Source: Acrocarpospora phusangensis (GTDB taxonomy: Bacteria > Actinomycetota > Actinomycetes > Streptosporangiales > Streptosporangiaceae). From it: a DNA stretch of 64,000 nt. Location: positions 1-64,000 of the forward strand of contig NZ_BOOA01000030.1 of assembly GCF_016862995.1 (NCBI RefSeq), given 5' to 3'. A program made the position numbers and the translations under genes. Below, one piece after another: positions 1-64,000 of this stretch. Position 1 is the stretch's first letter. Each line of letters starts with the position of its first letter. The notes beneath the pieces were generated by a model that was given only the letters and a program-made list of their open reading frames with translations, ran no database searches and was not told the DNA's origin.

Positions 1-20
1 ACGGCATGGGGGCTGGGCGG

Positions 21-2106
21 TCAGGTGATTTCGGTGCGGATGGTTTTGGCGGCTTTGACCATGTTGCGGAGGGTGGTTGCGGTTTCGGGGTAGGTGCGGG
101 TTTTGAGGCCGTAGTCGGGGTTGACCCAGAGGTGGTGGGGTTCGACTGCTGAGGCGGCCTGTCGGAGGGATGTGGTCAGTTCGGTGGTGGAGGGGATGCG
201 GGGGGAGTGGATGTCCCAGACGCCGGGGCCGATGCCTCGGTTGAAGGCGGTGGCGCGCAGGTCGGTGAGGAGGGCCATGCATGAGCGGGCGGCTTCGACG
301 CTGGTGACGTCGGCGTCGAGGTCGGCGATGGCGGTGATGATGTCGCCGAACTCGGCGTAGCACATGTGGGTGTGGATCTGGGTGGTGTCGGCGGCTCCGC
401 CGGTGGCCAGGCGGAAGGCGTTCACGGCCCAGGCCAGGTAGGGGGGCCGGTCGGCGGCGCGGAGGGGCAGGAGTTCGCGCAGGGCGGGCTCGTCGACCTG
501 GATGACGCGGATGCCTGCGGCCTCAAGGTCGCGGATCTCGTCGCGGAGGGCGAGGGCGACCTGGCGGGCGGTGTCGGCGAGCGGTTGGTCGTCGCGTACG
601 AAGGACCAGGCGAGCATGGTGGTCGGGCCGGTGAGCATGCCCTTGACCGGCTTGCTGGTCAACGACTGCGCGTACGCGGTCCATTCGACCGTCATGGGGT
701 GGGGGCGGGAGACGTCGCCGTACAGGATGGGCGGGCGGACGCAGCGGCTGCCGTAGGACTGGACCCAGCCGTTGCGGGTGGTGGCGTATCCGTCGAGGAG
801 TTCGGCGAAATACTGCACCATGTCGTTGCGTTCCGGCTCGCCGTGGACCAGCACGTCCAGGCCGACCTCCTCCTGGAGGGCGACCACACGAGCGATCTCC
901 GCCCGCATCCGGCGATCGTATTCGGGCTGGTCAATGGTCCCTGCACGCAGGGCCGCACGCGCCTGGCGCACCTCGGCCGTCTGCGGAAACGATCCGATGG
1001 TCGTGGTGGCCAGCGGAGGCAGGCCGAGCGTGGCCTGCTGGACTGCCTGCCGGTCGGCGTGAGGAGCACGACAAGAAGCGTCGCCGAGAGCGTCGAGCCG
1101 AGCCCGGACTCGGTCATCACGGAAGCTATGCGATGCACCGACCCATTCGCCCACGTCACCGCTGAAGTCCGCACGAGTCTTCTGCGGGCCGCCGCCCGTG
1201 TCGCCAGCGGCGGTCGGTGCGCCAGATGTTGCGGCCGTCGATCACGCCGGCGACCAGGGTTTCGCCGGGGAGGCCACCGATCGCGGACAGAGCGTCGAGG
1301 TTGCCGGGACCGGCGACGAAGTCGAGGGCGATGGCTTCGGCGCGGGTGGCGGCGAGGATCTCCAGCGCGGGGCCGATCTCGCCGAAGTAGGTGGCGACCA
1401 GGATCGAGGGACGGCAACTGAGGTCAGCGAGGCGCTGGTACGCCCGGGCGAGGGCCGCGAGTTCTTCGCCGGTACGGTCCCCCGCCGGCACCGGCTCATC
1501 CAGCTGAACCTCGGCGACCCCCGGCGGCGGCCAGCCTTTCGAGCAGTTCGGCGTACACCTCGACCAGGCCGTCGAGCAGGCGCAGCGGTACGAACCCCGA
1601 GACGACGGGCTTACCGAGCAGCAGGAACGAGAGCGGCCCGAGGAACACCGGCCGGGTCTCCAGGCCGAGCTCTTTCGCCTCCAGGTACTCGGAGAGCGGT
1701 TTGCTCCAGTCGAGCCGGAACCGGATGTCCGGCCCGAGTTCGGGCACCAGGTAGTGGTAAACCACTTGGTCATCTCCAGCGGCGCGACGTCGGCGGCGCC
1801 CCGGGCCATCGTGAAGTACGGATCCGGCGTCCCGCAGAACCGCCCGGGCACCGCGCCGACCATGACGATGGTGTCGAGTACGTGGTCGTACAGGGAGAAG
1901 GTGTTGGACGGGACGGTGCCGAGCCCGGCTGACGACAGGTCGCGCCAGACGTCGGCGCGCAGGCCGGCGCTGATCTAGCCGAGGCGCGCGGCGTCGATGC
2001 GCCCAGCCCAGAGGGCCTCGGTGGCGTGTTCGAGTTCGCGGTCGGGGCCGATTCTCCGGTAACCCAGGATGGTGGTGCTCACAGCGGAGTTCACGGTGGA
2101 GCTCAT
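21..2106 (-). pseudogene. metE: Decayed cobalamin-independent methionine synthase (metE)
   Basis: The intact enzyme would methylate homocysteine with 5-methyltetrahydropteroyltriglutamate. Pieces of MetE are read in order but in different frames. The N-terminus (TTILGYRRIGPDRELEHA) starts at ATG 2106, and an in-frame TAG follows at 1975-1977. The same frame continues with SNTFSLYDHVLDT and LEMTKWF near 1765, where about ten bases seem missing. The next stretch (YHYLVPELGPDIRF) is shifted until an extra G in a G-run near 1522 restores the frame. After GRNIWRTD near 1215 some 65 codons are absent, and the frame changes again. The C-terminal catalytic domain (about 1100 to 21) is open, with IHTHMCY present, but VNPDCGLKTR reads [10 protein letters not shown], so one zinc-ligand Cys is lost. 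The gene cannot make a normal enzyme. Confidence 0.9.
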
Positions 2107-2227
2107 GGCGTCCTTCCCTCGGCTCGTGCCATGGACGGCCGCGGCCACGGAGAGAAGGAACGGCGAAGCCGGCCCCTGGCCCTCCCACGAGGCCGTGGAC
2201 CACCGCACACCGGACGGCGTACGGGCG

Positions 2228-2400
2228 GAGGGCAGGTCTTCGGACTCGTGGGCGCCGTGCACGCTCCTACCGGCCGCCGCTTCCCAGATGCCAGGCATCC
2301 AGTGCTGTTGACGGCTTTCGTTCCCACTCACCGCTGCGGGGCAGTCCCGGATTTCCACCGGGTTCCCTCTTACGACGCCCATCCCCGGCAGGGACGGGCG
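2228..2400 (-). promoter_or_regulatory. Cobalamin (B12) riboswitch upstream of metE
   Basis: The minus strand carries the conserved cobalamin-aptamer blocks in order: a GGGAA...CCGGTG stretch at about 2356-2368, ACTGCCCCGCAGCGGTGAG at 2327-2345, and the 3' B12-box-like AGTCCGAAGACCTGCC at 2231-2246. It lies about 120 bases upstream of the metE start in the same orientation, the usual place for B12-dependent repression of MetE in actinobacteria. The aptamer blocks look undamaged although the gene behind them is broken. The exact ends and the expression platform are estimates. Confidence 0.93.
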
Positions 2401-2676
2401 AACCAACCGCGCCGGCAGCATACCCACAGCGCGAGCGGCCCCGCCCCGAAGCGGAGTTTTCCCTTCCCGTGGTCTTTCCGTTGACCGCATGGGGGGACGA
2501 GGAGCCCGGGGAGCGCGCGCTGCCCGGCACTGGCAGGGCACAGAGAAGAGCACAAAACGGGTAAACGACAGCGAAATCCCAAGGGGGTGCGTTTATTTGA
2601 CCGCTCTTATCAGCAAATTTCCGACCTAGCCCCACTTCTATGAATATTTCCGAATTCGGGTGATGAGTAGGGCTAT
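2401..2676. other. Intergenic region between the metE riboswitch and pit
   Basis: No credible gene is seen here. It should hold the metE promoter on the minus strand and the pit promoter on the plus strand. The last 100 bases are clearly more AT-rich than the surroundings, as expected of a promoter, but no convincing -35/-10 pair or PhoP-type direct repeat could be assigned. Confidence 0.4.
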
Positions 2677-3810
2677 ATGGACGTCAACGTCGTGTTGCTG
2701 GCGGTTGTGATCATTACCGCGTTGTGTTTTGACTTTACCAATGGGTTTCATGACACCGCGAACGCGATGGCGACGTCGATCGCGACGGAAGCGCTGCGGC
2801 CGAAGATAGCCGTCGGCCTGGCGGCGCTGCTGAACTTCGCCGGCGCGTTCCTCTCCCTGAAAGTCGCCGCGACGATCGCGACAGGCATCGTGGAAACAGG
2901 CGCGATCACGCTCACCGTCGTCTTCGCCGGCCTGATCGGCGGCCTCGCCTGGAACCTGGCCACCTGGTATTTCGGCATCCCGTCGAGCTCGTCCCACGCC
3001 CTGATCGGCGGCGTCGTCGGCGCGACCCTGATCGCCGCCGGCCCCTCCGCCGTCAAAGCCGGCCAGCTGGTCTCCCACGTCCTGATCCCCGCCGTCCTCG
3101 CCCCGCTGACCGCCATCCTGGTCGCCACCGCCGGCACCTTCCTCGTCTACACCATCACCAGAAAGGTCCCCGAAAACGTCCGCGGACGCGGCTTCAGGCT
3201 CGGCCAGATCGGCTCCGCGTCCCTCGTCTCACTCGCCCACGGCACCAACGACGCGCAGAAGACGATGGGCGTCATCACCCTGGCCCTCATCACCGGCGGC
3301 GTGATCGGCAAGGACGCCGGAGTCCCGTTCTGGGTGATCGTCACCAGCGCCACCGCGATCTCCCTGGGCACCTACATGGGCGGCTGGCGCGTGATCCGTA
3401 CCATGGGCAAGGGCCTGACGGAGATCGAGACGCCGCAGGGGTTCGCGGCCGAGGGCTCCTCGGCGGCGGTGATCTTCTCCTCCTCGCACTTCGGCTTCCC
3501 CCTGTCCACGACCCACGTGTGCGCCGGCTCCGTGATCGGCTCCGGCCTCGGCAAACGGCTGGCCGAGGTCCGCTGGGGCGTCGCGGCCCGGATGGGCGTG
3601 GCCTGGCTCATCACCCTTCCGGCGGCGGCGCTGGCCGGCGCGCTGGCCTGGTTCGGCACCGACAGCATCGGCGGCGACCTGGGCGTGCTGACCGTCTTCG
3701 GCGTCGCCGCCGTCCTGTCCGGCGGCCTCTACCTGATCTCCCGCCGTACGCCGGTCAACGCCGGCAACGTCAACGACGAGTGGAAGACCCCGATACGGGA
3801 GCGAGCGTGA
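2677..3810 (+). CDS. Inorganic phosphate transporter, PiT family
   Basis: This 377-residue membrane protein belongs to the PiT family of low-affinity cation-coupled phosphate permeases. The two diagnostic internal repeats are present: GFHDTANAMATSI near residues 23-35 and AHGTNDAQKTMG near 188-199. About ten hydrophobic segments cover the length. The length fits short actinobacterial PiT proteins, which lack the large central cytoplasmic loop. The stop is followed after one base by the start of a small membrane protein, so the two are almost certainly co-transcribed. No PhoU-like partner gene is nearby. Phosphate is the likely substrate; sulfate transport by family relatives cannot be excluded. 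Confidence 0.92.
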   Translation: MDVNVVLLAVVIITALCFDFTNGFHDTANAMATSIATEALRPKIAVGLAALLNFAGAFLSLKVAATIATGIVETGAITLTVVFAGLIGGLAWNLATWYFGIPSSSSHALIGGVVGATLIAAGPSAVKAGQLVSHVLIPAVLAPLTAILVATAGTFLVYTITRKVPENVRGRGFRLGQIGSASLVSLAHGTNDAQKTMGVITLALITGGVIGKDAGVPFWVIVTSATAISLGTYMGGWRVIRTMGKGLTEIETPQGFAAEGSSAAVIFSSSHFGFPLSTTHVCAGSVIGSGLGKRLAEVRWGVAARMGVAWLITLPAAALAGALAWFGTDSIGGDLGVLTVFGVAAVLSGGLYLISRRTPVNAGNVNDEWKTPIRERA

Positions 3811-3811
3811 G

Positions 3812-4015
3812 ATGAGCGACTGGCTGGATCTGACCGCGTTCGGGCAGGTGGTGCTCGGCTCCCTGGCGGCCGGGGTGGGCCTGGCCCTCTGCTTCTCCCT
3901 GGCATTGGCCGGCTTCGCCTCGCCCCGGCCGGTCGCGAAGGCCGCGGGCGTGCTCTGCCTGCTGGTCGTCGCGGCCGGCGCCGTCCTCAGCCTGTACGTG
4001 ATGCTCCGCAAGTAA
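3812..4015 (+). CDS. Small two-helix membrane protein linked to pit
   Basis: A 67-residue protein with two hydrophobic segments, about residues 10-33 and 42-63, joined by a short loop (ASPRPVAK). It starts one base after the pit stop codon (TGAGATG), so translation is probably coupled. Small membrane proteins of this type often follow actinobacterial PiT genes, which suggests an accessory or stabilising role. No catalytic motif is visible, and the function is unknown. It converges with glnE, whose stop lies 12 bases downstream. Confidence 0.75.
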   Translation: MSDWLDLTAFGQVVLGSLAAGVGLALCFSLALAGFASPRPVAKAAGVLCLLVVAAGAVLSLYVMLRK

Positions 4016-4027
4016 GACGGAAGTGAC

Positions 4028-6991
4028 TCAGTCCTCGTAGAACACCCGCTCCACCACGAGCCTGGCCCGGCGGGTGGCGCGCCGGTAGTCGTCGATGAAG
4101 TCCTCGGACCCGTCCGGCGGGTAGCCCAGCGTGCGGGAGATGAGAGCGCGCTCCTTGACCAGCCCGGGGATGCTGTCGGCCGCCCGCCCCCTGACCAGCA
4201 TGATGGCGTCCCTGACCCGGGAAGCGAAACGCCAGGCGTCCACCAGCGTGGCCTCGTCGCCGGCGTCCAGCAGGTCGGCGGCGACCGCGGCCCGCAGCGT
4301 GTCCAGCGTGGTCGTGGTGCGCAGCGCGGGAACCTTCCCGGCGTGCCGGAGCTGGATGAGCTGGGCGACCCATTCCACGTCGGAGAGCCCGCCCCGGCCG
4401 AGCTTGGTGTGCAGGGTCGGGTCGGCGCCGCGCGGCAGCCGCTCGGCCTCCATCCGGGCCTTGAGCTTGCGGATCTGCAGCACGGCCTCGCCGGAGATGC
4501 CGTCGGCGGGGTAGCGGATCGGGTCGACGAGGTCGCTGAACTCGGCGCCGAGGGCCGGGTCCCCGGCGCAGAACCGGGCGCGCAGCAGCGCCTGCGCCTC
4601 CCAGTGCGACGACCAGCGCTCGTAGTAGGCCCGGTACGAGGAGATCGTCCGGACCAGCGGACCTTGGCGGCCCTCGGGGCGCAGTCCGGCGTCGATGCCG
4701 AGGGGCGGGTCGGGGGCCGGGAGGGAGAGCATGCGGCGGAGTTCCTCGGCGACCGCGTGGGCGGCGTCGGTGGCGTCCTTCTCCTCGGCGCCGGGCAGCG
4801 GCGAGTGCACGAACATGACGTCGGCGTCGCTGCTGTAGGAGCATTCGAAGCCGCCCAGCCGGCCCATCGCGATCACCGCGATCCGGGTCGGGAACTCGCC
4901 CCGCCGCTCCACCGCGACCTTGTTGACGGCCGCGTCCAGCGCGCCCTGGATGGTGACGTCGTTGAGCGCCGACAGGGCCTGGCCGACGGTCTCGATGTCG
5001 ATGTATCCGGCCAGGTCGGCGCAGGCCGTACGGAAGAGTTCGCGGCGGCGGAGGGCGCGGACGGAGGCGACGGCGGTCTCGGCGTCGGAGCCGTGGCGGG
5101 TGACGGCGGCGGCGGTCTCGGCCAGCAGCGCCTCGACGGGGCGGACGGCGAGGTCGGTGGCGGAGCCGAGCATGGCGACCGCGTCCGGGGCGTGCAGGAG
5201 CAGGCCGGTGATGTAGCGGCTGGTGCCGAGCAGGCGGGCCAGCTGTTCGGCGACGGCGGTCTCGTCCCGGAGCAGCCGCAGGTACCAGGGCGTGGTGCCG
5301 AGCTTGTCGCTGATCTGACGGAAGCCGAGCAGGCCCGCGTCGGGGTCGGGAGCGTTGGCGAACCAGCCGAGCATGACCGGGAGCAGCGTGCGCTGGATCG
5401 CGGCCCGGCGGGAGACGCCGCTGGTCAGCGCGCTGATGTGGCGCAGCGCGCCGGACGGGTCCGCGTAGCCGAGGGCTTCCAGGCGGGCGTGCGCGGCGGT
5501 GGTGGACAGGCGGGTCTCCTCGGAGGGCAGGCGCGCGGCGGCCTGCAGCAGCGGGCGGTAGAAGAGCTTCTCGTGCAGCCGCCGGACTTCGAGCGCGTGC
5601 CGCTTCCAGGTGGTGGTGAACTGGCCGACCGGGTCGGCGGTCATGCCGAGCCCGCGCCCGATCCGGCGCAGGTCCGCGACGTCGGACGGCACGACGTGGG
5701 TACGGCGCAGCCGGTGCAGCTGGATCAGATGCTCCACCTGCCGCAGGAACGTGTACGCCTCCGCCAGCGCCTTCGCGTCGTCCCTGCCGACGTATCCCCC
5801 GCGGGACAGGGCGGCCAGCGCCGACAGGGTGGCCCGGCGGCGCAGCAGCGGGTCCGAGCGCCCGTGCACGAGCTGCAGCAGCTGCACCGCGAACTCGATG
5901 TCGCGCAGCCCGCCCGGACCGAGCTTGATCTGGCGTTCCGCCTCGTCCACCCGGACGTGCGCCTCGACCCGGCGGCGCATGGCCTGCACGTCCTCGACGA
6001 AGTTCTCGCGGGCGGCGGCCTGCCACACCATCGCGTTGACCGACTCCACGTAGGCCCCGCCGAGCTCCAGGTCGCCCGCGACCGGGCGCGCCTTCAGCAG
6101 GGCCTGGAACTCCCAGGTCTTGGCCCAGCGGCGGTAGTAGGCGAGGTGGCTGTCGAGCGTACGGACCAGGGGGCCCAGCTTGCCTTCGGGGCGAAGGCCC
6201 GCGTCGACCTCCCAGAGGGTGCCCTCCGGGGTGGTGGTGGAGCAGGCCCGCATCATGGCCTGCGCGAGCTTGGTGGCGATCTGGATGGCGCGGTTCTCCT
6301 CGACGCCCTCCTTCGGTTCGGCCACGAAGATGACGTCGACGTCGGAGATGTAGTTGAGCTCGCGCGCCCCGCACTTGCCCATGCCGATCACCGCGAGCCG
6401 TACGTCGAGCGCGTCGGGCACCTCGGCCCTGGCGATGGCCAGGCCGGCTTCGAGGGCGGCCCCGGCCAGGTCGGCGAGGGCGGCGGCGGTCTCGGCGAGC
6501 GTGGTCTGGCCGGTGGCGTCCTGCCCGGCGAGGTGGAGCAGCCGGCCCCGGTAGCCGGCGCGCAGCGCGTCCATGGCGGCGGGCGCGGGCAGGCCGGCGA
6601 CGGGTTCCGGGAGGTACGCGTCCGCGCCCACCGCGAACAGCAGCTCCTCGCGGGCGCCGGGGCGGTCGTCGAGTACGCGCAGGTGGTCGGGGTGGCGCGC
6701 CGCGTGGTCCCCGAGGGCGGCGCTGAGGCCGAAGACGGCGATCATCCGGTGGCGCAGGGCGGGGTCGGCGCGGAAGTCGCCGAGCACGCTCGGGTCCTGC
6801 TCGACCAGGCGGGTGAGGGAGGTCAGCGCGAGGTCGGGGTCGGCGGCGGCGATCAGGTCCGCGAGCAGGTCGAGATCACCGACCGCCTCGGGTCCGAGTT
6901 CGTCCAGCAGCCGCTCGGCCCTGGCCCCGTCGGCGAAGCCGAGCCGGGCCAGGCGCCCGGCCGTGGTCTGCATCCGGGACGCGGTGTTCAC
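4028..6991 (-). CDS. glnE: Bifunctional glutamine-synthetase adenylyltransferase/deadenylase
   Basis: GlnE adds and removes AMP on a tyrosine of glutamine synthetase I, tuning it to nitrogen status. Both nucleotidyltransferase domains are recognisable. The N-terminal adenylyl-removing domain has GMGKCGARELNYISDVD. The C-terminal adenylyl-transferring domain has AMGRLGGFECSYSSDAD. Each is followed by a helical GlnD-PII-uridylyltransferase-like segment. I chose GTG at 6991 because AGGAGAAGGGG precedes it; this gives 987 residues, close to the roughly 990 of mycobacterial GlnE. An upstream ATG at 7033 would add 14 residues. A glutamine synthetase-family gene, glnA2, lies about 20 kb away. Confidence 0.95.
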   Translation of the reverse strand: MNTASRMQTTAGRLARLGFADGARAERLLDELGPEAVGDLDLLADLIAAADPDLALTSLTRLVEQDPSVLGDFRADPALRHRMIAVFGLSAALGDHAARHPDHLRVLDDRPGAREELLFAVGADAYLPEPVAGLPAPAAMDALRAGYRGRLLHLAGQDATGQTTLAETAAALADLAGAALEAGLAIARAEVPDALDVRLAVIGMGKCGARELNYISDVDVIFVAEPKEGVEENRAIQIATKLAQAMMRACSTTTPEGTLWEVDAGLRPEGKLGPLVRTLDSHLAYYRRWAKTWEFQALLKARPVAGDLELGGAYVESVNAMVWQAAARENFVEDVQAMRRRVEAHVRVDEAERQIKLGPGGLRDIEFAVQLLQLVHGRSDPLLRRRATLSALAALSRGGYVGRDDAKALAEAYTFLRQVEHLIQLHRLRRTHVVPSDVADLRRIGRGLGMTADPVGQFTTTWKRHALEVRRLHEKLFYRPLLQAAARLPSEETRLSTTAAHARLEALGYADPSGALRHISALTSGVSRRAAIQRTLLPVMLGWFANAPDPDAGLLGFRQISDKLGTTPWYLRLLRDETAVAEQLARLLGTSRYITGLLLHAPDAVAMLGSATDLAVRPVEALLAETAAAVTRHGSDAETAVASVRALRRRELFRTACADLAGYIDIETVGQALSALNDVTIQGALDAAVNKVAVERRGEFPTRIAVIAMGRLGGFECSYSSDADVMFVHSPLPGAEEKDATDAAHAVAEELRRMLSLPAPDPPLGIDAGLRPEGRQGPLVRTISSYRAYYERWSSHWEAQALLRARFCAGDPALGAEFSDLVDPIRYPADGISGEAVLQIRKLKARMEAERLPRGADPTLHTKLGRGGLSDVEWVAQLIQLRHAGKVPALRTTTTLDTLRAAVAADLLDAGDEATLVDAWRFASRVRDAIMLVRGRAADSIPGLVKERALISRTLGYPPDGSEDFIDDYRRATRRARLVVERVFYED

Positions 6992-7162
6992 CGCCCCTTC
7001 TCCTACCTCGATGTCCGCGACGTCAACCTGCACCTATTTTTCCTTCTTGGAGAGGAACCACCGCAACATGGCGCGCCCCGTTTGGGCCATGTCGTTGACT
7101 TCGCACACGGTAACCCGCTGAGTTGTGCGCGTCGTTAGTGGTTTCTGTCCGTAATCAGGTCA

Positions 7163-7879
7163 TCACGCGGTTTGGCCACGCACCCGTGCCGCGTGCTCGG
7201 TCACGACCGCGGCGAACGCCTCCGCGAGCGGGCGCCAGTTCGCCTCCAGCCGGGGTCCCGCGGCGTCGACCTGGGAATTCAACTCGCCGGCGGGATGGCC
7301 GGTCAAGCCGTTCGTCCATTCGCGGAAGATGTCCGGAGTGGCCTCCGGGTGGAACTGCACCGCCCAGGCGTTGCCGCCGAGGCGGTAGGCCTGGTTCGGG
7401 TAGTGGTCGCCGGTGGCCAGCGGCACCGCTCCCGGGGGCGGCGTGGCCATGACGTCGTAGTGGTACTGCACCGCGACCGGCTCGGCCTCGGGCACTCCCG
7501 CGAACAGCCGGTCGTCGCGGGCTTCGGGCAGCAGCCGTACCGTGCCCGCGCCGATCTCCAGGCCGTGGTCGCCCCGGCGTACCTCGCCGCCGCAGGCGAG
7601 GGTCATGAGCTGCGCGCCGAGGCAGATGCCGAGCACGGGCACGCCCTCCTCGACGGCGGCCTTGAGCAGGTCGCGGGTGGCGGGCAGCCACGGATACTGC
7701 TCGTCCTCCCACGCGGCGGCGGCCCCGCCGAGCACCAGCAGCCCGTCCCCGGCCCGATCCGGTACGGGTTCCCCCAGGTAAGGCCGGACGACCAGGACGT
7801 CCACCCCGGCCAGCCAGTCCGCGAAGTACCCCAGTCCCGCCTCGGCCTCATGCTCGATGACCACCACGCGCGCACCCAT
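7163..7879 (-). CDS. Class I glutamine amidotransferase-like protein
   Basis: A 238-residue protein with the class I (triad) glutamine amidotransferase fold. The nucleophile Cys lies in GICLGAQL near residue 93, and the His-x-Glu pair is in VQFHPEATP near residue 180. It is a stand-alone domain, resembling the GuaA-like GMP-synthase subfamily often annotated as type 1 glutamine amidotransferase, possibly acting on gamma-glutamyl compounds. The frame is open far upstream, so the start is uncertain. ATG 7879 fits the start of the fold (VVVIEHEAEAGLG), but no strong ribosome site is visible. It is divergent from the hydrolase at 7982 and upstream of glnE on the same strand. Confidence 0.85.
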   Translation of the reverse strand: MGARVVVIEHEAEAGLGYFADWLAGVDVLVVRPYLGEPVPDRAGDGLLVLGGAAAAWEDEQYPWLPATRDLLKAAVEEGVPVLGICLGAQLMTLACGGEVRRGDHGLEIGAGTVRLLPEARDDRLFAGVPEAEPVAVQYHYDVMATPPPGAVPLATGDHYPNQAYRLGGNAWAVQFHPEATPDIFREWTNGLTGHPAGELNSQVDAAGPRLEANWRPLAEAFAAVVTEHAARVRGQTA

Positions 7880-7981
7880 GGAGAGAGCATAAAGAATCCC
7901 GACATTCAGGCCGAGGGTGGCATCGAATCGCCCTGTCCCGCCCAGTAAGGTCGTCGCAGATCGAGCGTGAGGGAGACGGCC

Positions 7982-8836
7982 ATGGAGTTCGACCACGTTT
8001 CCGTGCCCGGCGGCGACCTGCGGATCGCGCGGTTCGGGAAGGGGCCCCGGCTGATCATCGCGGTGCACGGAATCACGGCGTCGCTGATGGCCTGGCAGAA
8101 GATCGGCTCGTCGCTGCCGGAGGACTGGTCCATGGTCGCCATGGACCTGCGCGGGCGCGGCCACAGCGCGAACCTCCCCGGCCCGTACGGGCTGCGCCGC
8201 CACGCGGAGGACGTCGAGCGGGTGGCCGCCCACGTGGGGGCGGACGAGACGACGGTCCTGACCGGCCATTCCATGGGCGCCTACGTGGCGGTCCTGCACG
8301 CGACCGAGCGGCGGTACGCCCGTACGGTGCTGGTGGACGGCGGCCTGCCGTTGCCGGTGCCGCCGGGGATCACGGTGGACGACCTGCTGGAGCTGAGCCT
8401 GGGCCCGGCCATCGCGCGGCTCAGCCAGACCTTCACCGACGTGGAGGACTATGTCGGGTTCTTCCGGCAGCACCCGGCGCTGTCGGACTGGTCCCCGGCC
8501 ATGGAGGAGTACGTCCGCTACGACGCGCTGGAGACCGCCGACGGGGTCCGCTCCCGCGTACGGGAGGACGCGGTCCGCACGGACGGCCGGGAGCTGCTCA
8601 CCGAGGCGGACACGATCGGCGCGGCCCTGGCCGGCGTCAAGTCGCCGCTGCTCCTGCTGCGGGCTCCGCGCGGCCTGCTGAACCAGCCGATCGGCCTGCT
8701 GCCCGACGACCTCGCCGCGACCTGGACCGCGCGGGTGCCGGAGCTGCGCGACGAGGTGGTCCCGGACTGCAACCACTACACGATCGCGTTCGACGACCGC
8801 TGCGCCCGGATCGTGATTGATCGGCTGACTCTTTGA
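7982..8836 (+). CDS. Alpha/beta-fold hydrolase
   Basis: A 284-residue alpha/beta hydrolase. The nucleophile elbow GHSMG is near residues 97-101, the oxyanion-type HG motif (VHGITAS) near residue 30, and the likely catalytic His is in CNHYTIAF near the C-terminus. ATG 7982 is chosen because GAGGGAGA sits just upstream; a GTG 15 bases earlier is less likely. There is no signal peptide, so it is probably cytoplasmic. Substrate cannot be inferred; esterase, lactonase or haloperoxidase-like activities all occur in this family. Confidence 0.87.
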   Translation: MEFDHVSVPGGDLRIARFGKGPRLIIAVHGITASLMAWQKIGSSLPEDWSMVAMDLRGRGHSANLPGPYGLRRHAEDVERVAAHVGADETTVLTGHSMGAYVAVLHATERRYARTVLVDGGLPLPVPPGITVDDLLELSLGPAIARLSQTFTDVEDYVGFFRQHPALSDWSPAMEEYVRYDALETADGVRSRVREDAVRTDGRELLTEADTIGAALAGVKSPLLLLRAPRGLLNQPIGLLPDDLAATWTARVPELRDEVVPDCNHYTIAFDDRCARIVIDRLTL

Positions 8837-8885
8837 CTTAACTACATAAGTCGGCAAACGATATTGTTTAGCTGATATAAGTCGG
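8835..8885. promoter_or_regulatory. Candidate operator of the RES toxin-antitoxin pair
   Basis: Between the hydrolase stop and the antitoxin start lies an inverted repeat GACTTA-N6-TAAGTC (8835-8852). A third TAAGTC half-site lies at 8878-8883. The two longer copies ATAAGTCGG (8846-8854 and 8877-8885) are spaced 31 bases, about three helical turns. The first half-site overlaps TTGACT (8833-8838), which could be a -35 element. Type II antitoxins commonly autoregulate through such repeats; binding here is inferred. Confidence 0.5.
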
Positions 8886-8888
8886 GAT

Positions 8889-9515
8889 GTGGCGAGCGAT
8901 CCGGAACTCATCAATGTGCTGCTCGATCATCTGGAGGATGTGCGCGCACGGGTGAGCGCGGCCCGGCGGACCCGGCTCGACGCCCTCGTCCGGGACCTGC
9001 GCGCGGCGGGCGGGGACACCGCGGCCATCAGCGACCTCGCCGTCGAACTGCGCATCGAGCTCCAGCTGGCCGGCCTCCCCCAGGACCATCCGGTCCGGCG
9101 CGCCCTTCCCACCGGCACGCGCCTGAACCCGGCGTTCCCCGTCGTGGACTGGGGCGACGTGATCGCGCGGCTCCAGCCCGAGGATCTGCGGCGGGTCATC
9201 CAGCGGCGGCTGCTGGGCGCCCCGGCGTACGGAGTGGACGAGGTGCCCGAACCGGACGAACCCGACCTAATCCGGCTGGAACGGGCGGACGGCGAGGTAC
9301 GGCTGCCCGCCTTCCAGTTCCAGGAGTCGCGGCAGGCCCGGCCGCTGGTGCTGCGCATCAACCGTCTGCTGGAGGCGGACGAGGATCCGTGGGGGGTCGC
9401 GGGCTGGTGGCTCGGGCCCAACGCCTGGCTGGGGGCCGTACCGGCCGACCTGCTGGACCAGCCGAGGGAACTGGATCTGATGCCGGCCGCCCGCGCGATC
9501 TTCGAGGGAGCCTGA
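8889..9515 (+). CDS. Probable antitoxin of a RES-type toxin-antitoxin pair
   Basis: A 208-residue protein directly upstream of a RES-domain gene and overlapping it (TGATG). Its C-terminal part (about residues 135-205: RINRLLEADEDPWGVAGWW, then NAWLG and PADLLDQ) resembles the MbcA/ParS/Xre toxin-binding domain (DUF2384) of antitoxins paired with RES toxins. The N-terminal half is helical, with no helix-turn-helix that I can recognise with certainty. GTG 8889 is the assumed start and lacks a strong ribosome site. The assignment rests mainly on gene pairing plus the C-terminal resemblance. It is longer than typical MbcA-type antitoxins. Confidence 0.62.
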   Translation: MASDPELINVLLDHLEDVRARVSAARRTRLDALVRDLRAAGGDTAAISDLAVELRIELQLAGLPQDHPVRRALPTGTRLNPAFPVVDWGDVIARLQPEDLRRVIQRRLLGAPAYGVDEVPEPDEPDLIRLERADGEVRLPAFQFQESRQARPLVLRINRLLEADEDPWGVAGWWLGPNAWLGAVPADLLDQPRELDLMPAARAIFEGA

Positions 9516-10183
9516 TGCCGGTCCCGATGCCGCCGACACGCTGCCCGAACACGCCGCGGGCCCAGGTCGTGCCGGCCGGGACGCGCCTGTGGCGGGTGCA
9601 CGACGCCGCGTACTCCAGCGCCGCCTTCAACCCGACCCAGACCGACCCGCACTGGGGCGGCGGCCGCTTCGACAGCACGAAGCTCTGCGAACCGCCCTAC
9701 TCCTACCTGTACGCGGCGCACGATCGCGGCACCGCCCTGGCCGAGACGGTCATGCGGGCGATCCCCTTCTCGGACCGGGGCCACTGCCCGGTGCCGCGTA
9801 AGGCGATCAAGGGGCGGAAGCTGTCCCGGATCGAGCTGGTCCGGGACGTCACCGTGCTGGATCTGGTCAAACCCGAGGACTTCACCGGGGTGTGCGCGAA
9901 GATCTCCCTGATCCGCGCGGAGGCCGCCGAGTACGGGCAGACCCGCCGGTGGGCGGACTGGCTGCGCCGCCACCAGGCATGGGCGGAGGGCCTGCGCTGG
10001 CAGTCCAACCCCAGCATGACCAACCTGGTCCTGGTCCTCTTCGGCGACCGCTGCGACGCCGTACGGCCGGTGCCGGGCGAGGACGCCGCCCTGGACGATC
10101 CCGGCTTCCTGGATGAGCTCAACGACGCTCTGCGGCCGTACGGGGGTTATGTGCATCCGCCTAGGAGACGCCCTGGTGGGTGA
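9515..10183 (+). CDS. RES-domain protein, predicted NAD+ phosphorylase/glycohydrolase toxin
   Basis: A 222-residue RES-domain protein. The family name comes from conserved Arg, Glu and Ser residues, and all three candidates are visible: the Arg in GTRLWRVHD near residue 26, the Glu in GTALAETVMRA near residue 77, and the Ser in QSNPSMTNLVLV near residue 170. Characterised RES toxins (MbcT, Res) destroy NAD+ and stop growth. Translation is coupled to the upstream antitoxin gene by an A-sharing TGATG overlap. The 3' end overlaps the tail of the convergent CHAT gene by 23 bases, so antisense transcription may couple the two modules. Confidence 0.85.
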   Translation: MPVPMPPTRCPNTPRAQVVPAGTRLWRVHDAAYSSAAFNPTQTDPHWGGGRFDSTKLCEPPYSYLYAAHDRGTALAETVMRAIPFSDRGHCPVPRKAIKGRKLSRIELVRDVTVLDLVKPEDFTGVCAKISLIRAEAAEYGQTRRWADWLRRHQAWAEGLRWQSNPSMTNLVLVLFGDRCDAVRPVPGEDAALDDPGFLDELNDALRPYGGYVHPPRRRPGG

Positions 10184-13100
10184 AGGCGGCCCAGATCGCC
10201 GGGTCGGCGAAGTCGAGTTCGCCGAGCACGTCGGCGAGGTCCCCGCGTAGGTCCTCCGGGATACGCCGCCCCGGGTCCAGCATCCAGCGCTGGGTCCGGG
10301 CGAGTGCCGCGCCGGGCTCCGCCTCGCTCAGGAAACGGTGGAACATCAGCATCATCACCGCGGTGCGCACGTCGTCGCCGATGGCCCATCGCGACCCGAC
10401 GACCCCGCGCGCGCCGGTCGCCTGGAAGGCCGTGGCCAGGGTCAGCGCCTCGTCGTGGTCGCCGTCGGACAGGTCGCTCGTACAGGCGGAGAGGACCACG
10501 AGGCCGCCGCCCTTCCCCGCCCTGCCCAGCAGCCGCTGGACGGGCAGTTTCTCGCCGTCCGCGACCACCAGCGCGGAGTCCGCCGAGACCACGGAGGAGG
10601 TGGCGTGCCCGGCGAAGTGCAGCACCGAGTAGCCGCCCGTGGCGACGCCCAGGACCGCCTCGGCGGACGCGGCCGGGACCTCGTCGCCGCCGAGCCACTT
10701 GCCCAGCCGTCTCGCGGCCGGGTAGCGGTGGCCGAACAGCTGGGCGCACTCCCAGATCGCCCACGCCAGGTCCGGGTTGGAGATCAGCACGGGCGCCTGC
10801 CCCGGGGGTGACCACTGCCGCTCCGCGGCGGCGGCGAACTGCCGGGCGGACGCCGCGTACGAGATGGTCGCCCGCTGGCAGGCACGCACCTGCCCGTCCC
10901 GGGACCCCAGGGTGGCGGGCACGTACGCGGCGTGCCAGGGCACGATGCCGAGGGTTCCGGCCGGGACCAGCACGATTGACGGCTCGGGCTCGCCGATCTC
11001 CGCCAGGATCGTGGTCAGCGCGGCCTCGCCGGCCCAGTCGCACAGCTCCTCCAGCGCGTGCCGCCAGCGGAGCTCGCCCAGCTCCACGCCGCTGACCAGC
11101 TCGTTCTGGGCGCGCTGGTAGCGGTCGAGGCGGCTGCCCCGGCCCACGTCGAGGCCGGGCAGGACGGTGGTCGTGACGGTCACGTCCGGGCGCACGATCA
11201 GGGCCAGGCCGGGACAGAACTCGCCGCGCGGGAGCAGGTAGACCAGAGCGTGGCGGCCGGCGCCGCGCAGGGCGCGGGCGATCTCGGCGGGAGTCGGCGG
11301 GGTGAGCAGCTCGGCGAGGGGGGTGCCCTCGATGGCGGCCAGGACGCGGTGGCGGAGGTCGCCGGGGATCATCAGGCCGGAGATGCGGACGCGGCCCTCC
11401 GGGCCCAACTCGACGGCGGCGCTCTCCCAGGGTGAGGCGGCCGTCTCCGTGGCCAGGTGGGTCTCCCACTCCAGGGCCAGGGCGTCGCGGCCCCGGGCGT
11501 GGAGCAGGGCGGGCAGGGCGTCGGCGGCCGTGGCGGCGTGCAGGACCATGGCGCGGCCGAGTTCGAGGGCTTCCACGGCCGCCTCGGGCCAGCCGTCGGC
11601 GAGCGCCCAGCCCATGGTCTCCAGCGCGTCGTCGCGTACGGCCTTGGACATGGCCAGGCCGCGTTCCGCGCCGGTCTGGAGGAGCACGTCGGCGAGGCGT
11701 TCGCGCAGGGCGCGCAGGCCGGTGTCCACGGCGCGCGGGTCCCCCTTGAGCCGGTACGCCTGCGCCAGGTCCACCAGGAGGATCGGGTAGACGCCGTCGA
11801 GGGGCCCGGTGGCGCGGTCGCGGATGACCGCCTCCAGGTGGGCGATGCCCCGGTCCAGGTCGTCCGGCCGGCCGCCGGTGCGGTGGCGCTGGATGAGCGC
11901 GCTGCCGAGGACGTAGCGGTGTGCCCCGGTCTCGCCCAGGTAGGTGTCGGGCGCGGCGACGACCTCGGTGAGGGTCTGGATGCCCTGGTCGAGCAGGTGG
12001 CGGTCGCCGGCCGTCAGGCCCTTCGTGACGGCCGCGAGACCGGCCTGGCCGCGCAGCGCCCTGCCGTACAGGTCGTCCGTCGTGACGCCGGCGCCGGCGG
12101 CCATCAGCTGGTCGAGCGCGCCCGACATGGCCCGGGGGTCGCCGCTGTGCAGCGCGCGCACGCCGTGCGCCCAGGCCCGCAGCGAGTGCACCAGGCGCAG
12201 GTCCGGATGGCCCGCGGGGGTGAGCGCGACGATCCGCTCCAGGTCGGCGAGGAGTCGGTCGGCGGTGACGGGGTCCTGCCGCTGGAGGTACTGGCCGAAG
12301 CGGACCATGACCCGCAGCAGCCAGACCGCCCGCCGGTCGAGCGTGCCGGGCGCGTACTCCGGCGCGCCGCTGGCCGCGAGTACGACGTCCACCTCGTCCA
12401 GGTAGTGCCCGGCCGCGTCGAGGAGCGCGAGGTCGCGGGTGGTGCCGTACCGGTCGGTCATGGCGGTGGCGGCGATGAAGAGCAGCGGGACGCGCAGGGG
12501 GTTCTCCCGGCCGTACGCGTCGACGGCGACGCGCAGGTGCTCGATGCCCCGGTCGTAGTCGGCGCCGGAGCTGTCCCTGGCCGCCCGCGCCACGTACGCG
12601 CTGCCGAACACCACGTGCGCGGCGGCGGCGTCGAGCCCGGGAGCCGGCACGGCCGGGTTCACCACGGCGGGCAGGTCGGTGAGGATGCGGTCCAGGTCGG
12701 CGCCCATCGGGTCCACCCGGAGCGCGGTGAGGACCGCGCCGGACAGGAACACGAACGTGCGGGCCCGGAGCGGGTCCCCCTCGGGCATCCCGGCCAGGGC
12801 CGCGACCAGCAGCTCGACGGCCTCCGCGCAGTCGGCCTTCGCGCCGAGGGCCCCGGCGCGCTGCCCGACGGACGCGCCGAGGCGGCTCAGCAGCCACGGC
12901 CGCAGCATGTGCCCGTCGGGCAGGTCCGCGAGGACGCCTCGCAGTTCGGCGATCCGCGCGTCCAGCTCGGGGCCCGCGCCCAGTACCGGGTCCGACTCCT
13001 CCTGGAGCACGGCGGACAGGCTGGACAGCTGCGCCCGCCGGGGGTCGCCGGCGGGCAGGCGGTCCGCCGCGGCGCGCACGGCCGCCGTCGTCCCGGAGGA

Positions 13101-14033
13101 GCTCCCGCCGTTGAGGCCGGACTCGGCGAGCGTGACCATCGACAGCAGCGCGGCGATGTCCTGGTCCTGGGGGGTCAGCTCGGCGGCGCGGGCCAGGTGC
13201 CGCCGCGCCTCGGTGATCCGGTCCAGGTTCGCGGCCAGGTCCGCCGACTGCGCGAACCGCAGCGCCGCGCCGAGATCCAGCTCCCCCGGCGGCGCGAAGC
13301 CGCGTAACAGCAGTTCGGCGATGAAGCCGTGGGCCCTGGCCTCCAGCGGGGTGCCCGCCACGGCAGGCTCGGCGATGGTCCGGCGCGCCCAGTCGGCCGC
13401 CGCCGCCACGTCCCCCCGGGCTTCGTGCAGCGAGGCCAGGTTACGGCTGAGATCGATCCGCAGCCCCTCGTCCTCGATCTGCCCGTGCGCCGAGGTCATC
13501 AGCTCGGCCGCCCGCCCGGTCTCCGCCGCGTACGCCGGGTCGGTGGCCGCCCGGAAGCCGAGCGCCAAGCCGAGCCGTGCCCTGACCTCGGGCTCGTCCT
13601 GGACGTCGAGCAGTTCCTCCAGGCAGGCGATGATCCGGCCGAGCGGCCCCGGCGCGGGATGCTCGCCCTCCTGGGTGAGGTACTCGATCGCGAGCTGGTA
13701 CAGCAGCTCGGCCCGGCCGTCGTCGCCGGGAGGAAGCAGGGTGAGCGCCTCCTCCAGGTAGCCGGTGGCGTGCGCGCCGTCGGCGGGGTCGTGGGTGAGC
13801 GCGAACGAGCAGGAGCGGGCCAGCCCGGCCAGTTGGAGCGCTCCGGCGTCCCGGTCGCGCGCCAGGAGCCAGTCGGCGTGCTCCAGCAGCTCCCGTACGT
13901 CCTCGGGCTCCAGGTCCTCGGTCTCGGCGAGCAGGTCCACCAGCGCCCAGGCGAGGTCCCACCGCCACACCGCCTCGTCAGCGGTCCCGCGCCGGCTCCG
14001 CAGGGCCGCCACCCGCGCCGCGAATTCACTCAC
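10161..14033 (-). CDS. CHAT-domain caspase-like protease with TPR-type repeats
   Basis: A 1290-residue protein. The C-terminal CHAT domain carries the protease dyad: His in LHFAGHA near residue 1141 and Cys in LSACTSD near 1181, followed by the conserved GARGVVGSRW. The first thousand residues are alpha-helical, TPR-like repeats rich in Ala and Leu. CHAT proteases are cysteine peptidases of the caspase/gasdermin-cleaving class and often act as effectors in conflict systems. GTG 14033 is preferred to an ATG at 14081 because GAGGGGGCGG precedes it. The gene is divergent from the Hsp70/GTPase operon, and its last 23 bases overlap the RES gene. The substrate is unknown, and no gasdermin-like gene is seen nearby. 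Confidence 0.9.
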   Translation of the reverse strand: MSEFAARVAALRSRRGTADEAVWRWDLAWALVDLLAETEDLEPEDVRELLEHADWLLARDRDAGALQLAGLARSCSFALTHDPADGAHATGYLEEALTLLPPGDDGRAELLYQLAIEYLTQEGEHPAPGPLGRIIACLEELLDVQDEPEVRARLGLALGFRAATDPAYAAETGRAAELMTSAHGQIEDEGLRIDLSRNLASLHEARGDVAAAADWARRTIAEPAVAGTPLEARAHGFIAELLLRGFAPPGELDLGAALRFAQSADLAANLDRITEARRHLARAAELTPQDQDIAALLSMVTLAESGLNGGSSSGTTAAVRAAADRLPAGDPRRAQLSSLSAVLQEESDPVLGAGPELDARIAELRGVLADLPDGHMLRPWLLSRLGASVGQRAGALGAKADCAEAVELLVAALAGMPEGDPLRARTFVFLSGAVLTALRVDPMGADLDRILTDLPAVVNPAVPAPGLDAAAAHVVFGSAYVARAARDSSGADYDRGIEHLRVAVDAYGRENPLRVPLLFIAATAMTDRYGTTRDLALLDAAGHYLDEVDVVLAASGAPEYAPGTLDRRAVWLLRVMVRFGQYLQRQDPVTADRLLADLERIVALTPAGHPDLRLVHSLRAWAHGVRALHSGDPRAMSGALDQLMAAGAGVTTDDLYGRALRGQAGLAAVTKGLTAGDRHLLDQGIQTLTEVVAAPDTYLGETGAHRYVLGSALIQRHRTGGRPDDLDRGIAHLEAVIRDRATGPLDGVYPILLVDLAQAYRLKGDPRAVDTGLRALRERLADVLLQTGAERGLAMSKAVRDDALETMGWALADGWPEAAVEALELGRAMVLHAATAADALPALLHARGRDALALEWETHLATETAASPWESAAVELGPEGRVRISGLMIPGDLRHRVLAAIEGTPLAELLTPPTPAEIARALRGAGRHALVYLLPRGEFCPGLALIVRPDVTVTTTVLPGLDVGRGSRLDRYQRAQNELVSGVELGELRWRHALEELCDWAGEAALTTILAEIGEPEPSIVLVPAGTLGIVPWHAAYVPATLGSRDGQVRACQRATISYAASARQFAAAAERQWSPPGQAPVLISNPDLAWAIWECAQLFGHRYPAARRLGKWLGGDEVPAASAEAVLGVATGGYSVLHFAGHATSSVVSADSALVVADGEKLPVQRLLGRAGKGGGLVVLSACTSDLSDGDHDEALTLATAFQATGARGVVGSRWAIGDDVRTAVMMLMFHRFLSEAEPGAALARTQRWMLDPGRRIPEDLRGDLADVLGELDFADPAIWAAFTHQGVS

Positions 14034-14196
14034 CGTCCGCCCCCTCACGATATAGAGCGAACTATAGTGCTTGATCCACACAAAGGCATGGGTAACTAAA
14101 ATTGACTTATCCGCTATATGCGACTAATCCATATTGCGCGTGGTCGGGAAATTGCTGACACTTGCGCCGTGGTGTCCCCGAGGATCAGGACCCGGC
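14034..14196. promoter_or_regulatory. Divergent promoter region, CHAT gene / Hsp70-GTPase operon
   Basis: This AT-rich stretch separates two divergent transcripts. It contains TTGACTTA (14102-14109), identical to the octamer at 8833-8840 before the antitoxin gene, and short TATA-like pieces (TATAG near 14051, TATAG near 14064). AGGATCAGGA (14181-14190) is the ribosome site for the GrpE-like gene. Coordinated control of both transcripts from here is likely; exact -10 and -35 elements could not be assigned. Confidence 0.45.
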
Positions 14197-14730
14197 ATGC
14201 TGCCTGAGCAGGACCAGGAAGTTGATCTAGAGAACAGCCTGGCCCGGCTGGCCGAACAGGTCGCCCGCGAGCACGAGCGCGCCGCGCACCGCGAACAGAT
14301 CATCGACCGCCTGCACGCGGAGAACCAGGACCTGCGCCGCGGCCTGCTCCAGGAGGCCCTCACCCCGGTCCGCTCCGGCCTCTACCGCCTGTACGACACC
14401 GTCACCCGCGAAGCCGCCCGCCGCGCCACGCTGGACCGGGGCGACGACGTGGTCCCGCTGCTGGAGGCCCTCGCCGAGGAGGTGGCCGAGGTGCTCGCCC
14501 GTACCGGGGCGGAGCGCCTGGAGGTCTCCCCCGGCGACCCGTACGACCCGGCCCTGCACCGCCCGCTGCGCACCGAGCCGGGCGAGGACGGCCGCGTCAC
14601 GGCGGTGGTCTCGGACGGCTTCCGCCTGGCCGAACAGGACCGGGTGCTCCGCAAGGCGGCGGTGGCCATCGGCAAGGCGCCCGAGCAGACGGGCGAAAGC
14701 GACACCCCGGACAGCGAGGAGAACGCCTGA
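14197..14730 (+). CDS. GrpE-like nucleotide exchange factor
   Basis: A 177-residue GrpE-type protein, the predicted ADP/ATP exchange partner of the Hsp70 encoded next. The N-terminal half (about residues 8-55) is a charged coiled coil, typical of the GrpE dimer stalk. The C-terminal part contains GAERLEVSPGDPYDPALH and VTAVVSDGFRLAE, which match the GrpE beta-domain pattern of a conserved parameter-type sequence around an H residue. ATG 14197 follows AGGATCAGGA by six bases. Its stop overlaps the Hsp70 start (TGATG), implying translational coupling. It is divergent from housekeeping GrpE and probably dedicated to this operon. Confidence 0.8.
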   Translation: MLPEQDQEVDLENSLARLAEQVAREHERAAHREQIIDRLHAENQDLRRGLLQEALTPVRSGLYRLYDTVTREAARRATLDRGDDVVPLLEALAEEVAEVLARTGAERLEVSPGDPYDPALHRPLRTEPGEDGRVTAVVSDGFRLAEQDRVLRKAAVAIGKAPEQTGESDTPDSEENA

Positions 14731-16313
14731 TGGCCGTGCACGGGATAGACCTGGGCACCACCTACTCCTGCATCGCCAGCGTGGACGACGTGAGCCGCCC
14801 GACGGTGCACCGCAACCAGGAGGACACCGACACCACGCCCTCGGTGGTCTTCTTCGAGACGCCCGACAACGTGGTGGTCGGCCAGACGGCCAAGGACAGC
14901 GCGGTCATCGAGCCCGATCTGGTGGTGAGCCGGATCAAGCGCGACATGGGCCACGAGGTCACCAGGACCATGCACGGCAGGCCGTACACGCCGGAGGAGA
15001 TCTCCGCGTTCGTGCTGCGCAAGCTGGCCGCGGACGCCCGGACGGCGACCGGGATCCCGGTGGACGACGTGGTCATCACCGTGCCGGCGTACTTCGGCGC
15101 GGCCGAGCGGGACGCCACCCGCAAGGCGGGGCGGATCGCCGGGCTGAACGTGATCGACATCATCTCCGAGCCGATCGCGGCGGCGATCACCTACGGCGTG
15201 CTCAACCCGGGCCAGGACGCCCGCATCCTCGTGTACGACCTGGGCGGCGGCACCTTCGACACCACGGTCATCACGCTCAGCGGCGGCGACATCGAGGTGG
15301 TCTGCACCGACGGCGACCACGAGCTCGGGGGCGCGGACTGGGACGACCGCCTGGTGGAGCATCTGGCCGAGCGGTTCCGCCAGGAGCACCCGGACGTGGC
15401 CGACCCGCTCGACGACAAGCAGACCGAGCAGCAGCTGCGCCGCGACAGCGAGGAGCTGAAGAAGACCCTCTCCACCCGGACCCGGCACGTGGTGCGGGTC
15501 ATGCACGAGGGCCGGGTGGCCAAGGTGGAGATCACCCGGGAGGAGTTCGAGGCGCTCACCCGCGACCTGCTGGACCGCACGATCGACATCACCCGCAAGA
15601 CGCTGAACACCGCGCGCGGCAAAGGCGTGGCGGGTTTCGACCATTTAGTCCTGGTCGGCGGCTCGGCCAAGATGCCCGCGGTGACCGAGGCGCTGACCAA
15701 GGAGCTCGGCGTCACGCCGCGCCTCCAGGACCCGGACCTGGCCGTGGCGAAGGGCGCCGCCCTGTACGCCTTCGAGGAGACCTACCGCCGCCTGCTGGAC
15801 TCCGGCGACCGGGCCGGCGCGGAGGAGATGGCCGCCAGGGCGGGCCTGTCCGACGGCCAGCGGCAGGAGATCGCCGGGCGCACGATCAGGACGGTCGCCT
15901 CCCGCGCGTTCGGCATCAAGGCCACCGCCAGCAACACCCGCCGCGAGTACGTGGCGCACCTGGTCAACGCCAACGACCCGCTGCCCGCCGACGTCACCGA
16001 GGGCTTCGCCACCCTGGACGACTTCCAGACCCGGGTGGCCATCGAGGTGATGGAGCAGGCGGGCGCGGTCGCCTCCGACCTGATCGAGGACAACAACAAG
16101 ATCGCCGAAGGGGACCTGAAGATCCCGCCGGACAAACCGGCCGGTTTCCCGATCGAGGTCACCTTCACCCTGGACACCTCGGGCCTGCTGCACGTCACCG
16201 CCAGGGAGAACGAGACCGGGGAGCGGCTGGAGCTGAGCGTGCAGATCGGCGGCATGTCCGAGGAGGAAGTGGCGGAGTCGCGGGCGGCGCTGTCCCGCGT
16301 CCAGGTGAGCTGA
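14730..16313 (+). CDS. Hsp70-family chaperone lacking the lid
   Basis: A 527-residue Hsp70. The ATPase domain has the phosphate-1 motif IDLGTTYS (residues 6-13), the phosphate-2 motif YDLGGGTFDT near 168-177, and the adenosine motif LVGGSAKMP near 308. The beta-sandwich substrate-binding part follows (about 390-510, with LDTSGLLHVTARENETG). The protein ends there, about 90-100 residues short of DnaK, so the helical lid is missing. That suggests fast substrate exchange or a switch-like role rather than general folding. It is coupled to the GrpE-like gene upstream, and the next gene begins four bases downstream. No J-domain HPD motif is seen in the operon. Confidence 0.92.
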   Translation: MAVHGIDLGTTYSCIASVDDVSRPTVHRNQEDTDTTPSVVFFETPDNVVVGQTAKDSAVIEPDLVVSRIKRDMGHEVTRTMHGRPYTPEEISAFVLRKLAADARTATGIPVDDVVITVPAYFGAAERDATRKAGRIAGLNVIDIISEPIAAAITYGVLNPGQDARILVYDLGGGTFDTTVITLSGGDIEVVCTDGDHELGGADWDDRLVEHLAERFRQEHPDVADPLDDKQTEQQLRRDSEELKKTLSTRTRHVVRVMHEGRVAKVEITREEFEALTRDLLDRTIDITRKTLNTARGKGVAGFDHLVLVGGSAKMPAVTEALTKELGVTPRLQDPDLAVAKGAALYAFEETYRRLLDSGDRAGAEEMAARAGLSDGQRQEIAGRTIRTVASRAFGIKATASNTRREYVAHLVNANDPLPADVTEGFATLDDFQTRVAIEVMEQAGAVASDLIEDNNKIAEGDLKIPPDKPAGFPIEVTFTLDTSGLLHVTARENETGERLELSVQIGGMSEEEVAESRAALSRVQVS

Positions 16314-16316
16314 GCG

Positions 16317-18989
16317 ATGCCCTTCGACGAGCGGCGCTATCTGCGGGAGGTGCTCGACCCGGCCCGCCAGGCCGGTTCGCCCCCCGAGGACCTGCGGGTT
16401 CGTTACCAGCTGCGCCAGGACATGACCCCGGCCCAGGTGGCGGAGACCGTCCGCGAGGTGCGCCAGTGCTGGCGCCGGCAGCGGCAGCTGCTCAAGTTCC
16501 GCAAGCTCGTCGACCGGCTGGAGGCCGACCACGCCGGGTACAGCCCGATCTTCGAGGCGGCCGCGAACGGCGACACCGGGCCGCTGCTCGCGGCTCTCCG
16601 CCAGGCCGGTGAGCAGGATCGGCGGCGTCTCTCGGACCTGCGGCGGCGGCTGGACGACGCGGCGGGCGCGCTGCGGCTGCTGGCGCCGGAGGTGGTGGCG
16701 GCGATCGCCCGGTCCGCGGGGGTCGGCCGGGAGGAGGCGGAGGCGCTGGCCGCCGGGCTCGGCATCGAGATCCGCGAGCCCGACCTGCTCCCCGGCCTGC
16801 CTCCCTATCCGGGGTACGGCCGCGCCCGCGAGGCCCTGGACACCCTGCGGAAACGGCACCTCGCGGAATTCGTCCAAGGCGACCGACAATTCCCGATATT
16901 TGCCCCGTCGGGGGATTTATCCGAGCAGGTTCGGGAGGTCGAGGCGGACTGGCAGCGGCGTACCCGGGGGCCGTGGACGATCTCGGCGGACACGGTGCTG
17001 GCCGCCCTGCGCGGCGTGGACGACCCCGCCGCCCTGCTCCGGTACGACCTGGTGGCCCGGGTGCGCGAACGCGTACGCGAGCACCCCGGCGACCAGACGC
17101 TGCTGCGCTACGCCGTGGAGGACCTCGGGCTCGACCCCGGCGAGGCGCGGCGGGTGGTCTTCGCGGTCCGGCAGGAGACCGGCGGACCCAGCGGCCCCCA
17201 GGCTCGGCTGCGCGAGCTGGTGGACGCCGGGGAGATCCAGGCCGCCGCCGACCTCGCGGCGACCCTGCCGGAGGCCGGCGACCTGGGCGAGGAGATCGCC
17301 GCCCGGCTCGCCGCGGCCGTCCGGCTGCGGGACCAGGCCCTGACCGCCACCGACCCGGACGAGGCGTGGCTCCTGCTGGCCGACGCGCTCCGCCGGGTCC
17401 CCGACCTGCCGGGCGCGGCCGGCCTCCTGGCCCGCCTGTCCCCCCACCCCGCCCGCGACACCCACGCCGAACCCCACGACGAGACAGTCGTGATCACCTG
17501 GTCCCCGTCCCCGTCCAAGGCGGGCGAAATCACCTACGAAATCCACCGCAACGGCGCCCCCCTCCGCGACCAGCCCGGCCCCAACTCCGGATCCAGCTCG
17601 GGCTCCGGATCCAGCTCGGGCTCCGGGTCCGGATCCAGCTCTGGTCCGGGCTCCGGTTCTGGGCCCGGCTCCGGATCTAGCTCTGGGTCCGGATCCGGCG
17701 CTGGGTCCGGATCTGGCTCGGGCTCAGGTTTTGGGTCCAGCTCGGGCTCCGGGTCCGGCTCAGGCTTTGGCCGCGTAGTGGACCGCGCGCCCCCCGTCAA
17801 CGTCCCGCTGACCTACGCGGTGGTCGCCCGCCGTGGTGAGGCCACCGCCAACCCGGCCCCGGCCGCGCCCGTCGTCGTCCTGCCCGAGCCGCGCGACCTG
17901 CGGATCACCGCCGGGGACGGCGTCGTCACCGGCCGCTGGACCACCCCGCGCGGGGCGATCGGCGTGGTCGTGCTCCGCGACGGCCGGCCCGTGGCCGTGG
18001 ACGGCTCCGGCTTCCGCGACCTGGCCGTGCGCAACGGCGCCGGCCACCACTACCTCGTCCGCGCGGTCTACCCCACCCCTGACGGAGCCGGCGTGAGCAC
18101 GCCGGGACTGCACCGCACGGTCACCCCGCACGCGCGGCCCGAACCCGTGCCCGAGCTGGCGATCACCCCGGCCCCGGACGGACGGCTCCTGCTCAGCTGC
18201 CCCCAACCGGCCACTGGCCTGCTGGAGTTCCGGCTGTTCAAGGGCGCGCCGCCGTGGCCGTACGGGACGACGCTGGCGCTGGGCGAGATCCACCGGTCCG
18301 GGAGGGCGCTGGCGGCGACGCCGGTCAGGGAGGGGCACCTGATCAAGCCGGAGACCGGGGTGGTGCTGGCGCTGACCGTGGCGGGTGAGCTGGTCACCGT
18401 CGGGGCGTACCGGGAGTATGTCAACCTGACCGCGCCGAAGCGGGTCACGGCCGAGCGGCGGGGCGGCACCGTGCTGGTCGGGCTGGACTGGCCGCCCGAC
18501 GTGCCCGAGGTGGAGATCGCCTGGGCGTCGCGGCGGGAGCTGGTGAGCGCCGCCGCGTACCGGGCGCAGGGCGGCGTGCGGCTGGACGCGCCCGAGGACG
18601 AGCCGCTCACGATCGAGGTGGTGCCCAGCGCGCTGCTGCGCGGGGAGCGGGCGCGCGGCCCGGCCGTCCGGGTGGAGCTGCCCGCCGCCGTGCCCGTCCG
18701 GTACGACCTGGCCACCGAGGGCCCGCTCTGGCGGCGGAACCTGGTCGTGGCGGTGAGCGCCGACCGCCCGGCCACCGTGGCGCGCCTGGTCCTTGTGCTC
18801 AAGCCGGGGCTCATCCAGCCGCTCGGCGCCGCCGACGGGCGGGTGCTCGGCGAGTGGACCGACCTGGCCACGCCCGCCCGCCTGACGCTGCCCGTGCCCC
18901 GCCAGGCCAAGCCCTACTGGCTGCGATGTTTCGCCGAGGGAGACGTCGCGCTGCTCGACCCGCCGGTCCGCCGCATGAAGATGGGGTGA
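16317..18989 (+). CDS. Large helical/fn3-like protein with Gly-Ser insert
   Basis: An 890-residue protein of unknown function, always next to Hsp70 in such operons as far as I recall. Residues 1-380 are helical and charged, with an [20 protein letters not shown]-type segment near the N-terminus. From about 392 a fibronectin-III-like beta domain begins ([19 protein letters not shown]). It is interrupted by a Gly-Ser tract (about 423-485) and resumes with [13 protein letters not shown]. Two or three more beta-rich repeats follow ([34 protein letters not shown]). No signal peptide, transmembrane helix or catalytic motif is visible. It may be an Hsp70 client, adaptor or scaffold linking the chaperone to the GTPases. 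Confidence 0.7.
17587..17770 (+). repeat. Degenerate tandem repeat encoding a Gly-Ser tract
   Basis: About ten imperfect copies of a unit close to TCCGGATCCAGCTCGGGC, with 6-base slippage (TCCGGG) between some units. They encode alternating [10 protein letters not shown] residues within the fn3-like protein. The tract sits inside a predicted surface loop of one beta domain. Its low-complexity, in-frame structure suggests replication slippage and possible length variation between strains. Confidence 0.9.
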
Positions 18990-18992
18990 ATC

Positions 18993-20147
18993 TTGATCAC
19001 CTGCCCGTACTGCTTCGCGCGCGTCGCGGAGAACCGCGTCGCCTTCCGGTGCTCCGGCGGCCGGGGCGGGTGCGAGGCGCGGGCGGACGAGGTGCTCGGC
19101 CGGCATCGGGGCGGCACGCCGCCGTCGCTGCCGCCGGTCTTCTCGGTGCGCAGGCCGGGACGGCGGGCGGCCTGCCCGGGGTGCGCCAGGGAGACCAGCC
19201 GCCGGGCCTGCCCGGAGTGCCACAGCAGGCTGGCCGCCGAGTACTGCGCCAACCCCGGCAGGATCGTGGCGCTGGTGGGGGCGAAGGGGTCGGGCAAGAG
19301 CACGTACATCGCGGTCCTGCTGCACGAGCTGATGAACCGGGTGGGCGCCGAGCTGGACGCCTCGCTGACCCCGTGCGACGACCGCACCATCGAACGCTAC
19401 CGCCAGGAGTTCGCCCGCCCCCTGTACGGCGAGCACCGCCTGCTGCGCGCCACCCAGTCCGCCGTCACCGACCTCAACCGGGACCCCCTCGTCTACCTGC
19501 TCACCCGGACCATACGGGGACGGCTGCGCACCCGGGCCGAGTCACTCACGCTGGTGCTGTTCGACACGGCGGGCGAGGACCTGCGCAGCCGCGACGTGAG
19601 CGAGCTGCACCTGCGCTACCTGCGGGCGGCGGACGCGATCGTCTTCCTGGTGGACCCGCTGGAGCTGCCGGGCGCGCGGGCGGCGCTGAACGGGACCGCG
19701 CTGGCGCGCAGCGGCGGCCTGGACGACGACCCGGACAGCGACCCGCTGAACGTGATCGCCAGGGTGACCGAGCTGCTGCGCCGGACCGGCGGGCCGCTGA
19801 AGGTGCCGGTGGCGGTCGCGCTGAGCAAGATCGACGCGCTGCGGCCGTCGCTGGCCCGGCAGTCGGCGCTGCACCGGGCCAGGAGGCCGTCCGGGGCGCT
19901 CGACCTGGACGACCGCGAGGCCGTGCACGAGCAGGTGCTGGCGCTGCTGGAGGAGTGGCAGGCCGGGATGGTCGGCCGCTACCTGCGGCAGAACTACACC
20001 GACTTCGCGCTGTTCGGGCTGTCCGCGCTGGGCGCGGTCCCGGAGGCCGAGTCGGTCGGCGCGGGCGGGGTCCGGCCCTACCGGGTCGAGGATCCCCTGC
20101 TGTGGTTGCTCTACCGGTTCAAGATGCTCGACGGAGTCCGGGGGTAG
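18993..20147 (+). CDS. Zinc-ribbon TRAFAC-type GTPase (first of a pair)
   Basis: A 384-residue soluble protein. Two Cys-rich ribbons open it: CPYC near residue 4 paired with later Cys residues, and CPGC near 61 with CPEC near 73. A P-loop GTPase domain follows, with Walker A GAKGSGKST (96-104), Walker B/G3 FDTAGED (190-196) and a G4-like SKID (278-281). It fits the double-GTPase group, in which two distantly related GTPases are co-encoded with a GAP1-type protein. The start is TTG 18993 with GGGGTGA just upstream; TTG gives the first ribbon its proper N-terminus. It lies four bases after the fn3-like gene and five before the GAP1-like gene. Confidence 0.83.
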   Translation: MITCPYCFARVAENRVAFRCSGGRGGCEARADEVLGRHRGGTPPSLPPVFSVRRPGRRAACPGCARETSRRACPECHSRLAAEYCANPGRIVALVGAKGSGKSTYIAVLLHELMNRVGAELDASLTPCDDRTIERYRQEFARPLYGEHRLLRATQSAVTDLNRDPLVYLLTRTIRGRLRTRAESLTLVLFDTAGEDLRSRDVSELHLRYLRAADAIVFLVDPLELPGARAALNGTALARSGGLDDDPDSDPLNVIARVTELLRRTGGPLKVPVAVALSKIDALRPSLARQSALHRARRPSGALDLDDREAVHEQVLALLEEWQAGMVGRYLRQNYTDFALFGLSALGAVPEAESVGAGGVRPYRVEDPLLWLLYRFKMLDGVRG

Positions 20148-20151
20148 TCGC

Positions 20152-22356
20152 ATGGCCTGGCAGCTCCACTACACCTCGGCCGAGTCCGGGCCGACCGGCC
20201 GGTCGGGTTTCCAGTTCGTCGCGGAGACGCGGGACACCGGCCGGCCGGGCCTGCACGACCTGGCCGCCCCCCACATGACCTACCGCCCGCCGCCCAGCGC
20301 CCCCCTCGCCCCCACGCCAGCCGAGATCACGACATTTCCGGTCTCGCTGACGTACGAGCCCGGGCTGCTGTCCCGCTGCGTCTACCTGGGCCGGGACTAC
20401 TCCGGCCGGTACGGCAACTTCCTGGGGCACGCGCTGGTGCTGGGCGAGGGCGACCTGGTCGGCTCCCGCCCGATCGAGTTCTGGGCCGCGCCGTTCTGGT
20501 CGGACGCGCCCGCGAACGGCGCGCTGGACGAGCTGACCGAGCTGACCCCCGGCTCCGCCGTCGACCCGGAGGCGCTCGGCGGCTGGCTGTCGGCCGGCGG
20601 CCCCGGCTCCTACGAACGCCTCGCCGAACTGCTGGAGACCGTGCGCAGGTCGCTCACCCGCGGGTACGGCCGGCTGGTCCTGGTCGCCGAGGACGTCGAG
20701 GAGGTGGTCCGCTGGATCGCGGTCATCTCGTTCTCGCTGCCCTGGGCGGCGGCGGCGCGGCTGTCGTTCGCCACCTACAGCGCCGACCCGGCCGCCTGCC
20801 GGCAGCTGATCGTCGGCACCACCCCGGACGTGTGGATCCCCTCCGACATCGACGCCAGCGTGATCCGCCTGGACGAACCCCCCGCGCCCGTACGGACCGG
20901 GCGGTTCGCGGCCACCGCGGTCGGGTTCTGGCGCCGTACGGACCTGGACGGGCTGGACGCGCTCGGCGAGCTCGGCGACGCGGAGCCGGAGACGGCGGCG
21001 GCGCTGATCGCGCTCTGCCGGGGGGACGGCACGGTGGGGCCGGAGGAGCAGCGGGCGGTCATCCCGCTGGTCGAGCGGGGGCTGCCCGACTGGGCCTGGC
21101 GCATGCTCGGGCGGTGGGCGGGGCTGCTCGGCCGGGAACTGGCCGCCGCCGTCGCCGAGCACGGTCCGCCGGAGGCCGCCGATCCGTGCGCGGCGCGCTG
21201 CGCGGCGTTGGCCATGCGCGATCCGGCGCTGCCGATTCCGTCGCGGCTGATGCGGGCGCCGTACCTGGCCGCGCTGACGACGGCGGCGGGTTCGGCGCTG
21301 GGCGAGGCGGACACGCCGCCGCTGGTGGTCGCGGTGCTCCGCGTCGCCGACGTGTACGGCCTGCGGCTCGACCCTCGGGCCGTGGAGGACGCGGCGACGG
21401 CCGCCATCCAGCCGGACTCCGCCGAACTGGCCGAAGCCATCGAACGCACTCCTTCCGACTGGCGAGAAACCCTTTTAGCCGGATTTATCGGTGGATTGGA
21501 GGAAGCATCCCCGGAGTTGCGCGAGCGGCTGCTCACGCCCGAGGTGAGCGCGCTGATCGCCGGCCGCGACTGGACGACCGCGCCCAGGACCGGCGCCCTC
21601 GTGCTCCGCCTGGAGGCCGCCGCCGGACGCCGCGACCGCGTGGACGCCACGATCGAGCTGCTCGGTTTCGCCGAGGACCGGGAGGAGACCCTCAAGGCGC
21701 TCTGGCGGGCGCAGCCCACCGCCGCCGAGTGCGCCCGCCTGATCGAGGCGCTCGGCCCGGAGATGGACGCCTCCCCGCAGCTCAGCGAACTCCCCGCGCG
21801 GGCGTTCCTGACCGGCGGCCTGAAGGGCCCGGACGTGCTGAAACTGGCCGAGAAGGTCAGGGACGGCCTGTCCGGCTACCCGGCCGACGACGCCGAGGCC
21901 ACCCTGATCGCCGCCCGCCTCGCCCAGGCCCCCACCCCGGTTGAGGCCGCCCGCGCGGTAGACGCCCTGACCGAGCTGACCCGCGAGGGCCACCCCGACC
22001 TGATGCCGATGACCCGGACCACCGCCGCCAAGGCCCTCGCCGGGAAGGACCCCCGGTTCAGGACCACGGTGGTGAAATCGGTGACCGAGCACGCCCGCCG
22101 CTGGCTGATCGACGCCTGGCTCACCGCCAACCGCAACCGCGACCAGCAGATCGCCCTGCTGGAGGTGGCGATCCGGCTCCGGACGGCCGGGGTGATCATT
22201 CCCCGGCTGGACGAGTGGGCCCGCTCCCAGGTGAGCAACTGGTCGATGTTCGGCTCGGTCGAGGCCCACTTCAAACGGGACGCGGAACTCGCGGCGGGGC
22301 TGCGCGAGCTGACCGGCCAGAAACGCCGCCGCATCTTCGGCCGGGGCGACGGCTGA
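20152..22356 (+). CDS. GTPase-associated protein 1 (GAP1)-like
   Basis: A 734-residue protein without transmembrane segments. The N-terminal 150 residues (QLHYTSAESGPTGRSGFQFV, then RYGNFLGHALVL) match the pattern I recall for the GAP1-N2 domain. The rest is helical, corresponding to the middle and C-terminal GAP1 domains. Members always sit beside paired GTPases and are thought to bridge or regulate them; the biochemical activity is unknown. The name means GTPase-associated protein, not a demonstrated GTPase-activating protein. It shares one base with the next gene (TGATG), so expression stoichiometry with the second GTPase is probably coupled. Confidence 0.75.
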   Translation: MAWQLHYTSAESGPTGRSGFQFVAETRDTGRPGLHDLAAPHMTYRPPPSAPLAPTPAEITTFPVSLTYEPGLLSRCVYLGRDYSGRYGNFLGHALVLGEGDLVGSRPIEFWAAPFWSDAPANGALDELTELTPGSAVDPEALGGWLSAGGPGSYERLAELLETVRRSLTRGYGRLVLVAEDVEEVVRWIAVISFSLPWAAAARLSFATYSADPAACRQLIVGTTPDVWIPSDIDASVIRLDEPPAPVRTGRFAATAVGFWRRTDLDGLDALGELGDAEPETAAALIALCRGDGTVGPEEQRAVIPLVERGLPDWAWRMLGRWAGLLGRELAAAVAEHGPPEAADPCAARCAALAMRDPALPIPSRLMRAPYLAALTTAAGSALGEADTPPLVVAVLRVADVYGLRLDPRAVEDAATAAIQPDSAELAEAIERTPSDWRETLLAGFIGGLEEASPELRERLLTPEVSALIAGRDWTTAPRTGALVLRLEAAAGRRDRVDATIELLGFAEDREETLKALWRAQPTAAECARLIEALGPEMDASPQLSELPARAFLTGGLKGPDVLKLAEKVRDGLSGYPADDAEATLIAARLAQAPTPVEAARAVDALTELTREGHPDLMPMTRTTAAKALAGKDPRFRTTVVKSVTEHARRWLIDAWLTANRNRDQQIALLEVAIRLRTAGVIIPRLDEWARSQVSNWSMFGSVEAHFKRDAELAAGLRELTGQKRRRIFGRGDG

Positions 22357-24020
22357 TGCCGTTCCTCGCCTTCGTGGTGTGGGTCGCCGCGATGTGGCTC
22401 GGGTTCGTCGCGTTTCCCGTCGTGTTCGCGCTCGCCCTGGCGGCCACCGTGCTGGCGGCGGCCGGGATCTACTTCCGGCAGGCCGGCCGGGTGCTGCTGC
22501 CGGATGTGACCGACGGGCACTCCCCCATAGGACTTCCCGGCCAGGGCGGGGACCCCGCGTACCGGCACTATCTGGTGACCCAGGTCTGGCGGGACTGGTG
22601 GGCGATCACGCGCGGCGCGTACCCGAAGATCGTGATCACCGCCGCCGACGCGGTCAGGGCCACCACCAAGGCGCTCATCGGCGACGCGCGCGGGGTCTTC
22701 CTGTTCCCGATCTGGCTGGCCGTCTGCGCCGGCGTGATCCTCGCCGCGCTGCCGCTGGCCGCGCTCGGCCTGCTGATCACCGGTGTGTACGCGCTGACCG
22801 TCGCCGCGGGCATGCTGGCCTGGCTGGCCTGCGTCACCGTGCTGCGCGCCGTGGAGCAGGTCTTCACGCTGGTCCGGCGCATCCTGCAGGCCTGCCCGTA
22901 CCCGGGCTGCTACGCGAGGATCACGCTGCCGGCGTACGCCTGCCCGGCCTGCGGCGAACGCCACCGCGCCCTCACCCCCAACCTCAACGGCGCCGTACGG
23001 CACGCCTGCCGGTGCGGGGCCCGGCTGCCCACCACGATCCTGCTGGGGCGGCACCGGCTGCAGGCGCACTGCCCGGAGTGCGACCGGCTCCTGCCCGCCA
23101 GGATCGGCCGCGTACGGGTGGAGCCGCTGCCCTTCGTGGGCGGGCCCGACGCGGGGAAGACCACCTTCATGGCGCTGGCCGTGGACGCGCTGCTGGGCGC
23201 CTCCGGCCTGCGCGCCGAGTTCGTGGACCAGGGCGACGAGCTCACCTTCCACCAGCTCAAACGGCAGCTCGCCGACGGGCGCATGATCAAGACGGGGACG
23301 CAGCTGCCGAAGGCGGTGATGCTGGACGTGACCCTGCCCCGGGAGGGGAGCCGGATCCTCTACCTGTTCGATCCGTCGGGGGAGCATTACACGGGGGCGA
23401 GCGAGGTGGAGGCGATGAGTTATCTGGCGCACGGGGAGGCGCTGCTCATTCTGGTGGATCCGTTCGCGCTGCCCGCCGTACAGGACAGTCTGGTGAGCGG
23501 GGATCGGGAGCTGCTGGCCGCGAACGGGCTGCGGCCGTCGCGGGAGGATCCCGCCGACACCGTGCACCGGGTGCGGAACGAGCTGGCCGGGCGGGCGGAC
23601 GGCGGGCGGCAGCGGCGGATCGCGGTCGTGGTCACCAAGGCCGACCTGCTGCGGCAGACGGCGACCGGCGGGGGCGCACAGGATGATCCGGCCGGGTGGC
23701 TGGCCGGCATGGGCATGGGCAATCTGACGCGGGCGCTGGCGGCCTCCGGCGCCAAGGTCCGTTACTTCCTGTCCGGCATACCGGCGGACGCCGCCGAGAT
23801 CCTGGACCTGCTCACCTGGCTGATCGGCCTGCGTCCCGGCGCCAAGCAGCCCGCCGGCGAGACCCGGCCGCGGCGGCCGTGGATTCCCCGGAGCCGGCCG
23901 CCGGAGCGTCCTCCGCTCAGTTACACAGTCGCCCGCCGCCTCATCTTCGGGGTCACCGTCGTGCTGTCGCTCGCGGCCGTGGTCCTGCTCGCGCTCGCCG
24001 GGTGGGCCTGGCTCAGATAG
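22356..24020 (+). CDS. Membrane-anchored zinc-ribbon GTPase (second of a pair)
   Basis: A 554-residue protein. Hydrophobic segments lie at about residues 3-40 and 113-165, with a last one at about 531-552. Between them are Cys pairs of zinc ribbons (CPACG at 196-200, CRC at 218-220, CPEC at 239-242) and a GTPase domain. The GTPase has P-loop GGPDAGKTT (262-270), a Walker B-like LFDPSGEHY and a G4-like TKAD near 430. ATG 22356 overlaps the previous stop; an open frame extends further upstream but lies inside the GAP1-like gene. This partner would anchor the complex to the membrane, whereas the first GTPase is soluble. It ends the operon. Confidence 0.83.
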   Translation: MPFLAFVVWVAAMWLGFVAFPVVFALALAATVLAAAGIYFRQAGRVLLPDVTDGHSPIGLPGQGGDPAYRHYLVTQVWRDWWAITRGAYPKIVITAADAVRATTKALIGDARGVFLFPIWLAVCAGVILAALPLAALGLLITGVYALTVAAGMLAWLACVTVLRAVEQVFTLVRRILQACPYPGCYARITLPAYACPACGERHRALTPNLNGAVRHACRCGARLPTTILLGRHRLQAHCPECDRLLPARIGRVRVEPLPFVGGPDAGKTTFMALAVDALLGASGLRAEFVDQGDELTFHQLKRQLADGRMIKTGTQLPKAVMLDVTLPREGSRILYLFDPSGEHYTGASEVEAMSYLAHGEALLILVDPFALPAVQDSLVSGDRELLAANGLRPSREDPADTVHRVRNELAGRADGGRQRRIAVVVTKADLLRQTATGGGAQDDPAGWLAGMGMGNLTRALAASGAKVRYFLSGIPADAAEILDLLTWLIGLRPGAKQPAGETRPRRPWIPRSRPPERPPLSYTVARRLIFGVTVVLSLAAVVLLALAGWAWLR

Positions 24021-24191
24021 GCAATTCCCGTAATTCTGATTTATCGCGATTAATTGTGGCGGTATTCGCGCTGTTTGACCGGAGTGCGTTTTGCCTAATG
24101 CGCGCTCGGGCAGCATCGGGGCGGCGCGGAAATGGCAGGCGATTTCTCCCGCGTTCGCGCCCGACCATCACAATCTCAAGAGGAGACGAAA

Positions 24192-25220
24192 TTGTCTCAC
24201 TTTCTCAGGGTGCCGGGGCTCGTCGCGGGGGCGGCGGTCATGGCCCTGCCGCTGTCCCTGGCCGGTTCCGCCTGGGCCGGGGAGCGGCCCGTCGAAATCA
24301 GGCTGGCGGCCAAGCCGGAGTCGTCAGTCGTGAACGCGACCGCGGGCGGGCGGCTCACCATCGCGCTCGCCGACACGATCCGGAGCCGCTTCGTCAGCGC
24401 GATGGGGAGTTCGCTGCGTTTCACCGCGCCGCCGAACCTGACCTTCACCGGCGTCGCGGACGGCATGTTCACGGGGGGCTGGACCTGGTCGCAGTGGTAC
24501 CGGTGCGCGCTCGACTCCGATACGCAGATCACCTGCGCCCGCGATTCCGGGTATTACGGCCTGCCGGTGCGCGACGAGACCATCTCGATTCCGGTCGCGG
24601 TCCGGAATGGGACCTCGCCGGGGACGTACACCGGCGGCCTCGCGGAATTCACCCCCGGCAAATTCCTGCCGGACCACGCCAAAGTGTCGATCCCATTCGC
24701 CTATTCGGTCACCGGTGAGCCGTCGCCGCCCACGGCGGTCCCTTCGGAACCCGCCAAGCCCCCTGCCGAGCCCGCCGTGGAGATTCCGCGTCCCAAGCCG
24801 GGCAAACCGGGCTACCTGCGGCTGTCCGGGGACGAGCAGATGGCGATCGAGGTCAAGGACGGCGACTCCGCCAACAACACCCCGGTCGTGCTGCGCGTGT
24901 ACGACGGCGGCGCCGCCCAGCAGTGGGAGATCAACCCGATCAGGAACGACTCGATCATGCTGCGCAACCCGCAGACGCGGAAATGCCTGGACATCGGGGC
25001 CAAGAAGCCCGACGTACGGACGCCGGTCAACATCTGGCGGTGCAGCCTCGTCGACTATCCCGAGCAGGAGTGGAAGCTGCGCCACCACGACGACGAGTTC
25101 GAGATCTACTCGCCGTACGCCGACAAGTGCCTGGAGCAGTCGTCCGGGGCCGACGGCGTGCAGCTCATGGTCGCGTCGTGCGACAAGAGCGCCGCGCAGC
25201 GGTGGAAGTGGAACAGCTGA
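24192..25220 (+). CDS. Secreted ricin-type beta-trefoil lectin protein
   Basis: A 342-residue exported protein. A signal peptide (hydrophobic about residues 8-28, ending AGSAWA) is followed by a beta-rich domain of unknown type (about 30-180) and a Pro-rich linker. A C-terminal ricin-B-like domain follows (about 205-342), with the Q-x-W-type motifs AAQQWEIN, EQEWKLR and AAQRWKW. Such domains bind galactose- or xylose-type glycans. TTG 24192 is chosen because AGAGGAGA lies just upstream; an ATG at 24132 has no ribosome site and would precede the signal peptide. The 170-base upstream gap is AT-rich and should hold the promoter. Carbohydrate specificity cannot be read. Confidence 0.85.
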   Translation: MSHFLRVPGLVAGAAVMALPLSLAGSAWAGERPVEIRLAAKPESSVVNATAGGRLTIALADTIRSRFVSAMGSSLRFTAPPNLTFTGVADGMFTGGWTWSQWYRCALDSDTQITCARDSGYYGLPVRDETISIPVAVRNGTSPGTYTGGLAEFTPGKFLPDHAKVSIPFAYSVTGEPSPPTAVPSEPAKPPAEPAVEIPRPKPGKPGYLRLSGDEQMAIEVKDGDSANNTPVVLRVYDGGAAQQWEINPIRNDSIMLRNPQTRKCLDIGAKKPDVRTPVNIWRCSLVDYPEQEWKLRHHDDEFEIYSPYADKCLEQSSGADGVQLMVASCDKSAAQRWKWNS

Positions 25221-25235
25221 CTCTCGGCGACGCCA

Positions 25236-25262
25236 TGCGGCCGGGCTTTCCGCCCGGCCGCA
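25236..25262. terminator. Hairpin terminator after the lectin gene
   Basis: A perfect 11-base-pair stem (TGCGGCCGGGC / GCCCGGCCGCA) with a five-base loop starts 16 bases after the lectin stop. There is no U-run, as is common in high-GC actinomycetes. It could serve both convergent transcripts. A 12-base tandem duplication (CGGAATCACGGC, 25271-25294) follows. Confidence 0.75.
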
Positions 25263-25365
25263 CCATCTGCCGGAATCACGGCCGGAATCACGGCCGGACG
25301 ACCGTCACCGGCACGACTCCGCGTGCGCCGCCGGGACCGCGCACCCACACGACATCGGCGTACCC

Positions 25366-26133
25366 CTACTCGTCGGGCAGCAGGTAGCGCCAGCTGACCA
25401 CGAAGACGGCTCCGGAGCCGGTCTTGAAGAGCGACTGCCCGGGCCCGCCGCCCTTGGGTCCGGTGGCGCCGCCCTGGGGGACCGCCTTGACGACGGCGGC
25501 CGACGCCGCCCCGTCGAGATCCGTCTTCCAGACCGGGTCCACCGAACCCGACGGCTCCTGCACCCCGGCCGGCCAGGGCTTCGCCTCGCCCTCCACGCCC
25601 GGGGCGTTCTCGGCCACCACGCGCACCCGCGCGGCCGTGTAGTCGGTGCCCTCGGACGCGGCCCTGGTGGCCAGGCCGTCCATCAGCTTCTTGGCCTCCG
25701 TCAGCTCCTTCGGGTAGAAGTCCGCGATCTGGTCCAACGCCGGCACCCGGACCTCGTGCATCCTGCCGTCCTTCGCGCGCACCCCCAGGACGGTGTCAGG
25801 CACGTCCGTCACCATCGGCGCGTCCGGCTTGGGCGCGGCCGTCGGCGGCTGCCCGTTCAGGAACTTCTCCATCGAGGCCACGGTCTCCCCCACCTCCGCC
25901 TCGGTCAGCCGGAAAGTCTTGACCGCGTCGGCGATCACCTGCCCGTCGCTGTAAACCACCACCCGCGGGGGCCGCAACGTGTTCGTCGTCGCCGTCACGA
26001 ACCCGCCCTCGGCGCCCCAGAGCACGACCGCCTGCGCTGTCGCCTCCTCCGCCGGAGCCGCCGTCGTCTCTCCCCCACCGCAGGCCGTGGCCAGCGAAAA
26101 CACCGCCAGAAGCAGCATCATTCTGAGTCTCAT
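25366..26133 (-). CDS. Lipoprotein of unknown function
   Basis: A 255-residue putative lipoprotein. The N-terminus MRLRMMLLLAVFSLATAC gives a short positive region, hydrophobic core and lipobox (LATAC), so Cys18 would be lipidated after cleavage. The mature part has no transmembrane segment and contains phrases such as VVVYSDGQVIAD and FVVSWRYLLPDE that do not identify a family. ATG 26133 is chosen because it places the signal at the N-terminus, although the frame is open further upstream. It is divergent from the PBP-like gene, with about 100 bases between them, and convergent with the lectin gene. Confidence 0.72.
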   Translation of the reverse strand: MRLRMMLLLAVFSLATACGGGETTAAPAEEATAQAVVLWGAEGGFVTATTNTLRPPRVVVYSDGQVIADAVKTFRLTEAEVGETVASMEKFLNGQPPTAAPKPDAPMVTDVPDTVLGVRAKDGRMHEVRVPALDQIADFYPKELTEAKKLMDGLATRAASEGTDYTAARVRVVAENAPGVEGEAKPWPAGVQEPSGSVDPVWKTDLDGAASAAVVKAVPQGGATGPKGGGPGQSLFKTGSGAVFVVSWRYLLPDE

Positions 26134-26234
26134 GCCCCAGAAACGTAAGCACCCCTCATGTGGTTCAGAGTTGCCCTCGCCATGCCCTTCCCGCATGATC
26201 CCTTCCACGGGGTACACGCGCCGAAGGGGCGACG

Positions 26235-27560
26235 ATGAAGGCATTCCTGGCTGTCCTGGGCGTCGCCCTGGCCGGTTCGATGGTCGCGGTCTTCGTGATC
26301 CTGCTGAGCCCCGCGGACGGTCCGGGCGAGGCGCGCGTGATCGTGAGCGCCGCCGCCTCCACCGGAGCCCGCACGAACGTGCTCCTGGACGTCGAGGGCG
26401 CCGTCATCGAGGACTTCACCGGCGACTGCTGGCACAGCCGCCATCCCTACCTCTGCCAGTACGTCAAAGAGCGACTGCTCGCCGAGGATCCGCAACTGCT
26501 CACCCGCGGCGGCCTGACCATCCGTACGACGATCGACCAGCGGCTCCAGCAGGCCGCGCAGCGGGCCATCGACGCCCACGTCGGCCGCGACGACGCGCCC
26601 GTCGCCACCCAGGTCATAATCGTCCCAGATGAGGGCGCCATCCGGGCGATGGCCACCAGTCGCGCGACCTCCGGCGGGCCCGCCCTCCAGCAGGGCACGA
26701 CGGCGATGCCGTACACGCTGGCCGCCGCGCTCGCCGCCGGCCTGCGGTACGACGACGGCTTCCGCGTCTCGGACGAGTACCGCATCCCGGCCGGGGCGTC
26801 GTTCCGGGACTGCGCGGGCAACGCGGCGGGCGCGGAGCACATCGTCGTCAACCGGGAGAGGGACGGGGAGCGGTTCGTCACCCTGCGATCGGGCGTCCAG
26901 GGCGCGGTGAACACGTTCTTCATGCTCCTGGAGGAGAAGGTGGGCCTGTGCGAGACCGTCACGGCGGCCGAGCGTCTCGGGCTCGGGCGCGCCGACGGCA
27001 CACCGCTCCGGCAGGTGCCGACCTTCACTCTGGGCGTCAACGAGACCGACCCCGTCTCGGTGGCCAACTCGTACGCGACCCTCGCCGCCCGCGGCCGCTT
27101 CTGCGAACCAAGAGTGATCACCGAGATCCGCGACGCCTCCGGCGGCTCACACCCCGTCCCCGCCCGCTGCAGCCAGGTCCTGGACCCGGCGATCGCCGAC
27201 GCCGTCACCGGAGCCCTCACGGACGCCCCCACGGACGCCCCCACGGACGCCCAAGACCTCGGCCGCGACGCGGCGGGCATGCCCGGCACCGCCGACGGCT
27301 ACACCGCCGCCTGGTACGCCGGCTACACCCCTGCCCTGGCCTCCGCCGTCAGCCTCGGTCACCCGGACAGCCCGTTCCGGCATCCACTCATCGACGTCAC
27401 CATCGGCGGCCGCCCGTACCCGCAGGTGGACGGCGCCTCGATCCCCGCCCGGATCTGGCAGGCGACGATGACCGAATCGGTCCAAGGCACCCCGGAAACC
27501 CGCTTCACCCCACCGGACCCCGGCCGCTTCGGCTCCTGCCGCGACGCCTGCCAGAACTGA
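26235..27560 (+). CDS. Penicillin-binding-protein transpeptidase homologue, catalytically degenerate
   Basis: A 441-residue protein with an N-terminal membrane anchor (about residues 3-24). The linker LTRGGLTIRTTIDQRLQQAA is typical of class A PBPs; a transpeptidase-like domain follows. There is no glycosyltransferase domain. The three active-site motifs are all changed. The SxxK site (usually GSTFKPFT) reads GTTAMPYT. The SxN site reads AVNTFF. The KTG site (usually AGKTGTA) reads AGMPGTAD, followed by the conserved AAWYAGYTP. The surrounding fold is well kept, so this looks like a pseudoenzyme under selection rather than a random relic. ATG 26235 follows AAGGGG. Confidence 0.85.
   Translation: MKAFLAVLGVALAGSMVAVFVILLSPADGPGEARVIVSAAASTGARTNVLLDVEGAVIEDFTGDCWHSRHPYLCQYVKERLLAEDPQLLTRGGLTIRTTIDQRLQQAAQRAIDAHVGRDDAPVATQVIIVPDEGAIRAMATSRATSGGPALQQGTTAMPYTLAAALAAGLRYDDGFRVSDEYRIPAGASFRDCAGNAAGAEHIVVNRERDGERFVTLRSGVQGAVNTFFMLLEEKVGLCETVTAAERLGLGRADGTPLRQVPTFTLGVNETDPVSVANSYATLAARGRFCEPRVITEIRDASGGSHPVPARCSQVLDPAIADAVTGALTDAPTDAPTDAQDLGRDAAGMPGTADGYTAAWYAGYTPALASAVSLGHPDSPFRHPLIDVTIGGRPYPQVDGASIPARIWQATMTESVQGTPETRFTPPDPGRFGSCRDACQN
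27219..27252 (+). repeat. Short tandem repeat in the PBP-like gene
   Basis: Nearly three in-frame copies of ACGGACGCCCCC encode Thr-Asp-Ala-Pro repeats in a surface region just before the degenerate KTG motif. Likely replication slippage, and potentially strain-variable. Confidence 0.8.
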
Positions 27561-27566
27561 CCGCGT

Positions 27567-28928
27567 CTACAGCACGGGCAGGTAGCGGCCCAGTTCGTAC
27601 TCGGTGACGTGGCGGCGGTATTCGCGCCATTCCGCGCGCTTGTTGCGCAGGAAGAAGTCGAAGACGTGTTCGCCGAGGGTTTCGGCGGCCAGTTCGCTGT
27701 GTTCCATGACGGTGATGGCCTCGTCGAGGGACTGCGGGAGGGGCTGGATGCCGAGGGCGCGGCGTTCGCCGCTGGTGAGGGCCCAGACGTCGTCCTCGGC
27801 GCCGGGGGGCATCTCGTAGCCGTGCTCGATGCCGCGAAGGCCGGCGGCGAGGATGAGGGCGTAGGCCAGGTACGGGTTGCAGGCCGAGTCCAGGGAGCGG
27901 AACTCGATGCGGGTCGAGCCGCCCTTGTGCGGCTTGTACATGGGGACGCGGACCAGCGCGGAGCGGTTGTTGTGGCCCCAGCAGATGTAGGAGGGGGCTT
28001 CGCCGCCGGCGCCGGCGATGGCCTCGGCGCCGCCCCAGAGGCGCTTGTAGGAGTTGACCCACTGGTTGCACACCGCGGTGATCTCGGCGGCGTGTTTGAG
28101 CAGGCCGCCGATGAAGGAGCGGCCGATCTTGGAGAGCTGGTAGTCGGAGCCGGGCTCGTAGAAGGCGTTGCGGTCGCCCTCGAACAGGGACATGTGGGTG
28201 TGCATGCCGGAGCCGGGGTACTCGGTGAACGGCTTGGGCATGAACGAGGCCCAGACGCCCTGCTCCAGCGCCACCTCCTTCATGACCAGGCGGAAGGTCA
28301 TGATGTTGTCGGCGGTGCTGAGCGCGTCCGCGTAGCGGAGGTCGATCTCCTGCTGGCCGGGGGCGCCCTCGTGGTGGCTGAACTCGACGGAGATGCCCAT
28401 CGACTCCAGCATCATGATCGCGTTGCGCCGGAAGTCGTGGCCGGCGCTGTGCGGGGTGTGGTCGAAGTAGCCGCCCTCGTCGATGGGCTCGGGCCGCGCG
28501 CCCTTCTCGGGCTTCTCCCTGAGCAGGAAGAACTCGATCTCGGGGTGGGTGTAGAAGGTGAACCCCATGTCGGCGCACTTGGCCAGGGCGCGCTTGAGCA
28601 CCCAGCGGGGGTCGGCGTGGGACGGGGAGCCGTCCGGCATGAGGATGTCGCAGAACATCCGGGCCGCGCCGGGGGTCTCGCTGCGCCAGGGCAGGATCTG
28701 GAAGGTGGACGGGTCGGGCTTGGCGAGCATGTCCGACTCGTACACGCGGGAGAAGCCTTCGATGGCGGAGCCGTCGAAGCCGATGCCCTCGGCGAAGGCG
28801 CCCTCCAGCTCGGCGGGGGCGATGGCGACCGATTTGAGGAAGCCGAGGACGTCCGTAAACCAGAGTCGGATGAACCGAATATCGCGCTCTTCGAGCGTGC
28901 GGAGAACGAATTCCTGCTGGCGGTCCAA
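27567..28928 (-). CDS. glnA2: Type I glutamine synthetase-family ligase, GlnA2-type
   Basis: A 453-residue glutamine synthetase-family protein. The start MDRQQEFVLRTLEERDIRF and the segment FDGSAIEGFSRV match actinobacterial GlnA2. The ATP/glutamate signature region is present (HTHMSLF; NSYKRLWGG). The usual adenylylation loop NLYDLP is not seen near the C-terminus, so GlnE is unlikely to modify this protein at the usual site. In Streptomyces the GlnA2 orthologue has been assigned gamma-glutamylpolyamine synthetase activity, so polyamine use is a real alternative to glutamine synthesis. The start is TTG 28928 with GAGGTAG upstream. It is divergent from the terpene synthase. Confidence 0.9.
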   Translation of the reverse strand: MDRQQEFVLRTLEERDIRFIRLWFTDVLGFLKSVAIAPAELEGAFAEGIGFDGSAIEGFSRVYESDMLAKPDPSTFQILPWRSETPGAARMFCDILMPDGSPSHADPRWVLKRALAKCADMGFTFYTHPEIEFFLLREKPEKGARPEPIDEGGYFDHTPHSAGHDFRRNAIMMLESMGISVEFSHHEGAPGQQEIDLRYADALSTADNIMTFRLVMKEVALEQGVWASFMPKPFTEYPGSGMHTHMSLFEGDRNAFYEPGSDYQLSKIGRSFIGGLLKHAAEITAVCNQWVNSYKRLWGGAEAIAGAGGEAPSYICWGHNNRSALVRVPMYKPHKGGSTRIEFRSLDSACNPYLAYALILAAGLRGIEHGYEMPPGAEDDVWALTSGERRALGIQPLPQSLDEAITVMEHSELAAETLGEHVFDFFLRNKRAEWREYRRHVTEYELGRYLPVL

Positions 28929-29069
28929 GGCGCTACCTCACGGAATGGACATCTCTGGGCATCTACCAGTGTGCCCTTTCTGTGTTTCACATGCGTTACG
29001 CGGCCGCGGTGCGGACTCTCCGTCGCGCCTCGCGGACAACGCGTGAACATTGTCCTAGCGTGTTATCAC

Positions 29070-29981
29070 ATGAGCGCTGAGCTGCGGATACCGTCCGCTG
29101 CGGCCATTCTTGTCCCGCTTGCCGAGCTGTTCCCGCCGTTGGGGTGTTCGTCCCGGCCGTGTGACGGGAACCTGCTCCGTGCCTGGGCCGCCCCGTACGG
29201 CCTGCCGACCGACGCCGGGTTCCACCGCCTGGCGGGCCGGCTGCTGCCCGAGGCCGGTCTGCTGGCCCGCTGGCTCACCTGGGCGTACGCGTTCGACGAC
29301 TGGTGCGACGAGGGCACGGGCAGCCGGGACGGGCGGGTGGTCGAGCGCATGCTGGCGCGGCTGCGGGAGACCATGCGCACGGGGCACGCCTCCGGGGAGC
29401 CGCTGCTGGCCTCCTTCGCGGACCTGTGGCGCTCGACCGCGCCGGGGATGAGCCCGGCCTGGACGCGGAGGTTCGCCAACCGGCTGGTGCTGCACGCGGA
29501 CGCCTGCAGGGTGCAGTCCGTCAACCGGGCGTACGGCCGGGTGCCGACGGCGGGCGAGTATCCGGCGCTGCGCCGCCACGCCTTCTGCGGCTTCGCCACC
29601 GACCTGCTGGAACCGTGCCTGCGGGTGGAGGTCCCCGGCCGCCTGTACGTCTCGCCGCCGTGGCGCACGCTGGTGGAGGCGTCCGCGGACGTGATCGCCT
29701 GGTGCAACGACATCGCCTCGCTCGGCAAGGAGCAGGGCGACCCGCACAACTACGTACGGGTGGCGGCCGAGCGCATCGGCGTGCTGGACCCGGCGGAGTG
29801 GGTGGCCGACCGGATCGCGGAGCGCGCGGAGGACCTGTGGGACGCGGCGCTCGCGCTCCCGGACGCCTGCGCGGAGCTGGGCGTCTCCGCCGAGGTGGCG
29901 CCGGTCGCGGAGGGGCTGCTGGCCGCGCCGAGGGCGTTCGCCGAGTGGCTGCTGGAGTCGGCGCGATACAGATCAACGTAA
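29070..29981 (+). CDS. Class I terpene synthase (sesquiterpene-type)
   Basis: A 303-residue terpene cyclase. The first metal-binding motif is DDWCDE (about residues 76-81), and the second, NSE-type motif is NDIASLGKE (about 213-221). A C-terminal Arg-Tyr pair (ARYRST) matches the RY pair that closes the active site in bacterial sesquiterpene synthases. The expected reaction is ionisation and cyclisation of farnesyl diphosphate with Mg2+. The product cannot be predicted. ATG 29070 has no clear ribosome site and could start a leaderless message. No P450 or prenyltransferase gene is adjacent; the next gene is an expansin. Confidence 0.87.
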   Translation: MSAELRIPSAAAILVPLAELFPPLGCSSRPCDGNLLRAWAAPYGLPTDAGFHRLAGRLLPEAGLLARWLTWAYAFDDWCDEGTGSRDGRVVERMLARLRETMRTGHASGEPLLASFADLWRSTAPGMSPAWTRRFANRLVLHADACRVQSVNRAYGRVPTAGEYPALRRHAFCGFATDLLEPCLRVEVPGRLYVSPPWRTLVEASADVIAWCNDIASLGKEQGDPHNYVRVAAERIGVLDPAEWVADRIAERAEDLWDAALALPDACAELGVSAEVAPVAEGLLAAPRAFAEWLLESARYRST

Positions 29982-30011
29982 CGTAATCACTCGATCGCGC
30001 TATGTACATGC

Positions 30012-30812
30012 GTGAGGCATGCGAAGCGCCGTGATCGGCGGAGGACTCTCATGGTGGGTGCCGTGGCGGCGGCGATGGCGGTCGCCGTGCAGGTGACCAG
30101 GACGGTGGCGTGCGCGGACGGGCCGGAGATCGGGCGGGCCTACTTCTACGACCCGCCGGACGACCAGGGCAACTGCTCGCTGCCCTCGGCCGGGCGCCTG
30201 TTCGTGTCGGTCTCCACCGGGGAGTACGCCGGATCGGCCGCCTGCGGGGGCTACCTCGACGTCACCGGCCCGCTCGGCACGGTCCGCGTCCAGGTGGTCG
30301 ACCAGTGCACGACGTGCCGCGACGGCGAACTGGACCTGAGCCGTACGGCGTTCGCGAAGATCGCCAAGCCGGACGCGGGCGTGACCGGGATCGTCTACAG
30401 CCGCGTGCGTAACCCCCGCGTCGCCAAGCCCCTGGCGTTCCGCGTCAAGACGGGCTCCTCCACCGACTGGATGGCCGTCCAAATCATCGACCACGGCAAC
30501 CCGCTGCGCAGCGTCCGGGTCCTGGACGGGCCGCACTGGCGGGACCTGCGCCGCTCCGGCGACAACTACTGGATCTTCGACCACCGGCCGGGCCCCGGCC
30601 CCTTCACCATCCGGGTCACCGACGTGTACGGCCACCGGGCCACGACCGGCGGCGTGGACCTGTCCCCCGGCGTCGTCCAGCGCGGCACCCGCCGCCTGTA
30701 CGGCCAGAGCGCCGTCACCCCGGTCACCCCCCAGACCCTGCCGAGCCCGTTCCCCGCACGGGCCCCCGCGGCGGCCCCTTCGCCCGCCCCAACCGGCTCG
30801 GTATTCTGCTGA
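30012..30812 (+). CDS. Secreted bacterial expansin (EXLX1-like)
   Basis: A 266-residue exported protein. After a basic N-terminus and hydrophobic segment comes a double-psi beta-barrel domain (GYLDVTGPLGTVRVQVVDQC, then GELDLSRTAFAKIA), with the Asp of the expansin DLS motif conserved. A second, CBM63-like domain follows (AFRVKTGSSTDWMAVQIIDHG; FTIRVTDVYGH). One of the two adjacent Trp residues of Bacillus EXLX1 is replaced by Asp. The tail is Pro/Ala-rich. Expansins loosen cellulose or peptidoglycan networks without hydrolysis. GTG 30012 keeps the basic signal region; ATG 30051 has a better ribosome site (GGAGG) but would lose it. Confidence 0.85.
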   Translation: MRHAKRRDRRRTLMVGAVAAAMAVAVQVTRTVACADGPEIGRAYFYDPPDDQGNCSLPSAGRLFVSVSTGEYAGSAACGGYLDVTGPLGTVRVQVVDQCTTCRDGELDLSRTAFAKIAKPDAGVTGIVYSRVRNPRVAKPLAFRVKTGSSTDWMAVQIIDHGNPLRSVRVLDGPHWRDLRRSGDNYWIFDHRPGPGPFTIRVTDVYGHRATTGGVDLSPGVVQRGTRRLYGQSAVTPVTPQTLPSPFPARAPAAAPSPAPTGSVFC

Positions 30813-30931
30813 ACCCACCCCCGCACCAGCGGCGTCATACGGTGAAAGCGTGGCAATCGGTCATTGATCGGGCGTCGACCCGAACGCGATACGGTCCGCG
30901 CGCGACCGATTGACCGACTGGGGGCGACGAG

Positions 30932-32968
30932 ATGGCGGCGCGAGCCGGCACGACAGCACTCACCTCGCCTAGGAGGACGCCGCACGAGCCCGTGTGGTTG
31001 ACAGGCGAAACCGAGCGCCCGGTGAAGGCGCACTGGATGCGTGTGCCGAAGGCGTGGGCGCGCTGCGCGGCCCTCACCGTCGCACTCGTCTCGATCGCGC
31101 TCGAACTCACCGACATCTGGATCACCGCGCAACTCCCCCAGGCGACCTACACCCCGCTCCCGTTCGCCCCCGAGGACATGGCCGGAACCGCGTTCCCCGT
31201 CTTCGGCGCCCTCCTCGTGCTGCGCCGCCCGCGCCTGGTCATCGGCTGGCTGCTCTGCCTGGGCGGCCTCGGCGCGGCCACCAACATCACCGTCTCCAAC
31301 CTGGCCAAGCTGATCGTCCAGGAGGGCGGCCACCCGGCGGTCTTCCTGCTCTGGCTGTTCGCCTCGGCGGTCTGGAGCCTCACCACGTACGCGCTGGGCA
31401 TCCTGCTGCCGATGCTCTACCCGACCGGCCGCCTGCTCTCCAACCGCTGGTGCGTGCCGGGCGGTCTCGCCGCGCTGGTCCTGATCGCCGACTGGGTGCG
31501 GGTGCTGATCGGCCCGTCCACCCTCAGGACCGGGCACAACCCGTTCGCGGTGGCGGCGTTCGCGCCGTACTACCAGGACACCCGGGAGGTGCTGTCCTGG
31601 CTGATCAAGCTGGCCCTGGTGCTGGCGTTCTCGTCGCTGGTGGTGCGGTTCCGGCAGGCGGGGCCGGCCGAGCGGCGGCAGATCCTGTGGCCGCTGCTGG
31701 CCATCTCGGCGCTGGTGGTGCCGTGGGCGGTCGGCGACCCGCTCTGGTGGACGGCCTCGCTGACGATCCCGCTGATCCCGGCGGCGATCACCGTGGCCGT
31801 GCTGCGCTACCGCCTGTTCGGCATCGACACCCTGGTCACCCGGGCGCTGGTCGGGGCCGGCCTGGTCGGCGTCATCGCGGGCGTGTACGTGCTGGCCGGC
31901 GCCGCCTCCAGCTTCTTCCTGGCCGGCGTGGACCAGCTGTTCGGCCTGGCCGCCGCGCTGGTAGCGGGCGCGTTCTTCCACCCGATGCGGCGCGCCCTCC
32001 AGCGCCTGGCCGACCGGATGCTGTACGGCACCCGCGGCGATCCCGTCGCCCTCGCCGACGGCCTCAAGGCCCGCCTCCAGCGCAGCGACCCCGTGCACGG
32101 GCTGCTGGCCGCCCTGGAGACCCTGCGGGAGGGCCTCGCGGTGACCGGCGCCGCGGTCGAGATCGACGGCGCCGCCACCGCCACGGGCGAGCTGCCCGAG
32201 GTGAGCCGCACGATCCCGCTGGTCTGGCACGGCCAGCCGGTCGGCACGCTGCTGATCGGCGCGCACGGCCGCCGCCGGTTCCCGCGCGCCCACGACGAGC
32301 GGGTGATCGCGGTGCTCTCGCCGTACGTGGCGGACGCGGCGCACACCATGCGCCTGACCACGGCCCTGCAGCGCTCCCGGGAGCGCATCCTGACCGCGCG
32401 CGAGGAGGAGCGCCGCCGCCTGCGCCGGGACCTGCACGACGGGCTCGGCCAGACGCTCACGGTGATGGCGATGACCCTCAACATGGCCAGGGTGAACCTG
32501 CCGCGCTCCCCCGACCTGGCCGACTCGCTGCTGAAGGAGCTCCGCACCGGCATGGACGCCGTCTCCGGCGACATCCGCGAACTCGTGTACGGCCTGCGCC
32601 CGCCCGCCCTGGACGATCTCGGCCTGGCCGAGGCCGTACGGCGGCTGGCGGCCGAAGGCCCGATCGTGGAGATCGACGGCGAGATGGAGGGCCTGCCCGC
32701 CGCCGTGGAGGTGGCCGCCTACCGGATCGTCCAGGAGGCGCTCACCAACATCCGCAAGCACGCCCAGGCGACCTGGGCGAAGGTGACGCTGCGCCGCGAG
32801 GACTGCCTGGTCGTGGAGGTCAGCGACGACGGCGTCGGCCTCCCGGAGTCGCTCAACCCGGGCGTCGGCCTCGGCTCGATGCGGGAGCGCGCGGCCGAAC
32901 TCGGCGGCACCTGCACGGTCGCCTCCAGCCTGTCCGGCACCACGGTCACCGCCCGCCTGCCGCTCTGA
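30932..32968 (+). CDS. DesK/NarX-type sensor histidine kinase, first copy
   Basis: A 678-residue membrane sensor kinase. Six to eight hydrophobic segments fill roughly residues 45-350. A GAF-like region follows, then a HisKA_3 dimerisation domain with the phosphorylated His in RRDLHDGLGQ (near residue 500) and an HATPase with SDDGVGLPE and GLGSMRERA. It has no receiver of its own. A close paralogue lies at 35326-37377; both share SRERIL-AREEERRRLRRDL and the RELVYGLRPPALDDLGL block. The likely partner is the SARP/response-regulator fusion at 37424. The signal sensed is unknown. Confidence 0.9.
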   Translation: MAARAGTTALTSPRRTPHEPVWLTGETERPVKAHWMRVPKAWARCAALTVALVSIALELTDIWITAQLPQATYTPLPFAPEDMAGTAFPVFGALLVLRRPRLVIGWLLCLGGLGAATNITVSNLAKLIVQEGGHPAVFLLWLFASAVWSLTTYALGILLPMLYPTGRLLSNRWCVPGGLAALVLIADWVRVLIGPSTLRTGHNPFAVAAFAPYYQDTREVLSWLIKLALVLAFSSLVVRFRQAGPAERRQILWPLLAISALVVPWAVGDPLWWTASLTIPLIPAAITVAVLRYRLFGIDTLVTRALVGAGLVGVIAGVYVLAGAASSFFLAGVDQLFGLAAALVAGAFFHPMRRALQRLADRMLYGTRGDPVALADGLKARLQRSDPVHGLLAALETLREGLAVTGAAVEIDGAATATGELPEVSRTIPLVWHGQPVGTLLIGAHGRRRFPRAHDERVIAVLSPYVADAAHTMRLTTALQRSRERILTAREEERRRLRRDLHDGLGQTLTVMAMTLNMARVNLPRSPDLADSLLKELRTGMDAVSGDIRELVYGLRPPALDDLGLAEAVRRLAAEGPIVEIDGEMEGLPAAVEVAAYRIVQEALTNIRKHAQATWAKVTLRREDCLVVEVSDDGVGLPESLNPGVGLGSMRERAAELGGTCTVASSLSGTTVTARLPL

Positions 32969-33035
32969 CACCCGATGAACCCCGTGAATCCCGGCGAGCC
33001 CGCGTGAGCCCGCGGTTGGTCCCCTGGTCGAGCGG

Positions 33036-33998
33036 TTACACGCCGGAGACCAGCGCGTCGCCCACCGCGGTGCGCTTGTAGAGCACCTCGCGGCCGATCC
33101 GCTGCCGGCTCACCAGCCCGCCGTCGGACAGCACGGTCAGATGCTGGCTGACCGCCCCCGCCGTCAGCTCCATCCGGCGCGCCAGCGCCGACGTGGACGC
33201 CGGATCCGCCAGCGCCGTCAGGATCTGCGCCCGGGTCCTCCCGATCAGCGCGGCGAGCGCCCCCGGCGTGCACGGCTGCCCCGACGACCACAGGTTCCCC
33301 GTCCCCCGCGCCGGATAGATCAGCATCGGCTGGTACGGCTCGCACATCACCCCCACGTCCGGCCACCGGAACACACTCGGCACCAGCACCAGGCCGCCCC
33401 CCGCGATGTCGCACGCGTGCTGCCACGGCCGCGCGGTCACCAGCCGGTCCCCGTGCCAGGTCACGGCCGGGTGCAGGTCCGCGAACAGCTCCCGCACCCC
33501 GCCGCTGGCCAGCCGCCGGGTACGCCACATGACGTCCGCTTCGAGCAGCCCGTGCACCCGGGGCCAGAACTCGGCCAGCGCCAGCGTCCAGTACGCGTCG
33601 AGCGTGTCCGCCACCCGCCGCACCCCCTCGGCCGGGTCGCGCAGGAACCGCTGGAGGGCGGCCGGGTCGAGCGGCTGCACCCAGCCGACCTCCTCGGCGG
33701 CCTTGTCCGGCGGCGTGAGCCGTACGCGCTGGAGTTCGGCCGCGAAGTCGGGCAGCGGGGTGTCCGGCGGCGGCGTCAGGAAGTCGGGGAAGAAGCCGTC
33801 GGGCGGGACCAGGGCCAGCAGTTCGGTGAGATCGAAGGAGCGCAGGCGGGGCCGTACGACCCGGAGCCAGGGCAGGTGCAGCGAGTGCCGGGCCGGGCTG
33901 CGCAGCACGCGCAGGCTCGACACCAGCTCCCAGAGCGGCGAGAACGCGAAGCGCAGCCGCGCCACGTCGTCCGGGCCGAATCGCCATTCGATGGCCAT
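33036..33998 (-). CDS. ArsR-type winged-helix regulator with DUF5937-like domain
   Basis: A 320-residue protein. The N-terminal 230 residues (RLRFAFSPLWELVSSLRVLR) match the actinobacterial domain I recall as DUF5937. The C-terminal 75 residues are an ArsR-like winged helix (ALARRMELTAGAVSQHLTVLSDGGLVSRQRIGR). A perfect palindrome abuts its start codon, which strongly suggests autorepression. It is divergent from an MFS exporter at 34057, the likely target. The ligand is unknown. The HTH lies at the C-terminus rather than the N-terminus, as usual for this group. Confidence 0.87.
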   Translation of the reverse strand: MAIEWRFGPDDVARLRFAFSPLWELVSSLRVLRSPARHSLHLPWLRVVRPRLRSFDLTELLALVPPDGFFPDFLTPPPDTPLPDFAAELQRVRLTPPDKAAEEVGWVQPLDPAALQRFLRDPAEGVRRVADTLDAYWTLALAEFWPRVHGLLEADVMWRTRRLASGGVRELFADLHPAVTWHGDRLVTARPWQHACDIAGGGLVLVPSVFRWPDVGVMCEPYQPMLIYPARGTGNLWSSGQPCTPGALAALIGRTRAQILTALADPASTSALARRMELTAGAVSQHLTVLSDGGLVSRQRIGREVLYKRTAVGDALVSGV

Positions 33999-34020
33999 CT
34001 TTTAGCCTCCGCTAAAAGAT
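33997..34020. promoter_or_regulatory. Perfect palindromic operator (ArsR/MFS)
   Basis: ATCTTTTAGC, a CTCC spacer, then GCTAAAAGAT: two perfect ten-base arms. The left arm overlaps the regulator start codon, and the element lies 37 bases upstream of the MFS start. Placement between divergent genes suggests that one dimer represses both. Confidence 0.8.
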
Positions 34021-34056
34021 TCGCATGCCTCCCGGCCTGTTGTCCAAGGTGGACGG

Positions 34057-35286
34057 GTGACCGTCACCGCGCCTCCCTCGCCGCCCTCGTCCTCCTTACT
34101 GCCGTCCTTCCTCCAGTCCAAGATCGGCGGACTGCCCCGGGCGTTCTGGGTGCTGTTCGGCGGAACCGTCGTGAACCGGCTCGGCACGATGGTGGAGCCG
34201 TTCTTCGGCATCTACCTGACCCAGGCGCGCGGCATGTCCCTCGCCGTGACCGGGCTGGTGCTGTCGGTCTTCGGCGCGGGCTCGCTGCTGTCGCAGCCGC
34301 TCGCGGGCTGGCTGGCGGACCGGGTCGGCCGGCGGGCCACGCTGACCGGCGGCATGCTGGCCTCCGCCGCCACCATGCTGGCGCTCGGCTACAGCACCAG
34401 CGTGCCGGGCATCGTCGCGGGCATGTTCGTGCTGGGCGTGGTGGTGGACGCCTACCGGCCGGCCTCCCAGGCGCTGGTGGCCGACCTGGTCTCCCCGGTG
34501 GACCGGCCGCGCGCCTTCGGCCTGCTGTTCTGGGGCCTCAACCTGGGCTTCTCGATCGCGATGATCACCGGCGGCTGGCTCGCCGAGGCCGGTTTCCTCT
34601 GGCTGTTCTGGATCAACGCGGTCACCTGCACGGTCTTCGGCGTGCTGGTCTGGCGGGCCATCCCGGAGACCCGCCCGGAGGCGTCGGCGCACGAGGGCGG
34701 CGGCTTCCGCGAGATGTTCAAGGACCGGCTGATGCTCGCCTTCGTGACCGTGAACCTCGCCTACACCTGCGTCTACCTCCAGGCCTTCTTCACCCTGCCG
34801 CTGGCCATGAAGGACCTGGGGACCAGCGCGTACGGGTGGGTGATGGCCGTCAACGGCCTCGTGATCGTCTTCGTGCAGCCGCTGACCAACGGCTGGCTGG
34901 CCAGGCGCGACCCCAGCACCGTGCTGGCGGCCGGTTTCGCCATCGTCGGCCTGGGTTTCGCCCTGACCGTATTCGCCAGTACGGCGCTCGGGTTCGGGCT
35001 CACCGTGGCCGTCTGGACGTCCGGCGAGATCCTCACCGCCGGCATGGGCGGCGCGATCGTGGCGTCCCTGGCCCCGCCGCACCTGCGCGGCCGCTACTCC
35101 GGTCTGTACGGTTTCTCCTGGTCCGTGGGCTCCCTGATCACCCCGCTGTTCGGCACCCGGCTCCTGGAGGCCGGCCCGGTGGTGCTCTGGTCCTGCGTCG
35201 GCGCGCTGGGCGTGGTGGCCGCCCTCGGGCAGCTGGCCCTGGGCCCGGCCATCCGCCGCAGGTCCCGGCTGGTGACCGCACCATAA
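34057..35286 (+). CDS. MFS transporter
   Basis: A 409-residue major facilitator with about 12 hydrophobic segments. A motif-A-like loop is present (GWLADRVGRRATLTGG, near residue 85). The gene is divergent from the ArsR-type regulator and shares its palindromic operator. That arrangement points to an inducible exporter for a small molecule. It starts at GTG 34057. It stands between the two paralogous kinase genes and splits what may once have been a single locus. Substrate unknown. Confidence 0.88.
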   Translation: MTVTAPPSPPSSSLLPSFLQSKIGGLPRAFWVLFGGTVVNRLGTMVEPFFGIYLTQARGMSLAVTGLVLSVFGAGSLLSQPLAGWLADRVGRRATLTGGMLASAATMLALGYSTSVPGIVAGMFVLGVVVDAYRPASQALVADLVSPVDRPRAFGLLFWGLNLGFSIAMITGGWLAEAGFLWLFWINAVTCTVFGVLVWRAIPETRPEASAHEGGGFREMFKDRLMLAFVTVNLAYTCVYLQAFFTLPLAMKDLGTSAYGWVMAVNGLVIVFVQPLTNGWLARRDPSTVLAAGFAIVGLGFALTVFASTALGFGLTVAVWTSGEILTAGMGGAIVASLAPPHLRGRYSGLYGFSWSVGSLITPLFGTRLLEAGPVVLWSCVGALGVVAALGQLALGPAIRRRSRLVTAP

Positions 35287-35325
35287 TCGGGCCATAATCT
35301 CCGCAGACGGATTTGCGGGGAGAAC

Positions 35326-37377
35326 ATGCGACGGGCGCGGCTGGCTGCTGGGCTGATGGCGGTCCCGGGGCTCGTGATCGTGCCGGCGGCGGTGGCGATC
35401 CAGCTCGGGCTGCCGCCGGCGTGGTCCCCCACCCTGCCCGCCACCCCCGACTACACCGCCGGCCTGGCCTTCCCCCTGGTGGGCGCGTTCCTCCTGGCGC
35501 ACCAGCCGAAACTCAAGATCGCCTGGCTGATGTACGCGGGCGGCCTCTGCTCGGCCGCCTGCGTGCTGCTGTCGATCCTGATGTTCCGTACGGCCGCCGA
35601 CGGCGACCTGGCCGCCGCGGGGGTCCTCCGCGACCTGTCCGGATTACCGTGGACGCTCGGCGGCTGCGTCCTGGCCGTCCTCGTCCCGCTCTACGCCCCC
35701 GACGGGCGGCTGCCGTCCCCGCGCTGGCGGCCCCTGGTGGCCCTCGCGGTGTTCACGGCCCTGCTCCAGGCGTTCCTGTTCACCGTCCGGCCCGTCCCGG
35801 TGCCGCTCGGGAGGCCGCGCCCGGCGGTGATCCCCAACCCGCTGGGCTGGGACCTGTTCGGCTCCTTCCACGACACCCTGTACAACGGGGTGTTCGTGGT
35901 CATGGAGCTGTGCATCGTGGCCGCGCTGGCCTCCTTCACGCTGCGGCTGCGCCGCTCCGACCCGGTGACCCGGCGGCAGATCGTGTGGCCGCTGGTCACC
36001 TTCGCGCTGTACGTGGTGTTCCTGCTGCTGGGCCCGGACTTCTGGGCGCTCGCCGCGTTCTGGACCACCCTCATCCCTGTCGCGATCATGGTGTCGGTGC
36101 TGCGCTACCGCCTGTTCGGCATCGACACCGTGATCAGCCACGCCATCGTGGCCGCCGGGCTGATCGGTGTGGTCAGCGCCGTCTACTTCGGCGTCGGCGC
36201 GGTGGCCGGCCTGCTGGTGTCCAGCTACCACCAGGTGGCCGGGCTGGCCGCCGCGCTGTTCGCCGGCGCGTTCTTCCAGCCGCTGCGGCAGTCCCTCCAG
36301 CGGCTGTCCGACCGTTTCCTCTACGGCCGGGTCGGCGACCCGCGCCTGCTCGCCGACCGCCTCATCCAGGAGGTGCGGCGGGCCGGCCCGGCCGAGGCGC
36401 TCGGCGCGGTGGTCTCCGTGGTCCGGGACGGCCTGGCCGTGTCCGGCGCGGCGGTCGAGGTGATCGACGGCCTGCGGGCGGAGAGCGGTTCCGTCGGGGA
36501 GCAGCCCCGGGCCATCGAGCTGGTCTGGCACGGCGAGCCCGTCGGCCGCCTGCTGCTCGGCCCCTGCGGCGCCCGCCGGTTCGCGGTCTCGCACGACGAG
36601 CGGGTGATCGCCACGCTCCTGCCGTACGTGGCGGACGTGGCGCACGCCGCGCGGATGGCCGCCGACCTGCAACGGTCCCGGGAGCGCATCCTGGCGGCCC
36701 GGGAGGAGGAGCGCCGCCGGCTGCGCCGGGACCTGCACGACGGGCTCGGCCAGACGCTCGGCGCGATGGCCATGACCATCAACATGGCCAGGATGAGCAT
36801 CACCCGCTCCCCCGGCACCGCCGACGACCTGCTCCAGGACCTGCGCAGCGGCATGGACGCCGTGGCCGGCGACATCCGCGAACTCGTGTACGGCCTGCGC
36901 CCGCCCGCCCTGGACGACCTCGGCCTGACCGGCGCCGTGACCTCGCTCGCCACCGAGACGCTGCCCGGCGTGGTCAGGGTCGAGGTGGTGGCCGACGAGC
37001 TGGGCGACCTGCCGGCCGCCGTGGAGGTGGCCGCGTACCGGATCGTGCAGGAGGCGGTCACCAACGTGCGGCGGCACGCCCGCGCGGGCCGGGTGCTGAT
37101 CCTGCTCGCCCGCGAGGACGACCAGCTGGTCGTACGGGTGGAGGACGACGGTGTGGGGCTGCCGGAGGGGCGTCGCGCCGGCGTGGGCACCTCCTCGATG
37201 CGGGAGCGGGCCGCCGAGCTGGGCGGCACCTGCGCGATCACCTCGCCCGCGACGGGCGGCACCCTGGTGGAGGCCCGGCTCCCGTCCGTCGTGACCCAGC
37301 CGGCGGGACGCCCCGGGGAGACGGGTGCCGAATCGGACAAGGAGAACGCCGCCGACCAGGCAGCACGCTCCTCCTGA
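35326..37377 (+). CDS. DesK/NarX-type sensor histidine kinase, second copy
   Basis: A 683-residue paralogue of the kinase at 30932. The N-terminal membrane region (about residues 5-325) is only moderately similar. The catalytic half is near-identical in its motifs: RRDLHDGLGQ with the phosphorylated His near residue 473, VEDDGVGLPEG and SSMRERAAELGGTC. The divergence of sensor halves with conserved transmitter halves suggests two inputs feeding one output. GGGGAGAA precedes ATG 35326. It ends 47 bases before the SARP-response-regulator fusion, its most likely partner. The short Lys/Asp-rich tail (about 30 residues) is absent from the first copy. Confidence 0.9.
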   Translation: MRRARLAAGLMAVPGLVIVPAAVAIQLGLPPAWSPTLPATPDYTAGLAFPLVGAFLLAHQPKLKIAWLMYAGGLCSAACVLLSILMFRTAADGDLAAAGVLRDLSGLPWTLGGCVLAVLVPLYAPDGRLPSPRWRPLVALAVFTALLQAFLFTVRPVPVPLGRPRPAVIPNPLGWDLFGSFHDTLYNGVFVVMELCIVAALASFTLRLRRSDPVTRRQIVWPLVTFALYVVFLLLGPDFWALAAFWTTLIPVAIMVSVLRYRLFGIDTVISHAIVAAGLIGVVSAVYFGVGAVAGLLVSSYHQVAGLAAALFAGAFFQPLRQSLQRLSDRFLYGRVGDPRLLADRLIQEVRRAGPAEALGAVVSVVRDGLAVSGAAVEVIDGLRAESGSVGEQPRAIELVWHGEPVGRLLLGPCGARRFAVSHDERVIATLLPYVADVAHAARMAADLQRSRERILAAREEERRRLRRDLHDGLGQTLGAMAMTINMARMSITRSPGTADDLLQDLRSGMDAVAGDIRELVYGLRPPALDDLGLTGAVTSLATETLPGVVRVEVVADELGDLPAAVEVAAYRIVQEAVTNVRRHARAGRVLILLAREDDQLVVRVEDDGVGLPEGRRAGVGTSSMRERAAELGGTCAITSPATGGTLVEARLPSVVTQPAGRPGETGAESDKENAADQAARSS

Positions 37378-37423
37378 ACCGATCATTGTGTTCGCCGCCG
37401 GAGGCTTTACGCTTACCCATGCG

Positions 37424-38872
37424 ATGGTGATATTTCGTGCGCTGGGCCCGTTCCAAGCGGTCTCGGCCGATCAGGTCCTCGATCTCGGGGGGCAGCGGCA
37501 GCAGGCCGTGCTCGCCCGGCTTCTCGTCGCGGGTGGCCGCGCGATCCCGGTGAGCATGCTCATCGACGAGCTCTGGCCGGGCGCGCCCCCCACCCAGGCG
37601 CTCTCCACGATCCAGGGGTACGTCTCGCGGCTGCGCCGGGCCCTGGAACCGGACCGGGCGCCACGCGAGGAGGCCGGCGTGCTGGTCTCCGCGCCGCCCG
37701 GCTACGCGCTGCGCGCCGGCGTCGAGCAGGTGGACGCCTGGCACTTCGAGAACCTGGTCAAGCAGGACAGCGAGGACCTCGACGAGGTCACCCGCCGGCT
37801 GGACACCGCGCTGGCGCTCTGGCGCGGCCCGGCGCTGGCCGAGTTCTCCGAGCTGCCCTGGGCCCAGGCCGAGTCGCTCCGCCTGGACGAGCTGCGGCTG
37901 ATCGCCGTGGAACGCCGCGCCGACGCCGCCGTACGGCTCGGCCGCGCGGGCGCCCTCATCCCCGACCTGGAGGCGCACGCCTCCGGCTACCCGCTGCGCG
38001 AGGAGGCCTGGCGGCTGCTCGCGGTCGCGCTCTACCGGGCCGGCCGGCAGGCCGACGCACTGGGCGCGCTGCGCCGGGCCAGGCAGGTGCTCCGCGAGGA
38101 GCTGGGCCTGGACCTCGGCCCCACGCTCCAGCGCCTGGAGCAGGACATCCTCGCCCAGGCCGCGCACCTGGACGCCTCCCCCGCCGCCACGGTCACCGTG
38201 CGCTCGGCCGCGGACGCCGAGCCGGGCACGGCCCTGCGGGTGGTGGTGGCCGACGACCAGGCCCTGGTCAGGACCGGCCTGCGGGTGGTGCTGGACAGCG
38301 AGCCAGGGCTGGAGCTGGTGGCCGAGGCGGAGAACGGCGAGCAGGCCATCGCCGCCGTACGGCTGACCCGGCCGGACGTGGTGCTGATGGACATCCAGAT
38401 GCCCCGGCTGGACGGGCTGGCGGCGGCCCGGCGGCTGCTGGCGGCGGAGGACCCGCCGAAGGTGATCATGATGACCACGTTCGGCACCGACGACAACCTG
38501 TACTCGGCGCTGCGGGCCGGGGTCAGCGGGTTCGTGCTCAAGACCTCCCCGCCGGAACAGCTGATCGCGGCCATCCGGGCGGCGGTGGCGGGCGACGCGC
38601 TGATCGACCCGGCGGTGACCACGCACCTGATCGCGGCCTTCACCGGCCGCGCCGACCCGGCCGCCCCCGCCGGGCTCTCCGATCCGGAGATCGACCTGGT
38701 CAGGCTGGTGGCGCGCGGCTTCACCAACCGCCAGATCGCGGTCAGCCTGGCGGTGTCCGAGCAGGCGGTCGCGGACGAGGTGAACGGCCTGCTGAAGCGC
38801 CTGGAACTGCTGGACCGGGCGCAGCTGGTGGTGCTCGCGTACGAGTCGGGTCTGGTCAGCCCCGGGTCCTGA
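37424..38872 (+). CDS. SARP module fused to a NarL-type response regulator
   Basis: A 482-residue regulator. Residues 1-95 form an OmpR-like winged helix (RALGPFQAV; STIQGYVSRLRRAL). Residues about 97-245 form a bacterial transcriptional activation domain (VDAWHFENLV; LREEAWRLLAVALYRAGRQA), as in SARP activators. A complete receiver follows (about 268-385), with acidic pocket VADDQ, phospho-acceptor LMDIQMP and Lys in LKTSPP. A LuxR-type HTH closes it (LVRLVARGFTNRQIAVSLAVSEQAV). It therefore has two DNA-binding modules. ATG 37424 is chosen because upstream residues do not fit the fold. It lies just after the second kinase gene. Confidence 0.88.
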   Translation: MVIFRALGPFQAVSADQVLDLGGQRQQAVLARLLVAGGRAIPVSMLIDELWPGAPPTQALSTIQGYVSRLRRALEPDRAPREEAGVLVSAPPGYALRAGVEQVDAWHFENLVKQDSEDLDEVTRRLDTALALWRGPALAEFSELPWAQAESLRLDELRLIAVERRADAAVRLGRAGALIPDLEAHASGYPLREEAWRLLAVALYRAGRQADALGALRRARQVLREELGLDLGPTLQRLEQDILAQAAHLDASPAATVTVRSAADAEPGTALRVVVADDQALVRTGLRVVLDSEPGLELVAEAENGEQAIAAVRLTRPDVVLMDIQMPRLDGLAAARRLLAAEDPPKVIMMTTFGTDDNLYSALRAGVSGFVLKTSPPEQLIAAIRAAVAGDALIDPAVTTHLIAAFTGRADPAAPAGLSDPEIDLVRLVARGFTNRQIAVSLAVSEQAVADEVNGLLKRLELLDRAQLVVLAYESGLVSPGS

Positions 38873-38877
38873 ACTTA

Positions 38878-38892
38878 TCGTCAAGTTGACGA
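38878..38892. promoter_or_regulatory. Palindrome upstream of nadE
   Basis: TCGTCAA-G-TTGACGA is a perfect seven-base inverted repeat centred 37 bases before the nadE start. It could be a repressor site controlling NAD synthesis (NrtR-like regulators use similar short palindromes) or a chance element in the kinase-regulator terminator region. No regulator gene of NAD metabolism is seen nearby. Confidence 0.4.
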
Positions 38893-38921
38893 CAAAGAAT
38901 GGCGGGCCGTAGTCTGGTCGG

Positions 38922-40664
38922 GTGGCCCAACTGCGTATCGCCCTCGCCCAGACCAACCCCGTCGTCGGCGACCTGGCCGGGAACGCCGACCTGCTGATCT
39001 CGTGGACCCGCCGCGCCGCCGACCGCGGCGCGCACCTCGTCGTGTTCACCGAGATGTTCCTCACCGGATACCCGGTGGAGGACCTCGTGCTGCGGAGCTC
39101 CTTCGTGGAGGCCTCCATCGCCGGTCTCGAGGCCGCCGCCGCCCGCCTCGCCGCCGAAGGACTCGGCGACCTGCCGGTCGTGGTGGGGTACGTCGACCGG
39201 GCCGGCCTGACCCCCCGGGTGGGGCAGCCGAAGGGCGCGCCGCTGGACGCCGCCGCGGTCCTCCACCAGGGCCGGGTGGTGCTGCGGACCGCCAAGCACC
39301 ACCTGCCCAACTACGGCGTCTTCGACGAGTACCGCTACTTCGTGCGCGGCGACCGGCTGCCCGTCTTCCGGCTGCACGGGGTGGACGTGGCCGTGGCCAT
39401 CTGCGAGGACCTGTGGCAGGAGGGCGGTCCCGTCTCGGTGGCGCGGGCGGCGGGGGCGGGGCTGCTGGTGGTGCCGAACGCCTCGCCGTACGAGATGGAC
39501 AAGGACGACGTGCGGTTCGCGCTGTGCGCGCGGCGGGCCAGGGAGGCGGGGTGCGTGCTCGCCTACGCCAACCAGGTCGGCGGGCAGGACGAGCTCATCT
39601 TCGACGGGGACTCGCTGGTCGTGTCCGCCGACGGCGAGCTGATCGCGCGGGCCGGGCAGTTCACCGAGGAGCTGCTGGTCACGGACCTGGAACTGCCGGA
39701 GGGCTCGGGCGAGCCCGGCGAGTTCCCGGTGGACGCCGGGGACGGGACGGCCATGACGGTCGAGCGGGTGGTGCTGTCGGCGGAGCCGCTGACGTTCCCC
39801 GCCGAGCCGCCGGTGGTCGCGGAACGGCTGGACGACCTGGCCGAGGTCTACCGGGCGCTGGTGCTCGGGGTGCGCGACTACGTGGCCAAGAACGGGTTCC
39901 GATCGGTCATCCTCGGGCTGTCCGGCGGCATCGACTCGGCGCTGACCGCCACCATCGCGGCGGACGCGATCGGCCCCGAGCGGGTGCACGTCGTGCTCAT
40001 GCCGTCGCGCTACTCCTCCGACCACTCCATCGAGGACGCCGAGGAGCTGGTCCGCCGCCAGGGGCTGGTGTCGCGGGTGGCGCCCATCGCCGACGTGGTC
40101 AACGCCTTCGAGAAGGAGATCGAGCTGACCGGCCTGGCGGCCGAGAACCTCCAGGCGCGGGTGCGCGGCATGCTGCTGATGTCGCTGTCCAACCAGCACG
40201 GCCACCTGGTGCTCACCACCGGCAACAAGAGCGAGCTGGCCACCGGCTACTCCACCCTGTACGGCGACTCCGCCGGCGGCTTCGCCCCCATCAAGGACGT
40301 GCCCAAGAGCCTGGTGTGGGAGCTGTCCCGGTGGCGCAACACGCAGTCCACGCCGCCGCCCATCCCGGAGAACTCGATCACCAAGGAGCCGAGCGCGGAA
40401 CTGCGGCCCGGCCAGCGCGACACCGACTCCCTCCCGCCGTACGAGGTGCTGGACCGGCTCCTGGACGACTACGTGGAGCGCGACCTGGGCCGGGAGGAGC
40501 TGATCGCGGCCGGGCACGACCCCGACCTGGTGACCCGGGTCATCCGCCTGGTGGACACCGCCGAGTACAAGCGCCGCCAGTACCCCCCGGGCCCCAAGAT
40601 CAGCCCCAAGAACTTCGGCCGGGACCGCCGCCTCCCCATCACCAACCGGTGGCGGGAAGGGTAA
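38922..40664 (+). CDS. nadE: Glutamine-dependent NAD+ synthetase
   Basis: A 580-residue enzyme that amidates deamido-NAD with glutamine as donor. The N-terminal nitrilase domain (about 1-270) has the catalytic Glu in VVFTEMFL (44), a Lys in RTAKHHLPNYGVFDE and Cys in AICEDLWQ. The C-terminal synthetase domain (about 300-580) has the ATP PPi-loop LGLSGGIDSALT near residue 330 and TGNKSELATGYSTLYGD. Length matches prokaryotic glutaminase-fused NadE. GTG 38922 starts the protein. It converges with the TetR gene, with five bases between stops. Confidence 0.96.
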   Translation: MAQLRIALAQTNPVVGDLAGNADLLISWTRRAADRGAHLVVFTEMFLTGYPVEDLVLRSSFVEASIAGLEAAAARLAAEGLGDLPVVVGYVDRAGLTPRVGQPKGAPLDAAAVLHQGRVVLRTAKHHLPNYGVFDEYRYFVRGDRLPVFRLHGVDVAVAICEDLWQEGGPVSVARAAGAGLLVVPNASPYEMDKDDVRFALCARRAREAGCVLAYANQVGGQDELIFDGDSLVVSADGELIARAGQFTEELLVTDLELPEGSGEPGEFPVDAGDGTAMTVERVVLSAEPLTFPAEPPVVAERLDDLAEVYRALVLGVRDYVAKNGFRSVILGLSGGIDSALTATIAADAIGPERVHVVLMPSRYSSDHSIEDAEELVRRQGLVSRVAPIADVVNAFEKEIELTGLAAENLQARVRGMLLMSLSNQHGHLVLTTGNKSELATGYSTLYGDSAGGFAPIKDVPKSLVWELSRWRNTQSTPPPIPENSITKEPSAELRPGQRDTDSLPPYEVLDRLLDDYVERDLGREELIAAGHDPDLVTRVIRLVDTAEYKRRQYPPGPKISPKNFGRDRRLPITNRWREG

Positions 40665-40669
40665 CGCGG

Positions 40670-41278
40670 CTACGCTTGCGCGGACCGGAAGCCGCGCAGG
40701 GCCTCGTCGACGATGCGGGAGGCCAGGTCGGGGCTGGGGAGGGCGCCGCCGTGGGAGGCGGCCTTGGTGTACCAGAGCATGGTGCCGGTGAGCATGCCCA
40801 TCGCCAGTTCGACGTCCAGGTCGGCGCGGAGCTCGCCGGTGGCGACGCCGCGTTCGAGCACCGCGCGCATCGCGGCCCGGCGGGGCTCGATGGCCGTCTG
40901 GTGGAAACGTTCGTACAGACGGGGGTGGCGCTCCTGGTCGCTCATCGCGATGTTCATGATGCAGCGGGTGCGCACGTGCAGCGAGTCCTGCCGCATCACG
41001 TCCAGATAGGCGACCAGGTCCTCCCTGACCGTGCGGCCGGCGACCACCGGCAGCGGGGCCTTGAGGGTGGCCAGGGCGTCGCCGACCAGCTCCTCCTTGT
41101 TGGCCCAGCGCCGGTAGATGGTCGTCTTGCCGACTCCGGCGCGGGCCGCCACGGCCTCGATCGACAGCTCGGACACCGAGGCGCCCTCGCCGATCAGGTC
41201 GAGGGTGGCGTCCACGATCGCCTTCTCGGCCCGCTCACTCCGGGGACGCCCCGCGGGCCTGGTGCCCGTCACGCTCAT
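40670..41278 (-). CDS. TetR/AcrR-family regulator
   Basis: A 202-residue TetR-type repressor. The N-terminal HTH is clear (IVDATLDLI, AVAARAGVGKTTIYRRWANKEELV, about residues 20-66). The C-terminal ligand domain is helical. It lies 27 bases downstream of the DHA2-type exporter on the same strand and is probably co-transcribed with it. A palindrome in the shared upstream region is the likely operator. This layout is typical of drug-efflux repressors released by the exporter's substrate. Ligand unknown. Confidence 0.93.
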   Translation of the reverse strand: MSVTGTRPAGRPRSERAEKAIVDATLDLIGEGASVSELSIEAVAARAGVGKTTIYRRWANKEELVGDALATLKAPLPVVAGRTVREDLVAYLDVMRQDSLHVRTRCIMNIAMSDQERHPRLYERFHQTAIEPRRAAMRAVLERGVATGELRADLDVELAMGMLTGTMLWYTKAASHGGALPSPDLASRIVDEALRGFRSAQA

Positions 41279-41305
41279 CCGGAGCCTCCTCTCACGTTGT
41301 GAAGG

Positions 41306-42880
41306 TCAAACTACCGCCGATTCCCGCTCCACGTTCACGGGGTTGCCCGCGGCGTGCGACGGGACGTACTTCCCGTCCTTGCCGGGCATCCAGCGCGCCA
41401 TCACGAACGCGCCGAACAGGGCGACCAGGGCGGAACCGGCCGCCGCCCACTGGATGCCGGTGACGAACGCGTCGTTGGCCGCATGCATCAGCGCCGCGCC
41501 CTGCGGGCCCAGGCGCTCGGCCACGGCGGCGGCCCCGGCGATGGACTCGGTCACCGCGTGCGCGGCCTCCGGCGGCAGGCCGGCCACCTGACTCTCCATG
41601 CTGCCCCGGTAGCTGGCCGAGAGCGCCGCGCCCAGCACGGCGATGCCGAGCGTGCCGCCGACCTGGCGCACCACGTTGCTCATGGACGAGCCGACCCCGG
41701 CCTTCTCCCTGGGCAGCGCGTTCATGATGGCGGTGGTCGCGGTGGGCATGATGTTGGCCATCGCCGCGCCCTGCACGAACCCGAGCACGAGCAGGATCCA
41801 CAGCGGCGTGTCGGCCTCCACGAACACGTAGCCGGCCAGCGCGAGCGCGATCACCAGCATGGAGACCGAGCCGACGAGCTTGCCGCCGAACCGCTGCGCC
41901 ACCCGGGCGCTCTGCGGCGCGAACATCAGCTGCGCCACCGCGAACGGCAGCACCAGCGCGCCCGACTCCAGCGGCGAGAAGCCCCGGACGATCTGCCAGT
42001 AGAACGCCATGAAGAACAGCACGCCCATGGCCGAGAAGAACACCAGGCCGACGCTGACGATGGCGGTGGTGAAGCCCGCGTCGCGGAAGTTGCGCACGTC
42101 GAAGGCCGGGTGGTCGGCACGGCTCTCGTACCAGACGAAACCGGCCAGGATGAGCAGGCCGGCCGCGGACGGGAGGATGACCGTGACGTCGGCGGCCGTG
42201 CCCAGTTCGGTGATCCTCACGATGCCGTAGACCAGGCTGACCAGGCCGACGATGGACAGCAGCACGCCGACCGGGTCCAGCGCGGTCTTGTTCGGGTCCT
42301 TCGAGTCGGGCACCAGCGTCGCGATGAGCACCACCGCGAGCAGCACGATCGGCACGTTGATCAGGAAGACCGAGCCCCACCAGAAGTGCTCGAGCAGCAG
42401 GCCGCCGGTGATCGGGCCGATCGCCACGGCGATGCCGACGCCGCCCGCCCAGATGCCGATGGCCTTGCCGCGCTCCCGGAGCGGGAAGACGTTGGAGATG
42501 ATCGCCAGGGTGGCCGGCATGATCGCCGCGCCGCCGATGCCCATCAGCGACCTGGCCAGGATCAGCTGCATCGGATCCTGGGCGTACGCGCTGGCCAGCG
42601 AGGACAGGCCGAAAAGGATCATGCCGATGAGCAGCATGCGCTTGCGGCCGTAACGGTCGCCCAGCACGCCGAAGGTGAACAGCAGGCCGGCGAAGACGAG
42701 CGTGTAGGAGTTCATGGCCCACTCCAGCTCGCTCTGGGTGGCGCCCAACCCGTGGACCGGATCGGCGATCGTCTTGATCGCCACGTTCAGGATGGTGTTG
42801 TCGAGCACCACCGCGAGGAGGCTGAACACCATCACGCCGAGGATCTGCCAGCGGCGTGGATGTCCGGTATCGAGTTCCAC
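41306..42880 (-). CDS. DHA2-type MFS multidrug exporter
   Basis: A 524-residue MFS protein with about 14 hydrophobic segments and motif A (LGDRYGRKRMLLIG). It belongs to the drug:H+ antiporter-2 family (EmrB/QacA-like). The frame is open far upstream, so the start matters: GTG 42880 is chosen because GGGGGAA lies just before it, and the protein then begins ahead of the first helix (WQILGVMVFSLLAVVLDNTILN). Translation continues directly into the TetR gene. Likely an antibiotic or metabolite exporter. Confidence 0.9.
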   Translation of the reverse strand: MELDTGHPRRWQILGVMVFSLLAVVLDNTILNVAIKTIADPVHGLGATQSELEWAMNSYTLVFAGLLFTFGVLGDRYGRKRMLLIGMILFGLSSLASAYAQDPMQLILARSLMGIGGAAIMPATLAIISNVFPLRERGKAIGIWAGGVGIAVAIGPITGGLLLEHFWWGSVFLINVPIVLLAVVLIATLVPDSKDPNKTALDPVGVLLSIVGLVSLVYGIVRITELGTAADVTVILPSAAGLLILAGFVWYESRADHPAFDVRNFRDAGFTTAIVSVGLVFFSAMGVLFFMAFYWQIVRGFSPLESGALVLPFAVAQLMFAPQSARVAQRFGGKLVGSVSMLVIALALAGYVFVEADTPLWILLVLGFVQGAAMANIMPTATTAIMNALPREKAGVGSSMSNVVRQVGGTLGIAVLGAALSASYRGSMESQVAGLPPEAAHAVTESIAGAAAVAERLGPQGAALMHAANDAFVTGIQWAAAGSALVALFGAFVMARWMPGKDGKYVPSHAAGNPVNVERESAVV

Positions 42881-42896
42881 AGGTTCCCCCAGATAT

Positions 42897-42948
42897 CGAA
42901 ACGACCTAGTTTCGCAACGACACCGTATCGTATGATCTTTACGATACG
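42897..42948. promoter_or_regulatory. Candidate TetR operator upstream of the DHA2 exporter
   Basis: CGTATCGTA (42924-42932) and TACGATACG (42940-42948) form a perfect nine-base inverted repeat with a seven-base spacer. A second, shorter repeat CGAAAC-N6-GTTTCG lies at 42897-42914. Both are within 70 bases upstream of the exporter GTG on the minus strand, where promoter and operator are expected. Confidence 0.72.
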
Positions 42949-42990
42949 CAACGGTCTCGTAAAGCAATCCCCAACGCCCCGGTAATTCCC

Positions 42991-44172
42991 TCAGGCGAGA
43001 ACCGGTTCCGGCGCCCGCCGCCAGACCGGCGTGGCCAGGGCGACGACCGCCAGGCCGATCAGACCGGCGCCCGCGAAGGCCCACGGCGGGCCGGCGCCGT
43101 CGATGATGGCTCCGGCGACCGGCGCGGCGACGGCGATGCCGATGGTCAGGAAGGTGCCGTGCAGGCCCATGACCTCGCCGCGCACCGCGGTGGGCGCCCA
43201 CTTGTTGACCATGCTGACGGTGGCCGACTGGGCGGGCGCGCAGAGCAGCCCGCTGGGGATGAGCGCCAGGCAGAGCCACCACCAGCCGCCGCCCACCAGG
43301 CCGACGGGGACGGTCAGCGCACAGAGCAGGGCGATCATGACCAGCGGCGAGAACCCGCGCGACAGGCCGCCGTAGACGAACCCGCCGACCAGCGAGGCGA
43401 AGCACCAGAGGCTGATGACCGGCCCGATCCAGCCGGTGTCGCCGCTGTCGGTCAGGGTCGCCACGATGGCCAGGTCGGTGGCGGTCAGCACGAAGCAGAG
43501 CGTGGAGCCCATCACCAGCACGGAGATCAGCCGGGGCGTCAGCCACTGCCGCCGGGGCACGTGCTCGCCGGTCTCGGCCGCCAGTTCGGCCGCCGACCGG
43601 GTGGGCGGGTTCAGCGCGAACAGAGCCAGCCCGGAGCAGAGGAAGCCGACGCCGATCACCCCCATGGCCGTCGTGCCGGACAGCACGGTCACGCCGGTGG
43701 CGGCCACCGCCGGGCCGATCATGAACGACAGCTCGGTGGCCATCGAGTCGAGCGCGAACCCGGTCTGGTGGCTCGCCGGAGGCACCATCGCCGCCAGGCA
43801 CTGCCGGATCACCCCGAACACCGGCAGCATGAGCAGCCCGTTCACCCCGGCCAGCACCAGCAGCGCCGGGTACGGCAACGCCCACGCCGTCACCCAGAAC
43901 AGGAACTGCGCCAGCATGGTCACCACCACCACGGGCCGCACGCCCCGCTTGTCGATGAACCGGCCCGTGATCGGCGAGCCCACCGCCATGCCGATCGTGG
44001 CCGAGGCGCCGACCAGGCCCGCCTGGGTCCACGTCATGCCGAGTTCCTTCACCGTGTGCAACGTCAGCACCAGGCTGGTGGCGGTGTGGGGGAGCCGGGC
44101 GAAGAGCCCGACGAGCAGCAGATTCCGTACGCCGGGCTCCGCGAGCACCCGGCGGTAAGGTTCAATTTCCAT
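42991..44172 (-). CDS. MFS transporter, sugar-efflux/multidrug type
   Basis: A 393-residue MFS protein with 12 hydrophobic segments and a compact motif-A region (GSPITGRFIDKRGVRPV). GGAGGT precedes ATG 44172. It is divergent from panB and has its own start region, so it is not in the TetR operon, though it sits next to it. Nothing indicates its substrate. Confidence 0.85.
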   Translation of the reverse strand: MEIEPYRRVLAEPGVRNLLLVGLFARLPHTATSLVLTLHTVKELGMTWTQAGLVGASATIGMAVGSPITGRFIDKRGVRPVVVVTMLAQFLFWVTAWALPYPALLVLAGVNGLLMLPVFGVIRQCLAAMVPPASHQTGFALDSMATELSFMIGPAVAATGVTVLSGTTAMGVIGVGFLCSGLALFALNPPTRSAAELAAETGEHVPRRQWLTPRLISVLVMGSTLCFVLTATDLAIVATLTDSGDTGWIGPVISLWCFASLVGGFVYGGLSRGFSPLVMIALLCALTVPVGLVGGGWWWLCLALIPSGLLCAPAQSATVSMVNKWAPTAVRGEVMGLHGTFLTIGIAVAAPVAGAIIDGAGPPWAFAGAGLIGLAVVALATPVWRRAPEPVLA

Positions 44173-44331
44173 TTTCGCGACTTACCTCCGCAGGGCATTG
44201 TGCCGTGCGGCCCCGGCTGGTCCGCCACCGGATTACCTGGGGTGTCCGGGGTGTTCTGACCTGCTGACGGCATGCAATGATCTGACTGTCCGGGGACGCC
44301 ACTGGGGCGCCACGAGACCATGGAGGTAGCC

Positions 44332-45195
44332 ATGTCCTCTGCAAACACGTCCGCTGCAAGCACGTCCGCTGCGAACACGGCGCTCTACGGCGGATCCGCC
44401 GGGCGCAGGGTCACCGTCCGCGACGTCGCCGCCGCCAAGGCGCGGCACGAGCGCTGGCCGATGGTCACCGCGTACGACGCGATGACCGCGCGGGTCTTCG
44501 ACGAGGCGGGCATCCCCGTCATGCTCGTCGGCGACTCGGCCGCGATGGTGGTCTTCGGGTACGACTCGACGCTCCCCGTGACCGTCGAGGACCTGATCTC
44601 CCTCACCGCGGCCGTCGTCCGGGGTTCCTCCCGGGCCATGGTCGTGGCCGACCTGCCGTTCGGGTCGTACCAGGCCTCGCCCCAGCAGGCCCTGGAGTCG
44701 GCGACCCGCTTCATGAAGGAGGCCGGCGCGCACGCGGTCAAGCTGGAGGGCGGCTCCCGCGTCCTCCCGCAGATCGAGGCCCTCGTGTCCGCGGGCATCC
44801 CCGTCATGGGGCACCTCGGCCTCACCCCGCAGTCGGTGAACGTCTTCGGCGGCTACCGCGTGCAGGGCCGCGGCCAGTCCGGCGACGAGCTGATGGCCGA
44901 CGCCAAGGCCCTGGAGCACGCGGGCGCCTTCTCCGTCGTGCTCGAATGCGTGCCCACCGACCTGGCCGACCGCGTCACGGCGGCCCTGTCCATCCCCACC
45001 ATCGGCATCGGCGCCGGCCCCGGCACCGACGCCCAGGTGCTCGTCTGGCAGGACCTGATGGGCCTGACCGAGCACCCCGCCAAGTTCGTCAAGAAGTACG
45101 CCGACCTCGCGGGCGACATGAACCGCGCGGTCCGGGCCTTCGCCGACGACGTGGTGAACGGCGCGTTCCCCACCGCGGAGCACAGCTACAGCTGA
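44332..45195 (+). CDS. panB: 3-methyl-2-oxobutanoate hydroxymethyltransferase
   Basis: PanB transfers a hydroxymethyl group from 5,10-methylene-THF to alpha-ketoisovalerate, the first step of pantothenate synthesis. The 287-residue protein has the expected metal-binding [19 protein letters not shown] and LEGG segments and the typical [20 protein letters not shown] 44332 is preferred over ATG 44320, because the GGAGG between them serves the second. The N-terminus contains a short 15-base-period repeat giving [10 protein letters not shown]-type residues that are not part of the fold. panC and panD are not in the window. Confidence 0.96.
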
Positions 45196-45211
45196 CCCCC
45201 GCGGAGTTCGC

Positions 45212-46114
45212 CTACAGGGTGGCCGGGTCCGTGTTCGAACCGCACACGACCACGGCCACCCGCTCCCCCGCGCCCGGGACGTAGGCCCCGGACCGGAGGG
45301 CCGCCAGGGCCGCCGCGCCCGCGTGCTCGGCGGCCACGTGGTGGTCGCGCCAGAGCGCGTGGCGGGCTTCGACGATGGCCTCGTCGGAGACCAGGACGCT
45401 GGTGACGCGCCCGGCCACGGTGTCGTACGCGATGCGGCCGAGCATGCTCGCGCCGAGGGCGTCCGCGCCCACGCCGCTGACGTCGACGCGGACCGGGCCG
45501 CCCGCGTCGAGGGCCCGGTGCAGGGTGGGGATACGTTCCGGCTCCACGGCGACCACCTTGGCCCGGCCGTCGAGACCGGCGACGATCCCGGCGGTCAGGC
45601 CGCCCCCGCCGACGGCCACCACGACCGTGTCCACGTCACCCGCCTGCGCGAGCAGTTCGATCGCCAGGGTGCCCTGGCCGGCGGCGACGTCGAGCTGGTC
45701 GTAGGCGTGGATCTCGGCCGCGCCCGTCTCGGCCGCCCGCTTCTGCGAGGCTTCGAGGGCCTCCTGGTAGATCGCGCCGCCGACCACGACCTCCGCGCCG
45801 AGGGCGCGCAGTCCCGCGATCTTCACGGGCGCGCACACCTCGGGCACGAAGATCTCCGCGCGGACGCCCAGGCGGCGGGCCGCGAAGGCGACCGCCAGCC
45901 CGTGGTTGCCGCCGCTGGCCGCGATGAAGCCGGCCGCGGGCGGGGTCGCGCCGAGCATGCGGTTGAAGGCGCCCCGGACCTTGAAGGAGCCCGAGTGCTG
46001 GAGGCACTCCAGCTTGAGCCATCTGCCGGGTTCGACCTCCAGGACGGGAGTGCGCAGCGCGTACGCCCCGATCCGGTCCGCCGCCCGCTCCACGTCCGCC
46101 CGCGTCAGCACCAT
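45212..46114 (-). CDS. PLP-dependent threonine/serine dehydratase
   Basis: A 300-residue fold-type II PLP enzyme. The Schiff-base Lys is in SGSFKVRGA (about residue 44), the Asn/Gly loop in ASGGNHGLA, and the phosphate-binding GGGGL follows. It lacks the regulatory ACT-like domain of biosynthetic IlvA, so a catabolic dehydratase or serine racemase is likely. It starts ATG 46114. The stop of the cystathionine gamma-lyase-like gene lies 16 bases upstream on the same strand, so both may form an operon. The 3' end converges with panB. Confidence 0.88.
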   Translation of the reverse strand: MVLTRADVERAADRIGAYALRTPVLEVEPGRWLKLECLQHSGSFKVRGAFNRMLGATPPAAGFIAASGGNHGLAVAFAARRLGVRAEIFVPEVCAPVKIAGLRALGAEVVVGGAIYQEALEASQKRAAETGAAEIHAYDQLDVAAGQGTLAIELLAQAGDVDTVVVAVGGGGLTAGIVAGLDGRAKVVAVEPERIPTLHRALDAGGPVRVDVSGVGADALGASMLGRIAYDTVAGRVTSVLVSDEAIVEARHALWRDHHVAAEHAGAAALAALRSGAYVPGAGERVAVVVCGSNTDPATL

Positions 46115-46130
46115 CCGCGCACTCTAGCCG

Positions 46131-47303
46131 CTAGCCGAGGGCCTGCTCGAAGTCGGCCCACAGGTCCTCGGCGTGCTCGATGCCGATCGCGACCCGGACC
46201 GTGCCCGCGCCGATCCCGGCCTGGGCCAGCTGGGCGTCGTCCAGATGGCGGTGGGAGGTGCTGGCCGGGTGCAGGATCAGGGTCTCCACGCCGCCGAGGG
46301 AGGGGGCCAGGAGCGCCAGCCGTACCGCGCTCATGAAGCGCTCGCCGGCCGGGCGGCCGCCGGCCACGTCGAAGGAGAGCACGCCGCCGAAGTCGGGGAG
46401 GAGCTTGGCGGCCACGTCGTACGACGGGTGGCCCGGCAGGCCCGGCCAGTGCACCGCCACGACCGCCGGGTGGCCGGCCAGGCGATCGGCCAGCACGCGG
46501 GCGTTGGCGCAGTGGCGTTCCATGCGCAGGGCGAGGGTCTGCATGCCGCGCAGGGTCAGCCAGGCCGCGAACGGGTCCGGGGTGGTGCCGAGGGCGCAGG
46601 AGTAGGACCAGACCTTCCGGTAGAGGGCGTCGTCGGCGAAGACGGCGATGCCGCCGAGGATGTCGGCGTGGCCGCTCAGGTACTTGGTGGTGGAGTGCAC
46701 GACGATGTCCGCGCCGTGCTCGATCGGACGGCACAGGATCGGCGAGGCGAAGGTGTTGTCCACCACGGTGGTCAGGCCCGCCTCCCGGGCGGCGGCGCAC
46801 ATCGCGGGCAGGTCGGCGACCTGGGTCATCGGGTTGGCGATGGTCTCCAGGTAGAGCAGCTTGGTCTCCGGCCGTACGGCCTCGCGGACCGCGGCGGGGT
46901 CGTCCTCGGCCACGTACGAGACCTGGATGCCGAAGCGCTCGGTGAGGTCGTCGAGCACGTGCGCGGTGCCGCCGTAGAGCGCGTGCTGCGCGATGACGTG
47001 GTCGCCGGGCTGGAGCAGGCCGAGCAGGACCGTGTTGATCGCGCCCATGCCGGAGGCCGCGGCCACCGCCGCCGTGCCGCCTTCGAGCCGGGCGACCGCC
47101 TCCTCCAGCGACCGGACGGTCGGGTTGGAGTAGCGCCCGTAGACGAACGCGCCGTCGGGGCGGGTCATCCCGTCCGCGAAGACCGCGGGGTCCTCGAACT
47201 GGAATCCCGACGTCTGGTAGATCGGCACTGAGATCGGGGAACTTCCGGTCAGCACCGGTTTCGGCTGATGCACAACCTGCGTTTCCGGTCGAAAAGCACT
47301 CAT
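46131..47303 (-). CDS. Cys/Met-metabolism PLP enzyme (gamma-lyase or synthase)
   Basis: A 390-residue fold-type I PLP enzyme. The Schiff-base Lys is in HSTTKYLSGHAD (near residue 205), with active-site residues in YGRYSNPT (Tyr-Arg pair) and ASGMGAI. These fit the cystathionine gamma-synthase/lyase and methionine gamma-lyase group; the exact reaction cannot be told apart by eye. The nearby broken metE makes a role in sulfur amino-acid rerouting possible, but that is inference. ATG 47303 is divergent from a MocR regulator that may control it. Confidence 0.87.
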   Translation of the reverse strand: MSAFRPETQVVHQPKPVLTGSSPISVPIYQTSGFQFEDPAVFADGMTRPDGAFVYGRYSNPTVRSLEEAVARLEGGTAAVAAASGMGAINTVLLGLLQPGDHVIAQHALYGGTAHVLDDLTERFGIQVSYVAEDDPAAVREAVRPETKLLYLETIANPMTQVADLPAMCAAAREAGLTTVVDNTFASPILCRPIEHGADIVVHSTTKYLSGHADILGGIAVFADDALYRKVWSYSCALGTTPDPFAAWLTLRGMQTLALRMERHCANARVLADRLAGHPAVVAVHWPGLPGHPSYDVAAKLLPDFGGVLSFDVAGGRPAGERFMSAVRLALLAPSLGGVETLILHPASTSHRHLDDAQLAQAGIGAGTVRVAIGIEHAEDLWADFEQALG

Positions 47304-47402
47304 ATCGCCAAGGATGACTTGAAACCCGGGTCATTGTCAGATCCAATGGCTCGAAATTGGTCTGTTTCCAGAGCCAATGCGATCGCTGAGGGAGCGCACC
47401 GG

Positions 47403-48848
47403 GTGGACGTCGAGCGGATCGTCGCGTGGCTGGGGCGGTGGGCGTCGGGCCGCGGGCCGCTGTATCTGCTGCTCGCCGTACGGCTGCGGGCGCTGATCGA
47501 CGACGGGCTGCTGCCGCCCGGTTCCGCGCTGCCGCCCGACCGGGTGCTGGCCCGGCGGCTGGCGGTCGGGCGGGGCACCGTGGTCGCCGCGTACGACCTG
47601 CTCCAGCAGGAGGGCAGGCTGGTCCGGCGGCAGGGCAGCGGGACCCGGGTGGCCGACGCGGAACTGCCCGCCACCCGGCAGGCGGACGGGGTCGCCAACC
47701 CGCTGCTGCTGCACGTGCTCGACCCGCCGGACGGCGTGACCCTGCTGACCTGCGCCGCGCCGGTCGAGCCGCCGCCCGAGCTGATCGAGGCGTACCAGGC
47801 GGCGGTGCAGCGGCTGAGCCGGATACGGCACGACATCGGCTACCACCCGGCCGGCCATCCGGAGCTGCGGCGGGCGCTGGCGGCCCACCACCGGCGGCGC
47901 GGCCTGCCCACCGAGCCGGACCAGATCCTGGTCACCACGGGCGGGCAGCAGGCCCTCTCCCTGATCACGGCGCTGCTGGTGACCCCGGGCGGCACGGTCA
48001 GGACCGAGACCCCGACCTACCCGAGCGCCATCGAGATCTTCCGCGACGCGGGGGCCCTGGTCTCCCCGTGCGACCTCGCCGAGGCGCACGACCGGGGGGT
48101 GCTCTCCCCGCGCGAGCCCGAGGTGGGCCGGCCCGCGCTCGCGTACGTGATCCCGACCGCCCACAACCCGACCGGCCTGGTCATGCCCCCGGCGGCGCGG
48201 CGGCGGCTGGCCGGGTGGGCGGCCGAGTCCGACACCCCGCTGATCGACGACCAGGTCCCCGCCGACCTCTGCTTCGACGGCGACACCCCGCTCCCCCTCG
48301 CCGCGTACGCCAAGGGCGAGCAGCTCATCACCGTGGGCTCGCTCAGCAAACTGATCTGGGGCGGCCTGCGGGTCGGCTGGATCCGGGCCGCCGCCCCCGT
48401 GGTCTCCCGCCTGGCCCGCCTGCGCGCCATCCACGACCTGGGCGGGGAGGTGCTGGCCCAGCTCGCCGCCGTCGCCCTCCTGGACCGGGTCGAGGAGATC
48501 CGCCGGGACCGCATCGCCATCCTCCGCCGCCGCCACGACCACCTGCGCGCCGAACTCGCCCGCCGCCTCCCCACCTGGTCCTGCGACCCCGCCCACGGCG
48601 GCCAGACCCTCTGGGTACGGCTCCCGCGCGGCGACGCCAGCGCCTACAGCCAGCTGGCCGCCCGCCACGGCGTCGCCGTGCCGCCGGGACCGGCCTTCGA
48701 TTCGGCCGGCGACCACGCGGACCGCCTCCGGCTGCCGTTCACGCACCCGGAGGCCGAGCTGACCCGGTCGGTGGCCCGGCTCGCCGCCGCCTGGGCCGAG
48801 TACGACGGCACCCGCCGCCGCGCCGCGCTCCACCCCATGGTCGTCTGA
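47403..48848 (+). CDS. MocR-type GntR/aminotransferase regulator
   Basis: A 481-residue regulator. The N-terminal GntR-type winged helix (about residues 15-80) contains LPPDRVLARRLAVGRGTVVAAYDLL. A fold-type I aminotransferase-like domain follows, with PLP Lys in GSLSKLIWGGLRVGW. GTG 47403 is preferred because GAGGGAG lies eight bases before it; an open frame extends upstream to 47268, but it would overlap the divergent gene. MocR proteins usually control a neighbouring PLP-, vitamin- or amino-acid gene, here most likely the gamma-lyase and dehydratase. Confidence 0.9.
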   Translation: MDVERIVAWLGRWASGRGPLYLLLAVRLRALIDDGLLPPGSALPPDRVLARRLAVGRGTVVAAYDLLQQEGRLVRRQGSGTRVADAELPATRQADGVANPLLLHVLDPPDGVTLLTCAAPVEPPPELIEAYQAAVQRLSRIRHDIGYHPAGHPELRRALAAHHRRRGLPTEPDQILVTTGGQQALSLITALLVTPGGTVRTETPTYPSAIEIFRDAGALVSPCDLAEAHDRGVLSPREPEVGRPALAYVIPTAHNPTGLVMPPAARRRLAGWAAESDTPLIDDQVPADLCFDGDTPLPLAAYAKGEQLITVGSLSKLIWGGLRVGWIRAAAPVVSRLARLRAIHDLGGEVLAQLAAVALLDRVEEIRRDRIAILRRRHDHLRAELARRLPTWSCDPAHGGQTLWVRLPRGDASAYSQLAARHGVAVPPGPAFDSAGDHADRLRLPFTHPEAELTRSVARLAAAWAEYDGTRRRAALHPMVV

Positions 48849-48910
48849 ACGGCCGGCTGCGCCCGTTCGCGCTGAGAGGACTTACGCGCCAATTGGGCGA
48901 TCTCGGGTAA

Positions 48911-49603
48911 ATGCTGTGGGTTATGGACGCGACCTTCGTGCTGGTGCACAGTCCCTCCGTCGGACCCTCGACCTGGACGCCGGTGGCCGGCGCGCTCCGG
49001 GCGCGGGGGCGGGCGGCGGTCGTGCCCTCGCTGGTCGACATCGGGACGGGGGCTCCGCCGTACTGGCCGCGGGTGGTGGACGAGGTGACGGCCTCGGCCC
49101 CGGCCGGGGCGCTGGTGATCGTGGCGCACAGCAACGCGGGCCTGTTCGTGCCGCTGATCGTGGAGGCCCTGCGCGGCCAGATCGCGAGCTGCCTGTTCGT
49201 GGACGCGGCGCTGCCGCCCAGGACCGGCTCCACCCGGGCGGCCGAGCCGGAGCACCTGGCGTTCCTGAGCGCGATGGCCGACGCCGACGGCGTGCTCCCG
49301 CGCTGGACCGACTGGTGGCCCGAGGAGGCGGTGGCCGAGCTGGTGCCGGACGAGGCCGTCCGCCGGCAGGTGGTGGCGGAGCAGCCGCGGCTGCCGCTGG
49401 CGTACTACGACCAGGAGATCCCGGTGCCCGCGCGGTGGGACCACGTGCGGGGGGCTTACCTGTGGTTCGGGGAGCCGTACGCGCGGGCCGCCAAGGAGGC
49501 CGACGAGCGGGGGTGGCCGGTCACCCGCATCCCGGGCGACCACCTGCACCAGGTGGTCGCGCCGGAGCGGGTCGCGGAGTGGCTGATCGCCGCCTCGCTG
49601 TGA
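48911..49603 (+). CDS. Small alpha/beta-hydrolase
   Basis: A 230-residue protein with the N-terminal strand TFVLVHSPSVGPSTW, the nucleophile motif AHSNAG (near 80) and a C-terminal GDHLHQVVAPERVA. ATG 48911 or ATG 48923 (MDATFVLVHS) could be the start; neither has a strong ribosome site. The nucleophile elbow has Asn after Ser, as in some actinobacterial esterase-like proteins. Function unknown. Convergent with the F420 reductase gene three bases downstream. Confidence 0.8.
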   Translation: MLWVMDATFVLVHSPSVGPSTWTPVAGALRARGRAAVVPSLVDIGTGAPPYWPRVVDEVTASAPAGALVIVAHSNAGLFVPLIVEALRGQIASCLFVDAALPPRTGSTRAAEPEHLAFLSAMADADGVLPRWTDWWPEEAVAELVPDEAVRRQVVAEQPRLPLAYYDQEIPVPARWDHVRGAYLWFGEPYARAAKEADERGWPVTRIPGDHLHQVVAPERVAEWLIAASL

Positions 49604-49606
49604 CCG

Positions 49607-50275
49607 TCAGACGTCGGTGATCCGGAGCCCGGCGTGGGCCTTGTAGCGGCGGTTGATGGAGATCAGGTTGGCGGTCAGGGCCTCGATCTGGTGGGCGTTG
49701 CGGAGCCGTCCGCCGTAGATGCCGCGCACGCCGGGGATGCGGGCGGCGAGGGCCTGGACCAGGTCGGTGGCCTCCCGGTCGTCGCCGAGGACCAGGACGT
49801 CGAGGTCCACGGTGGCCACGGTGGGGTCGAGCAGCAGAACGGCGGAGACGTGGTGGAAGGCGGCCACCACCCGGCTGTCCGGCAGCAGCGCCGCCGCCTG
49901 CTGGGCCGCGCTGCCCTCCTCGACCGCCAGCGCGTACGCGCCCTGCTTGTCGAACCCGAGCGGGTTGACGCAGTCCACGACGATCTTCCCGGCCAGCTCG
50001 CCGGCCAGCGCGGACAGGGTGGCCGCGTGGCCGTCCCAGGGCACCGCCACGATCACCAGGTCGGCCTCCGCCGCGACGGCCGCGTTCTCGCCGCCCTCGA
50101 CCTCCCCCGCGCCGCTCAGCTCGGCGGCGGCCGCGTGCGCCCGGTCGGCGTTCCGCGAACCGATCAGCACGCGGTGCCCGGCCAGCGCGAACCGGTGGGC
50201 CAGGCCCTTGCCCTGGTCGCCGGTGCCGCCGAGGATCGCGATGGTCAGGTGCGAAATATCGTTCTGCTCAGCCAT
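49607..50275 (-). CDS. NADPH-dependent F420 reductase
   Basis: A 222-residue protein. The N-terminal Rossmann motif AILGGTGDQGKGLA (about residues 12-25) and IGSRNADRA identify an F420:NADP oxidoreductase (NpdG/Fno type). It exchanges hydride between coenzyme F420 and NADP(H). Its presence supports an F420-using actinomycete. It lies between two hydrolase genes; no F420 biosynthetic gene is in the window. Confidence 0.9.
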   Translation of the reverse strand: MAEQNDISHLTIAILGGTGDQGKGLAHRFALAGHRVLIGSRNADRAHAAAAELSGAGEVEGGENAAVAAEADLVIVAVPWDGHAATLSALAGELAGKIVVDCVNPLGFDKQGAYALAVEEGSAAQQAAALLPDSRVVAAFHHVSAVLLLDPTVATVDLDVLVLGDDREATDLVQALAARIPGVRGIYGGRLRNAHQIEALTANLISINRRYKAHAGLRITDV

Positions 50276-50335
50276 AGGCCGATCATGCCAGGCGGCCCGG
50301 CGTCCCCCGCCGCCGGGCTCGCGTGGCTCCGGGGG

Positions 50336-51484
50336 TCAGCAGTTGCTGATCGCCGGCAGGCCGAGCACCCGGGAGGCCAGCCAGGCGATGGCGAGCGGCC
50401 CGCCCTCGACCGCGCCCAGCACGTGGCTCGGGGCGGGGACCGACGTCCAGAGCACGTTGGCGCCCCTGCCGCAGTAGTCGCCGCGGAGCCTGCGGCTGAC
50501 GGCGATCGGGATGATCTCGTCGCCGGTGCCGTGGTAGACGAACATCGGCACCGACGGCCTGCTCCCGCCAAGGCGGTTCTCGGCCAGCCTGGCCTGCCAG
50601 TCCGGGCGGTTCATCACGTCCGCGGTGGTCAGTTCGGACAGGTGGCGGCCGGCCAGCTTCGTCCTGATGTCGTCCACGCAGTCGTCCCTGGCGTCGTCGA
50701 ACAGGGCGGCTCCCTCGGGGGTGAGGTAGCTCTCCAGCGCGAGTTCGGGGTAGGCCGCGTCGAGTCCGACGCCCGCCGCCGCGGCCAGGCCGAAGTCGGG
50801 GCCGCCGTCCAGGTTGTCGGCCACCGCCTTCAGGTCCGCCGGTACGCCTCCGGCGGCGACGCCCTTGAGTTTGAGCTCGGGCGCGTACGAGGAGTGCAGC
50901 TGCGCCGCCCACCCGGCGGACGAGCCGCCCTGCGAGTAGCCCATGATCACGACAGGGCCGCCGGCCGCCACGTTCGCGCCGGGCGTCCTGGTCGCGGCCC
51001 GGATCGAGTCGAGCACGGCCTGGCCCTGCGAGCGGCCCGCCATGTACGTGTGGTCGCCCGGCGTGCCGAGCCCTTCGTAGTCGGTCACCGCGACCGCCCA
51101 GCCCTTGAGCAGCAGCAGGCTCATGAACGCCAGCTCCAGCTCGGTGCCCTGGGCCATCGCCCGGGAGGGGGCGCACTGGTCGCCGAGGCCGTGGGTGCCG
51201 ACGGCGTACCCGACGACGGGGCGTTTCCCGAATAAGTAGGACGCCTTCGGGACGAGCAGGGTGCCGGACACCACGGTGGCGGCGCCGGTCGCGGAGGTGG
51301 AGCGGTAGCGCAGGTGCCACGCCTTGACGGGGACTTCGAGCAATCGTCCCGGCGCGAGGTAGACGGTGGTCGGCGTGGCCTCGACGATGTCGCCGGGCGC
51401 CGCCGCGGCCGCGGGTGCGGGGAACAGGTGTAACGACAGGAGGGCGCCGATGGCGAGCACGGCGGATCTGACGCGTACGTGCAT
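50336..51484 (-). CDS. Secreted lipase (LIP-type alpha/beta hydrolase)
   Basis: A 382-residue exported enzyme. A signal peptide (about residues 1-29, ending PAPAAAAA) is followed by a secretory-lipase domain with the nucleophile motif GYSQGG (near 188), an Asp in GTGDEIIP and a His in PAPSHVLG near the C-terminus. It resembles fungal-type LIP lipases, widespread in actinomycetes. Several Cys residues (for example DQCAPS, DDCVDD, DYCGRG) may form disulfides outside the cell. Confidence 0.9.
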   Translation of the reverse strand: MHVRVRSAVLAIGALLSLHLFPAPAAAAAPGDIVEATPTTVYLAPGRLLEVPVKAWHLRYRSTSATGAATVVSGTLLVPKASYLFGKRPVVGYAVGTHGLGDQCAPSRAMAQGTELELAFMSLLLLKGWAVAVTDYEGLGTPGDHTYMAGRSQGQAVLDSIRAATRTPGANVAAGGPVVIMGYSQGGSSAGWAAQLHSSYAPELKLKGVAAGGVPADLKAVADNLDGGPDFGLAAAAGVGLDAAYPELALESYLTPEGAALFDDARDDCVDDIRTKLAGRHLSELTTADVMNRPDWQARLAENRLGGSRPSVPMFVYHGTGDEIIPIAVSRRLRGDYCGRGANVLWTSVPAPSHVLGAVEGGPLAIAWLASRVLGLPAISNC

Positions 51485-51664
51485 GGTGAGGCCGCCCCTT
51501 CATGGCTGCATGCTCGGTGGGCTGCACTGCTCGGTGGACGGCGCCGTGAGCTTGATGGTTACCCGCCGGTAGGGAACGGTCAAGAGCAGCGGGCGGGAAA
51601 AATCTGACAGGCGTCGCCGGCAATGTCACGGAACCCCGCCGTACCCGGTCTGAGCTGGGGCACG

Positions 51665-52255
51665 ATGGAACGCATGGACGCCGGCGCGGTCAGATTCCTG
51701 CGGGAGGCCCTCGCCTCCACCGACTGGGTGGCCCGTACCCGCGACTTCGGCCGCACGCTCCGCGCCACCCGCTCCCCCGGCGGCCTGCTGCTGGTCGGCA
51801 CGCCCGAGCACGAGCCCTGGCACCTGACCGCCCACCTCGACGACGAGGCCCGGCTGTCCGGCCTGGACCAGCTGGCCCCGACCCTGCTCCGCTGGACGCC
51901 GCCCCGGGACGCGCCGCCGCACCTGCGGATCGGGCTGGACCGGCTGACCGCCGCCACCCGGGGCGAGACCCTGCTGATCGTCGCGGAGCGGCAGGCCCCC
52001 GTCCCGCTCCTGGAACGGGTCGAGGACGCCCGCAGGACCGGCGCGACCATCCTGGCCCTGGACGGCGGCGACCCCGACCTGGAGTCCCTGGCCCACGACG
52101 CCCTCACCGTGCCGGCGATCGGCGGCCCGCTCTCCTTCGACGGCGCCCAGCACCTGGTCAGCATGGCCGCCGCCGAGGTCCCCCACCGCGCCACCCTGCG
52201 CGAACGCCTGGCCCGCCTGGCCGACCGCGTGACCGGCCCCCGCACGCCGGACTAA
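51665..52255 (+). CDS. Hypothetical protein, actinomycete-type
   Basis: A 196-residue protein that I do not recognise. It has alternating strands and helices (GGLLLVGTPEHEPWHLTAHLDDE; GETLLIVAERQAP; GATILALDGGDPDLESLAHDALTVP). The last stretch resembles the half of a SIS-type sugar-isomerase fold, but without sugar-binding residues. ATG 51665 is the likely start, preceded by GGGGCACG; an ATG nine bases later is possible. Its TAA overlaps the LysR stop on the opposite strand. Confidence 0.6.
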   Translation: MERMDAGAVRFLREALASTDWVARTRDFGRTLRATRSPGGLLLVGTPEHEPWHLTAHLDDEARLSGLDQLAPTLLRWTPPRDAPPHLRIGLDRLTAATRGETLLIVAERQAPVPLLERVEDARRTGATILALDGGDPDLESLAHDALTVPAIGGPLSFDGAQHLVSMAAAEVPHRATLRERLARLADRVTGPRTPD

Positions 52256-53181
52256 CTGAGTTCGGTCACCCGCTTCGTCAGCTCCTCCGCCGCCGCCCGC
52301 AGCGCCTCGATGACCACGCCCTGCACCGGATCCGGCTCCCCCGACTTCGTACGGCTCACGCGGGTCAGCGCCTCGATCCGCCGCGACCCCACCCCGTGGA
52401 TGTCGGTGATCACCACATGCCCGAGCGGCACGTCCAGCAGCGCCAGCGTGGGCACGATCGCCACGCCGTGGCCCGCCGCGACCAGGTCCAGCGTCGGCGG
52501 GAACTCGGAGATCACGTGCACCCGGCGCGGGGTGAAGCCGTGGAACTGGGCGAGCCGGTCCAGGGCCTGCCCGCAGGACTGGTCCGGCACGCCCGCCACC
52601 CAGGGCAGCCCGGCGAGGTCGGCCACCTCGGTGAGCGGGTCGAGCCCCGGCGGCGCGACGATGCGGTACTCGTCGTCGTAGAGGCGGTGGCGGGACATGG
52701 ACGGCAGCGCGGGCGCGGACTGGTGCATGTCGCGTTCGGTGACCATCAGGTCCACGCCGCCCAGGCGCAGTTCCTGGAGGGCGGGCCCGCCGTAGAGCTC
52801 GTGGATGACCGGGGTGACCATCGGATGCTCGGCCGCCAGCCGGGCCAGGGCGGGCACCAGCAGGTGCCGGATGACCGTGGGGAAGGCGGCGATCGTGACC
52901 GGTCCCGCCAGGCGTTCGGTGAAGCGGTTGAGCTCGTGTTTGGCCTCGGCCAGCTGCTCCTCGATGCGCTCGCCGTACGCGGAGAGCACGCGGCCGGCGG
53001 GGGTGACCGAGATCCGGCGCTGGGAGCGGTCGATCAGGGCGATGCCCACCTCGCGTTCCAGCTGGGCGAGCTGCTGGGAGATCGCGGAGGGGGTCAGGTG
53101 CAGGGCCTCGGCGGCCTTCATGACGCCGCCTCTGCGGGCGACCTCGTGCAGAATGCGCAACCGGCGGGGGTCGATCTCCAT
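52252..53181 (-). CDS. LysR-family regulator
   Basis: A 309-residue LysR regulator. The winged HTH (residues 5-62) contains VMKAAEALHLTPSAISQQLAQLEREVGI. The substrate-binding domain follows (about 90-300). ATG 53181 is used; the frame opens 63 bases earlier, but those residues do not fit. It is divergent from the small membrane protein and cyclase-like genes, which it probably controls. Confidence 0.94.
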   Translation of the reverse strand: MEIDPRRLRILHEVARRGGVMKAAEALHLTPSAISQQLAQLEREVGIALIDRSQRRISVTPAGRVLSAYGERIEEQLAEAKHELNRFTERLAGPVTIAAFPTVIRHLLVPALARLAAEHPMVTPVIHELYGGPALQELRLGGVDLMVTERDMHQSAPALPSMSRHRLYDDEYRIVAPPGLDPLTEVADLAGLPWVAGVPDQSCGQALDRLAQFHGFTPRRVHVISEFPPTLDLVAAGHGVAIVPTLALLDVPLGHVVITDIHGVGSRRIEALTRVSRTKSGEPDPVQGVVIEALRAAAEELTKRVTELS

Positions 53182-53255
53182 AAAGCAGAGCTTACGCTGG
53201 ACTTTAGAATTCTTCACTTGTGCTACACCAGCGCACCCTCCCATGATTGACGCAA

Positions 53256-53525
53256 ATGTCTACATTTATCACCGTTATTGGCATGATCGGGGCCGTCGCC
53301 CTGCTGATCGGGTACGGCTTGGTCACGACGTCGCGGCTGTCCGGCGACGGGGTCGCCTACCAGGCGATCAACCTGGGCGGGGCGCTCACCCTGGCGATCA
53401 ACAGCGGCTATCACGGCGCCTGGCCCTCCGTGATCCTCAACGTCGTCTGGACCGGCATCGGCGCGCTGGCCATCGGAAAGTTCATCGCGAAGCGCGCGGG
53501 CGGCCGCGCGGCGAAGGGAGCCTGA
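53256..53525 (+). CDS. Small membrane protein, CBU_0592-like
   Basis: An 89-residue protein with two to three hydrophobic segments (about residues 2-22, 34-50 and 54-70). The phrases GYGLVTTSRLSGDGVAYQ and LNVVWTGIGALAI match the CBU_0592-like small membrane family. ATG 53256 is preferred to a TTG nine bases upstream. The cyclase-like gene begins one base after its stop, so the two form an operon. Function unknown. Confidence 0.75.
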   Translation: MSTFITVIGMIGAVALLIGYGLVTTSRLSGDGVAYQAINLGGALTLAINSGYHGAWPSVILNVVWTGIGALAIGKFIAKRAGGRAAKGA

Positions 53526-53526
53526 C

Positions 53527-54192
53527 ATGGCCCTGGTCGAGCTGAGCCACCCCATCACGCCCGGCATGATCACCTACCCGGGCATCCCGGGGCCGGAACT
53601 GGGCGTGCACCTCAGCCGCGAGGAGTCCCGCGGCATGTACGCCCCGGGCACCGAGTTCTTCATCGGCACCATCACCCTGGCCGCCAACACCGGCACCTAC
53701 CTGGACACCCCCTTCCACCGGTACGCCGAGGGCCCGGACCTGACCGGCGTGCCGCTGGACCGCATGGCGGACCTGGACGGCCTGGTCGTGGCCGCCGAGG
53801 GCCTCGACGCCGTGGACGTGGACCATCTCAAGGGCCTGGACGTGGCGGGCCGGGCGGTGCTGATCCACACCGGCTGGGACGTTCACTTCGGCACGGACGC
53901 CTACTTCTCGGGGCACCCGTACCTGACCGGGGAGGCCGCCGCCTGGCTGGCCGAGGAGGGCGCGGCCCTGGTCGGGATCGACTCGCTCAACATCGACAGC
54001 ACGCCGCCGCGGGGTTCCCGGCCCGCGCACTCGGCGCTGCTGGCGGCGGGCATCCCGATCGTGGAGCACCTCACCAACCTGGGCGCGCTGCCCGCGGCAG
54101 GCTTCCGGTTCCACGCGGCACCGCCCATGATCGCCGGAATGGGCACCTTCCCGGTGCGCGCGTACGCGATCGTGACGTCGATCGTGACGTAG
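53527..54192 (+). CDS. Cyclase-family (KynB-like) protein, altered metal site
   Basis: A 221-residue member of the cyclase/kynurenine-formamidase family (LSHPITPGM; GIDSLNIDS). The signature HxGTHxDxPxH reads NTGTYLDTPFH here: the first His is Asn and the second is Tyr, while Asp and the last His remain. If the numbering holds, two metal ligands are missing and the enzyme either uses another site or is not a metal hydrolase. The gene directly follows the small membrane protein. Function uncertain. Confidence 0.78.
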   Translation: MALVELSHPITPGMITYPGIPGPELGVHLSREESRGMYAPGTEFFIGTITLAANTGTYLDTPFHRYAEGPDLTGVPLDRMADLDGLVVAAEGLDAVDVDHLKGLDVAGRAVLIHTGWDVHFGTDAYFSGHPYLTGEAAAWLAEEGAALVGIDSLNIDSTPPRGSRPAHSALLAAGIPIVEHLTNLGALPAAGFRFHAAPPMIAGMGTFPVRAYAIVTSIVT

Positions 54193-54196
54193 GGAA

Positions 54197-54619
54197 CTAG
54201 ACGCTGGGGGCGACGGCCATGGCGTTGATGTCGTAGCCGTCGCCGACCACGCGCCAGCCGCGCAGGTCCCGGCTGTGCGGGACGGCCCGGAAGCGGCGGA
54301 TGCCGTCCTGGGCGGCGACGGCGGGCAGGCCCGAGCCGCGGGCGTCGATCACCGCCTGGTCGGCGTGGCGGGCCGCGCGGCTCAGGGCCATGGCGACGGC
54401 GGCGCTCGTGTCGCCCTCACCGAGCACCACGAAGTCGGTGGGCACACCGTCGACCAGGGCGTCGGGACGGTTGCCCAGGCGGCCGCGCGCTCCGGGGGAC
54501 GTGCCCCCGACGGCGACCACCTCGTGCCCGGACGCGGCCAGGAACTCGGCCACGCGCCGTTCGGCGTCGGAAAAACGACGAGCCCGCTCGTCCACCCGGC
54601 TCAGCGCACTGTCCCCCAC
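54197..54619 (-). CDS. CdiA-CT tRNase-like protein, probably inactive
   Basis: A 140-residue protein resembling stand-alone actinobacterial versions of the CdiA C-terminal tRNase domain. Recognisable parts are PDALVDGVPTDFVVL, VIDARGSGL and RVVGDGYDI. In active relatives I recall the pattern D-x(n)-E-F-K; here it reads TDFVVL, so the Lys is replaced by Val. GTG 54619 has GGAGA upstream. No signal, secretion domain or immunity gene is adjacent. It could be a decayed toxin, an antidote-like decoy or a repurposed housekeeping domain. Confidence 0.5.
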   Translation of the reverse strand: MGDSALSRVDERARRFSDAERRVAEFLAASGHEVVAVGGTSPGARGRLGNRPDALVDGVPTDFVVLGEGDTSAAVAMALSRAARHADQAVIDARGSGLPAVAAQDGIRRFRAVPHSRDLRGWRVVGDGYDINAMAVAPSV

Positions 54620-54672
54620 ATCTCCAGCTTCGCAGTTACCAGACGGAAAAATCCCCTATTTCCGGTCAAGGA

Positions 54673-54852
54673 TCAGTCGTCGTCCTCGTCCTGATCCTGG
54701 GCCCGCCAGGCCTTGTTCCGTTCGGCCGCCGTCTTCAGGGCGTTGGCCGCCTCGACCTCCGACCCGTACGGACCCATCCGGTCCTTGTTCGGGCAGCCCT
54801 TGTCGGGCTCGACGCGCATGTGCTTCAGGCAGAACCACCATTGCTCGTTCAC
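54673..54852 (-). CDS. Conserved 59-residue actinobacterial protein
   Basis: A short protein starting MNEQWWFCLKHMRVEPDKG, with CPNKDRMGPYGSEVEAANAL following and an Asp/Glu-rich tail. The pattern W-x-C-L-K-H-x-x-V-E-x(4)-C is one I recall from small, uncharacterised actinobacterial proteins; Cys8, His11 and Cys20 could bind zinc. GTG 54852 has GAGGG just upstream. It lies between the CdiA-like gene and map, about 40 bases from the map start on the opposite strand. Function unknown. Confidence 0.72.
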   Translation of the reverse strand: MNEQWWFCLKHMRVEPDKGCPNKDRMGPYGSEVEAANALKTAAERNKAWRAQDQDEDDD

Positions 54853-54893
54853 GCCCTCATCCTGCCCCGTCAGGGCGCAACTAGACTTGCCGC

Positions 54894-55742
54894 ATGACCA
54901 CGCTGCTGCGCCCTGGGCGGATCTCGCCCACCCGGAAGGTTCCCGCCCACATCGAGCGCCCGGAGTATGTGGGGAAGCCGGAGCCCAAGCGCGGCGAATC
55001 CGACGTGCAGTCGGCGGAGACCATCGAGCTCATGCGGATCGCGGGCCGGATCGCGGCCCAGGCCCTGGAGGAGGTGGGCAAGCACGTCGCGCCCGGCGTC
55101 ACCACCGACGAACTCGACCGCATCGGCCACGAGTTCCTGTGCGACCACGACGCCTACCCGTCCACGCTCGGCTACCGCGGCTACCCCAAGTCGCTGTGCA
55201 CGTCGATCAACGAGGTCATCTGCCACGGCATCCCCGACGACACGGTGCTGAACGAGGGCGACATCGTCAACGTGGACATCACCGCGTACATCGGGGGTGT
55301 GCACGGCGACACCGACGCCACCTACCTGGTGGGCGAGGTGGACGAGGAGTCCCGCCTGCTGGTCGAGCGCACCCGGGAGGCCACCAACCGCGCCATCAAG
55401 GCCGTCGCGCCGGGCCGCCAGCTCAACATCGTGGGCCGCGTCATCGAGGCGTACGCGAAACGCTTCGGCTACGGGGTGGTCCGCGACTTCACCGGCCACG
55501 GCATCGCCCGCTCCTTCCACTCCGGCCTGATCGTCCCGCACTACGACGACCCCTCGCTGGCCGTCACGCTGGTGCCCGGCATGACCTTCACCATCGAGCC
55601 CATGCTGACGCTCGGCACGATCGACTACGAGATCTGGCCTGACCGCTGGACCGCCGTCACCCAGGACCGCAAGCGGACCGCCCAGTTCGAGCACACCATC
55701 CTGGTCACCGAGACCGGCCACGAAATCCTGACCCTGCCCTGA
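54894..55742 (+). CDS. map: Type I methionine aminopeptidase
   Basis: A 282-residue enzyme that removes initiator methionine. The metal ligands are visible: Asp in [11 protein letters not shown], Asp in [11 protein letters not shown], His in [11 protein letters not shown], Glu in FTIEPML and Glu in QFEHTILV. The 40-residue Pro-rich N-terminal extension ([18 protein letters not shown]) matches the longer actinobacterial MetAP1 subtype. The start is ATG 54894, with no strong ribosome site. Confidence 0.96.
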
Positions 55743-55815
55743 TACACACTGCCCTGATTCAACAGCCGGGGGCCTCCGCGCGTATGTCATGTGACAGAGC
55801 GAGGAGGCCCGGCTG

Positions 55816-56316
55816 GTGAATGACGATCACCCTTTCGCGGAGTTCGTCGCGGAATGGGGCGACGCGCTGCTGCGCTACGGGTACGTGCTGAGCGGCAACC
55901 CGCACGACGCCGCCGACCTGACCCAGGAGGCGCTGATCCGGCTCCACCGGGCCTGGCCGCGCGTCCAGCGCTCGCGGGACCCGGTGAGCTACACCCGGAC
56001 GATCATGTCGCGCCTGCACATCAGCACCTGGCGCAGGCTCCGGCGTGAGCAGCTGGCCTGGGACCCGCCGGACCGCGGCTGCCTCGACGACCTGCCCACC
56101 GGCTTCGAGCGCGGGCTGTGGCAGGCGCTCGCCGGACTGCCCCGCAAGCAGCGCGCCGTCCTGGTGCTGCGCTTCTACGAGGACCTGTCCGACGCGGAGA
56201 TCGCCGAGGTGCTGGGCATCTCCCGGGGAACCGTTCGCAGCCACGCCTCCCATGGCCTGAGCAGGCTCCGCTCCGTCGCCGACCTCCGCATCGCCGTGAA
56301 CGGGGACCGTCCATGA
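55816..56316 (+). CDS. SigE-family ECF sigma factor
   Basis: A 166-residue ECF-type sigma factor. Region 2 is FAEFVAEWGDALLRYGYVLSG with DLTQEALIRLHRAW. Region 4 contains LPRKQRAVLVLRFYEDLSDAEIAEVLGISRGTVRSHASHGL. GAGGAGG lies eight bases before GTG 55816. It is translationally coupled to the following membrane protein (ATGA overlap), which is therefore the likely anti-sigma partner. The palindrome TGTCATGTGACA (55785-55796) lies just upstream and may regulate it. Confidence 0.9.
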   Translation: MNDDHPFAEFVAEWGDALLRYGYVLSGNPHDAADLTQEALIRLHRAWPRVQRSRDPVSYTRTIMSRLHISTWRRLRREQLAWDPPDRGCLDDLPTGFERGLWQALAGLPRKQRAVLVLRFYEDLSDAEIAEVLGISRGTVRSHASHGLSRLRSVADLRIAVNGDRP

Positions 56317-57449
56317 CCGACGAACTGGAAACCGGGCTGCGCGCGACGCTCAGCCACGCGGCCCGCAGCGCGCCCGTACTGCCGGACGGCCTGGCGGCGC
56401 AGCTGATCACGCGTTCGCGGCGGCGCAGGGCGCGGGCCCGGTCGCTGGCGGCGGGGCTGGCGCTGGTGGCGATAGCCGTACCGGCGGGGCTGGTCGCGCG
56501 GGACCGGCCGGAGGGGGACGTCAGCACGGCGACGGCGGCGGAGACCCAGGCCAGGCGGGAGCCGGACCCCTACGTGCTGGCCATGGCGGGGCTGACGCCG
56601 CTGGGCCGGCGGCTGATCGTCCTGGACCCCTCGGAGGACGCGCCGATGCTGCTGTGGTTCGCCCGGGACGCGAAAGGAGCCACGCTCTTCTGCACGGCCA
56701 ACCGGAACCGGGCCGGCGGCAGCTTCTACGGCTGCGACGAGGCGGCGCGCTCGTCGATCGGAGTCGGCTCGACCAGCGTGATCGCGGGCGAGGTGCTGTA
56801 CTACGGCGCCACCGATGCCGACGTCACATCCATGGCCGCGGTCGCCGCCGACGGCAAGAAGATCCCCGGCACGGTGACCCGCGTCGACGGCACGCCGTGG
56901 CGCATCTGGACGGTGACCGTCCCGGGCCTGGCCGCGATCGGCTCCTTCGAGCTCACCGGCGCGCGGGGCCAGGTGGTGAACCGGATCGAGCATCACGGAT
57001 CCGTGGCCGGCGAGTTGACGGCCCCGCCGGTGGGCCCGGCCGAGGAGATGCCGCACGGCCTGGTGGTCACCCTGGTGACGACCCCCGACGAGACGCTGAT
57101 CTGGCGGCTGAACGGCCAGCCGATGAGCATGAACCTGGTCAGGCCGGCGGACCTGCTGACCGATCTGGGCGGTCACGCGTTCCCGGTCTCGATGACCAGC
57201 AGAGGCGCCCGCTGGTACGGCATCGCCCAGGCGGGAACGGCCAGGGTGGACCTGGTCCTGCCCGACGGCACGACCGCCACCGCCACCGCCCGCCCGGACC
57301 GGTGGGGCATCGGCGTGAGCCTGTTCTCCGGCGTGTACCGGCACGGGACCGACATCTATCAGGAAGGCTTCGAACTGGTCGGCTACGACGAGGCCGGAAC
57401 CGTGCTCTGGCGCGACCCGCAGCCCGCGGTCCCCCCGCTCTGGCAGTGA
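56313..57449 (+). CDS. Membrane protein, probable anti-sigma partner
   Basis: A 378-residue protein with a basic segment and one transmembrane helix (about residues 47-65: SLAAGLALVAIAVPAGLVA). A large extracytoplasmic domain without known motifs follows (GSFELTGARGQVVN; YQEGFELVGYDEAGT). Topology and the four-base overlap with the sigma gene suggest an anti-sigma factor with an external sensor. No classical zinc HxxxCxxC motif is seen in the short N-terminal part, so this is not a standard ZAS protein. Confidence 0.65.
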   Translation: MTDELETGLRATLSHAARSAPVLPDGLAAQLITRSRRRRARARSLAAGLALVAIAVPAGLVARDRPEGDVSTATAAETQARREPDPYVLAMAGLTPLGRRLIVLDPSEDAPMLLWFARDAKGATLFCTANRNRAGGSFYGCDEAARSSIGVGSTSVIAGEVLYYGATDADVTSMAAVAADGKKIPGTVTRVDGTPWRIWTVTVPGLAAIGSFELTGARGQVVNRIEHHGSVAGELTAPPVGPAEEMPHGLVVTLVTTPDETLIWRLNGQPMSMNLVRPADLLTDLGGHAFPVSMTSRGARWYGIAQAGTARVDLVLPDGTTATATARPDRWGIGVSLFSGVYRHGTDIYQEGFELVGYDEAGTVLWRDPQPAVPPLWQ

Positions 57450-57462
57450 CCGGCGGAAAAGC

Positions 57463-59460
57463 TCAGCCGGTCTTGTTGGAGTCGCGCCGGTTCAGCTTGG
57501 ACAGGTAGGCGTTGTACTCGTCCAGCTCGGGATCGCCCGAACCGCCGGTCTTGGCCGCGAGCGCGTCGGCGCGGCGGTCGTGGCGGCGGGCCTGCCGGTC
57601 GTCGGCCTGCCACCACTGGATGGCCAGCGCGATCACCACGATCAGAGTGGGGATCTCGCCGAACGCCCAGGCGATGCCGCCGCCCAGCTTCTGGTCGGCG
57701 ACGGCGGTGTCGCCCCAGGTACGGCCGAGCTGGTCGTACCAGTCGGAGGCCAGCACGGTGCCCATGCTCATCAGGGCCAGGCCGAAGAAGGCGTGGAAGG
57801 GCATCGTGACGAACAGCAGGATGAGCCGCCCCACGTGCGGCAGCTGCACCGGGGCCGGGTCCACGCCGACGATCACCCAGAAGAACAGGCAGCCGGTGAG
57901 GAGGAAGTGCAGGGACATCGCCAGGTGACCCAGGTGCTCCTCCATCGCGGAGGCGAACAGCGGGGTGAAGTAGAGGGCGTAGGTGGAGGCGATGAACAGG
58001 GCGGTGGCGATGCCCGGGTGGGCGATCACCCGCATCGCCCGGCTGTGCAGGATGACCGTGAGCCACTCCCGCGGGCCCCGGTCGCCGCGCCGGACGGCCG
58101 GTTTGAGCGCGCGCAGGGCCAGCGTGACGGGCGCGCCCAGGACCAGGAAGATCGGGACCAGCATGGACAGGATCATGTGCTCGGTCATGTGCACGCTGAA
58201 CAGGACCGGCGCGTAGCGGGCGACGCCGCTCTGGGTGGCCAGCACCAGGATGACCACACCGATGAACCAGGCCGCCGTACGGCCGGCGGGCCAGCGGTCG
58301 CCGCGGCGCGAGAGCCGTACCAGCGCGGCCAGGTAGAGGCCGCCGAGCAGGCCCGCGACGACGGCGAAGAACAGGTCGAACCACCACAGGGTGGCCAGGT
58401 TGCCGAGTGAGATCGGCGGCGGCACCACGTAGCCGAGCAGGTCGAAGGCGCGGTCCGTGGGCACGTCCACCGGGGGCGGCGCGGTCTGCGCGAGCGCGAC
58501 GGCGACGCCGACCGTGGCGGCCATCAGCATGATCTCGCCGAGCGCGAGCCGCAGGAAGGCGCCCGGCTTCCCGGCGGACAGCTGCGGCAGCGTACGGCCC
58601 CGGTGCCACCAGCCGACGACGCCCAGCACGCCGAAGGCCAGCAGCTTGGCCACCAGCAGCAGCCCGTACGCGGAGGTGAAGAGGGCCTCGACGGAGGCGA
58701 GGCGGGCCAGCACGCTGGCCAGGCCGGACAGGCCGACGCCGGCGAAGCACCACAGCGCCATCCGGGAGAACCGCTCGGCGGCGACCGGCAGCTTGTCGGC
58801 CGACCTGATCGCGTGCACGCAGAGCAGCCCCAGGCCGCCCACCCAGAGGGCCAGGAACAGCAGGTGGAAGGCGACCGAGGTGGTGGCCAGGCCGTGGTTG
58901 GGCGAGGAGGAGGAGTGCCCGGTCAGCGCCGGCGGCAGCAGCGTGGCCAGCGCGAACACCAGCAGCGCGCCGGCCGCGCCGACGGTGATCGCGCCCCGCG
59001 CGAACAGGGCGATGGACACCGAGAACAGCACCACCAGGGTGAGCGCGATGCCCTGCGGCGTCTGGCTGGCGTAGCTGGTCAGCTCGTTGCCGCCGAGGAT
59101 CACCCCGATCGGCTGCCCCATCGACTGCGACAGCCCGAACACCAGCGTGGACGCCGCCGCGACCGTCCAGGCCAGCGCCGACCACGACGCCGCCTTCACG
59201 TAACCCAGCGCGGCCTTGCCCAGCAGGCCCTTGTCGCTGGGCAGCAGCGCCGCCGCCATCAGCAGCAGCCCGATGGTCAGCACACCCGCCGCGTCCATGG
59301 ACAGCTTCGAGATCGGCACCATCCAGCGGGTCAGCGCGCCCTCGTCCGGCAACCCCGGAATGACCCGGGGCGTCGCCGCGCCACCCGCCACCATGCCGAT
59401 GACCAAGGCCCCGATGGCCGCGCACACGCCCGCCACCGCGAGCCGCACCGTTCTGTTCAT
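57463..59460 (-). CDS. CopD / CtaG-like copper membrane protein
   Basis: A 665-residue polytopic membrane protein made of two modules. The N-terminal half (about 1-330) resembles CopD, a copper-import or copper-resistance protein. The C-terminal half (about 330-640; LFSVHMTEHMILSMLVPIFLVLGAP) resembles the caa3-type CtaG oxidase-assembly domain. Candidate copper-binding His and Met residues occur in HMTEHM. Fusions of this kind are usual in actinobacteria. The copC gene lies upstream on the same strand. Confidence 0.88.
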   Translation of the reverse strand: MNRTVRLAVAGVCAAIGALVIGMVAGGAATPRVIPGLPDEGALTRWMVPISKLSMDAAGVLTIGLLLMAAALLPSDKGLLGKAALGYVKAASWSALAWTVAAASTLVFGLSQSMGQPIGVILGGNELTSYASQTPQGIALTLVVLFSVSIALFARGAITVGAAGALLVFALATLLPPALTGHSSSSPNHGLATTSVAFHLLFLALWVGGLGLLCVHAIRSADKLPVAAERFSRMALWCFAGVGLSGLASVLARLASVEALFTSAYGLLLVAKLLAFGVLGVVGWWHRGRTLPQLSAGKPGAFLRLALGEIMLMAATVGVAVALAQTAPPPVDVPTDRAFDLLGYVVPPPISLGNLATLWWFDLFFAVVAGLLGGLYLAALVRLSRRGDRWPAGRTAAWFIGVVILVLATQSGVARYAPVLFSVHMTEHMILSMLVPIFLVLGAPVTLALRALKPAVRRGDRGPREWLTVILHSRAMRVIAHPGIATALFIASTYALYFTPLFASAMEEHLGHLAMSLHFLLTGCLFFWVIVGVDPAPVQLPHVGRLILLFVTMPFHAFFGLALMSMGTVLASDWYDQLGRTWGDTAVADQKLGGGIAWAFGEIPTLIVVIALAIQWWQADDRQARRHDRRADALAAKTGGSGDPELDEYNAYLSKLNRRDSNKTG

Positions 59461-59523
59461 CCCCGGCCTCCGGCCTGTACGGCTACCGCCATCACAGTCC
59501 GCCCCGCCATGATCGTCAACATC

Positions 59524-60060
59524 TCACGGCTTCTTCCGCATGCTGAAGGCCATCCCGATGCCGATGCCGGCGAGCCCGAACACCACGATCCACACCCAGG
59601 CCGGCACGGCCGGCGACTCGGCGGCCTGCGCCTCCGGACTCGGCTCCGCCTCCGCCGAAGGGGCCGCGGCCACCGGGGCGGCCGAAGGGCCGCCCGGCGT
59701 CGCGGGCGGCGTCAGGCGGAAGGGGATCTCGCCCTCGACCGGGTGGCCGTCCCTGGAGACGACCCGGTAGGCGATCGTGTACGCCCCGCCGGGCAACTGC
59801 GGGCCGACGTCCTGGAGCACCTTGGGGCCGCGCACCTGGGGCTTGCCGTCCTCGTAACGCAGCCCGCCCGGGCCGGTCACGATCACGACGGGGAAGCGCA
59901 CCGACTCGGTGAACTCCAGGGTGACCTTCCTGAGCGCCTCGACCTGGGCGCCCCGCAGCGGGTCACTGGTCAGCAGCGACGTGTGCGCGTACGCGGGACC
60001 CGTGCCGAGCAGGAGGACGGCGAGGAAGGCCGACGCGGCGGAGACCGGGAGAATCTTCAT
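59524..60060 (-). CDS. copC: CopC-domain copper-binding protein
   Basis: A 178-residue exported protein. After the signal peptide (ending YA|HTSL), the mature protein starts with His, the first copper ligand of CopC. The domain continues (LEFTESVRFP; SRDGHPVEGEIPF with the second His). A Pro/Ala-rich stretch and one transmembrane helix (about 152-170) tether it to the membrane. It presumably supplies periplasmic copper to the CopD-like protein downstream. Confidence 0.9.
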   Translation of the reverse strand: MKILPVSAASAFLAVLLLGTGPAYAHTSLLTSDPLRGAQVEALRKVTLEFTESVRFPVVIVTGPGGLRYEDGKPQVRGPKVLQDVGPQLPGGAYTIAYRVVSRDGHPVEGEIPFRLTPPATPGGPSAAPVAAAPSAEAEPSPEAQAAESPAVPAWVWIVVFGLAGIGIGMAFSMRKKP

Positions 60061-60119
60061 GGCGCCCCCAGGCTACCGACGTGTACGCCTGCTCCCTACC
60101 TCGCCCGCCACCTTCTTAC

Positions 60120-61412
60120 TCAGAGCCCGACACACGAGAGCGCACGCTGGTAAGCCTCCACACTCGCATCGTGGTCACCCAGCTGGGCCATCGTGTCGGC
60201 GGTCTGCTGCCAGCTCTCGGCCACCTTGCGGGTGGCGGAAAGGTGCTTGAGCGACTCACCGGCCACCGAGAGCTCGCTGCTGCAGTCGGCGTCCCTGCGC
60301 TGCATGTAGTAGATCTGCCCGAGCACCAGATGCACCTCGGAGTGGAGCGTGTGGTTGCTCTCACCGACCAGGCCGAGGGCCTGCTGCGCGTACTCGAGAG
60401 CGGCGTCCAGGTTGCCCAGGGCGAGTTCGGCGCGGGCTAGGAAGATCGAGCCGAGGGTGATGTCGCCCAGCCCGGCGGAGGACTCCTTCAGCCCGCGCAT
60501 CGAGCGCAGGTGCAGGTCGCGAGCGGCTTCGGCCTCGGCGGGGCGCACCTGGAGCAGCAGTTTCGCGTAGGCACCGCGCAACCGGGCCAGGTTACGCGGG
60601 CCACCGGTCTCGGACTGGATGGCGAGCGCGCGCTCGATGAGCGACATCGCCTCCTCGCCGAAGCCGACCTGCTCGGCGGCCATGGCGGCTTCCCAGCAGG
60701 CGGCGACGATGGAGCGGGGCGTGCCGAGGCTCTCGGCCGCCGACAGCAGTTCGGTGGCGAACTGGCGGGCCCTGAGCAGATCGCCGCGCTCGATGTAGAC
60801 CGAGAGCAGGGTGGCGCCGAGTTCGATCAGGTCGTCGTTCCAGTTCGGGCGGGCGGTCTCACCGAGCAGGCGCTCGCCCACATGGACACCGTTCTGGAAG
60901 TCACCGCTTTCCCGGTAGCAGCGGCAGAGCGCGATGGCGATGGCCACCCGGCGGGAGGGGGACTGGGATTCCTTGTCCGTGTCCAGCAGGGAACTCAGCA
61001 CCCTGATCGCCTCGTCGAGCTGCCCGCACGCCTCTAGGGAGCGGGCGTAGCCGAACTCGGCGTCCTGCCGGAGCGTGGCCAGACCGAGGATGCTCTTGTC
61101 CTCCATGAGCTCGCTGTACCGGCGGCGCGCCTCGATGAACTCACCGTTCTCCAGCGCCATCCGCGCGAACCTCAGACCGAGGTCGAGCTCTTCCATCTGC
61201 TCGGCCGTGACACCATTGACAAGGTACGTCAACGAACAGTCGAGCTTCTGCGCAAGCAGCTCCAAAACAGCGGGAGTTGGCGTACGCTTACCACTCTCGA
61301 TGAGTGAGACGTATGAGTCTGACAATTCGGGATGGGCGAGCTGGGCCTGAGAGAGACCGCGTTGGCGACGGATTGTTTTTATCCGCTGACCCACCAAATC
61401 TTGACTGGTCAC
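60120..61412 (-). CDS. XRE-type regulator with TPR domain
   Basis: A 430-residue regulator. The N-terminal XRE HTH (about residues 6-58) contains RGLSQAQLAHPELSDSYVSLIESGKRTPT. The rest consists of tetratricopeptide-like helices (ARMALENGEFIEARRRYSELM; SIFLARAELALGNLDAALEYAQQAL). This architecture is that of peptide-responsive RRNPP-type regulators and of several actinobacterial homologues. GTG 61412 is chosen because AAGGGG lies five bases upstream. A tiny secreted-peptide gene is divergent, 57 bases away. Confidence 0.9.
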   Translation of the reverse strand: MTSQDLVGQRIKTIRRQRGLSQAQLAHPELSDSYVSLIESGKRTPTPAVLELLAQKLDCSLTYLVNGVTAEQMEELDLGLRFARMALENGEFIEARRRYSELMEDKSILGLATLRQDAEFGYARSLEACGQLDEAIRVLSSLLDTDKESQSPSRRVAIAIALCRCYRESGDFQNGVHVGERLLGETARPNWNDDLIELGATLLSVYIERGDLLRARQFATELLSAAESLGTPRSIVAACWEAAMAAEQVGFGEEAMSLIERALAIQSETGGPRNLARLRGAYAKLLLQVRPAEAEAARDLHLRSMRGLKESSAGLGDITLGSIFLARAELALGNLDAALEYAQQALGLVGESNHTLHSEVHLVLGQIYYMQRRDADCSSELSVAGESLKHLSATRKVAESWQQTADTMAQLGDHDASVEAYQRALSCVGL

Positions 61413-61469
61413 GTGCACCCCTTGAGAAGATGTAGGCCCCACAACCAAACATCGACGGGAGAACCCCCC

Positions 61470-61601
61470 ATGAAACGCCGCCTCGCCGTAGCTGTCTTAG
61501 CTGTTTTGATCGCAGCCGGAGTGGCTGTCTGGTCAAATGTTACGACTGCAGGCGCCGCTCCGTCTCCCCGCATGCAGATGCCAGCCTTCCACTGCTGCTG
61601 A
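61470..61601 (+). CDS. Small secreted peptide, candidate signal
   Basis: A 43-residue peptide. MKRR is followed by a hydrophobic core (about residues 5-20) and a likely signal-peptidase site after TTAGA, leaving APSPRMQMPAFHCC as the predicted mature 14-mer with a double Cys end. GGGAGAA precedes ATG 61470. The gene is divergent from an XRE-TPR regulator, the classic arrangement of peptide-pheromone systems. The signal role is inferred, but the start, ribosome site and signal sequence are clear. Confidence 0.75.
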   Translation: MKRRLAVAVLAVLIAAGVAVWSNVTTAGAAPSPRMQMPAFHCC

Positions 61602-61770
61602 TTCGTTACGCACGCAGCACGTGGAGGAGGGTCGGCCCGGGGTGCTCGGGTGCAGCTCAGAGCACAGTCGGGCACGAAGAACGACCGCGAACCTCCGTAC
61701 GGAGGAACGCCAACCTGTCCGACATCGGACACCGGCGCGGCACCTGTGCCGGACATATGGAGAGACGTAC

Positions 61771-61908
61771 ATGGTTGTGGTTGACCAAGGCCGCCTAGAG
61801 CGCGGCGGCCGGAGGCCGACCGGAACCCGGGGTCCGTACGGGGCCAAGCCGCTTCTCTCTCGACAAGACTTCGCGGCCACCCCCTTTCGGACCTACATGA
61901 CAAGGTAG
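61771..61908 (+). CDS. Possible 45-residue basic peptide gene
   Basis: A short frame with GGAGAG six bases before ATG 61771, encoding a basic, Arg/Gly-rich, non-hydrophobic peptide (GGRRPTGTRGPYGAKPLLSR). A strong hairpin lies 13 bases after its stop, as if a transcript ended there. Codon use is only moderately GC-rich at position three, so coding is uncertain. The 170 bases before it, after the secreted-peptide stop, show nothing recognisable. Confidence 0.35.
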   Translation: MVVVDQGRLERGGRRPTGTRGPYGAKPLLSRQDFAATPFRTYMTR

Positions 61909-61921
61909 TCGACTCCATTGT

Positions 61922-61957
61922 GGCGGCGCTTTCTGGAAGATTCCAGAGAGCGCCGCC
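61922..61957. terminator. Strong bidirectional hairpin terminator
   Basis: A 17-base stem, GGCGGCGCTTTCTGGAA with TTCCAGAGAGCGCCGCC, has one mismatch and a two-base loop. A second palindrome CCTGAC-tgtt-GTCAGG (61956-61971) overlaps its end. It probably ends plus-strand transcripts from the peptide region and may block the opposing pucR transcript. No U-run. Confidence 0.8.
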
Positions 61958-62048
61958 TGACTGTTGTCAGGAAGCCTTTCGGGCACATTCTGTTACCGTC
62001 CGAACACGTGGGGTCACCAGTTCTTGGAATTTCTCCGGGAATTCGAAT

Positions 62049-63527
62049 TCAGGACGCCCGCAGAGCGAGATAAAGGTCTACTCGATCCGCCATGGCGGAA
62101 AGATCTTTTCCAGTCAATTCCTCTACTCGCCGGATGCGATATCGGACCGTGTTCACATGCACGTGCAGATGCTCAGCACAACTGTTCCAGGAACCTGCAC
62201 AATCAAGGAAAGTCCCGAGCGTCCTTACAAGATCCGCCTGATGTTTTCTGTCATACGCGAAGAGCGGCGCCAGCAACCGTTCCGAGAATGATCGGCGAAC
62301 GTCGCCGGGAACGGTGGCCAGCAGCAACGCGTGCGTATAGATCTCCGCGCTGGTGACCACTCCGCCGCCGCGCGCCTCGGCCATCCGCCGCGCGTACCCG
62401 GCCTCCTCCACGCCGCCGCGGATGGCGGCGGGCCCGGTCAGGCCGGCGCTGACGCCCACGGACACGGCGACACCCGCGAGCGCGGCCACCCGGGCGGTGA
62501 GGGCGGCGGCGACCGTGTCGGCCGTACCCGACCTGAGCGGGACCAGGGCGAACGCGCCGTCGGCCGCGGCGGCGGCGACCACCCGCCGGTCCATCAGCTC
62601 CTCCACCACCTGCCCGCCCAGCACGGCGGGATCGGCCCCGGGATCGGCCACTGTGGCGGAAATCACGGCGTACGGCTCGCCCGCGTCGATGCCGCACGTG
62701 CGGAGCCGGGCCGAGAGTTCGGACAGGTCGGCGCTCCCCGCGGCGGCGAGCGCGATCAGTTGTTCGGCCAGCCGACGCTCGACTCGGCGGCCCCCCTCCA
62801 TCCGGGTCCTTTCCAGCGCCACGCACGAGGCCAGCTCGTACCCGATCTCGGGGTCCAGCTCGCCGCCGCAGACCAGGGCCCACCCGGCGGCCCGGTGCGC
62901 CCGGTCCACCGCGAAGATCGTGTACGGCCCCGGCACGACCAGCGGCAGCCGCGTGGCGCCGAGGAAGGCGGCGGCCAGCCGGGCCACGTCCGCGTCCGGC
63001 ACCGAACCCGCGATGAGGGCGCCCGCGGCGGAGACCACCGCGCCGGTGACGTCCAGTTCGTCGGCCATCAGCGCGCACAGCTCGGTCAGGCCCGCGCCCT
63101 CGGCCACGGCCGCCACGATCCGCCGGTGCCGCCCGAGCGCGCGCCGCAGGTCGCCGGCCTGGGCTCCGGCCAGGCGGCGGGTGACGGCCTCGGTGACCGC
63201 GCCGAAGGACACCTCGACGGGCACCTCGATCAGCGGCAGCCCGCGCTCCCGGCAGGCCTCCAGCAGGTCCCCGGGGACGTGGCCGAGCCGGGCGTCCCCG
63301 GCGGCCAGCGCGGACACCCCGCCGCGGACCAGGATGTCGACGAACCGGCGCGAGTCGGCGGGCTCCTGCCGCCACATCATCCCGGTCAGCACCAGCTCGC
63401 CGCCGGACAGGTAGCGTCCGGGGTCGGGCAGGTCGGTGACGAGCGCGCCGGTGATCTCGGCGTGCGTCTCGCCGGCGAGCAGGATGAGCCGCAGATCGTC
63501 GAGAGCCAGGAGATCGCTTATCTGCAC
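62049..63527 (-). CDS. PucR-type purine-catabolism regulator
   Basis: A 492-residue regulator. The N-terminal PucR domain (about 1-125; ISDLLALDDLRLILLAGE) is followed by a GGDEF-like middle domain and a C-terminal HTH_30 (AEHLHVHVNTVRYRIRRVEELTGKDL, about 450-475). PucR regulators respond to purine or uptake signals. It is divergent from the xanthine-dehydrogenase-type gene at 63635, consistent with control of purine breakdown. Confidence 0.92.
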   Translation of the reverse strand: MQISDLLALDDLRLILLAGETHAEITGALVTDLPDPGRYLSGGELVLTGMMWRQEPADSRRFVDILVRGGVSALAAGDARLGHVPGDLLEACRERGLPLIEVPVEVSFGAVTEAVTRRLAGAQAGDLRRALGRHRRIVAAVAEGAGLTELCALMADELDVTGAVVSAAGALIAGSVPDADVARLAAAFLGATRLPLVVPGPYTIFAVDRAHRAAGWALVCGGELDPEIGYELASCVALERTRMEGGRRVERRLAEQLIALAAAGSADLSELSARLRTCGIDAGEPYAVISATVADPGADPAVLGGQVVEELMDRRVVAAAAADGAFALVPLRSGTADTVAAALTARVAALAGVAVSVGVSAGLTGPAAIRGGVEEAGYARRMAEARGGGVVTSAEIYTHALLLATVPGDVRRSFSERLLAPLFAYDRKHQADLVRTLGTFLDCAGSWNSCAEHLHVHVNTVRYRIRRVEELTGKDLSAMADRVDLYLALRAS

Positions 63528-63634
63528 AAGCCCAGACTATTTGGACGAATCTACAAGGGGTATGCTCCGCCCGGTCCCGCGTTTCATGGCCGCGCCCATG
63601 GCCCCTCCGTGACCTGGGCTGATGTACTCGCCCT

Positions 63635-64000
63635 ATGAGTATTGCCACGGGACAGAGCCGGAGCGCGGTCCAGGGCGTCGGCCAGAGCGTGCCGCGCCCG
63701 GACGGCACGCTGAAGGTCACCGGTGAGTTCGCCTACTCCTCCGACCTGTGGCTGGACGGCATGCTCTGGGGCGCCACCCTGCGCAGCCCGCACCCGTCCG
63801 CGTGGATCGAGTCCATCGACATCGGCCCCGCGCTGGCCATGCCCGGCGTGTACGCGGTGCTCACCCACGAGGACGTCCCCGGCGCGAAGTTCTACGGCCT
63901 GGAACACAAGGACCAGCCGGTCCTGGCCATCGACCAGGTCCGCTACCAGGGCGAGCCGGTCGCGCTGGTCGCCGCCGACCACCCCGAGACGGCCCGCCGC
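63635..64000 (+). CDS. Xanthine dehydrogenase-family molybdopterin subunit, N-terminal part
   Basis: The first 122 residues of a large molybdenum hydroxylase subunit (VGQSVPRPDGTLKVTGEFAYSSD; GATLRSPHP; YAVLTHEDVPG; RYQGEPVALVAAD), matching the a/b-hammerhead domain of XdhA/PucD. The reading frame continues past the window end. ATG 63635 lies 107 bases from the divergent pucR start. Likely role: oxidation of hypoxanthine and xanthine to urate. Confidence 0.9.
   Translation, partial: MSIATGQSRSAVQGVGQSVPRPDGTLKVTGEFAYSSDLWLDGMLWGATLRSPHPSAWIESIDIGPALAMPGVYAVLTHEDVPGAKFYGLEHKDQPVLAIDQVRYQGEPVALVAADHPETARR

Follow-up and report, generated by a model that had tools for sequence, protein, structure and literature searches.

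A chaperone, double-GTPase and GAP1 operon head to head with antitoxin, RES and CHAT genes in Acrocarpospora phusangensis

Double-GTPase/GAP1 systems occur widely among multicellular bacteria, in which those of the GAP1-N2 type are enriched, and their role in biological conflict is a prediction of Kaur et al. 2020 (PMC7159879); in the HSP70 theme, as the text of that paper presents it, the FNIII protein is typically fused to DnaJ or TPR. One member of the DO-GTPase family has been tied to psp envelope-stress operons (PMC11237479). In the literature we found no experiments on double-GTPase/GAP1 systems, in agreement with the initial annotation of the locus described here, which knew of no experimental characterisation. 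Several RES toxins consume NAD+, and GndRX, a RES-Xre system, is described as being without canonical function (PMC12457610).

The window analysed here is a stretch of 64,000 nucleotides from the soil actinomycete Acrocarpospora phusangensis (NZ_BOOA01000030.1, 1-64,000, forward strand; GCF_016862995.1). It holds two modules head to head, module A (14134-24020) and module B (8889-14081). Module A consists of six genes on the plus strand, encoding GrpE (14134..14730, likely start 14197; PF01025, 1.4e-12), an Hsp70 of 527 aa (14730..16313; PF00012, 2.3e-105), an FNIII-like protein assigned from a structure model and Foldseek (16317..18989), DO-GTPase 1 (18993..20147; PF19993), GAP1 (20152..22356; PF20013, 2.2e-34, and PF20014, 7.5e-23) and the predicted membrane-spanning DO-GTPase 2 (22353..24020; PF19993). 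Judged by its domains, module A is a GAP1-N2 double-GTPase system of the HSP70 theme of Kaur et al. 2020, an already-known kind, and its earlier placement among the predicted double-GTPase conflict systems is borne out. The seven genes first reported, these six and a CHAT gene, are all present at their coordinates, six of them identified by Pfam, which returned DO-GTPase, GAP1-N2, GAP1-M and CHAT among the families that had been named for checking. The overlaps and minimal spacing were also correct (-1, 3, 3, 4 and -4 bases from GrpE to GTPase 2), except that GTPase 2 starts at 22353, with a 4-base overlap, and not at 22215. The interval 10161..24020 was incomplete, leaving out an antitoxin-RES pair (8889-10183) that abuts CHAT.

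Both GTPases match PF19993 (DO-GTPase2) above the Pfam cut-off (1.2e-10 and 1.4e-25) and retain intact P-loops, and the phosphate motifs of Hsp70 are likewise intact. Cys pairs occur in both GTPases, N-terminally in GTPase 1, and look zinc-ribbon-like by eye. GTPase 1 has no hydrophobic segment. The membrane anchoring proposed for one GTPase is supported for GTPase 2, because hydropathy gives hydrophobic stretches at residues 1-42, 107-168 and 525-555, the first two long enough for some four helices as counted by eye. Hsp70 apparently does not have a C-terminal lid, as judged from its length and not from structure; 48 ORFs of like length, the window's included, were listed under a 520-535 aa filter. 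The FNIII protein has no FNIII match in Pfam; its model (pLDDT 86) comprises a helical part (1-373), a linker that is 89% G/S (420-482) and an FNIII-like array (~485-890). By Foldseek it matches FNIII-rich chains, yet with low whole-chain TM scores, muscle thick-filament chains ranking first and second (4.0e-12 and 1.0e-8) and fibronectin repeats 7-10 (1fnf) third (1.1e-8). A J-domain was sought in this protein, and its helical N-terminal part has no HPD motif. GAP1 matches both GAP1-N2 and GAP1-M in Pfam, as do all 29 aligned members; its model (pLDDT 90) has an alpha-helical, solenoid-like C-terminal region, and Foldseek alone gave weak matches, mostly to solenoids.

Module B lies next to an alpha/beta hydrolase gene (7967..8836, plus strand; PF12697, 1.1e-13), a flank outside the system that forms the left border of the inserted interval. 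It encodes a candidate antitoxin of 208 aa (8889..9515, plus strand), a RES-domain toxin (9515..10183, plus strand; PF08808, 1.3e-17) and a CHAT caspase-like protease (10161..14081, minus strand, likely start ~14033; PF12770, 4.6e-33). The RES ORF opens at 9389; its ATG at 9515 shares one base with the stop codon of the antitoxin gene. The CHAT gene runs convergently towards the pair instead of forming one operon with it, and the 3' ends of CHAT and RES overlap by 23 bases. Between CHAT and grpE, which are divergent, lies an intergenic region (14034..14196, no strand assigned) defined by alignment of the window with Acrocarpospora and Herbidospora loci. The likely starts of CHAT and GrpE come from the alignment of the window with three Acrocarpospora loci, in which this region is strongly conserved; Herbidospora too has the part proximal to grpE, immediately 3' of the hydrolase gene.

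The RES residues R29 and E79 (numbering from 9509) are present in 18/18 aligned sequences and S166 in 16/18, with Thr in the other two. Searched by sequence against the PDB, the RES protein matched mainly TAL-repeat chains over ~35 residues, matches that we took as spurious. The window antitoxin has no Pfam or convincing NCBIfam match and was assigned by comparison with a profile of eight RES-adjacent antitoxins (prob 97, E 7.8e-11, 81 columns), five of which were scanned and four of which match PF09722 below the cut-off; it is found adjoining RES in relatives. Its C-terminal domain is Xre/MbcA/ParS-like, of the RES-binding type, and follows an N-terminal part of ~100 aa. No HTH family was found in it or in two relatives, and its profile gave nothing convincing against the PDB. 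In CHAT the catalytic motifs FAGHA/SACTS are intact, and neither His nor Cys varies among 11 aligned sequences, the window's included. The CHAT domain is preceded by a long helical-repeat-like region without a TPR match in Pfam; the subfamily profile does match designed TPR proteins, along with the PDB 'CHAT domain protein' 7x8a (8.7e-8) and Csx29 7y9x (0.003). In the A. pleiomorpha assembly the CHAT gene is broken across two reading frames.

Module A is complete in 67/80 related loci, and 12 of the remaining 13 are cut by contig ends. It adjoins glnE in Acrocarpospora, Herbidospora, Planobispora and several Sphaerisporangium loci, its genes have dN/dS of 0.14-0.32 (one pair, the window versus A. 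macrocephala), and it has apparently been inherited vertically. The neighbourhood of glnE, these dN/dS values and the psp connection of one DO-GTPase would also suit a device for envelope stress or development, not immunity, to which module B would add stress-induced growth arrest. Speaking against such a device are the variable genes upstream of grpE (CHAT/RES, a PNP-type phosphorylase with a weak vWA match, others) and the enrichment of GAP1-N2 systems in multicellular bacteria, and we consider it unlikely.

The initial annotation had named CHAT linkage in relatives as a test of its model. Within the operon lineage CHAT is present in 3/80 loci as fetched, all three Acrocarpospora (3/68 of those with >3.5 kb before Hsp70, missing in 65/68), and by that test the link fails in this lineage outside Acrocarpospora; the idea that CHAT belongs to the conserved genes of the lineage was rejected. 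A second A. corrugata copy of the operon (L054) is without it. Three Herbidospora loci (L044, L047, L051) preserve the empty site, reading glnE-GATase-hydrolase-grpE with nothing between, where Acrocarpospora carries antitoxin-RES-CHAT between the hydrolase gene and grpE. One of the five Acrocarpospora genomes (G106) yielded no close CHAT or antitoxin copy, its contig ending inside the operon; an antitoxin fragment lies ~1.1 kb from a CHAT place in this genome (G106:C152), a place outside the 22/23 examined. The part of the linkage claim that stands concerns more distant loci, in which CHATs of the same subfamily lie near GAP1-N2/HSP70 operons.

This CHAT subfamily has antitoxin-RES adjacent in 12/22 family-sample loci and 6/12 outside the family, against 1/27 for other CHATs (Fisher 7e-5), the controls being seven own-genome loci plus 20 picked from 130 matches, at least seven of them with ~1.5 kb flanks. 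CHAT searches returned two or three scored candidates per genome, and the counts are thus lower bounds. Ten of the 22 subfamily CHATs are without antitoxin-RES, and nine neighbour proteins of such CHATs (L157, L158, L165, L166, L169) revealed no alternative toxin common to them. These neighbours include an APH kinase and a GH30 enzyme (L158), an acetyltransferase (L165), TetR and an M24 peptidase (L157) and a weak YwqJ-deaminase match (L166); three of the nine have no family. Seen from the antitoxin, near full-length class-wide profile matches have CHAT within ~3.5 kb of the pair in 8/10 cases (5/7 excluding the three profile-building genomes), and 2/10 have none in the fetched stretch. At L274 an antitoxin without detected RES or CHAT has an S8 peptidase nearby. 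RES as a general CHAT partner is ruled out, the link being limited to this RES/antitoxin subfamily: 17/22 RES loci examined (from 51 class-wide places, the window's own excluded; mostly those with the best scores, some truncated by contig ends) have no CHAT nearby and 5/22 do. Co-divergence of CHAT and RES is unsupported (Mantel rho 0.11, p 0.21), and the CHAT-antitoxin distance correlation is weak (rho 0.29, p 0.018).

Gene order varies among these loci, from CHAT-Hsp70-antitoxin-RES (L150, L153, L154, L156, L229) and GrpE-CHAT-Hsp70-antitoxin-RES (L152, L155) to antitoxin-RES-CHAT in one direction (L208, L210, L211, L224). The last arrangement would suit a three-part neutralising unit in which CHAT acts as a brake by clearing free RES or maturing the antitoxin, its loss and not its activation being toxic. 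We regard this as very unlikely, given an antitoxin-RES pair (L275) whose 20 kb stretch contains no CHAT and the studied CRISPR TPR-CHAT, described as an activated protease.

Subfamily CHATs lie in or beside 6/20 distant GAP1-N2/HSP70 loci, where 0.16-0.32 would be expected (Poisson, with an assumed CHAT count of 5 for G089 and G050), and at one more of 18 later distant loci; beyond the 6/20, the genomes with such CHATs are G589 and G381. In a 55-row CHAT tree one starred 24-row group contains all ten GAP1-linked rows. Among genomes outside the family that have this CHAT, 1/10 places it beside a GAP1 operon, with no RES detected there; CHAT was absent from 15/15 fetched GAP1-N2 loci of genus g46. 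Since CHATs of the same subfamily occur in or beside these more distant operons, the link is not accidental in general. It is somewhat unlikely, we think, that the modules are functionally unrelated neighbours, an antitoxin-RES-CHAT cassette having landed beside an old, stable operon and working alone. Such independence would agree with the eleven loci that have CHAT and antitoxin-RES and no GAP1 in the fetched stretch (L159, L160, L162-L164, L208, L210, L211, L213, L222, L224), with the operon lacking CHAT in the other genera seen and with a grpE divergent from CHAT that has its own leader; it fits poorly with the excess at distant loci, with G589 and G381, and with a CHAT that lies 3' of GTPase 2 on the same strand in L150, L153, L154 and L228/L229.

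The initial annotation made CHAT the executor for the GTPase/GAP1 operon; on such a model CHAT would be its direct effector and the RES pair would be incidental. CHAT is indeed divergent from grpE across a common, conserved intergenic region, it follows GTPase 2 in other genera, and G381 has two GAP1-linked CHATs with no RES detected. Antitoxin-RES accompanies 7/8 GAP1-linked CHATs of the family sample, however (the exception is L151), and we hold a direct effector to be highly improbable; the executing step of the initial annotation had been described without the antitoxin-RES pair next to CHAT, which is probably its payload.

From the genes and motifs observed, the interval that Acrocarpospora has and Herbidospora lacks, and the recurrent CHAT-antitoxin-RES and CHAT-Hsp70-GAP1 neighbourhoods, we propose that modules A and B form a coupled self-destruct circuit that works through CHAT cleavage of the antitoxin, a proposal to which we give an even chance. 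In module A, GAP1 would regulate the membrane GTPase and its soluble partner. At rest, RES would be held inactive by the antitoxin, and Hsp70 may keep the complex folded. Either module A or the repeat region of CHAT itself would sense a trigger, which the FNIII protein may bind; active CHAT would then cut the antitoxin, and RES would consume NAD+, causing growth stop or death. The trigger, the cleavage target and the cleavage itself are what we infer here. If CHAT does gate a RES NAD+ toxin and partner Hsp70 and the GTPases, the predicted systems gain an assayable output (NAD+ loss), the likely protease substrate is the antitoxin, and a toxin-antitoxin pair stands under a dedicated caspase-like protease. 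A more elaborate, inflammasome-like suicide circuit, in which a DENN/folliculin-like GAP1 would control a Ras-like membrane GTPase pair, Hsp70/GrpE would serve as a timer, and CHAT would cut the antitoxin so that NAD+ is destroyed, appears decidedly unlikely to us; in it, a single system would combine a toxin-antitoxin pair with a protease cascade and with a GTPase regulator of eukaryotic style.

PADLOC gave weak local matches only, and assignment to a known defence system was rejected. With the actinobacterial systems of Kaur et al. 2020 (PMC7159879) module A has in common two DO-GTPases (one membrane-spanning), GAP1-N2/M, an FNIII protein, Hsp70 and GrpE. The accessible text of that paper names caspase-superfamily effectors for GAP1-N1 and not for GAP1-N2, and neither 'RES' nor 'CHAT' occurs as a word in it, Figure 6 and source data aside. 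As in RES-Xre/MbcA/ParS toxin-antitoxin systems, a RES domain with R-E-S residues adjoins an antitoxin whose C-terminal toxin-binding domain is related; here, however, the antitoxin has no recognised HTH, and a CHAT protease, often together with an Hsp70, is coupled to the pair. Csx29 (Craspase, CRISPR TPR-CHAT) likewise has its CHAT domain behind a repeat region, and our CHAT profile matches PDB CHAT-domain chains, but the neighbour here is a toxin-antitoxin pair and no CRISPR partner was seen. A dedicated chaperone gene in a toxin-antitoxin operon (L150, L152-L156, L229) recalls TAC systems with SecB, whereas here the chaperone is an Hsp70, with no SecB-like protein and with a protease in addition, and in the window Hsp70 belongs to the neighbouring operon; we do not file the locus as TAC. 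Finally, second-look matches of GAP1 are DENN/folliculin-like and make the eukaryotic DENN module and folliculin its possible counterparts, a reading that, if it holds, bears on the origin of the eukaryotic DENN and folliculin regulators.

All seven genes claimed by the initial annotation are present in the window, namely the six of the operon (14134-24020, forward strand) and the divergent gene for the caspase-like protease CHAT (10161-14081, reverse strand). Pfam names CHAT, GrpE, HSP70, two DO-GTPase2 proteins and GAP1-N2/M, each above its curated cut-off. The protein read as FNIII received no FNIII match from Pfam; its model led in Foldseek to FNIII-rich chains, among which fibronectin repeats ranked third (1fnf, 1.1e-8), and TM scores over whole chains were low. 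Neighbouring genes from GrpE to GTPase 2 are spaced -4 to 4 bases apart, and GTPase 2 starts at 22353. The host belongs to the Streptosporangiaceae and is Acrocarpospora-like. The GAP1 protein is 88% and 78% identical to those of the same-genus A. corrugata and A. catenulata and is the product of the only GAP1-N2 gene in its genome, which also holds 13 CHAT matches, two of them sharing one reading frame. On a second look, residues 1-327 of GAP1 (20152-21132) appeared from structural matches to resemble DENND1B, DENND10 and folliculin.

Two genes in the interval between an alpha/beta hydrolase and grpE had been overlooked in the initial annotation: a RES-domain protein beside CHAT (9515-10183, forward strand; PF08808) and, preceding it, a 208-aa protein (8889-9515, forward strand) with no Pfam family. 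Eighty-one columns near the C-terminus of the latter match antitoxins adjoining other RES genes (profile-profile, probability 97, E 7.8e-11), and some of the RES-adjacent antitoxins used for this comparison match PF09722 below its cut-off. All 18 aligned RES sequences have R29 and E79, and 16 of them have S166. The 3' ends of CHAT and RES overlap by 23 bases, and the layout of a convergent pair and a divergent operon supports proximity rather than co-transcription. Elsewhere in the genome (contig C61, 47575-48487) there is another RES gene, likewise accompanied by a same-family antitoxin; the contig end cuts this locus short and would hide any CHAT partner.

Herbidospora (L044, L047 and L051) carries the genes for glnE, glutamine amidotransferase, alpha/beta hydrolase and grpE in that sequence, and in the two loci checked (L044 and L047) the grpE leader follows the hydrolase stop almost immediately. 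This gap is occupied in the window, and in three Acrocarpospora genomes, by CHAT, the RES-domain protein and the 208-aa protein; the A. pleiomorpha assembly has a split CHAT frame. The fifth Acrocarpospora genome, A. catenulata (G106), has a contig end inside GTPase 1, a gap that does not bear on the recurrence. No close copy of CHAT or of the antitoxin was found elsewhere in that genome, which has a single more distant CHAT with a fragment of an antitoxin nearby (49% identity across 53 residues). The position upstream of grpE looks as if it were a variable slot. A PNP/UDP-type phosphorylase is found there in Nonomuraea lactucae (L053:1124-4091), adjoined by a weak vWA match, and in the second A. 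corrugata operon (L054:1183-3096).

A GAP1 profile search yielded 80 operon loci, as stretches extending 10 kb either side of GAP1. All six operon genes are found in 67; 12 of the 13 incomplete loci end at contig ends, and one (L057) is without detectable GrpE. CHAT is present in three of the 80, all Acrocarpospora, a count that CHATs farther out than these stretches would escape; in 68 loci, these three included, the stretch ahead of Hsp70 exceeds 3.5 kb. The second operon copy of A. corrugata (L054) is without CHAT. The proposed link between CHAT and the operon stands in part: within the window operon's lineage it is confined to Acrocarpospora, yet it is recurrent in related systems. Directly 3' of GTPase 2, the window carries a gene for a ricin-B lectin-domain protein (24132-25220, forward strand) whose N-terminus resembles a signal sequence and which has no homologue at the same place in the 80 loci. 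An ADP-ribosylglycohydrolase gene takes this position in Herbidospora solisilvae (L047:13806-14684), and two further loci of that genus have homologues of it.

When the window CHAT was searched in 200 Streptosporangiaceae genomes, 23 places were found outside the Acrocarpospora locus, and antitoxin-RES adjoins CHAT in 12 of the 22 fetched. Outside the family the pair accompanies 6 of 12 CHATs (10 genomes), and among 27 control loci with other CHATs, at least 7 of which have only about 1.5 kb per side, it occurs in one (L204). Comparing this CHAT subfamily with other-CHAT loci by Fisher's test gives p 7e-5; p is 6e-4 when only the 20 loci fetched by region serve as controls. In a class-wide antitoxin search (394 genomes), 8 of 10 near full-length matches had a CHAT no more than about 3.5 kb from the antitoxin-RES pair, or 5 of 7 without the three that were in the query alignment. 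Five further matches were partial: CHAT adjoins those of G235 and G283, the fetched stretches of G338:C27 and G374 hold no CHAT, and the fifth is that of C61 in the window's own genome, ending at the contig end. A tie of RES in general to CHAT was rejected, CHAT being near 5 of the 22 RES loci examined, of 51 places. Since distances over 21 loci correlate clearly between RES and antitoxin (p 0.0005), weakly between CHAT and antitoxin (p 0.018) and not between CHAT and RES (p 0.21), the parts may have been exchanged at times. Our literature searches, which did not extend to the source-data tables behind Kaur et al. 2020, found no description of an antitoxin-RES-CHAT module with optional Hsp70. 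One locus (L158:6591-13475) has the order CHAT-Hsp70-APH phosphotransferase, with no GAP1 or RES within the fetched stretch; the phosphotransferase is possibly a different payload. One genome of the family (G051) has 31 CHAT matches; each of the 16 remaining genomes from outside Acrocarpospora in the same search has 1-8.

The GAP1 search also gave 20 loci of more distant GAP1, from GAP1-N2/HSP70 operons outside the window operon's own lineage, all of which were fetched (8.8 to 20 kb, some as two stretches). CHAT lies within six, where chance would give 0.16-0.32 loci (P 2e-8 to 1e-6, the CHAT counts of two genomes being assumed); among 18 further such loci it is present in one (G589) and absent in 16, and one is cut short. 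The order FNIII-GTPase-GAP1-GTPase-CHAT-Hsp70-antitoxin-RES occurs on one strand in L150, L153 and L154, and also in L228/L229. GrpE-CHAT-Hsp70-antitoxin-RES is seen as well, in L155 divergent from the core grpE like the window CHAT. Outside the family, one of 10 genomes (G381) has CHATs of this kind adjoining a GAP1/HSP70 operon, with no RES detected beside them. In a quick tree of 55 CHATs, eight CHATs are linked to distant GAP1, and seven of them form one clade together with an Hsp70-only CHAT (SH-aLRT 99). The eighth, which is the second CHAT of L150, and the window CHAT belong to different clades within the 24-row group (100) that also holds this one, and unlinked paralogues are nearest to the window CHAT. 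The linkage therefore had more than one origin or was repeatedly lost.

PMC12457610 describes NAD+ consumption by several RES toxins, and a RES-Xre system without canonical function is also studied there. CRISPR TPR-CHAT is a protease activated by RNA, and TAC systems pair a chaperone with an antitoxin, according to PMC7159879 and PMC9098466. Combined, these precedents suggest that CHAT would free RES from its antitoxin, with a role for Hsp70 as dedicated chaperone and a possible triggering function of the GTPase operon. The literature found on DO-GTPases comprises Kaur et al. 2020, a phage-shock survey and an alignment-method paper. The window operon itself fits the double-GTPase system as set out by Kaur et al. 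2020 (PMC7159879), and is one more member of a kind already predicted, the GAP1-N2 double-GTPase operons.
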